Made by a program: the position numbers and the translations under genes. Below the pieces are notes generated by a model. It was not told the origin of the DNA. It did no database searches and saw only the letters and a program-made list of their open reading frames with translations. From positions 1 through 28,378 of the IMG/VR virus record IMGVR_UViG_3300030090_007143: a stretch of 28,378 nucleotides of DNA; one strand, written 5' to 3'. This document shows positions 1 to 28,378 of the stretch, piece after piece; the stretch's first letter is position 1; each line of letters begins with the position of its first letter. The stretch comes from a virus.

Positions 1-825
1 GACGGACCAACGTGCGCCAAGGCGGCGTGTGCCGGCCTCAACAGCGGTCTTCTCGAACTTAACCTCAACCTGAGGAATATTTCCAGTAATCTCAAAAGCG
101 GAAAGAATTTGCGCAACACCGCGATCTTGATCTGAGAAAGTCCACTCGGAGGTTCTACCTTCGGCGGTGCTTGCTCCACTCAACACGTTCGAAGACGAAC
201 CTGTAAAGCGAGTATCAAGAAGTTGGTATCCAAGCTCATCTGCGTTCAATCCAGCAGCACCTTCGTAGAGACCGTTGTCTCCACTAAGTGTTGGATGCTG
301 ACCAGGTACGAAACCAGGACCAGTATCTCCACTACGATCAGGGCGCCAGCTATTCGACATTCCAGCTCCAGTAATGGAACCTTTACCATCAATACCGCTA
401 CCAAGGGTATCGGACTGATAAGCATAGCGAAGAGCAAATGCCAATCCAACAGGACCGGACATTGGCTGAACACCAACGATTTCGTTGGTGATGAGTTCGG
501 GGAACGTACGACGAATCATTGGAATGAGCACTTTAGGAAGACGAGCATCACCTGGAGCATAATTATCGCCCGAGTTAATAGTACCCGGAGGAGAATAAAT
601 GCCAGCAGTTGAAGCCCCGTCGCCGAAGCTACCACCGTGACCGGCAGTATTAGCTTCCTCAATACACCATTTTTCCTGGTTCTCAAGAAGAATAGCAGTA
701 TTTAAACGGGTATGATCGTCCTCAATGGGTGCCACACTATCGGAAGAGTATTCAAGAACAGGTGCCCACTTCTCAAGAAGTGAATCTGCTCTATCTCTAT
801 CAATAAATGATTGTGGTTTATTCAT
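1..825 (-). CDS. 23: Major capsid protein gp23, N-terminal 275 residues (runs off window)
   Basis: Forms the hexameric lattice of the T4-like head. I translated it directly from the minus strand, starting at the ATG at 825; it begins MNKPQSFIDRDRADSLLEKW and is open to the window edge. The stretch GVQPMSGPVGLAFALRY (residues 118-134), preceded by a PMIRRTFPELI-like segment, is the gp23 signature. By alignment to T4 (FENQEK...FLTEAE), the segment LENQEKWCIEEANTAG suggests that the prohead protease removes the N-terminal delta domain after IEE (residue 57); this is inferred. An AAAGGA Shine-Dalgarno sequence lies 8-9 nt before the ATG, unlike most late genes here. Gene order gp21-core-gp22-gp23 supports the call. 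The gene is clearly richer in G+C (about 50% in the lines I counted) than its neighbours, which fits very high expression. The C-terminal part is missing only because the window ends. Confidence 0.97.
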   Translation of the reverse strand, partial: MNKPQSFIDRDRADSLLEKWAPVLEYSSDSVAPIEDDHTRLNTAILLENQEKWCIEEANTAGHGGSFGDGASTAGIYSPPGTINSGDNYAPGDARLPKVLIPMIRRTFPELITNEIVGVQPMSGPVGLAFALRYAYQSDTLGSGIDGKGSITGAGMSNSWRPDRSGDTGPGFVPGQHPTLSGDNGLYEGAAGLNADELGYQLLDTRFTGSSSNVLSGASTAEGRTSEWTFSDQDRGVAQILSAFEITGNIPQVEVKFEKTAVEAGTRRLGARWSV

Positions 826-851
826 TAGACGTTTCCTTTCATTTTACCTCA

Positions 852-889
852 TGGGATCTAGTCCCAAGTTACTCAGGTGACAAGCACCT
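852..889 (-). promoter_or_regulatory. Two tandem 5-bp stem-loops in the gp22-gp23 gap
   Basis: The 82-nt gap between gp22 and gp23 holds two small perfect hairpins of the same design. TGGGA/TCCCA (852-856 with 862-866) and AGGTG/CACCT (875-879 with 885-889) each have a 5-nt loop. On the mRNA they lie just upstream of the gp23 Shine-Dalgarno sequence. No U-tract follows either stem, so they do not look like intrinsic terminators. RNA processing or stabilisation of the gp23 message is a possible role, but this is inference. Confidence 0.45.
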
Positions 890-907
890 CAATGTTCAGG
901 GTTGAAA

Positions 908-1759
908 TTATTTGTGAGATCTTTTTAACTCTTGTAAATAAGGGTTAGCCGGCTCTTTTTTCTTCTCTGAAAGTTTTGGTTGCGGGGCATCAGCTTTGAC
1001 CTTACGCTGTACAAATGCCTCCTCTTTAATAACACTAAGTCTCTCTTTTTCTTTTTTATCAAAAAGTCTCTCAGTGTATTCGAAATTTTCCTCAATAAAC
1101 TTAGGTGATTTATCACTAAGAATACGTAACATATACTCCTTCTTCTTACCAGTTAAGTGTGAAGTCTTTGATTCTAATAGTAAATCAGCTTTAGTCTTGG
1201 TATAAGCTTCTCTAAGAAGTCCGTTCTCTTTCTCAAGCTTTGCAACTTTCTGTGCTAGCTGATCAATTTGTGTTTTACCATCAACAACAGCTTCTTTAAC
1301 AGACTCAGACATAAGAGAAGAATCAACAGCGAGAACTTTTCTTAAGTTAGCAAGAACTTCACGAGATGTTCTATTCTTAGTTGCTTCTTCAATAGCTTGA
1401 GCTGGAATAGCTTCATCAATATACTCTTCTAAATAATCTGAAATACTCTCAACTAAAGTTGATTTAAACTTATTAGCTCTTCCGTTAAGTTCACTCTCAT
1501 AACGCTTTACAACAGTAATAAGCTTATTAGCGTTATTATGATCAACAGCTTCAACAACTCTCTTAAGTTTATCTGTATGGTCTTTATCAATTGCGCTTAC
1601 TAACTCTTCAAGTTTTTCTGCATAAAGCTCATCTTGATTCGTTAAAGCAGCTTCAACTGATAATTGAATTTTTTCTTCGATAGCAGTTTCTATTTCTTTA
1701 ACAGAATCTTCTGTTAAAACTCCTGCTGCCTGTTCTGGTAATGCTTCTGATTTCTTCAT
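908..1759 (-). CDS. 22: Prohead core scaffold protein gp22
   Basis: Internal scaffold around which the T4-like prohead assembles; in T4 it is later cut to peptides by the gp21 protease. The 283-aa product is close to the T4 length (269 aa), highly charged and almost wholly helical in appearance. It has heptad-like stretches (residues about 20-110 and 165-200, e.g. LAQKVAKLEKENGLLREAY) and a basic Lys/Pro-rich C-terminus. Several L/I-x-E tripeptides resemble T4 prohead protease sites. The call rests on length, composition and position between the core protein/gp21 and gp23, because scaffold sequences diverge quickly. It starts 2 nt after the stop of the 48-aa core gene, so the two are probably translationally coupled. 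Confidence 0.85.
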   Translation of the reverse strand: MKKSEALPEQAAGVLTEDSVKEIETAIEEKIQLSVEAALTNQDELYAEKLEELVSAIDKDHTDKLKRVVEAVDHNNANKLITVVKRYESELNGRANKFKSTLVESISDYLEEYIDEAIPAQAIEEATKNRTSREVLANLRKVLAVDSSLMSESVKEAVVDGKTQIDQLAQKVAKLEKENGLLREAYTKTKADLLLESKTSHLTGKKKEYMLRILSDKSPKFIEENFEYTERLFDKKEKERLSVIKEEAFVQRKVKADAPQPKLSEKKKEPANPYLQELKRSHK

Positions 1760-1761
1760 GT

Positions 1762-1908
1762 TTAAAAGAGTGGTTTTTCTGTTGCGCGATCGATTCTTTT
1801 TGTAATTTTATCTTCGATGACGCTCTTTAAATATTTATGTGCCTGGGCATAATTTTTCTTAGAAATATGCTCAATGACCTTAATAATCTTTAATTTTTCT
1901 TTGCCCAT
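1762..1908 (-). CDS. Small prohead core protein (gp67/gp68-like), 48 aa
   Basis: A short gene read directly from the minus strand: ATG at 1908, TAA at 1762-1764. The product begins MGKEKLKIIKVIEHISKKNY and ends KRIDRATEKPLF; it is basic and helical. In T4-like phages the slot between the protease gp21 and scaffold gp22 (or just before gp21) holds small core proteins gp67 and gp68. The pattern 'helix, then KNYxxAxxYLKxxIEDKI' resembles those proteins, but the exact match is uncertain. An AATAAATA late box lies 5 nt before the ATG and overlaps the gp21 stop codon; the downstream gap to gp22 is 2 nt. Position and promoter argue for a real gene. Confidence 0.7.
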   Translation of the reverse strand: MGKEKLKIIKVIEHISKKNYAQAHKYLKSVIEDKITKRIDRATEKPLF

Positions 1909-1913
1909 AATAT

Positions 1914-1921
1914 TATTTATT
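1914..1921 (-). promoter_or_regulatory. T4-like late promoter box for the core protein gene
   Basis: AATAAATA on the minus strand, ending 5 nt before the ATG at 1908 and overlapping the gp21 stop codon. It resembles the T4 late -10 consensus TATAAATA. Confidence 0.6.
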
Positions 1922-2585
1922 AGATTGATTTAATAAAGCTAAGAATTCTATCACGTAAAAAGGTATCAACATCCTTTTTAGGTAATCTTTCTAGAGATTT
2001 TTCAAAATTTTCGTATACTTCTTCGTATTTATCGTCGCCAACAACTACCCATTGCTTTGATTCTAAGATACCATTAACAAAGGCTTTTGGGTAAGACGGG
2101 TCTGCTACGCAGTCAATAGCTACAAGTTTCATATTTTTAACAGTACTATGATCACTACTTTCTTCAAGCGTTCCAAGAGCACGTGAAGACATTCCAACCT
2201 TTACTCCATCATTAATTAAAGATCTAACTATTTGACCGCAGGGTGTTGTTAGTACTTTAGATTTACCATAAAAGATATTTCCGTCTTGAGTTAACTCAGT
2301 TACAATGTGGCATGCTCTTTCAAGATCAACATCAGCAGTAGTTGGATGGTTTAACTCACCCATCGCACGTCCAGGGGTAACCATTTCCTCGATATAGCGT
2401 GCAGTTTCCCTTTCTAATTCTTTTAATGGATACATCCGGTTGTTCCTGTTAACACCTTCTGCCATCATATATGGACCTTTTATGAATAAATTTGAAGGCG
2501 AGTTTCTATCTACTTCTTCTTCAATGTATTCGAACTCATCGTTTACATCAGGTTTTTCTACAACCAAGTTAAGTTTTAATGCCAT
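1920..2585 (-). CDS. 21: Prohead core protease gp21
   Basis: Serine protease of the herpesvirus-assemblin-like fold. It cleaves scaffold and capsid proteins (consensus L/I-x-E) during head maturation and then itself. The 221-aa product matches the T4 length (212 aa). GELNHP (residues 77-81 region, His80) and GMSSRALG (residues 131-138, Ser133/134) are the conserved catalytic His and Ser blocks; KGPYMMAEGVNRNNRMYP near residue 36-53 and ADPSYPKAFV near 161-170 are also typical. A CTAAATA late box ends 5 nt before the ATG and abuts the gp4 stop codon. It sits between gp4 and the core/scaffold genes, as expected for the head operon. Confidence 0.95.
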   Translation of the reverse strand: MALKLNLVVEKPDVNDEFEYIEEEVDRNSPSNLFIKGPYMMAEGVNRNNRMYPLKELERETARYIEEMVTPGRAMGELNHPTTADVDLERACHIVTELTQDGNIFYGKSKVLTTPCGQIVRSLINDGVKVGMSSRALGTLEESSDHSTVKNMKLVAIDCVADPSYPKAFVNGILESKQWVVVGDDKYEEVYENFEKSLERLPKKDVDTFLRDRILSFIKSI

Positions 2586-2590
2586 ATTAT

Positions 2591-2597
2591 TATTTAG
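2591..2597 (-). promoter_or_regulatory. T4-like late promoter box for gp21
   Basis: CTAAATA on the minus strand, 5 nt upstream of the gp21 ATG and directly after the gp4 stop codon. CTAAATA is the commonest variant in this window. Confidence 0.6.
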
Positions 2598-3038
2598 TCA
2601 CCCCTTACGATAAAGCTCCTTTTCTGTAATAATTATGAAGGTAAAACCGGACTTTTTACAATATTCTCGAGCTGCTTTCCATTTTGCTTGATTTGTTATA
2701 AACATTTTTTGCTCGTATATCAAATGCTGTTTCTTTCTATACTTTGTTTGAGGTGGTTTTGTTTGTTTTGAAGGTTTTATTTCAACAAGGTAGTTAATTA
2801 CCTCATTACCTTCCTTTATAGAAACAAAATTATCTACATAATATTTGTGAACTCTATTGTCTAGAGGGTTTTTATAAGGAACAACAACGTTTTCACTGCC
2901 CCATTTTAAAACATTTGGATTTGTATCGCAAAATCTAAAGAACTTTAATTCTAATCCTGATCTATATACTGCTTTTGTACCAATAAATTTTTCAGAATTA
3001 GTTGGAGTAAAGACACCTTGCCGCCACTTCTTCCTCAT
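2598..3038 (-). CDS. 4: Head completion protein gp4 (nuclease-like)
   Basis: T4 gp4 (also called gp50/65) is needed to finish DNA-filled heads before tail joining, and its fold is nuclease-like. The 146-aa product equals the T4 length (about 150 aa). Family hallmarks are a basic N-terminus; AVYRSGLELKFFRFCDTNPN (residues about 24-43); WGSENVVVPY; a Y-x-D-x-F block (KYYVDNFV); LVEIKPSKQT (E/K nuclease-like pair, residues about 84-93); FITNQAKWKAA; and a C-terminal FIIITEKEL. The Asp...Glu-x-Lys arrangement resembles the PD-(D/E)XK/TnsA-like active site. The start overlaps the stop of the upstream structural gene as ATGA, suggesting translational coupling. Confidence 0.88.
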   Translation of the reverse strand: MRKKWRQGVFTPTNSEKFIGTKAVYRSGLELKFFRFCDTNPNVLKWGSENVVVPYKNPLDNRVHKYYVDNFVSIKEGNEVINYLVEIKPSKQTKPPQTKYRKKQHLIYEQKMFITNQAKWKAAREYCKKSGFTFIIITEKELYRKG

Positions 3039-4318
3039 CCTACAAAGAACATTGGTGGTTCCGTATCGCCTAGTCCAGGAGATGCGCCTTCTAATAGTTT
3101 ATTCTCAAGTTCGGCTTTTTTATCTAACCCTTCTTGAAGCATATCGTAGTTTAATGCACCACCACCTAATAATTGTACATTGCCAAACTTACCTCTTACA
3201 CGTCCAATAGTTATCATACTAAGTGCTAGAGCATATTCGTATACCCATTGCTCCATAATAACATCTCTAATAGGTTTTTCGAGATAACATCCAAGAACTC
3301 CATAGAATCTATCATTACCAGGTTGTGGGTACATTTGCATATATTGCGTCCTAGGATCGAATTTTATATCTCTTCGAATTGCTAATAGTTTTTCTCTTGT
3401 ATCAATCCACTCTTTTAGTGTATACCAAGATACTAAGTCAAATCCATAGTTACCTAAAGCATAACTAAAGTATGTTTGTTGTGCGAGTGTTTGTTCTAAA
3501 GTAAACAACGTATTAATACCTGTAGTTGAACCTTCTTCGAAGTCGATAACATCAACAACTTTTCTATATTCCATTACATCATAATCAAATGCATTTTGAT
3601 AATATAGAGCTTTAGTTTCTTTACCTTCAAGAGTTATTGTTTGTTCAGGTGAAGCTTTAAAAAATGCACTAAGACCAGGTTTAAATGAAGTTATGTCCTG
3701 ATAAAGTGAAGTTCCAAACACTTGAAATGGTTCTATACCAGCACCAAGTGCTGATGGTTTTTCATAAGTACCTGCTGTTACAGAGGCGAAAAGTGATGAT
3801 AGCGAATTAATCCCCCCACCGTGTGGCGTACCAACAAACTCTGTCGCACTTAAGGATGACATTGCTACGTACACAGAAGGTAAGTTTGTTTGTGGATTAC
3901 CACCACCAGGCAGCCCGGATAATGCACCTGCAGCCCCACTTAGTAAGTTTGGCGGTTGCGATCCGTAAAATTCTGGACCTGGTCCTAAAGGGTTTTTACC
4001 GCCTATTTGTTTTACTTTTGTATCAAGATCAGTATTTGCTAGTGTATAGAGAAAGTCTAATCTAATACCTTTATTGTATTCATACATATTAGAATCAAAT
4101 ATTAAATATTCTCTCGTATAACCAGCGTACTTTGTAAAGTATTCAACTGCTATCTGAACGTTTTGTCTAAGTTGATCAGTATGTATCTCTAAGCTTATTA
4201 AGGGATATCCAAGGGATCTTTTTATTCTGTCGCCAAGTTGATCGTATGTTTTAATCTTGCTATTTAAATTTGTTGATAAAAATGCAGAAAGCGGTTTAAT
4301 ATTACATGCAAGTGCCAT
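3035..4318 (-). CDS. Virion structural protein of marine T4-like phages (location in particle unknown)
   Basis: 427-aa protein. The N-terminal block (residues about 34-80, LGYPLISLEIHTDQLRQNVQ followed by AVEYFTKYAGY) is a motif shared by several neck/head-tail structural proteins of marine T4-like phages. The C-terminal half (KFDPRTQYMQMYPQP, GCYLEKPIRDVIMEQWV, GRVRGKFGNVQLLGGGALNY, ending PPMFFVG) matches a structural protein I recognise from such genomes. The middle (residues about 105-200) is Gly/Pro/Ser-rich and probably a variable loop. It is placed between portal gp20 and gp4, so a role at the head-neck region is likely but not proven. An AATAAATA late box ends 5 nt before the ATG. Its stop overlaps the gp4 start. 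Confidence 0.75.
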   Translation of the reverse strand: MALACNIKPLSAFLSTNLNSKIKTYDQLGDRIKRSLGYPLISLEIHTDQLRQNVQIAVEYFTKYAGYTREYLIFDSNMYEYNKGIRLDFLYTLANTDLDTKVKQIGGKNPLGPGPEFYGSQPPNLLSGAAGALSGLPGGGNPQTNLPSVYVAMSSLSATEFVGTPHGGGINSLSSLFASVTAGTYEKPSALGAGIEPFQVFGTSLYQDITSFKPGLSAFFKASPEQTITLEGKETKALYYQNAFDYDVMEYRKVVDVIDFEEGSTTGINTLFTLEQTLAQQTYFSYALGNYGFDLVSWYTLKEWIDTREKLLAIRRDIKFDPRTQYMQMYPQPGNDRFYGVLGCYLEKPIRDVIMEQWVYEYALALSMITIGRVRGKFGNVQLLGGGALNYDMLQEGLDKKAELENKLLEGASPGLGDTEPPMFFVG

Positions 4319-4323
4319 AAAAT

Positions 4324-4331
4324 TATTTATT
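4324..4331 (-). promoter_or_regulatory. T4-like late promoter box, minus arm of a divergent pair
   Basis: AATAAATA on the minus strand, 5 nt before the ATG at 4318. It lies 4 nt from the plus-strand late box, making a compact divergent late promoter. Confidence 0.6.
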
Positions 4332-4335
4332 CAGG

Positions 4336-4343
4336 CATAAATA
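4336..4343 (+). promoter_or_regulatory. T4-like late promoter box, plus arm of a divergent pair
   Basis: CATAAATA on the plus strand, ending 5 nt before the ATG at 4349. It matches the T4 late consensus at seven of eight positions and is the only plus-strand late box within the virion module. Confidence 0.65.
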
Positions 4344-4348
4344 AATAT

Positions 4349-4729
4349 ATGGCGACACCAACATCAAATTCCGGAAGTGAATATTTTAATATAAATCAGT
4401 GTAGATCGTATGGGATGAGACTAGCCGGAAGCTCAGCTCTAACATGCTTATCAAGTACAGATACCGGAGGACACGGAGCGGGCATGCCCTGTTCTGAAGT
4501 TATTATACAAAATAGAACTGGCGGCGATGTAACTATTTTTACTACTAACTTCGGACCATTTGCTTCTGGATCACCACAAGGAGCTGGTGGTTCACGTGGA
4601 TTTGTATTAGAAGATAATGATCAATTTACTTTTAGAGGCTTAACAAATGTTAATGAAGTTTCCGCAGCGGCGAAGTCCGCCGGTATGATTTACTACAGGA
4701 CTCAGTTCTTTAGTTTTAATCCACGTTAA
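4349..4729 (+). CDS. Small putative virion accessory protein, inserted against the head operon
   Basis: I do not recognise the family. The 126-aa product is Gly/Ser/Thr/Asn-rich with no Lys-rich region, signal peptide or membrane segment. Its middle and end (SEVIIQNRTGGDVTIFTTNF, then FVLEDNDQFTFRGLTNVNEV) read like a compact beta-sandwich, similar in feel to small decoration or adhesion proteins. It is the only plus-strand gene between minus-strand head genes. It has its own late box (CATAAATA) and shares its TAA stop with the gp20 stop on the other strand through a TTAA overlap. Late expression and position suggest a virion component; an alternative is an accessory (moron-like) gene unrelated to the particle. 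Confidence 0.75.
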   Translation: MATPTSNSGSEYFNINQCRSYGMRLAGSSALTCLSSTDTGGHGAGMPCSEVIIQNRTGGDVTIFTTNFGPFASGSPQGAGGSRGFVLEDNDQFTFRGLTNVNEVSAAAKSAGMIYYRTQFFSFNPR

Positions 4730-6543
4730 ACTTCAGCAGGCTCTTCTACTTCAACTTCAGTTTCTGCGACTTCCTCTGTATCGGCCTCACCAGTGTCTGC
4801 TGGTCCGCCGCCAAACTCTGGTATACCACCTCCGCCACCTCCACCAACACCTGCCCCTTCACCGCCTACAGCAGCTTCACCTTCAGCTAATTCACCCGCT
4901 AATGCTTGTTCTTTCCATGCTGGTCCAGCAGCAGTAATTTGAGCTAACTCCCACTGAAGCTCAGCATCTTTTCTTAAAAATTCCCTGTTAGCTAATATAT
5001 CCTTATCCTTCCATCCAAGATATTTTTTCTGTGCATATGTAGCAGATACAAATTCATTACCAGCTAAGTTAGTATAATTTCCTGATTTAAGCTCAAGTCT
5101 TTGATTTTCTCTAAGCTCATAAAAATTAGTAGGTACATTAAACTCAATCTCTAAATTTTGTTCATTGAGTTCTAATTTTTCAAAAATACCCATTAGCGTA
5201 AGATGAGTAATAAATCCTTTCTTAAGACCAGCTGCAAACCTTTGCTGTTGCCTTATTACAAAACGAGCAAACTTAAGTTCTTCTCTCAATATTGATGTAC
5301 CAGAAGCTTCAACCTGATCTTGTGGATCTAATCTCGCTGTTGGTACTTTGAGAGCTCTATAAAGCTTTTTAATGAAATACATTAAATCAGATAACTCACC
5401 TAAGTTTTGTCCTCCTGCTAGCTGTCTAACATCTGTACCCTCTGAACCTTGTCTCTTAGCAAACCAAAATGCATCAAGCATAGATTGAGGATTAAACTTC
5501 TTAACAACATCTTCTTGGTCTATATCAAATGTTTTTCTCGACCAATACTGTTGAATTAATTTTTTGAGATATGCCTCAGCTTTAGGTGGTGGCATATTAC
5601 CAACATCAACATTAAAAACTAATCTTTCTGGCGCTCTAACTAAACGATAAATAACAATTGCATCTTCAATTAGTGATAACTGTCTATAAGGACGTCTTGC
5701 ATTTTCTAAGAAAGGTATAATAAAGTTTTTAGTTTCATTATATACACCAGAATTAACATACATAATCTGGTTTTGATCCATTGGTATAAATTCAACCTTT
5801 TCTACCTTTTGAGGTTGTGATGGACTAAAGATCGGCTTTCTATATATATAACCTTTAACAAGCATGTTTTGTATGTTGTTATACACCGGATCTATAATCT
5901 CAGCTGGTAAATTAATAACACCGAGTACACCATCTTTTACGTAACCTTCGTGAATTATTTGTTCAAAGAAAACCTCTCCCTCAACCATCATCTGTCGAAA
6001 GTATTGCCAACCTTTATTTTTAAGATCGTAATACTCAACATATCTATGAAATTGTTTTTCTATTTCAGCCTTTTCGTCTATTGTTAAATCAATGTCTTTA
6101 TAATGTAAGCTTGTAATCCATCCTGTTTCATCCGGATTAATCATTTCATCACAAATTTCATCTAACGCATCTGATATTTCAGAATAAGCTGCCATTATCC
6201 TATAATCACGAAGTCTTCCAGCTTTATCATCTTGTATGTTAGCATACATGACATCACCAAAAGATGAATCTTTAGCAAAATCACCAATAGGTATATTATT
6301 ATATGGATTGGAAGAGGAAACAGAAGCTTTAGCTAATGCTTCAGCTCTACGCATTCCAGCTTTCTGAAAGAATTTATATTTTGGGTTTAATGCATCATTT
6401 TCACCGCGACCATCATCTGTAGCATACGGTAGTCTATTTTGGATGTACTGTATTAAACTTCTTCCAAAAGTTGATGCACGACCGTCATTAGTCACATAAG
6501 AGCGATTTTGGTCTGAGCTTGTTGATGATCCGGATCCAGGCAT
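4726..6543 (-). CDS. 20: Portal vertex protein gp20
   Basis: Dodecameric portal of the head, through which DNA is packaged and ejected and to which the neck attaches. The 605-aa product is longer than T4 gp20 (524 aa). Strong family blocks include YSEISDALDEICDEMIN, the segment EDAIVIYRLVRAPERLVFN continuing into VDVGNMPPPKAEAYL (residues about 293-328), RQLAGGQNLGELSDLMYF, and VPTARLDPQDQ followed by an ILREELKFARFVIRQQQ-type helix. The last roughly 60 residues are an unusual low-complexity tail, first poly-Gly and then strongly acidic (Glu/Asp/Val/Thr), which accounts for the extra length. A CATAAATA late box ends 7 nt before the ATG. The stop overlaps that of the convergent small gene at TTAA. 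Confidence 0.97.
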   Translation of the reverse strand: MPGSGSSTSSDQNRSYVTNDGRASTFGRSLIQYIQNRLPYATDDGRGENDALNPKYKFFQKAGMRRAEALAKASVSSSNPYNNIPIGDFAKDSSFGDVMYANIQDDKAGRLRDYRIMAAYSEISDALDEICDEMINPDETGWITSLHYKDIDLTIDEKAEIEKQFHRYVEYYDLKNKGWQYFRQMMVEGEVFFEQIIHEGYVKDGVLGVINLPAEIIDPVYNNIQNMLVKGYIYRKPIFSPSQPQKVEKVEFIPMDQNQIMYVNSGVYNETKNFIIPFLENARRPYRQLSLIEDAIVIYRLVRAPERLVFNVDVGNMPPPKAEAYLKKLIQQYWSRKTFDIDQEDVVKKFNPQSMLDAFWFAKRQGSEGTDVRQLAGGQNLGELSDLMYFIKKLYRALKVPTARLDPQDQVEASGTSILREELKFARFVIRQQQRFAAGLKKGFITHLTLMGIFEKLELNEQNLEIEFNVPTNFYELRENQRLELKSGNYTNLAGNEFVSATYAQKKYLGWKDKDILANREFLRKDAELQWELAQITAAGPAWKEQALAGELAEGEAAVGGEGAGVGGGGGGGIPEFGGGPADTGEADTEEVAETEVEVEEPAEV

Positions 6544-6550
6544 TTATATA

Positions 6551-6558
6551 TATTTATG
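6551..6558 (-). promoter_or_regulatory. T4-like late promoter box for gp20
   Basis: CATAAATA on the minus strand, 7 nt before the gp20 ATG and overlapping the stop codon of the upstream gene. Confidence 0.55.
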
Positions 6559-7795
6559 TTAATTTAAGGATAGAGCTACTGGCTTGGTAGGAAGTTGCCC
6601 ACCCAGCTTCATTACCAGTAACGATTGTAAACTCACCTGCTTTTGCAGCACTGAGAGAAGATAAGGGAAAGAAAAAATTAACTACATTATCATTTACGAC
6701 TTTATAAAAATGATCTTCAAGTTCATAGCCACTAATAGTATCCATTTTAGCAGATGTAATGGAAGTAAAATTCGTAAAAAATCCACCCGTACCTGCTATA
6801 GCCCCAGCCTGATCTACGTATGAACTTAAATAAAATTTATTATTTGCGTCTAGACGCTTTCCATAAAGTATAAAGTTACTATGGGTACTTCCTGTGTTTG
6901 TACAAGATATTATATTTGTCACCGTACCCAGCGGAAAGTTATTAATAGGGTAAAAAGTACCAGTAGTAGCGTAAAATATATTTGTAAATTCCGGTATGCC
7001 TGAAACAGTTATTGTTTCCGTATAATTTGTTGGTACGCGATCATTAAACCCTGAAAGACTTGGATAACCTAATTCTTGATAGGTATTATTTTCTACAGGA
7101 AGAGTTGGATCTAATGGTGAATAAATTTTATTAGCTAAATCTACAGCAATAAAATTATTATCAACTTTATAAATACTACCTTGGGTATCTTTTTCTTCCG
7201 GAAACAACCACCCTTTGATTGTAAAAGAAGTATCTACAACAACTCTAAATTTATCATTATATGTTGTATCTGTTGGTGTAGTATAAGCTAAATCACCACT
7301 CCATAACACTTCACTTCTTATTTCTTGTGGATATTGCGCTCCGTAATCTTCAGGTACCTCCCAAGTAAGTATAATATATGGGTTGTTATAAGGTACAAAA
7401 TTAGATACAATTTGATCTACATCTTGCATATATCGCGCAAGAATAGACATACTAACTTCTAAATTTACCGGGACCGGCATCATAAATTTTGATGCAGCTT
7501 TCGGATCTTCTTCTCTTTGAGCTGGTATATAAGAAGGTGCTAACTTATTAAACACCCTATCATTATCTCGAGATATACCTGTTAAGTTAACAGCTACTAC
7601 CGGTAGTGTTATATTTTGCGCTTTATTTATAATATCGTACATTACTCTTTGCTTTGGAGCAAATACATAACGAACTTCAATGTCGTTTCCAGGATTTCTA
7701 TTTTTATTAAACCTACTAATAACAGTATCATCAAACGCAGCTATAAACTGTGTTAGTAAGTCTTTAATTTCAAAATGAAACGCTCGGTTCTTCAT
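6554..7795 (-). CDS. Tail completion/sheath stabiliser-like structural protein (gp15/gp3-like N-terminus)
   Basis: 413-aa protein. Residues about 10-210 resemble the T4 gp15/gp3 tail-completion family: YVFAPKQRVMYDI (strand plus helix after a polymerised interface), LPVVAVNLTGISRDNDRVFN, PVPVNLEVSMSILARYMQDV, DQIVSNFVPYNNPYIILTW, and a final VVVDTSFTIKGWLFP block. In T4 gp15 caps the contracted or extended sheath and joins the tail to the head. The remaining 200 residues are Thr/Ser/Asn/Gly-rich and beta-type, perhaps one or two added surface domains. It lies directly upstream of gp20. I am fairly sure it is a late virion gene (late box AATAAATA, 11 nt before ATG) and less sure it is gp15 rather than a paralogue. 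Confidence 0.6.
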   Translation of the reverse strand: MKNRAFHFEIKDLLTQFIAAFDDTVISRFNKNRNPGNDIEVRYVFAPKQRVMYDIINKAQNITLPVVAVNLTGISRDNDRVFNKLAPSYIPAQREEDPKAASKFMMPVPVNLEVSMSILARYMQDVDQIVSNFVPYNNPYIILTWEVPEDYGAQYPQEIRSEVLWSGDLAYTTPTDTTYNDKFRVVVDTSFTIKGWLFPEEKDTQGSIYKVDNNFIAVDLANKIYSPLDPTLPVENNTYQELGYPSLSGFNDRVPTNYTETITVSGIPEFTNIFYATTGTFYPINNFPLGTVTNIISCTNTGSTHSNFILYGKRLDANNKFYLSSYVDQAGAIAGTGGFFTNFTSITSAKMDTISGYELEDHFYKVVNDNVVNFFFPLSSLSAAKAGEFTIVTGNEAGWATSYQASSSILKLT

Positions 7796-7806
7796 GCGTA
7801 CTTATA

Positions 7807-7814
7807 TATTTATT
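7807..7814 (-). promoter_or_regulatory. T4-like late promoter box for the gp15-like gene
   Basis: AATAAATA on the minus strand, overlapping the helicase stop codon. The distance to the ATG is 11 nt, the longest in this set. Confidence 0.5.
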
Positions 7815-9444
7815 ACAGAAACCTGTCAATGAAATATTTTGGTAGTTTATGCTTATTATTTACAATACTTTCAACAACAGCACCATCTAAAATATATGTA
7901 ATGCAATGATCTTTCTTAGATCGCACGCCACGACCGCAAGATTGAATTACAGAACATAACATTTTATTAGAATACCAATTAAAGTCATCCTTCATCAATC
8001 TCTCTATCCTTTTATCTTTAGTAGGTAAATAAGGCGCTTTTATAATAATTTGAAATCTAGCTAGATCATCTTTTAAGTCAACACCATGAGACATAGATGG
8101 AGATATTAATACAGTTGGTTTGTCATTAGTTAAATGTATATCTAAAATTTCTTCATTTCGAACTCCCGGTTCTCTAAACAAAAACCTCTCATTAAATAAT
8201 TTTTTTTGTAAAAATGAAGTAATAGTATTATTATGAGTATGAATAATACCCTTATCATTTTTATGATGCTCACAAATACCTTCTACCTGCTTAATAATTT
8301 TTGGTAAGCTTCGCTTTAGGTTATGGTAGTTAAGCTTAATTTTTGTATTACAATATATCGGCGCTTTTTCTGCACTAAACGATGACTCAGCTTCAACATA
8401 TTTAAATTTATCAATACCTAATGTTTTACAAAAATTTACAGGATCAATAATAGTTGCAGACATCAATATTACTTTATCAGCATACTTAAAGAGATGATTT
8501 GAAAGATTATTTACTTTTAGAGGCATAAAGGTAATTCCTTCCTTACTTGTTTCAAATAGGTATTCACTCTCACTCCATGTATCAATAATTAATGAAAGCT
8601 TTGAATGTAAGTTTCTCATACTTACAATCTGTCGGCGGGTTTCTACTATAAACTTTTTGTTATTCGTATTACTAATAGAGTCGCGTAATTGATCTATTTT
8701 ATCGCTTAAGTCGAGTAAAAGATTATTAATCCATTTTATAACATTTGCATTATTTTTTGAATAAAAAGGACGAACCATAACATCCATTCTCTTTAACATT
8801 TCAAAATTAATATCACAAGAAAACTCTTTAACCAATTGATCTTCTAGCTCTGCAGCTTCATCACATACTAAGTATTGTTTCTTCTTTACATGATTAGGTA
8901 AAGAAAAGAACATGTTATAGTTTAATGCAGCAAACTTATTAATAAGAGCATCTCTACGATCATTATGATACGGGCATTTATGACGCCTTCTATGGTCCTC
9001 TAATATGTTTTTAGGCATAATAAGAGACTCTAACTCAACATCAATATTAGAATCAATTGTACTGATATAGTTACTCTTACCTTTTAGAATAGTTGTATCA
9101 TTAAATAAATCTCTATATTGATCTTGCAAAGCTTTAGTTATAGTAAGAGCAAAAGTACCTGCTGCATCTTCATCTTCACACTCATCTTCATGTATATATG
9201 AACCGGATTGATCTATTTTAAAAGCAGTATATGATGTAATAAGGTCTTTAAAATTTTCTGACGGTTCTTGTGAAGAATTTGCAAGTGTCTTTGATATAAA
9301 GCTTTTACCTGACCCCGTCGGTGCATTACATACTACAAATTTATAACCATCACTAAAAGCTTGATCAATATTTTTTAATAATTTAACTTGCGCAGAGTTC
9401 GGAGTAAATCCTTCCGGAAAGCTTTTTAATAAACCACCTAACAC
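7813..9444 (-). CDS. DinG/XPD-like superfamily 2 DNA helicase
   Basis: ATP-dependent DNA helicase of the XPD/DinG type, 543 aa. Motif I is APTGSGKS (residues 41-48); motif II is CDEAAELED (DEAA at 195-198, in place of DEAH); motif III is LMSATI; motif V is SPSMSHGVDL; motif VI is QSCGRGVRS. After motif I, KGKSNY (121-126) marks where XPD/DinG proteins normally begin a four-cysteine iron-sulfur domain. Here only one Cys (residue 157, KCPYH) lies between there and motif II, so the cluster is probably lost. The start is GTG at 9444; the next Met is about 140 residues in and would remove motif I. It follows the 116-aa gene by 6 nt. Likely roles are DNA replication, repair or recombination. Confidence 0.85.
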   Translation of the reverse strand: MLGGLLKSFPEGFTPNSAQVKLLKNIDQAFSDGYKFVVCNAPTGSGKSFISKTLANSSQEPSENFKDLITSYTAFKIDQSGSYIHEDECEDEDAAGTFALTITKALQDQYRDLFNDTTILKGKSNYISTIDSNIDVELESLIMPKNILEDHRRRHKCPYHNDRRDALINKFAALNYNMFFSLPNHVKKKQYLVCDEAAELEDQLVKEFSCDINFEMLKRMDVMVRPFYSKNNANVIKWINNLLLDLSDKIDQLRDSISNTNNKKFIVETRRQIVSMRNLHSKLSLIIDTWSESEYLFETSKEGITFMPLKVNNLSNHLFKYADKVILMSATIIDPVNFCKTLGIDKFKYVEAESSFSAEKAPIYCNTKIKLNYHNLKRSLPKIIKQVEGICEHHKNDKGIIHTHNNTITSFLQKKLFNERFLFREPGVRNEEILDIHLTNDKPTVLISPSMSHGVDLKDDLARFQIIIKAPYLPTKDKRIERLMKDDFNWYSNKMLCSVIQSCGRGVRSKKDHCITYILDGAVVESIVNNKHKLPKYFIDRFL

Positions 9445-9450
9445 ACTTTA

Positions 9451-9801
9451 TTATACTATAGCTTTTTCAGAAGGCAATATATATACAAGATTGTCGTATA
9501 GCTTTGATTTTGAGGAACTATCTAGAAACTTTACCATAGTTATTTGTGATTTAGGTATAAAGGAGCTTAAGTGATAATTTAATATACCTCTATCCTCTTC
9601 ATGATACATTTTAAACGGGTATGGTATTTCATAAGATTTAACTGAGTCATTAAACTCTAAAGTTAAGTTTATATAATATTGCTTAATTTGAAAAATTTTA
9701 AGCTTACCTCTTTTCAATATTTTTTTATCTGTTCTTATTACTATATCTTGTAGTAAGAATGGTTTTAAAAAATCTGTTACTTTCTCTAAACTTACATTCA
9801 T
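9451..9801 (-). CDS. Conserved hypothetical protein, 116 aa
   Basis: Function unknown. A compact, mixed alpha/beta, Lys/Ile-rich soluble protein. The central block KILKRGKLKIFQIKQYYINL (residues about 27-46), followed by YEIPYPFKMY, suggests a small beta-barrel with a charged face. There is no catalytic motif, signal or membrane segment. Its start overlaps the stop of the preceding gene by 4 nt (ATGA), and the helicase starts 6 nt downstream, so it belongs to the co-chaperonin/WYL_2/helicase operon. An accessory role to the helicase is possible, from position only. Confidence 0.75.
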   Translation of the reverse strand: MNVSLEKVTDFLKPFLLQDIVIRTDKKILKRGKLKIFQIKQYYINLTLEFNDSVKSYEIPYPFKMYHEEDRGILNYHLSSFIPKSQITMVKFLDSSSKSKLYDNLVYILPSEKAIV

Positions 9802-10175
9802 GAATTCATAAAATTAAATTTTTGCGACGATGACATAGGATATATATTTTCATTAAAATATACCCAAAAGTCATCGTTAGCAGGTATTTGCTGTATTAAA
9901 TCGCATTCCAAGGTATTTATATTTCTATAATCTTGCATTATTATATCCCACGCAACAGCTAATCTATCTGGTCCTAGATAGGCTTTAGGTGGGCCTTTTG
10001 GTGGAAAATAATTCAATGAAATTCTACCATTAACTGAATTGAGCAAAGATAGTGATTTCGTACAAAGCATTCTTCTCGTAGGAGCTTGACCAGGTTTAAT
10101 TATTCTACGAGCAAATCTTATTTCACAAACATTGTCTAATAAAAGAGCGTCAAGAGCTGCTTTCTGTATTATCAT
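9798..10175 (-). CDS. Small conserved phage protein, possible WYL_2/DUF2693-like domain
   Basis: 125-aa protein. It has an initial strand block (VCEIRFARRI), RRMLCTKSLSLL (residues about 34-45), then LAVAWDIIMQDYRNINTLEC (about 72-91). This order, basic strand, 'R-x-M-x-C-T' block, then 'V-x-W-D-x...(Y/F)R-x-I', resembles the small SH3-like WYL_2 (DUF2693) proteins common in marine T4-like phages, whose role is unknown. The match is by eye and tentative. The gene starts inside the last 26 nt of the co-chaperonin gene in another frame and overlaps the next gene by 4 nt, so all are co-translated. Confidence 0.6.
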   Translation of the reverse strand: MIIQKAALDALLLDNVCEIRFARRIIKPGQAPTRRMLCTKSLSLLNSVNGRISLNYFPPKGPPKAYLGPDRLAVAWDIIMQDYRNINTLECDLIQQIPANDDFWVYFNENIYPMSSSQKFNFMNS

Positions 10176-10581
10176 CTTTTTCTTTACAGATACCGAACAT
10201 TCTTTCTTCGTTCAAAAAGATGCCCTTTTCTACCGTCCCTTTACCTGGAACTGAGACGCCAGAAATAGTAACACCCATATTATTTGGAAAGAGAACAATA
10301 TCACCTTCCTTAGCATATTTGGCATCTGGTCCTGATAAAATAACTCTGCCTTTTCGCCATGCCATAGTAATTTGATTTGTTGGAATTAAGATACCGTTTC
10401 GTTCAATTGCTTCTTGTCCTTCTGGTACCATCTCTGATAAATCTACATATTCAATTAATAAAATATCGTCAAAGAGAAATGTTAAATCGTAGTCAGTTAA
10501 ACCAAAATCACCTTTATCTGGAGCTGATAAATCAATCAAGCTTTTTGTTGGTGCTAAATTATCTATTGATGCTAATGCCAT
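10150..10581 (-). CDS. GroES-like co-chaperonin (functional analogue of T4 gp31)
   Basis: Predicted to cap host GroEL and help fold phage proteins, above all gp23, as gp31 does in T4. The fold order is visible: FLFDDILLIEYVD (first strand, cf. DRVLVK in GroES), GILIPTNQITMAWRKGRVIL, SGPDAKYAKEGDIVLFPNNM (cf. VGDIVLF of GroES), and FLNEERMFGIC (cf. LxEEDILAI). At 143 aa it is longer than GroES (97) or gp31 (111), with extra residues at both ends. I chose the ATG at 10581 (MALASIDN) because a TTAAATA late box ends exactly 5 nt upstream; the in-frame TTG at 10596 would lie upstream of that box. Late-type expression would suit a capsid-folding role. Confidence 0.8.
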   Translation of the reverse strand: MALASIDNLAPTKSLIDLSAPDKGDFGLTDYDLTFLFDDILLIEYVDLSEMVPEGQEAIERNGILIPTNQITMAWRKGRVILSGPDAKYAKEGDIVLFPNNMGVTISGVSVPGKGTVEKGIFLNEERMFGICKEKDDNTESSS

Positions 10582-10586
10582 AAAAC

Positions 10587-10593
10587 TATTTAA
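10587..10593 (-). promoter_or_regulatory. T4-like late promoter box for the co-chaperonin
   Basis: TTAAATA on the minus strand, 5 nt before the ATG at 10581. It decides the start of the co-chaperonin gene. Confidence 0.5.
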
Positions 10594-10617
10594 CAACGTA
10601 GTTCCTTTTATCCAATA

Positions 10618-11442
10618 TCAGACCGGTTTATAATGAACGTTTTGCTCTTTTTCTCTTTCGTCGAGTTCGTAATTTTTTCTATACTCGTTATTAACCTTAA
10701 TAGTTTCATTTAGAATAGAAAAACATTGTGCAAAAGAATTAAATGCAGCAGTGTCTTTAGGAAAACACGCTCCACCGTAACCGCGTTTATTATCAAATCC
10801 TGGAACAGTAGTATGTGAGTGTGTAATACGTGGATCAGATCCTACAGCACTTATAATTGCATTATAGTTAGCATTATGATTTTTTGCTATATCATATAAC
10901 TGATTAAAAAAAGTTACTTTCGTAGCTAAAAAAGTATTAATGCTATATTTTACAAATGCAGCTTCAGTAGCTGACATATGAAAAACAGGACAAGGTCGAC
11001 ATATACTATATTCGTTATATATATCTAACAGTTCTTCTGTGTAATGCCCTGTACCACCTAATACAAGCATAAATTGATTTACAAAATCTTCATTAGCATT
11101 CTTCTCAGTTAAGAATTCTGGATTATAAACAAAGTCTTTAAATTTATCTGATAACCTACCTGCAATATCCGGTGTTACTGTTGACTTGAGAACAATTAAT
11201 GCATTAGTGTATTCACTTACTTCAGCACAACATTGCTCTACTATTGATGCATCAATACTACCATCATTACTCATAGGGGTAGGCGCGCATATAAAGACAA
11301 CATCTGGGTTAAAAGATAGTAAATCCTCACATGTAGTATTATAGTTTGGGTCAATTAATTTCTTTTTAACATTATTTGAAAACCCATAATCAACTGCTTT
11401 ACCTACAAAGCCATGACCTACAATACCTACTTTAAGCTTCAT
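10618..11442 (-). CDS. UDP-glucose/GDP-mannose 6-dehydrogenase, short form
   Basis: NAD-dependent oxidation of UDP-glucose to UDP-glucuronate (or GDP-mannose to its uronate). VGIVGHGFVGKAV (residues 5-17) is the Rossmann NAD site. VLKSTVTPDIAG and VYNPEFLTEKNANEDF (105-120) are the conserved linker and substrate segments. YSINTFLATKVTFFNQL (166-182) is the dimer helix, and GYGGACFPKDTAAF (221-234) holds the catalytic Cys226. The product stops at 274 aa, whereas cellular enzymes are about 390-450 aa, so the C-terminal UDP-sugar-binding domain is absent. I see no remnant of it downstream, so this is not a recent frameshift; short forms occur in other T4-like phages. It overlaps the epimerase gene by 11 nt. 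It is likely the UDP-GlcA source for the cluster's exostosin-like enzyme, if active. Confidence 0.88.
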   Translation of the reverse strand: MKLKVGIVGHGFVGKAVDYGFSNNVKKKLIDPNYNTTCEDLLSFNPDVVFICAPTPMSNDGSIDASIVEQCCAEVSEYTNALIVLKSTVTPDIAGRLSDKFKDFVYNPEFLTEKNANEDFVNQFMLVLGGTGHYTEELLDIYNEYSICRPCPVFHMSATEAAFVKYSINTFLATKVTFFNQLYDIAKNHNANYNAIISAVGSDPRITHSHTTVPGFDNKRGYGGACFPKDTAAFNSFAQCFSILNETIKVNNEYRKNYELDEREKEQNVHYKPV

Positions 11443-12343
11443 AAGACTTAATCCAATGTTCTAATTTAACACTTGGTTCATAACCAAGAAGCTCCCTACT
11501 CTTTGTTAAATCAGCTAGCGTTTCTCTAGCTTCACCAGGTCTATCAGGAATAAACTCAGTCTCACCACCAATAATATTTGCTACATCTAATACACTATGA
11601 TTTACACCAGTACCTACATTAAATATTTCCCCTACAATATCTGGATTTTCGCTTTCTGCTGCTAATATATTAGCTTTAACAATATCACCAACATACGTAA
11701 AATCTCTTCGCTGTTCACCATCTCCAACAACTGTCATTGGCATTTCGGCGTTTTTTTGTTTTTGAAAAATACCAATAAGAGGTGCATACTGACCTTTTAG
11801 GGGTTGGCGCTCTCCGTATACATTAAAGTATCTAAATATAACTGTCTCAAGGTCAAACAGATTATAATACATTTTACATAGCTCTTCTGCTGCAGCTTTT
11901 GATACAGAATAAGGGTTTAAACAGTCCCTAGGCATGTCTTCTTTTAATGGACATACATTTGCAAGACCGTAAACAGATGATGTAGATGAGAACATAAATC
12001 TCTTTACACCATGCTCTCTACTTTGCTGTAACATGTTACATGTACCGACTACATTAACATCACAAGACTCAATAGGATTTTTAATTGCAACTGGAATTCG
12101 TGAATGCGCTGCTAAATGAAAAACATAATCAGGTTTAAACCTAGAAAAAACTTTACTGCATTCTCTTTGATCTGTTATATTGATAAGATGTTTTTCTGCT
12201 TTATTATTCCAATAAAATTCTTCATTTACGGTTGAACTTTCATTATCAATTATTGCTACCTCATAACCGTCAGCAATAAGTTGATCAACTAAATTCGACC
12301 CGATAAATCCGGCCCCGCCTGTTACTAGTGCTTTTTTACTCAT
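11432..12343 (-). CDS. NAD-dependent UDP-hexose(NAc) 4-epimerase, GalE/WbpP-like
   Basis: Extended short-chain dehydrogenase/reductase that interconverts C4 epimers of a UDP sugar (Glc/Gal or GlcNAc/GalNAc). GGAGFIGSNLV (residues 9-19) binds NAD. FSSTSSVYG (118-126) and YSVSK (Tyr145, Lys149) are the catalytic blocks. FRYFNVYGERQ and GDGEQRRDFTYVGDIV are the usual substrate-domain signatures. At 303 aa it is a normal length. Which UDP sugar it uses cannot be read from the sequence. Its ATG overlaps the stop of the GDP-mannose epimerase gene by 4 nt (ATGA), and its end overlaps the dehydrogenase gene by 11 nt, so the three sugar-nucleotide genes are a translationally coupled set. Confidence 0.85.
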   Translation of the reverse strand: MSKKALVTGGAGFIGSNLVDQLIADGYEVAIIDNESSTVNEEFYWNNKAEKHLINITDQRECSKVFSRFKPDYVFHLAAHSRIPVAIKNPIESCDVNVVGTCNMLQQSREHGVKRFMFSSTSSVYGLANVCPLKEDMPRDCLNPYSVSKAAAEELCKMYYNLFDLETVIFRYFNVYGERQPLKGQYAPLIGIFQKQKNAEMPMTVVGDGEQRRDFTYVGDIVKANILAAESENPDIVGEIFNVGTGVNHSVLDVANIIGGETEFIPDRPGEARETLADLTKSRELLGYEPSVKLEHWIKSYEA

Positions 12344-13350
12344 TTTAATTTAATTTGTTTTTTAATCCATTTATACGTTTTTGCCATTCCTTCTTCTAAA
12401 GTCGCTGTTGATTCCCAACCTATTTTTTCTCTGTAAAGCTTATTATCAGAATTTCTACCCCTTACACCTAAAGGGCATTTAAATCCATACTTATCAATAA
12501 ATTCTTGACCGTCAATATTTTTAATTTTAATATCTTTTTCTGAGAGATTAATCGCGATTTGAGCTAACTCGTTAATAGTTACCATCTCTTCTGATCCAAT
12601 ATTTACAGGTCCAAGAAATTTATCTTGTCTCATTAGTCTTAATGTAGCCTCAACACACTCTTCAACATATAAAAAGGATCTTGTTTGTGATCCGTCGCCC
12701 CATACCTCTATTTCAGTTGCTCCTTCTACAGCTTTTCGACACATAGCTGCCGGTGCTTTTTCCTTACCTCCGTCATATGTACCCTGAGGGCCGAAAATAT
12801 TGTGATATCTTGCTACTCTAACATTAAGACCATAGTTTCGACTAAAAGCTAAAAATAATCTCTCACCAAAAAGCTTTTCCCATCCATATTCACTATCAGG
12901 GTTTGCAGGATAGGCTGAAGACTCTTCGCAATTAGGGTTATCAGGATCTAATTGATTATGCTCCGGGTACATACAAGCTGAAGAAGAATAAAATACCCTC
13001 TTAGCTCCATGTTTTGTTGCATAGTGTACTACGTTTAAATTAACTAAAGCAGAATTATGCATTACATTTGCATCATTATCACCGGTAAAAATATAACCAG
13101 CTCCTCCCATATCAGCTGCTAATTGATACACTTCATCAAAACCACCTTCTAACGTTAATACTTTATCTACCACATTAGGATCTGTTAGATCACCAGATAC
13201 ATATTCATCACAAATATCGTTATGATCCCAATATTCGTGCTTTTCTTTAATATCTGCAATACGAACCCAGAAACCTTCTGACTTTAATCTTTTTGCTAAA
13301 TGACCTCCAATAAAGCCACCGCCACCTAACACTAATGCAGTTTTACTCAT
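12340..13350 (-). CDS. GDP-mannose 3,5-epimerase-like
   Basis: Predicted to convert GDP-D-mannose to GDP-L-galactose (and GDP-L-gulose). Resemblance to the plant enzyme is strong: LAADMGGAGYI (residues 78-87), SSSACMYPE (122-130), a YGWEK Tyr155/Lys159 pair, RYHNIFGPQGTYDGGKEKAP (181-200), WGDGSQTRSFLYVEECVE, and VNIGSEEMVTINELA. The catalytic residues of the plant enzyme (Cys, Tyr, Lys, Lys) have counterparts at Cys126, Tyr155, Lys159 and Lys198. GGGGFIGGHLA (9-19) binds NAD. Length (336 aa) is near the family's. It overlaps gp62 by 8 nt and the next epimerase by 4 nt. A plainer NAD-dependent epimerase/dehydratase label is safe; the GDP-mannose specificity is well supported by eye but untested. 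Confidence 0.85.
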   Translation of the reverse strand: MSKTALVLGGGGFIGGHLAKRLKSEGFWVRIADIKEKHEYWDHNDICDEYVSGDLTDPNVVDKVLTLEGGFDEVYQLAADMGGAGYIFTGDNDANVMHNSALVNLNVVHYATKHGAKRVFYSSSACMYPEHNQLDPDNPNCEESSAYPANPDSEYGWEKLFGERLFLAFSRNYGLNVRVARYHNIFGPQGTYDGGKEKAPAAMCRKAVEGATEIEVWGDGSQTRSFLYVEECVEATLRLMRQDKFLGPVNIGSEEMVTINELAQIAINLSEKDIKIKNIDGQEFIDKYGFKCPLGVRGRNSDNKLYREKIGWESTATLEEGMAKTYKWIKKQIKLK

Positions 13351-13705
13351 AATTTTTTATATAACTTTTTAATTCACGTACTGAAATATTTTTATTTTTA
13401 GCAAGCAAATTTAAATTTTCTTCCTCTTCTTTATCCTTTTTAACCTTTTTGATATAGGATATTCTCTTAAATTTAAGTCGTGGAATCAAATAGTAATATA
13501 ATTTATAAGCGTCTTGTTTATTTTCAAATATAGTACTAAATTTATTCAATGTCTCATTTGTAAAGACCGACATATCATTATTATAGAAAGAAAGCCAACG
13601 ATTAAACAAGAAGGGTACAAATGCTTGCTCACCTTCTGCGTCTAAATCTTGCGCTTTATCTTTCTTAGAGTAAAATAATTTATTTTGCAGTTGAAAAAAA
13701 TTCAT
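13343..13705 (-). CDS. 62: Sliding-clamp loader small subunit gp62-like
   Basis: With gp44, T4 gp62 loads the gp45 sliding clamp for replication and late transcription. At 120 aa this is shorter than T4 gp62 (187 aa) but like the compact form in marine T4-like phages: a hydrophobic N-terminal helix, FVPFLFNRWLSFYNNDMSVF (residues about 29-48), LNKFSTIFENKQDAYKLYYYLIPRLKF (split here by helix breaks), a basic/acidic linker (KKVKKDKEEEEN) and a final LLAKNKNISVRELKSYI helix. The identification is by pattern. Unusually, gp44, gp45 and the polymerase are not next to it. It sits inside the sugar cluster, overlapping an epimerase gene and the DUF366 gene. Confidence 0.75.
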   Translation of the reverse strand: MNFFQLQNKLFYSKKDKAQDLDAEGEQAFVPFLFNRWLSFYNNDMSVFTNETLNKFSTIFENKQDAYKLYYYLIPRLKFKRISYIKKVKKDKEEEENLNLLAKNKNISVRELKSYIKNYE

Positions 13706-14283
13706 ACAATTACTTTTGTAGTAGCAACAAACTCATCAGCAACCTCATTATTAAAGTAATCGATTACAGCAGTCATAAACTCTTCAACATTTTTCTCAGA
13801 TAAATTAGAAGAGTAAGCAAACGCAGGAGCTTTGTCACCAGCTACAATATTGATACCGGTATGACCTACAGCTACACTATCTTTCGAGTAAGTAATCGAA
13901 ACACTTACTTTGCCAGACTGTCGAACTTGCTTATCAACACCTACAAACTCATCTTGAACTAACAAATCATCACCATCTACCACTATAGGCTTTTGAATAA
14001 TATTAGATAAAATATTAGCAATTGCAGTATTAAACAGTCTTTGAAATGAAACTGCACCAAATGGACACAAATTAGGAATTTCCCAGCAAAAATTTATAGC
14101 GTCTTGACTGTGAATATAGTCATTACTTAATGTATCTTCTAGATCGATGAGTTCCTCTTTAACATACATAGGAGCTCTAAATGCAACAATATTACCATAT
14201 GGTGATACCTGCTTACGAAAATATTTGTAAGCAAATCTCTCGTGAATTAATTTTCCATCGTATACGCCTTCTTTAATAATCAT
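13702..14283 (-). CDS. DUF366 family protein
   Basis: 193-aa protein of the DUF366 family, known mainly from archaea and thought to have a biotin/lipoate-ligase-like fold; its function is not established. Recognisable blocks are MIIKEGVYDGKLIHERFAY at the N-terminus, GNIVAFRAPMYVKEELIDLE (residues about 30-49), QDAINFCWEIPNLCPFGAVS, FQRLFNTAIANIL, VSVSITYSKDSVAVGHTGIN, and FVATTKVIV at the end. The match is strong throughout. The gene overlaps gp62 by 4 nt. A sigma70-like promoter and a 20-bp palindrome cover its start, making it the likely first gene of a sub-operon running through gp62 and the epimerases. Its role in a phage is unknown; nucleotide or base-derivative metabolism would be a guess. 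Confidence 0.85.
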   Translation of the reverse strand: MIIKEGVYDGKLIHERFAYKYFRKQVSPYGNIVAFRAPMYVKEELIDLEDTLSNDYIHSQDAINFCWEIPNLCPFGAVSFQRLFNTAIANILSNIIQKPIVVDGDDLLVQDEFVGVDKQVRQSGKVSVSITYSKDSVAVGHTGINIVAGDKAPAFAYSSNLSEKNVEEFMTAVIDYFNNEVADEFVATTKVIV

Positions 14284-14295
14284 TATAATGATTAT
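14276..14295. repeat. Perfect 20-bp palindrome across the DUF366 start codon
   Basis: Each 10-base arm is ATAATCATTA or its complement, with no central spacer. It spans the ATG (14281-14283) and most of the putative -10 box (14291-14296). Possible roles are a repressor/operator site or an mRNA structure around the start codon. AT-richness makes chance palindromes more likely, but 20 bp without a mismatch is notable. Confidence 0.6.
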
Positions 14296-14318
14296 ATGAT
14301 ATATTGATTATTATTCAA
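14291..14318 (-). promoter_or_regulatory. Putative sigma70-like promoter for DUF366-gp62-epimerase genes
   Basis: On the minus strand, TTGAAT (14313-14318) is separated by 16 nt from TATAAT (14291-14296). The -10 box ends 7 nt before the ATG at 14283, so the transcript would be almost leaderless. It lies in the 36-nt gap after the upstream glycosyltransferase gene. Judged by eye against the E. coli consensus. Confidence 0.45.
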
Positions 14319-14319
14319 C

Positions 14320-15123
14320 TTAAACATGCTTCCACCTGTTTATTAGGTTGATATAATTACCTGAGTCTATCATCTGATCGTTCCATAATTGACCACTTAC
14401 AAAATGTCTTAAAATAACATCTTTTGGATTTGATAGTTTATTAATATTATAATCACAATTACTTTCACCGGGCCATTCTGTAACATTATATCTTGTATCT
14501 TTAATCTCTACATGTTTATATAATTCTTGTGTTGTATACTGTGGATCTTGTTGACTATCACTATTCCAACCAAAGTCTTTAATTTTAAAATATGGTATAT
14601 CGCTATGCATTGTTACACCAGCAAGAGAATACCAACTTGCTTGCTCACTAAACATATCCCAAAACGAGGTCCCGGAATTAGGATGTATAATATGTCTAAG
14701 CTTTTTATGTCTTTCATCCGAAACCATATTTTTAATTAACTGTTTAGACCATTCATTTATTTTTATACTATGCCAACCCATACAGTGCGTGTTACCTGAA
14801 TCGATAGAATACGAAAAAGATTTTGTTGTAGCAAAATCATAGTCTAAATTAACCATAAACATGTCTGCGTCTAGAGTTAATATTAAATCACCATCATTAA
14901 TATTATTATTATCTAACCAATCATCATACATGAGGAAGTTTGTCCAACTTGGATTTTCTCTTCTTTGTTGTATTTTTGTTTTGATCTGTTCTCTATCATT
15001 TATCTCTATATATTCGTAATTATGCTTTAAGGCATATTCTTTATTTCTAGGAGAAATATATTTGTCAAAAATGTTTTGAATCTTTTCAGGGTATACTGCT
15101 ACAACTAGTAATATCTTTCTCAT
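14320..15123 (-). CDS. Glycosyltransferase, GT-A fold (GT34/galactosyltransferase-like)
   Basis: Nucleotide-sugar transferase, 267 aa with the start used here. MRKILLVVAVYPE opens a Rossmann-type strand, and DGDLILTLDADMFM (residues 77-90) carries the metal-binding DxD motif (Asp85/Asp87). Other features are a region with several Trp (NPSWTNF, MYDDWLD, CMGWHSI), and HFVSGQLWNDQM near the C-terminus. The family cannot be fixed by eye; GMA12/MNN10-like (GT34) is one option. I chose the ATG at 15123, 5 nt after the FkbM stop, rather than an in-frame ATG at 15162 inside the FkbM gene, because the extra residues (MGRCSVYKRKITG) are not domain-like. It is the last transferase gene of the run, before the 36-nt gap with the promoter. 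Confidence 0.75.
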   Translation of the reverse strand: MRKILLVVAVYPEKIQNIFDKYISPRNKEYALKHNYEYIEINDREQIKTKIQQRRENPSWTNFLMYDDWLDNNNINDGDLILTLDADMFMVNLDYDFATTKSFSYSIDSGNTHCMGWHSIKINEWSKQLIKNMVSDERHKKLRHIIHPNSGTSFWDMFSEQASWYSLAGVTMHSDIPYFKIKDFGWNSDSQQDPQYTTQELYKHVEIKDTRYNVTEWPGESNCDYNINKLSNPKDVILRHFVSGQLWNDQMIDSGNYINLINRWKHV

Positions 15124-15128
15124 ACCTG

Positions 15129-15776
15129 TTATTTTTCTCTTATATACAGAGCATCTCCCCACACAGGCTGTTCACTATTGGAGTGCCAAAATGGATCAGC
15201 CCAACTTTCTTCTACTCTCTTTAAATTATATTTTGAAAGAAAATAATCTATATCCTCAATTAGCGCACAATTTTTATATAATTCATCTTTATTAACTTCT
15301 GTCATTACGTAGTCAACATTTTTAAGTGTTTTTGATGCGCCGAGTAAAACATTTAATTCACCTCCTTGTACATCCATATTAATAAAGTTAAACTTAGATG
15401 ACGTCTGATATTTATCGAGTGGATGAACTTTAACTTTTATCTTTTCATTAAAAACAGTTTCCGGATATATATGAGTATGTATATGCGGTTCAAGCAAAGA
15501 ATTAGATTGTCCTTTATTGGCAGTCTCCCTATAAAAATCAGCTTCACAGGAGAACGGGCCTAAAGCTTTATTAACACAAATAGCTCTTTTATCGTGACTA
15601 ACTCTAGATTTTAACTTTTTAAAATGATCTGGATCTGGTTCAAAAAAAACCATATGTTCTATAGTATCAATCTTTTGATACTCATCATATTCGGTACCGA
15701 CGTGACCACCAACATGAATAACACCTGTTATATTCATGTTATATTTTTTAATAGCACTATGTAAGTCAATCAACAT
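15129..15776 (-). CDS. FkbM-family methyltransferase
   Basis: S-adenosylmethionine-dependent O-methyltransferase of the FkbM type, usually methylating a sugar hydroxyl of a glycan. Typical blocks are GVIHVGGHVGTEYDEYQ (residues about 18-34, SAM-binding glycine loop), VFFEPDPDHF (about 43-52), FNFINMDVQGGELNVLLGA (about 129-147), VMTEVNKDELY and WGDALYIREK at the end. At 215 aa it is of normal length. A 25-nt gap separates it from the upstream transferase, and the next gene begins 5 nt after it. The setting among glycosyltransferases suggests methyl capping of the phage-made glycan. Confidence 0.88.
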   Translation of the reverse strand: MLIDLHSAIKKYNMNITGVIHVGGHVGTEYDEYQKIDTIEHMVFFEPDPDHFKKLKSRVSHDKRAICVNKALGPFSCEADFYRETANKGQSNSLLEPHIHTHIYPETVFNEKIKVKVHPLDKYQTSSKFNFINMDVQGGELNVLLGASKTLKNVDYVMTEVNKDELYKNCALIEDIDYFLSKYNLKRVEESWADPFWHSNSEQPVWGDALYIREK

Positions 15777-15801
15777 ATAGCTTACTTAAGTATAAATAAT
15801 T

Positions 15802-17415
15802 TTAATTCCAGGTTTGAGCCCAGAGATGTACACAAAATGTTTCTGGTTTAATATAGTCTCGCGGATTATCACCTCGGATTCGATGTCTCGGAAAACAAGG
15901 ATATGGATAAAAATAAGAATTAGGAAAAACAACAGTATTATTATCTATATTTTCTAACACCTTTCGTGTTGTATGATACGGTCCTGTTGAATCAATAATC
16001 GCCATTCCATCATGCCACTTCATTTCTTTATCATAAGTTTGCATAGCTGTTATTGCCTTACTCTTAGGTTTAGATCCTATTATACTATTTGACATCGACG
16101 GCCAATCATCATAACAAATACCGCAAAAGAAGTCTAAATCTAGTAACTCATCAAACAATTTTACAATCATAAAATCTGTGTCTAGATAAACACCACCATA
16201 TTCATATAAAATTACGTTTCTTAATATATCAGCTTTTTGACCAAAGTTTGGAGTTCGATCAAAAAGATCTTTATTTTTAAATTTACCTAAACTTTCAATA
16301 TCATTATTTCCCCACAGCTTATACTCCCATCCATTATCATCACATTTCTTTTTTACTAACTGGCATGCTTCTTTTTCCTGTTTTGCCATCTCACCTCCTA
16401 ACCATATCTGGTGTATAGTTTTCGGTATAACGTCTTTCCCTTTTGGTGATGTAATATAATTGTTGTAAACTTTTTTAATTGTATCCCAATCTTCTATGTT
16501 AGTTGGTTTCGTTAAATAGTCTACTGAAAGGCTCATACAACTATCAAACGACGGAGTAGCGCTTGCTTGAAGTATTCTAAGTATTTGTTTACACATCCCT
16601 TCAAGTGTAAAATACTTTTCATAGATTTTTTTACCACTTGCGAGCATTTGTTCTTGTTGCTTATCTGTAATTTGACTTAACTTATTCTTCAAATTTGGTA
16701 TTTCTGTCTCATGAACTAACACACAAAAAGATTCATAATCAATTACATCTTCAAAAGGAAACCATTTCTTATCATATACAACAACTGGTATTGAATTAAG
16801 TTGCATTATTTCATAAAACCTAAAACTTTGTGCGCCGTAACCTCTTGGACAAAGAGAAAACTTAGATCTATTAGTTACATCTATAAAAAAATTAAGTTGC
16901 TCTTCTGGTACAGCCTCTGTCCAATGCTTCATATACAATTGAAAGTCATTATCATTTGCGTAAGTATCTCTAATAGTATCACGTATAGGGTGCGATGCCG
17001 AACCAACGAAGGAACAAAAAATATCTTTTTCTTTTTTGTCTGGTACTGAGGGTATTTTAGAGCATATAAGAGGTAGAGGTATACCGTTTCCATTACCACC
17101 TCCTTCAAATGATAATGTTCCTGCTGGTAACTGTTCTTCAACTGCATCATCATGCTGTGATACAGAAAAATACTTACCGTCTGGTAAAGCATTTAAAAAT
17201 GGTTGTATTAATCTACGTTTATTAGCTCCCTTATGCTCCATAATGTAAACATTAGTCCAAAAAATAGGTATAAGTGTAAATCCTGTCTTATCAAATTCTT
17301 TTTTATTCTTAAGATAATACTTATAAAAGTATTCTTCCATATAGTATCCTTCGTGATAGGGCGGGTACGTTGGATGATCGTATGGTATTCTTAACTCTTT
17401 AAAGTCTACAATCAT
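15802..17415 (-). CDS. Two-domain glycosyltransferase: exostosin/GT47-like N-terminus fused to GT32-like C-terminus
   Basis: 537-aa fusion. The N-terminal half (residues about 40-280) is exostosin-like: DIFCSFVGSASHPIRDTI (131-148), SKFSLCPRGYGAQSFRFYEI (184-203), IPVVVYDKKWFPFEDVIDY, and a MLASGKKIYEKYFT helix. After a linker (about 285-325) the C-terminal part is a GT32/OCH1-type domain: VIPKTIHQIWLGGEM (329-343), FGQKADILRNVILYEYGG (391-408), and the DxD motif LDTDFMI (411-417), ending HLWAQTWN. Exostosins usually transfer GlcA or GlcNAc, and GT32 enzymes mannose or galactose, so one chain could add two sugars in turn. It overlaps the GT11-like gene by 4 nt. Fusion of these two families in a phage is unusual. 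The N-terminal assignment is less certain than the C-terminal one. Confidence 0.85.
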   Translation of the reverse strand: MIVDFKELRIPYDHPTYPPYHEGYYMEEYFYKYYLKNKKEFDKTGFTLIPIFWTNVYIMEHKGANKRRLIQPFLNALPDGKYFSVSQHDDAVEEQLPAGTLSFEGGGNGNGIPLPLICSKIPSVPDKKEKDIFCSFVGSASHPIRDTIRDTYANDNDFQLYMKHWTEAVPEEQLNFFIDVTNRSKFSLCPRGYGAQSFRFYEIMQLNSIPVVVYDKKWFPFEDVIDYESFCVLVHETEIPNLKNKLSQITDKQQEQMLASGKKIYEKYFTLEGMCKQILRILQASATPSFDSCMSLSVDYLTKPTNIEDWDTIKKVYNNYITSPKGKDVIPKTIHQIWLGGEMAKQEKEACQLVKKKCDDNGWEYKLWGNNDIESLGKFKNKDLFDRTPNFGQKADILRNVILYEYGGVYLDTDFMIVKLFDELLDLDFFCGICYDDWPSMSNSIIGSKPKSKAITAMQTYDKEMKWHDGMAIIDSTGPYHTTRKVLENIDNNTVVFPNSYFYPYPCFPRHRIRGDNPRDYIKPETFCVHLWAQTWN

Positions 17416-18194
17416 GATTTGTTAATGTATTTACTCGAAGAGCCGTTAATATCAAAATATAAATCAATATCATCGTGTTTTGGATCTAATGGCCATGATT
17501 GTGTATCAAGTGTAAGACTATATGGAAAAATAATTTTTTTATGTGTACCTAAAAATGCTGGCCACCATGCAAAAGAAGATTGTGATATAGCCAGATTTTC
17601 ACTATATAGTAATGTCTTCATGTCATCCATTGCACTTCTATCTCCATTAATATTAAAATCTGGTCCTTGTGAGGATGTTTCAAGCTCACAACCATATTCT
17701 AATAAATTTGCTACAGTTTCACATTTTGGATCATCTGTAACAATTTTAACTTTTGAAAATCCGGAAGAATCTATAAGACCTTTATAAAAGTCTAAACCTA
17801 AAAACTGCTTTAGTTGATGATAATCACCACCTCTTACATGTAATACTAATGAGTCTTTGTTAATAGTATCTAAATCTCTAATTCCAAATATCTTTCTTAA
17901 TGTATCGCGATTATTAATATAGTATTTTGACTGCTGTACAAAAGAGTCGAGAATTATATCACCGTCAAAATCCTTAATTGCATCAAAATCAAAATGCTGA
18001 TCGCCTAGAGATCTCGCCTTTAAAACATTAGTTTGTAATCCATCAACTGGCTTGGGTTCAATTCCAAAATTTGGTAAACCTTCTCTATAGAATAACTCAC
18101 AGTTAAATTTTTCAGCTAGCAAATATGCAAATGCATATTGAAACATTCTATTACCTAAACGACCCCATGGATCATATTCTATTATTACTCTCAT
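17412..18194 (-). CDS. Alpha-1,2-fucosyltransferase-like glycosyltransferase (GT11)
   Basis: 260-aa GT-B fold enzyme. GRLGNRMFQYAFAYLLA (residues 11-27) is the GT11 opening motif; LVLHVRGGDYHQL (117-129) is the HxRxGDY donor-site motif; KIVTDDPKCE and SQSSFAWWPAFLG (204-216) are the third and fourth blocks. GT11 enzymes transfer L-fucose from GDP-L-fucose. No GDP-fucose genes are seen here, but the neighbouring GDP-mannose 3,5-epimerase would give GDP-L-galactose, which differs only by a C6 hydroxyl, so that may be the real donor (inference). It has no signal or membrane segment. Its stop overlaps the fusion enzyme's start by 4 nt, and the upstream gene ends 1 nt before its start. Confidence 0.85.
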   Translation of the reverse strand: MRVIIEYDPWGRLGNRMFQYAFAYLLAEKFNCELFYREGLPNFGIEPKPVDGLQTNVLKARSLGDQHFDFDAIKDFDGDIILDSFVQQSKYYINNRDTLRKIFGIRDLDTINKDSLVLHVRGGDYHQLKQFLGLDFYKGLIDSSGFSKVKIVTDDPKCETVANLLEYGCELETSSQGPDFNINGDRSAMDDMKTLLYSENLAISQSSFAWWPAFLGTHKKIIFPYSLTLDTQSWPLDPKHDDIDLYFDINGSSSKYINKS

Positions 18195-18195
18195 A

Positions 18196-19023
18196 TTACC
18201 AATAACAAGCTTGTTCTACAACATCTATACGATCTGGTGTTTCATTATCCAGGGGTCGTGTCCAGTGTTCATTAAAAAACGGTTGAAACTCCTCCATTTT
18301 ATCCCATCTATTACCTTTTATGCCAAATAAAATTTGTGTTGCACCGCCTAAGTGTATTCCTGTCTTGCCAATCTTTTTACACTCTAATGCTAGTAAAAGA
18401 CCTGTGTGACCTGTACCAAAAATACCCACATCGAAGTCTAAGCTCTTAACCTTATCTAACATTTCATCGTATATTTCACGTGAATTATTATACGGTGAAT
18501 CTTTTGTAATGGTTATTGCTGTTGGATATTGTATTGGTGTAAGATCAAAATTAGAGGTTATTTTATTGTTCCATATTTTATTAAGATTTTTAAAGTTGTT
18601 AGATATTGATGCCGCAAATGGTGAAAAAACAGCAACCTTTTTACCTTCTAAGTATGATGTCCATGGGTCATCGAAAAAATATGGCTCTAAATGCTGTAAT
18701 TTTGTAATGTTTACTTTACTACAATATTTTTCATATATATTTTTTTCAAATCCTGGAAGTACGTTTTCTCTCCAAACAGGAACTAAGTCTAAATATTTTA
18801 AATCCTCAAGTATAGTGTCTGTAAACCATGTGAAAGTATCATTATTAACAGGGTATAGACCCGCTACATCTTGCGTTTCTTTCAAAAATTGCTGACCCCA
18901 TGGATTAGACTTATTAAGAGTACACCATATAATTTGAAGCTCATTGCCCCCAAGTTTACCTGCTGTAAAAGGAATATTATTTTTTAAGTGGTGACTTATA
19001 AAGTTATTTCCATCAATTATCAT
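18196..19023 (-). CDS. GT-D-like putative glycan biosynthesis protein
   Basis: 275-aa protein of a poorly described family found in bacterial glycosylation clusters. FTAGKLGGNELQIIW (residues 19-33) resembles the 'RxGxxE' opening of GT-D fold transferases. KKVAVFSPFAASISNNF (about 128-144) and the GIFGTGHTGLLLAL block, followed by IHLGGATQILFGIKGNRWD (about 222-241), are the family's most conserved parts. The activity has not been read from sequence; a sugar transferase or donor-handling role fits the position between two transferase genes. It overlaps the upstream gene by 11 nt and is followed after 1 nt by the GT11-like gene. Confidence 0.7.
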   Translation of the reverse strand: MIIDGNNFISHHLKNNIPFTAGKLGGNELQIIWCTLNKSNPWGQQFLKETQDVAGLYPVNNDTFTWFTDTILEDLKYLDLVPVWRENVLPGFEKNIYEKYCSKVNITKLQHLEPYFFDDPWTSYLEGKKVAVFSPFAASISNNFKNLNKIWNNKITSNFDLTPIQYPTAITITKDSPYNNSREIYDEMLDKVKSLDFDVGIFGTGHTGLLLALECKKIGKTGIHLGGATQILFGIKGNRWDKMEEFQPFFNEHWTRPLDNETPDRIDVVEQACYW

Positions 19024-19675
19024 TTTGTAAATATTTTTCTCTTATCATTTTAATTAGCTTAATTTTACTCTCTACCCCAACTACGTAGTTAGCATGATGA
19101 ATTTTCATATTTTTTGGGGGTATAATATGTGTAACCCCATCCCAGACATGTGTACCGTCAGGATTATCATAAAAATTACCGATGGTATAATATTTTTCTT
19201 TATCTAGAAACTTATAATCAACCATGTCTTTTAATCGATTTAACGCTACTTGATCGTTCACCATTTCCGTAAAGTTATTATATATTTCAGTAAATAGTTT
19301 TTTGTTTTTATCATTACCACGAGCTATAAAAAATCCCGCACAAAGAGAATTACAATCTTCTTGACATGCTATATCTTTATCACCTAACGATTCCTTTAAG
19401 TCGTCAATAAAATCATTATAAAAAACAATATCTGTATCTGCAAAAATAAAATAATCATTACTATTTTCTTCTATAGCTTGAAGTATAACTTGTAACTTAT
19501 ATCTCATACTATCAAGCCAACCAGCTTCCATAAACTTACCTTCATTAGTAGTTTGCTTATGATAAGCTGCACGAATAGGTACTTGTGTTTTAGTATAAAT
19601 ATCCCTTAAAGACGGTTTAAAAAAATCTTCATACAGTTCTTTATGCGAATCGCTATAATGCGTGTAAATATTCAT
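19013..19675 (-). CDS. Nucleotide-diphospho-sugar transferase (GT-A, GT77-like)
   Basis: 220-aa putative glycosyltransferase. DYFIFADTDIVFYNDF (residues 74-89) carries the DxD motif (Asp80/Asp82). SLCAGFFIARGN (about 109-120), VNDQVALNRL (about 138-147) and HHANYVVG (about 193-200) follow in the order seen in the nucleotide-diphospho-sugar transferase family (PF03407-like). It is short, with no membrane segment, so it probably acts in the host cytoplasm. It overlaps its upstream and downstream neighbours by 4 and 11 nt, so it is translated as part of the transferase run. The sugar and acceptor are unknown. Confidence 0.8.
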   Translation of the reverse strand: MNIYTHYSDSHKELYEDFFKPSLRDIYTKTQVPIRAAYHKQTTNEGKFMEAGWLDSMRYKLQVILQAIEENSNDYFIFADTDIVFYNDFIDDLKESLGDKDIACQEDCNSLCAGFFIARGNDKNKKLFTEIYNNFTEMVNDQVALNRLKDMVDYKFLDKEKYYTIGNFYDNPDGTHVWDGVTHIIPPKNMKIHHANYVVGVESKIKLIKMIREKYLQNDN

Positions 19676-20400
19676 GCAATTTTTGCTTTTATAATTTCTA
19701 CCTCTTTAAGAATTTCCGGCATTAATTTTTCTGCAAATATATTAGGATTATCCCAGATGCCTTCTCTCGTCTTTTCAATATTTTCAGACACCTTATCCTT
19801 ACCACCATACTCAGAAAAATGCTTATGCCTTATCATTATATCATGAAAATAAATCTTTCGATCTAAGAGCTCATATACTTTATCTAGATATGTATCACCA
19901 AACGTATCAGGCTCTATAACTTCCATGTAGTGACCAACTGTCTCAACATACTCACGATGAATAAAAGAATTAACTGCTAACGGTGGTACATCAGCATACT
20001 TATTACCCGGACCCCTCATACCATCATTACAATGTACGAGATAAAAATTATCTTTTTTATTAGAGAATTCTTTAAGAATCTTTTCATCCCAATCAGGGGT
20101 TTCAAACACCATATCATCACCAACCATGGCTATAATATCGTTAGTTGTTTCGTCAGCCATTACGTTCCACAATCCACATAACCCTATCTCTTTTCCTAAA
20201 CCAGCTGGAAACTTTACTAGTTGTATAAAGCTTAAATTTTGTGCTATTTTATAATAATAATCCCGCCTAGGGTCATCATCATCAATTCCTAAAACTAAAT
20301 TAATGTTATCAATATCTTTAGCTGTTGTAATTATACTACAAATAAAAGTTAGCGCTTTATTAATTCTTTCTCTACTTGGACAAAACAGATCTATTTTCAT
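19672..20400 (-). CDS. Glycosyltransferase family 2-like protein
   Basis: 242-aa GT-A fold protein. The MKIDLFCPSRERINKALTFI opening and LVLGIDDDDPRRDYY (residues about 35-49) form the nucleotide-binding part. IIAMVGDDMVFETPDWDEKI (about 89-108) carries the acidic metal-binding DxD-like motif (Asp95/Asp96). LAVNSFIHREYVETVGHY and DTFGDTYLDKV are acceptor-side segments, and a His-rich YFHDIMIRHKHF block follows. It overlaps both neighbours (4 and 29 nt). Substrates are unknown. Similar GT2-like proteins occur in marine phage and prokaryote surface-glycan clusters. Confidence 0.75.
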   Translation of the reverse strand: MKIDLFCPSRERINKALTFICSIITTAKDIDNINLVLGIDDDDPRRDYYYKIAQNLSFIQLVKFPAGLGKEIGLCGLWNVMADETTNDIIAMVGDDMVFETPDWDEKILKEFSNKKDNFYLVHCNDGMRGPGNKYADVPPLAVNSFIHREYVETVGHYMEVIEPDTFGDTYLDKVYELLDRKIYFHDIMIRHKHFSEYGGKDKVSENIEKTREGIWDNPNIFAEKLMPEILKEVEIIKAKIA

Positions 20401-21169
20401 TTTTAATTTCTTTAAGTTTTTTAATTACATCTACTACAGGTGTGTCAAGTACCTGTACAGGAGATACACCATGCTTTTCAAAAAATCTTCTAGCTGACTT
20501 TTGAATGTTTGATTGCCAGTCTGATCTAGGGCGAATTGCCGAGCTGTTCTCTGAACAAGCTTGCTCCACAACATAATCTAAACTATTTTCAATATCAGCC
20601 CACCACCAATATGGTGTACTATAGTTAGCTTTTGCTAATTCATATGAATGGTCGACATGTTCAAATGCATTTGTATATGCTTCATCATACAACCCTATGT
20701 TGTCTAGACTCTCTCTTGTATAAAAACATACAGCACCTACGCAATGTTCATTAAGAGAAATCTTAACTTTACCGTAGTCTATAATTTTACGTGGAACTGG
20801 TTTTCCGCCACTAATATTAGCTTTGTTTGCTGGCCCATGATATGCAAACATAAAGTGGTGTATACCAGTTTCTTTATGTGCTTTAATATATTGCTCAAAA
20901 AGATTACCCTTAAACAACATATCATCTTCTACAAGAATGATATAGTCACATTTTTTTTCTAGCAAGTGCTTTATAGCTCTATTCTTAGCCTTACCAACGC
21001 CTTCACCGCCTGTAGTCTCTATATAGTCACCACTATTACAAACTATACTCTGCTCTCCATCGTTTACGGTAACTAGTTCATCGTACCAACTCTCTTGTAT
21101 CGAGTCACTACATTTTTTATACATGTCTATCCTATTACATGTAATAATACCTACTCCAATTTTGCTCAT
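20372..21169 (-). CDS. Glycosyltransferase family 2-like protein
   Basis: 265-aa GT-A fold protein. IGVGIITCNRIDMYKKC (residues 4-20) is the classic GT2 opening strand and loop. GGEGVGKAKNRAIKHLL (54-70) is the helix before the donor site, and DYIILVEDDMLF (75-86) holds the metal-binding EDD. HCVGAVCFYTRESLDNIGLY and YTNAFEHVDHSYELAKANY (about 165-185) follow as acceptor-site blocks, the latter like the ED-x-D helix of GT2. Its ATG overlaps the stop of the P-loop protein by 4 nt and its end overlaps the next transferase by 29 nt. It is the first transferase gene of the run. Confidence 0.82.
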   Translation of the reverse strand: MSKIGVGIITCNRIDMYKKCSDSIQESWYDELVTVNDGEQSIVCNSGDYIETTGGEGVGKAKNRAIKHLLEKKCDYIILVEDDMLFKGNLFEQYIKAHKETGIHHFMFAYHGPANKANISGGKPVPRKIIDYGKVKISLNEHCVGAVCFYTRESLDNIGLYDEAYTNAFEHVDHSYELAKANYSTPYWWWADIENSLDYVVEQACSENSSAIRPRSDWQSNIQKSARRFFEKHGVSPVQVLDTPVVDVIKKLKEIKNENRSVLSK

Positions 21170-21924
21170 AGCGCTACAGGTGGTATACCTCCGGGCGGTA
21201 AACCGAATTTCTTTTTAAGTTCCTTTTCTTTTTCTTCAGCTTCATGAGCAGTTTGTTGCTGTTTTACTAATTCTTCAAGTTGATTGAGATTATCAGGGCT
21301 AAAAATAGAGCTTTCTTCACCATACATATTACCATCAACAGTAATATACTGACTTATTAGATCTATTCTTTCTTGACCTTTATCAGGTAAAAGAATTATA
21401 CAGGGTGAGTCTCCTTTTGGAAAAAATACATCAGCTTCAGGATGTTCTGTATACTGTCTATATAAAGAATAAAAAATATTATCTATCTCTACAATAAATT
21501 TTTTATCTGTATCCCTGAAACCATCATCTTGTATTGTTTGATTAGGATCAAATCTACATAAAAAGATAATATCAAGAGATCTCATTGATTCTTTCATTTG
21601 ATTAATTTGTTCTGTAACAAAAGACTTATCAAAACCTTCAATTTTTTTCTCATGAGCCCATATAGTATAAGCTATTGCGTCAAGCGGGCATCTATCATAA
21701 GCAACTTTATCATCTTTTTTAGTTGCTTGAACTTGATCAATCATATAATCAAGAATTGAAGTTTGTGTCTCTACTGTAAGTTTCGAGGAGTGTGGTAACT
21801 CTTCTTCTTCAAGCATCTGTCTATATGTTTTTTCTGGAGTTGTATAATTACTCCATGTATACAAAAAACTCTTTAACAATGTGGTCTTACCACTATTCCC
21901 TGTACCCGAAAATGCAATTCTCAT
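21166..21924 (-). CDS. P-loop ATPase/kinase, NadR/nucleotide-kinase-like
   Basis: 252-aa protein with Walker A GTGNSGKTT (residues 7-15) right at the N-terminus. VAYDRCPLDAIAYTIWAHE (residues about 73-91) is the DRxxxD-type segment seen in nucleoside or nicotinamide-riboside kinase-like proteins, and DIIFLCRFDP (about 118-127) is the probable Walker B strand. About 50 C-terminal residues form a charged helix (QLEELVKQQQTAHEAEEKEK) ending in a Pro/Gly tail, outside the kinase core. Substrate unknown; a (deoxy)nucleotide or pyridine nucleoside is plausible. It lies between queE (15-nt gap) and the first transferase (4-nt overlap), so it may serve either pathway. Confidence 0.7.
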   Translation of the reverse strand: MRIAFSGTGNSGKTTLLKSFLYTWSNYTTPEKTYRQMLEEEELPHSSKLTVETQTSILDYMIDQVQATKKDDKVAYDRCPLDAIAYTIWAHEKKIEGFDKSFVTEQINQMKESMRSLDIIFLCRFDPNQTIQDDGFRDTDKKFIVEIDNIFYSLYRQYTEHPEADVFFPKGDSPCIILLPDKGQERIDLISQYITVDGNMYGEESSIFSPDNLNQLEELVKQQQTAHEAEEKEKELKKKFGLPPGGIPPVAL

Positions 21925-21939
21925 ACTATATATATGGGG

Positions 21940-22695
21940 TTAAACCTTTAAAGCCATATCCCATATAAGCAAATGTAACCTAGGAGAAAAGTTAACATTC
22001 ATAGCTTTAGCATATTCTGCTACAGCGGGAGCTTTTTCAACATGTTCCTGCCTACTACCGCAGCAAGGCATAAACCATATGCGATTAGTAGGTACTCTAA
22101 CAGTTTTATCATCAACATATTTACGCCATATTTCGTTAATGTCTTCATCAGAGTTAATAACAAATTTAAACCCTGACCCTACCTCTCTATGCCACTTTAA
22201 AACTTCGGGCTTGTATGATCTCTCTTCCGGATCACCATTTGATGTTAGTTTAGGAGACGTTGTAAAAGAGGCGTGGAACTCCTTTACCCAAGCTTCATCC
22301 GGTTGAATTGTAGCATTCGTTTCAAAATCAATTACAGGGTGAAAATCATACTTATATATAAATGCTTTAATAAACTTAAGTAGCTGCTTTTGTTGTACCA
22401 TAGGTTCACCACCAGTAAGTTTAAAGATTGCACCTTCCCGTAACTTATCTACAAGTTTATGCTTTTCAAAGTATTCAAAAATCTCATTGAAAGTCATTTT
22501 ATTTTTAACAGACCACGAAATATAAGAATCACAACCATGAGGAGAATCTTCAGAAGCAAATCCCTTACACGTTAAGTTACACATCGACAGTCTAAAAAAG
22601 ACTGACGGCATTCCAACATATTCACCTTCACCTTCAAGTGTATAAAATGCCTTATCATCTGATACCAATAGAGTTTCTTTAGTACAATCAATCAT
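21940..22695 (-). CDS. queE: 7-carboxy-7-deazaguanine synthase QueE (radical SAM)
   Basis: Radical SAM enzyme that contracts 6-carboxytetrahydropterin to 7-carboxy-7-deazaguanine, the third step from GTP towards preQ0/queuosine. YTLEGEGEYVGMPSVFFRL (residues 18-36) is the QueE opening. The cluster cysteines are C39, C43 and C55 (CNLTC...GC), giving C-x3-C-x11-C, not the usual C-x3-C-x2-C. FKLTGGEPMVQQKQLLKFI holds the SAM-binding GGEP; TTSPKLTSNGD and KFVINSDEDINEIW follow. At 251 aa it is within family range. No late box precedes it, so it may be expressed earlier. With queD and folE2 nearby it fits a 7-deazaguanine pathway. Confidence 0.9.
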   Translation of the reverse strand: MIDCTKETLLVSDDKAFYTLEGEGEYVGMPSVFFRLSMCNLTCKGFASEDSPHGCDSYISWSVKNKMTFNEIFEYFEKHKLVDKLREGAIFKLTGGEPMVQQKQLLKFIKAFIYKYDFHPVIDFETNATIQPDEAWVKEFHASFTTSPKLTSNGDPEERSYKPEVLKWHREVGSGFKFVINSDEDINEIWRKYVDDKTVRVPTNRIWFMPCCGSRQEHVEKAPAVAEYAKAMNVNFSPRLHLLIWDMALKV

Positions 22696-22733
22696 ATTTC
22701 TTTAATTATATTATGAAACTACCAGTTTTTCAA

Positions 22734-22740
22734 CTAAATA
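22734..22740 (+). promoter_or_regulatory. T4-like late promoter box for phoH
   Basis: CTAAATA on the plus strand, 6 nt before the phoH ATG, within the 51-nt divergent gap between queE and phoH. Confidence 0.55.
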
Positions 22741-22746
22741 TTATTA

Positions 22747-23478
22747 ATGAGTGTAAAAACAGCCCGTTTACGTCGGGTAAGCTCACCAGATATAGAGCTT
22801 ACAGAATCATTACAAAAGAATTGGTTATTTAATTTTAAGATTAAGCGTCCATTCTATTTTAATCCAAAGCATCGAGAGTTTTATAACTGTATTAAGAATC
22901 CAAAGACAAAGATGGGATTCGTTGATGGACCAGCCGGGAGTATGAAGACATATATTGCTGTATATGCAGGTCTTGAGTTAATAAAACAGGAAGAATTCAG
23001 CAAAATGGTATATATTAGATCTGTTGCTGAGTCTGCTGAAAGAAGTTTAGGATCTCTACCCGGTGAAATCGATGATAAATTTTCACCCTATTCAATACCT
23101 CTTGAAGAAAAGGTAACTGAAATTGCAGATAGAGGTACTTACAGTATGTTAAAACAAAAAGGTATTGTTGAAGCGATACCTGTTAACTTTGTGAGAGGTT
23201 TAACCTTTAATAAATCGTTAGTGATTGTTGATGAAGCGCAAAACCTATCGCGTAAGGAACTTACAACAATTTTAACAAGATTTGGAAGAGATTCGCGTTA
23301 TATTGTAATAGGTGATTGTAATCAAGCTGATGTTAACAAATCTGGCTACAGAGAAATATTTAACAAGTTTAACAATAAGCAGTGCACAGATAATGACATA
23401 TATTCCTACGAATTTGGTAATTCGGAAATAGCTCGAAGCAAAATACTTCGTTTTATTTGCTCTGTTTTAGGTACTTAA
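22747..23478 (+). CDS. phoH: PhoH-like ATPase
   Basis: P-loop ATPase of the PhoH family, common in marine phages; its biochemical role is unsettled, with links to phosphate starvation and RNA metabolism. GFVDGPAGSMKTYIAVYAGL (residues about 57-76) is Walker A, with Met where most ATPases have Gly before the Lys-Thr. MVYIRSVAESAERSLGSLPG (about 88-107) is the highly conserved PhoH block. VNFVRGLTFNKSLVIVDEAQ continuing to N (about 148-168) contains Walker B, and ILTRFGRDSRYIVIGDCNQ (about 175-193) is the sensor block. Length 243 aa. It is divergent from queE and has a CTAAATA late box 6 nt before its ATG. Its stop shares TTAA with the queD stop. Confidence 0.92.
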   Translation: MSVKTARLRRVSSPDIELTESLQKNWLFNFKIKRPFYFNPKHREFYNCIKNPKTKMGFVDGPAGSMKTYIAVYAGLELIKQEEFSKMVYIRSVAESAERSLGSLPGEIDDKFSPYSIPLEEKVTEIADRGTYSMLKQKGIVEAIPVNFVRGLTFNKSLVIVDEAQNLSRKELTTILTRFGRDSRYIVIGDCNQADVNKSGYREIFNKFNNKQCTDNDIYSYEFGNSEIARSKILRFICSVLGT

Positions 23479-24116
23479 CTGTTACCCCAAGTAGTACCGG
23501 CAAATGGATCGCTAAAATTACCTTTTCTTACATCAGGCCCAACACGCGCGTCTCCAGAATATTTAGTCGCTGGAGATTGTTCAGGTGTTTGTTCAGGCGG
23601 CGTTGTAGTAGTGATAGGTTCTTCCGGCAGAACATCATTATCTACAGACGTCTCTACCGTTTCACCGGTTTTAATTGTAGATCTATTATATGAAGCAAAA
23701 TTATCATCATGTTCATATACCGTTACACTCTCAACCCATACACGACCATTAGTAGCTTCATCAACGAAACTATCTGCTGTCTTAAAACACCATTCAGCAA
23801 ACCGTTCAATACCAACACCACCGGTCATAATTCTAAGTTGCGCAAGGCCTCTTGCATTTAACTCTTTGAGTAATTCGATTTCCGGATCGTCGTTAGCAAC
23901 TACTAAGGTATGATCAAACTGATTTTTATATATATGTTTAAGATCTTTAAGCCCACCAAAATCAAATACCCAATTATTATTGTCTAGCTCATTACAAGCA
24001 AACGTAACTTCTGCTTTAAGTTGGTAACCGTGAATATATCTGCAGTGTGAATCTGCTCTAGGCTGACGAAACGCTGTCGAACCTAATTCAATTAATTTTG
24101 ATGATGTATGACTCAT
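23475..24116 (-). CDS. queD: QueD-like 6-carboxytetrahydropterin synthase with a disordered C-terminal tail
   Basis: 6-pyruvoyltetrahydropterin/QueD family; predicted to make 6-carboxytetrahydropterin from dihydroneopterin triphosphate, the second step to 7-deazaguanines. Core residues about 1-145: HCRYIHGYQLKAEVTF (24-39) is the CxxxHGH region, but the last His is Tyr. VFDFGGLKDLKHIY (50-63), FDHTLVV (67-73), GGVGIERFAEWCF (99-111, Glu104) and VYEHDDNFASY (133-143) match the family order. The first zinc His of the usual 'AAH' motif is not obvious (STAFRQ). After residue 148 comes a roughly 65-aa Thr/Pro/Glu-rich tail that cellular QueD (about 120 aa) lacks. A TATAAAATA box ends 5 nt before the ATG. 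Activity is uncertain because of the changed ligands. Confidence 0.8.
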   Translation of the reverse strand: MSHTSSKLIELGSTAFRQPRADSHCRYIHGYQLKAEVTFACNELDNNNWVFDFGGLKDLKHIYKNQFDHTLVVANDDPEIELLKELNARGLAQLRIMTGGVGIERFAEWCFKTADSFVDEATNGRVWVESVTVYEHDDNFASYNRSTIKTGETVETSVDNDVLPEEPITTTTPPEQTPEQSPATKYSGDARVGPDVRKGNFSDPFAGTTWGNS

Positions 24117-24121
24117 AATAT

Positions 24122-24130
24122 TATTTTATA
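24122..24130 (-). promoter_or_regulatory. Variant late promoter box for queD
   Basis: TATAAAATA on the minus strand: the late consensus with one extra A, at the usual 5-nt distance from the ATG at 24116. Confidence 0.4.
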
Positions 24131-24166
24131 TGAAATTAGATAAAAATCAACTAAGTGAGAGAGTTT

Positions 24167-24181
24167 AAAAGGGTCTCCCTC
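24167..24181 (-). terminator. Weak terminator-like hairpin upstream of queD
   Basis: On the minus strand, AGGG/CCCT pairs around a 3-nt loop (one further G.T pair possible), followed by TTTTAAA. It lies in the 86-nt gap between the Lys/Pro/Ala-rich gene and queD, so it could separate their transcripts. The stem is short, so this is tentative. Confidence 0.3.
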
Positions 24182-24202
24182 GTCCCAATCTCGGTTAATT
24201 AA

Positions 24203-25795
24203 TTATCGAGAAAGCGAAGTCAACTGTCTTAGCAGCACTTTTTGTGAAGTTCCTTCTTTAATGACCCCATCCTTAATTAACACTGCTTTAATTTTTGTGA
24301 TATCTGGATCCAGAAGCTTAACATTTGCAGGCTTACCAGTTATATCGACAATCACCTTATCTTCAATTTTAAGTGCACCAGCAAGAGTAGTAGCAGTGAG
24401 ATTATTTGTTTTCTTTACTTTACTTACAGCTGCATCAAACGGGGACAGTTTAGTCTTTTCTTCTTTCTTAGCCGGTTTAAAGCCTCTTATAATATCTGTT
24501 GGATCGCCTTCTCTATATATATCACCAAGCTTCAAGCCATCTTTTGTACGGAATATTTCTGCTACAAACATCTCTTCTTGAAAGTCTGATGGTGTATCAC
24601 CTTCCTTTTCATCTTCAAACTTTATTTGTAATCCAGGTTGTATTTTCTGCTTTAATTTTAGTAAATCTAATACAACTTTATCATCTAAAGAGGCTAGAAA
24701 TTTCTCGTGCCCTGGATACCCTTCCAAAGGATCCTTTGGAGCCGCCTTCTTTTTCGGAGGCGCCTCCTTCTTCGGAGCTGCCTTCTTTTTCGGAGGCGCC
24801 TTCTTTTTAGGAGCTGCCTTCTTTTTTGGCTTAGGCTTCGGCTTCTCTTTATCACCAATATCCTGGCCCCTCTCCTTTCGCTGTCGTAACGCCTCAGCTG
24901 CTTTTACTGCCTCAGGATTTTGCTCCATCCACTTGCGCTTTCCACCAGCATCTCTAAAAGCGTCATCCATTGCTGCTCTAGACTTAAATCCGAGTAACCT
25001 TGCCAGTTCTGCACGAGTTTCTTTTTCTAATATAATAAAACTAGATAATCGAAGAACGTCTCTTATAGATATACTTTCAAATTTCGCCCTATAATCAAAA
25101 GGCTGAACTTTACGAATCTCCGGATCATCGGACTTCTCTACATCTACACCACCCATCTCTGCCCTTGGATTATATGTAAACTTAATATGAGGACGTGTTT
25201 TTTGTATTAGAGGTAAGATATTACTTCGTATATGCCTAGCGTACTCGGCGAACGCATCAGCCCAACCCTCTTTAATTCCATGGTTGCCAACCAAAAGCTT
25301 TTTTATTTGTTTTTTAACACCGCCATCTGGATGAACACCCATTAATCGGCCCTTTTCATCACGGTCAAAACCATCAATTGCTGCTTCTGCATCCTCTGGT
25401 GTAAAAGCCTCCATCACTTTACCTGCTCCTGCTCCTTCATACTCTCTAGACCCCTTACTATAACGAACACCTAAAAACGGAATCAAGGTTATTGATTTCG
25501 GACCTACAATCCTTCCAAAGAAACTTTTATTATTTGTTGCTTGTTGCTTTTTAATACCCTTTTTATTAATTTTAACTATATCGATACTTGGATCATTAGC
25601 TAACTCTTTTTTAAGAACAGCAATTGGCTGCTCGTCTTTATAAGATGTAGCCATACCTTTAACAAGCTGACCTGTATCTAAGTGTATACCTTGCTGCGCA
25701 GCTTGCTTTACACCGGTTGCAGCTGCTTTCGCAATACCACGTATCTTATCTGAAAAACCTTCTTCAAGGAGTTCTTTTTGTGACATTTTCGCCAT
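24203..25795 (-). CDS. Large Lys/Pro/Ala-rich hypothetical protein
   Basis: 530-aa protein of unknown function. The N-terminus (MAKMSQKELLEEGFSDKIRG) has the 'LLEEGF' opening seen in several marine T4-like phage proteins. Residues about 40-300 look like folded alpha/beta sequence with no motif I recognise. Residues about 315-355 are a histone H1-like tail of PKKKAA/PKKKAP hexapeptides. A second mixed domain follows (FLASLDDKVVLDLLKLKQKI, then VAEIFRTKDGLKLGDIYREG). The start is the ATG at 25795, 6 nt after a CTAAATA box; an in-frame TTG at 25801 lies between box and ATG and is unlikely. A late, basic, repeat-bearing protein suggests a DNA-binding or virion-associated role, but that is inference. 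Confidence 0.75.
   Translation of the reverse strand: MAKMSQKELLEEGFSDKIRGIAKAAATGVKQAAQQGIHLDTGQLVKGMATSYKDEQPIAVLKKELANDPSIDIVKINKKGIKKQQATNNKSFFGRIVGPKSITLIPFLGVRYSKGSREYEGAGAGKVMEAFTPEDAEAAIDGFDRDEKGRLMGVHPDGGVKKQIKKLLVGNHGIKEGWADAFAEYARHIRSNILPLIQKTRPHIKFTYNPRAEMGGVDVEKSDDPEIRKVQPFDYRAKFESISIRDVLRLSSFIILEKETRAELARLLGFKSRAAMDDAFRDAGGKRKWMEQNPEAVKAAEALRQRKERGQDIGDKEKPKPKPKKKAAPKKKAPPKKKAAPKKEAPPKKKAAPKDPLEGYPGHEKFLASLDDKVVLDLLKLKQKIQPGLQIKFEDEKEGDTPSDFQEEMFVAEIFRTKDGLKLGDIYREGDPTDIIRGFKPAKKEEKTKLSPFDAAVSKVKKTNNLTATTLAGALKIEDKVIVDITGKPANVKLLDPDITKIKAVLIKDGVIKEGTSQKVLLRQLTSLSR
24738..24827. repeat. Five tandem 18-bp coding repeats (PKKKAA/PKKKAP units)
   Basis: Five consecutive 18-bp units at 24738, 24756, 24774, 24792 and 24810. 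They alternate between GGAGCTGCC- and GGAGGCGCC-type starts, giving a 36-bp higher-order period. They encode the basic hexapeptide run of the 530-aa protein. Copy number is likely to vary between relatives. Confidence 0.9.
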
Positions 25796-25801
25796 ATACA
25801 A

Positions 25802-25808
25802 TATTTAG
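25802..25808 (-). promoter_or_regulatory. T4-like late promoter box for the Lys/Pro/Ala-rich gene
   Basis: CTAAATA on the minus strand, 6 nt before the ATG at 25795. It decides the start of that gene. Confidence 0.55.
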
Positions 25809-25810
25809 TC

Positions 25811-25837
25811 TTGAAAATCAAATATTGTAGTTATAAT
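25811..25837 (+). promoter_or_regulatory. Putative sigma70-like promoter for folE2-SET operon
   Basis: TTGAAA (25811-25816), then 15 nt, then TATAAT (25832-25837), ending 12 nt before the folE2 ATG. The spacer is shorter than the ideal 17 nt. No late box precedes folE2, so early or middle expression is suggested. Confidence 0.45.
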
Positions 25838-25849
25838 AGTATCATATAA

Positions 25850-26899
25850 ATGAGTAAAAGTAAAAAAGATTCTAATTATGAGTGGCTAGGAGAGGATGAT
25901 GAGCTTACTGGCGAAAAAGATGTTATTGCAAAAGAAATAATGGGTGAAGAATATAGCAGTAGTTATTTTCCTCCTATTCGAGTTTATGATAAAAACGTCA
26001 ACGCTACTAAAAAGTATATCTCTTCTTTACCTGATCTGCAAAATGGCCCTTCTAGCTTAATTCAGGGTGCAGCAGTTCCTATTCAACAAGTAGGTATTCA
26101 TAATTTTAAGCTACCTTTAACTTATAAAAAAAGAAATGGTAAGACTATTGAACTAGAAACAAGCGTAACTGGTAGTGTTAGTTTAGAAGCTCATAAGAAA
26201 GGTATTAATATGTCGCGTATTATGAGAAGTTTTTATGATCATAAGGATGAGACATTTAGTATTGATAAGATTAAAGATGTTTTAGAAACTTATAAAAATA
26301 ATCTTAAATGTTTTGACTCAAGAATAATGCTTAAGATTTCTTATCCTATTAAGCAACAAAGTTTACGTAGTGGGTTGGAAGGTTATCAATATTATGATGT
26401 AGTATTTGAAGGTGACTTAACTAAAGAAGGTGAGTTTAAGAAGTATATTCATTTTGATTTTGTTTATTCTTCTGCTTGTCCTTGTAGTTTTGAGCTAAGT
26501 GAACATGCTGAGAAGTATCGTAATAGAGCTACTGTACCTCATAGTCAAAGAAGTGTTGCTCGTGTAAGTGTAAGATTTGAAGATATGCTTTGGATTGAAG
26601 ATATTCAAGAATTATGCTTAGATGCTCTTCAAACTGAAACGCAAGTTATGGTTAAAAGAGAAGATGAGCAAGCGTTTGCAGAAAAGAACGGTGCTTACTT
26701 AAAGTTTGTAGAAGATGCTGTTAGATTGCTGTATGAAAAGCTTACTAATGAATCGCGTATTTTAGACTTTAAGATTGTAGCTTCTCATAATGAAAGTTTA
26801 CATAGTCATAATGCTGTATCTGTAATTGTAAAAGGTATTGAAGGTGGCTTTAAAGCAGGAGTTACTAGAGATGTTTTTGAATCTACAGGATTAAGATAA
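25850..26899 (+). CDS. folE2: GTP cyclohydrolase IB (FolE2)
   Basis: Converts GTP to dihydroneopterin triphosphate, feeding the 7-deazaguanine (QueD/QueE) route or folate. Family blocks are VPIQQVGIHNFKLPL (residues 76-90), SLEAHKKGINMSRIMRSFYD (111-130), SSACPCSFELSEH (207-219, with the conserved Cys-Pro-Cys at 210-212), VPHSQRSVARVSVRF (229-243, metal-binding His231), VMVKREDEQAFAEKNGAYLK (267-286) with FVEDAVR, and a C-terminal ASHNESLHSHNA. Length 349 aa includes about 40 extra acidic N-terminal residues. FolE2, unlike FolE, can use metals other than zinc. Phages more often carry the unrelated FolE, so this is a less common choice. It is the first gene of a three-gene plus-strand operon and is 2 nt from the SET gene. 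Confidence 0.92.
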   Translation: MSKSKKDSNYEWLGEDDELTGEKDVIAKEIMGEEYSSSYFPPIRVYDKNVNATKKYISSLPDLQNGPSSLIQGAAVPIQQVGIHNFKLPLTYKKRNGKTIELETSVTGSVSLEAHKKGINMSRIMRSFYDHKDETFSIDKIKDVLETYKNNLKCFDSRIMLKISYPIKQQSLRSGLEGYQYYDVVFEGDLTKEGEFKKYIHFDFVYSSACPCSFELSEHAEKYRNRATVPHSQRSVARVSVRFEDMLWIEDIQELCLDALQTETQVMVKREDEQAFAEKNGAYLKFVEDAVRLLYEKLTNESRILDFKIVASHNESLHSHNAVSVIVKGIEGGFKAGVTRDVFESTGLR

Positions 26900-26901
26900 T
26901 A

Positions 26902-27237
26902 ATGGAGTTTGATCCGGAAAGTTATAGGCCTTTACCATTAGGTCTTACAATAAAAGAAAGTAAAATAGACGGTTTAGGTTTATTTACTAAAGTAGATCTA
27001 CGTGCTGGTAAGAAGCTCGGGATAACACATATTAAAGTTAGTAATTTATATATAGGTATTGATGAATGGGTAAGAACACCATTAGGAGGGTTTATAAATC
27101 ATAGTGAAAATCCTAATACCTTTATGGTAAAAGAGAAAATAAAAGGTTCTCATTTTAATTTTCGTAGAATTTTATATACTGTTAAGCCAATAAAAGCTGG
27201 AGATGAGATAACTTCATATTATACTCTACTTAAATGA
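26902..27237 (+). CDS. SET-domain protein (putative protein-lysine methyltransferase)
   Basis: 111-aa compact SET domain, possibly transferring methyl from S-adenosylmethionine to protein lysines. IDGLGLFTKVDLRAGKKLG (residues 22-40) is the opening G-x-G block; GGFINHSENPNTFMV (62-76) holds the NHSxxPN SAM-binding motif; VKPIKAGDEITSYYTLL (94-110) is the closing block with the catalytic-type Tyr pair 106-107. There are no pre-SET or post-SET Cys clusters, so substrate choice would rest on the core. It starts 2 nt after folE2 and its stop overlaps the next ATG (ATGA). A bacterial or phage target is unknown; a virion or host protein is possible. Confidence 0.85.
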   Translation: MEFDPESYRPLPLGLTIKESKIDGLGLFTKVDLRAGKKLGITHIKVSNLYIGIDEWVRTPLGGFINHSENPNTFMVKEKIKGSHFNFRRILYTVKPIKAGDEITSYYTLLK

Positions 27238-27764
27238 ATATCTTTGTAACTGACGACGACCCTATACAATCAACTCATAATCTTTGCGATCAACATGTAA
27301 GATCAAAGATGCAAATAGAAGGAGCTATTATGTTAGCTCACGCATTTCCACAAGAGGTGTTAGATCATCCTTCTACTCCTAGAACTTCTACCGGTAAACC
27401 TCGTAGAAGAGGTAAAGGTTATTTCAATCATCAATGCTCTATATGGGCTAGAGAAACTAAAGATAACTTTAAGTGGTTAGTTGATCATACGTTGGAAATG
27501 TTTACTGAACGTATGTATAGATGGCCTGATTCGAATGAGCATTTTACTAAAACGTTTATACAATGGTGCGGTAAAAATATTCATAATACAATTATGAGTA
27601 AAACCGGTCTTACTAATTATGCAGTCGCTATTAGTGATGATTGTGATTGTAGAAATATAGAAAATTTTGATAATCTTTCAACTATTGACAAATACAGAGA
27701 GTATATTCGTCATGATAAGGATTTCGCAACTTGGACATTGCGTTGGAAACCTACTTGGTATTAA
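27234..27764 (+). CDS. Conserved phage protein, possible T4 endonuclease V-like helical fold
   Basis: 176-aa member of a widespread phage family that starts 'M-N-I-F-V-x-D-x-D-P', has a 'C-D-x-H-V-x-K-M' block (here LCDQHVRSKM, residues 17-26), an 'N-H-x4-W' block (NHQCSIWARETKDNFKWLV, 65-83) and an aromatic end (WKPTWY, 171-176). Function not established. By eye the order Q-H ... E (Glu29), H-x4-aromatic ... E-R, and a final P-T-W-Y resembles T4 endonuclease V (pyrimidine-dimer glycosylase), but the N-terminal catalytic Thr of that enzyme is missing. It overlaps the SET gene by 4 nt, and its stop shares TTAA with the convergent gene. Confidence 0.75.
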   Translation: MNIFVTDDDPIQSTHNLCDQHVRSKMQIEGAIMLAHAFPQEVLDHPSTPRTSTGKPRRRGKGYFNHQCSIWARETKDNFKWLVDHTLEMFTERMYRWPDSNEHFTKTFIQWCGKNIHNTIMSKTGLTNYAVAISDDCDCRNIENFDNLSTIDKYREYIRHDKDFATWTLRWKPTWY

Positions 27765-28201
27765 TAAGTAGCTTCAATATCTCTGTCAGCTATATTTTCC
27801 TGACTTACATCAATAAGAGCATCAAGCTCTTTTTCAATAAAGTCTTTACTGACTAATATTTTAAACAGATTACTAGCTCTGTTACCTACAGAAAAAGGAA
27901 CATCTTTGAATTCCTTATTACCAATCTTAAGATCGAAATTAACTACTGGTCTTTCTTCAGTGTTACCAGCACCAACGTTAATTACTATATCGTCTACTTT
28001 ATCTTTCATAAGACGCTGATTGTTTACAGTCTTAAAATGTACTTTATTACCTTGTACTTGTATATCTTCACCGTGAATAACGTTATAAGCACCGTTACCT
28101 GAGTCTAATTTAGAAGGAATTTTACCAATACCATCTACATCAAAGAACTCTATGAGTCCTAAGACAGATTTTTCTATAAAGAATTGTTTAAATTTTTTCA
28201 T
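27761..28201 (-). CDS. Retropepsin-like protein (RimB/ATP-dependent Zn-protease family-like)
   Basis: 146-aa protein. KIPSKLDSGNGAYNVIHGED (residues 27-46) has the Asp-Ser-Gly motif (33-35) and the following strand/turn of single-domain retropepsin-like aspartic proteases, as in the RimK-linked 'Zn protease' (RimB-like) family. RPVVNFDLKIGNKEF (about 84-98) and FKILVSKDFIEKELDALIDV (about 113-132) match later blocks of that family. No RimK-type ligase is in view. Such proteins recur in marine T4-like phages without assigned function. Protease activity is inferred from the motif only. No late box was seen upstream; the previous gene ends 24 nt before its ATG. Confidence 0.65.
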   Translation of the reverse strand: MKKFKQFFIEKSVLGLIEFFDVDGIGKIPSKLDSGNGAYNVIHGEDIQVQGNKVHFKTVNNQRLMKDKVDDIVINVGAGNTEERPVVNFDLKIGNKEFKDVPFSVGNRASNLFKILVSKDFIEKELDALIDVSQENIADRDIEATY

Positions 28202-28225
28202 AGCAACTGCTAATTAAGAATGTGG

Positions 28226-28378
28226 TCAAGTACTTTCTAAATCTTCATACCCCACGTTAAAGACTTCAACAGGAGCCTCAATCTCCTCTATGTCGACAAC
28301 CACTTCTTGTGGCTTTTCGCGTAACTCATAATCGAGAAAATGGTATACAGAAGAAAGATAATCTGAAGCTTTTGTTAT
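28226..28378 (-). CDS. C-terminal 50 residues of an unknown protein (runs off window)
   Basis: An open minus-strand frame from the window edge to TGA at 28226-28228. The visible end is acidic: ASDYLSSVYHFLDYELREKP and then a Glu/Val-rich stretch (VVVDIEEIEAPVEVF) finishing in YEDLEST. No family is recognisable. The start lies beyond the window. The retropepsin-like gene follows 24 nt downstream on the same strand. Confidence 0.65.
   Translation of the reverse strand: MTKASDYLSSVYHFLDYELREKPQEVVVDIEEIEAPVEVFNVGYEDLEST

Follow-up and report, generated by a model that had tools for sequence, protein, structure and literature searches.

The locus between gp13 and gp20

The stretch of DNA analysed here (the window, 28,378 nucleotides) is a 28.4-kb piece of an uncultured T4-like myovirus that carries gp20, gp13, a gp4-like gene, the S77 protease gene and gp15 on the minus strand. 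A small gene encoding a protein of 126 aa is located on the plus strand at 4349..4729. Beside it lie gp20 and gp13, followed by the genes for the gp4-like head closure protein and the S77 prohead protease. The portal protein gene gp20 (4726..6543, minus strand) matched Pfam Portal_T4 (3.8e-99), and its product is about 28-32% identical to phage records among the matches listed. The neck protein gene gp13 (head-tail adaptor Ad2; 3035..4318, minus strand) matched PHROG 211 (2.3e-15); when the phage records were searched with tblastn, the neck protein gp13 of the Synechococcus phage S-CRM01 was the sole match, with 29% identity at 40% coverage. As the original prediction had noted, the small gene ends on the gp20 stop codon, and the two convergent stop codons have the TTAA at 4726..4729 (both strands) in common. 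This shared stop leaves no room for an intrinsic terminator; between 2500 and 6600 of the window, 3 such terminators were found compared to 2.4 in shuffled sequences. Past the structural genes, the minus strand from 10618 to 21169 holds a long run of genes that, from their sequence, are presumably epimerase-like and glycosyltransferase-like. A host search, in which genome contigs were scanned with the gp20 alignment, returned 135 stretches of which none was confirmed, and the tRNAs gave no usable hint to the host.

The ATG of gp13 ends at 4318 and that of the small gene begins at 4349. The 30 nt between them (4319..4348, both strands) form a predicted bidirectional late promoter that leaves neither gene space for a leader. 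The late box of the small gene is CATAAATA (4336..4343, plus strand, with TAAATA at 4338-4343), and that of gp13 is AATAAATA (4324..4331, minus strand, with TAAATA at 4324-4329). The two 8-mers face outward, are 4 nt apart and are each exactly 5 nt away from their own ATG, in agreement with what had been read from the sequence before. If +1 is the A of the respective ATG (4349 or 4318), each box spans -13 to -6, with an A at -12 on both sides and an A or C at -13. The TAAATA core of the T4-type late promoter TATAAATA is present in both directions. TAAATA occurs 46 times on both strands of the window, or 8.1e-4 per position, and by arithmetic from this frequency two boxes, one per side and each at a set distance, would arise by chance with a probability of about 7e-7.

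The arrangement was then compared in 74 distinct gp13-gp20 slots, where identical slots were counted once and loci without gp13 or gp20 were omitted, as was L024, whose gp13 start is not ATG. In 73 of them each box stood 5-6 nt before its own ATG, and the sole exception, L035, has no slot gene. The gp13 box was exactly 5 nt from its ATG in all 74 slots and in 54 of 56 distinct gp13 upstream regions. The ATG-to-ATG gap measured 29-31 nt in 60 slots, 49 nt in 2 and 67-69 nt in 11. The spacing of both boxes was kept even where the slot gene had strongly diverged or was replaced by another gene of 53 aa. In 10 relatives the 30-nt promoter was 93-100% identical, compared to 81-92% for the first 300 nt of gp13 and down to 19% for segments of the small gene.

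The small gene, its slot and its product

Relatives of the 126-aa protein were found 11 times by a single-sequence scan and 45 times by an alignment scan, and the dN/dS of the small gene against five relatives was about 0.11-0.20. A spurious open reading frame is ruled out by this conservation and by the dN/dS. The family was then followed at 80 gp13 loci, the best 80 of 242 gp13 relatives, a sample that is based on gp13 and hence independent of the small gene. At 67 loci the slot held a member of the family and at 13 the unrelated 53-aa gene, and none was empty.

The original prediction had described the small gene as inserted into the head operon and had proposed presence or absence in close relatives as a check. 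A recently added, moron-like decoration gene would fit its own promoter, its opposite strand, the single-gene unit and its end exactly at gp20, and extra genes do enter the slot in some relatives. Against this, no close relative was found with intact flanks and an empty slot among the best 80 loci, and the family is also present in distant T4-like relatives. We regard a recent addition as very improbable. The filled slots point to an old slot with some exchange of cargo and, as far as sequence comparison tells, the small gene is conserved and fast-changing, not a recent addition. In L046, gp13 is 93% identical but the family protein 57%, whereas in L057 gp13 is 79% identical and the family protein 83%; this discordance in the identity values suggests an exchange of the small gene.

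Several variants of the slot were observed. In L001 and L012 the family gene is followed on the plus strand by another gene, of 220-222 aa (L001:4384-5052), whose start overlaps the stop codon of the family gene, and L039 has a tandem copy of the family gene. The protein of the second gene of L001 had no Pfam or PHROG match. In L024 and L116 a gene of 705-710 aa on the minus strand, that of gp13 and gp20, is located between the family gene and gp20. The replacement gene (51-55 aa, with the motif I/LIQILETGPR) stands behind the same late box in L096, L103, L106, L113, L117, L121, L122 and others. In the more distant relatives L020, L035 and L041, the family gene occupies another place and precedes a long coiled-coil gene. 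The two are separated by one gene of 140 aa in L035, whose copy of the long coiled-coil gene has tail-fibre domains (PHROG, 1e-7). L035 also has a 563-aa gene (L035:1816-3507) between gp13 and the gp4-like gene, with repeated cysteine motifs reminiscent of a homing endonuclease. When the copy number was counted in 21 records, one match was obtained in 17 and none in 4, which include fragments and phages with the 53-aa gene. A paralogue array was rejected on these counts, though L039 has its tandem pair.

The 126-aa protein of the window had no match in Pfam or PHROG. None of 59 family members matched a Pfam family, the Ena pilin family DUF3992 included, and the weak PHROG matches, to 19032 for 3 of the 59 members (best E 0.0011) and to 26120 for one, were to entries without a function. 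A PDB sequence search gave only matches of E 0.03 or worse. With tblastn against 50,697 phage records, no match was obtained for the 126-aa protein and a single one of E 0.9 for a relative. AlphaFold2 predicted an all-beta protein for the window sequence (pLDDT 74.9, pTM 0.70) and likewise for a shorter relative (pLDDT 83.2, pTM 0.70). Structure alignment of the two models led to jelly rolls and cupin-type barrels, with PA5104 at Z 9.5; the Z values of 6-9.5 are for the most part below about 8, where a match may reflect a mere common arrangement. The receptor-binding domain of the PM2 spike P1 (2vve, Z 9.0) and the HFTV1 turret (8qpg, Z 6.1) resemble the models in their all-beta arrangement along most of the domain, as do the Bacillus Ena pilins (7a02, Ena1B, Z 8.4; 8pdz, Z 8.0; range for the Ena fold 6.8-8.4). 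However, identity to these four structures is only 7-14% with no HMM match, and the arrangement alone does not show function. The models suggest a single-domain jelly roll as a fold class, by which we do not claim kinship. On the beta-sandwich or Ig-like structure that the original prediction proposed to look for, the all-beta models, which resemble jelly rolls, give no firm verdict; no Ig-like protein is named among the 50 structural matches listed, which excludes nothing.

Most of the matches that Foldseek gave among viral models were small phage proteins without a characterisation (best E 1.4e-7). Among the structural neighbours were Erwinia S6 gp049 and the Pseudomonas tf proteins I2FLS9 and I2FLT0, which from their length should be tf_60 and tf_61, encoded near a tail spike gene. 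In the family alignment, conservation was lowest at residues 66-84 (mean top-residue fraction 0.22) and 34-49 were rich in indels, whereas most of 97-126 was strongly conserved. With the strands labelled consecutively from B to I, these variable parts would be the CD and EF loops at one end of the jelly roll. One conserved and one variable end would suit an exposed virion protein at the surface, neck or fibre.

From its neighbours and the modelled fold, the 126-aa product is probably a virion component. The original prediction had suggested a decoration protein; the gene proved real, and the small all-beta product predicted for it is compatible with a virion role. Capsid decoration is no better a fit than a role at the fibre, neck or tail, because the distant relatives carry the family gene upstream of the long coiled-coil gene. 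T4 also has small late genes close to those of the head or neck, among them hoc, soc and wac. The searches showed no sequence relation to such accessory virion genes, and in T4 wac is located just upstream of gene 13 on the same strand, whereas the small gene is on the strand opposite to gp13. The product might instead be a late non-virion protein, for example in lysis control, as an assembly chaperone or in host takeover, since no homologue with a known function was found in the databases searched. The neighbours gp13 and gp20, or the long coiled-coil or fibre gene in the distant relatives, argue against this, as does the modelled jelly roll, a fold in common with viral spike and capsid domains. 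We consider a non-virion role unlikely, though it deserves to be kept in mind.

Late boxes at the start codons of related phages

The same box precedes other genes of the window. On the minus strand, it was found 7 nt from the ATG of gp20 (6551..6556), 11 nt from that of gp15 (7807..7812) and 5 nt from that of gp21 (2591..2596). It is also 5 nt (10587..10592, minus strand) from ATG 10581, the likely start of an ORF that we take to be GroES-like. On the plus strand, it is 6 nt (22735..22740) from the ATG of the gene at 22747-23478, presumably PhoH-like. In two minus-strand genes, 10150-10581 and 24203-25795, the late box suggests internal ATG starts at 10581 and 25795 and not the upstream TTG listed. 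A 48-aa ORF that is absent from the ORF list (1762-1908, minus strand), between the protease and scaffold genes, has a late box at 1914..1919 (minus strand), 5 nt from its ATG, and may encode a small prohead core protein.

Among relatives, the box stood 5-6 nt before gp21 in 51 of 51 distinct upstream regions and before the family gene in 44 of 52, with starts called at the first ATG. For gp20 the distance was 6-11 nt (44/44) and for gp15 9-11 nt (28/28). No box was present within 45 nt of gp22 (49/49), gp23 (40/40) and gp4 (64/65).

Genome-wide counts were made with mechanical ORF calls from the first ATG at cut-offs of 60 or 90 aa, so that the counts differ between analyses. TAAATA was found 5-6 nt before the start of 137 genes in five clade records (35 in G001, 39 in G002, 24 in G003, 24 in G004 and 15 in G006). 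The cultured T4-like Pelagibacter phage HTVC008M had 10 such genes. In T4, KVP40, S-PM2, Cr30, phiM12, Atu_ph04 and the fragment AG-341-P01 there were none; their boxes are mostly 12-44 nt from the starts, and in T4 24 of 30 boxes lie within 44 nt. When the clade upstream regions were shuffled 200 times with dinucleotides preserved, a mean of 3.4 and a maximum of 9 genes were obtained, compared to 116 observed. At exactly 5 nt from the box, where the late boxes of the clade have a sharp mode, ATG was observed 43 times in G001 (5.4 expected) and 40 times in G002 (6.1 expected). TTG was not depleted at this distance (9 versus 5.8 expected in G002, 5 versus 3.2 in G006). The boxes at 5 nt in three clade records are preceded by G at -14 in 45-53% and A at -13 in 50-66%, with A at -12 in 52-73%, a preference that may be an extended late-box motif of the clade. 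Two of the records also contain a tmRNA (Rfam RF00023), at L134:4252-4661 in G002 (minus strand, 133.7 bits) and at L167:15777-16193 in G001 (minus strand, 132.5 bits).

The genes with a box were then identified in G002 (171 kb). A profile scan covered 42 of 44 box proteins, two of more than 1400 aa being omitted, and 79 of the 111 non-box proteins, these 79 being chosen by hand; the families were tallied from 25 of 27 and 25 of 61, respectively. The boxed proteins were portal, sheath, tube, wedge/baseplate, protease, neck, endolysin and fibre proteins, with PhoH as an exception, whereas DNA polymerase, ribonucleotide reductase, clamp loader, helicases and UvsX led the non-box set. The box thus marks late and not replication genes, but the split is imperfect, as the late proteins gp23 and terminase large subunit (TerL) are without a box and PhoH has one. 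A gp55 gene was detected in 8 of the 9 clade records searched, and its match to the 181-position profile stops near position 140. One gp55 match (G007:C1:50279-50710) has two in-frame TAA codons, either an error or a broken gene. The view of the original prediction that the boxes are late promoters is supported by the gp55 genes and by the same box marking late genes in the 171-kb genome.

An alternative is that TAAATA next to the ATG serves as a translation-initiation element, an AU-rich site for the ribosome or S1 in a host without Shine-Dalgarno sequences, and that transcription starts elsewhere. The clade upstream regions are AT-rich and almost devoid of Shine-Dalgarno motifs, which precede 47 of 686 genes compared to 115 of 183 in T4; an SD-like 4-mer preceded only 5 of the 137 box genes, and none precedes the start codon at the window promoter. 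The gene arrangement fits both readings alike: overlap with the preceding gene is rare among boxed genes (4/177 compared to 243/564 for non-boxed genes), and divergence from it is more frequent (54/177 compared to 82/564). However, the element is limited to a subset of mainly late genes and equals the known late-promoter core. In HTVC008M, 79 of 156 genes have a Shine-Dalgarno motif but only 1 of the 10 box genes. In addition, 592 non-box genes of the clade showed a peak of TATAAT at 6 nt from the ATG, with 26 genes compared to 13, 18 and 11 at neighbouring positions and a background of 0.8 per position. At this distance TATAAT covers -12 to -7 and is shifted by a single base relative to the late box, which is what two promoter classes sharing the A of the ATG as +1 require. 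A translation signal is, on this evidence, a poor candidate.

PMC1524935 places the T4 late box at -13 to -6 and describes the T at -13 as poorly conserved in most T4-likes. With this register and 5 nt to the ATG, +1 coincides with the A of the start codon, and the late mRNA would be leaderless. The original prediction had noted the 5 nt but not this consequence; its late promoters and its gene are supported, its insertion is not. The boxes might also be late promoters at which the gp55 of the clade starts a few bases earlier, leaving leaders of 1-4 nt. Since the clade gp55 is divergent, the spacing from box to start could differ from T4 by a base or two, and the distances of 6-11 nt at gp20 and 9-11 nt at gp15 imply that some leaders would be 1-6 nt and not zero. 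Against such near-leaderless messages stand the sharp modes at 5 nt for the late box and at 6 nt for TATAAT, both of which agree with published spacings when transcription begins at the A of the ATG. We consider these short leaders unlikely as a general explanation.

We therefore favour, with fair though not full confidence, the reading that the 30 nt are back-to-back gp55-type late promoters, where each start codon is itself the predicted transcription start, the mRNAs are leaderless and the plus-strand product is a jelly-roll virion protein. Late in infection, the RNA polymerase of the host would be guided to one box or the other by the phage late sigma factor gp55. With the A of the ATG as the first transcribed base, leaderless mRNAs would be made of gp13 leftward and of the 126-aa gene rightward, and translation would begin at the 5'-terminal AUG without a Shine-Dalgarno sequence. 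Two polymerases would not fit on boxes this close together, and competition between the promoters is to be expected. The small jelly-roll protein would take its place on the virion surface or in the neck or fibre region, with the variable loops outward.

Comparison with known systems

The promoter resembles the T4 late promoter in the TAAATA core, the common A at -12 and the AT-rich stretch from -5 to -1, as well as in marking late virion genes and in the presence of a gp55 gene in the relatives of the window. It differs in that the T4 box is 12-30 nt before most boxed starts, which leaves room for a leader. Leaderless genes of Actinobacteria and Deinococcus-Thermus are similar in that the start codon follows the -10 element by about 6-7 bp and the SD is missing (PMC3160421, PMC12340547). 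A -10-to-ORF spacing of 6-7 bp was shown to give leaderless genes in Deinococcus (PMC12340547), and -10-like signals beside the ORF have served to predict leaderless genes across whole genomes (PMC3160421). Those are cellular promoters of the sigma70 type, whereas the clade phages would use a gp55-class late promoter beside a sigma70-type set.

A cultured counterpart is HTVC008M, where 14 ORFs are preceded by a box at 4-8 nt and 11 of these have it at exactly 5 nt. The annotations of nine boxed ORFs were tape measure, DNA end protector, head closure, baseplate wedge and tail completion protein, and for the remaining four 2OG-Fe(II) oxygenase, CsgF, adenylate/guanylyl cyclase and hypothetical protein. 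Between its DNA end protector and head closure genes there is a divergent gap of 26 nt (NC_020484, 18917-18942) with a box exactly 5 nt from each ATG, which matches the two-way arrangement of the window. In contrast to the clade, its other genes often have an SD sequence, and neither a peak of TATAAT near the ATG nor a member of the small-gene family was found in HTVC008M. Judged from its genome, HTVC008M shows the late-promoter part of the clade pattern.

T4 late promoters, leaderless genes and small jelly-roll phage proteins are each already known. What would be new is a phage late-promoter class fused to the start codons across a lineage, of which we found no description in the open-access literature searched, nor any report there of leaderless late genes in T4-like or marine phages. 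To our knowledge, T4 late transcription has always been described with leadered messages. More broadly, we lean slightly towards the view that an uncultured T4-like ocean lineage gave up leaders and Shine-Dalgarno sequences, that its sigma70-type and gp55 promoters became fused to the start codons and that its proteome, the virion included, is made largely from leaderless mRNAs. The slot between gp13 and gp20 would then be a site of swappable cargo behind a fixed two-way promoter with zero leader.

The family of the small gene would add an unnamed single-copy protein, modelled as a jelly roll, to the parts list of T4-like phages. Late-promoter prediction was unsuccessful in pelagimyophages, according to PMC7029224, and boxes fused to the start codon may bear on those failed searches. 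HTVC008M has a cultured host, which makes the leaderless reading testable. If true, it would show a phage adapting its own late sigma factor to leaderless translation, would predict an unusual translation apparatus in the host and would allow precise annotation of start codons and promoters in a large uncultured group.
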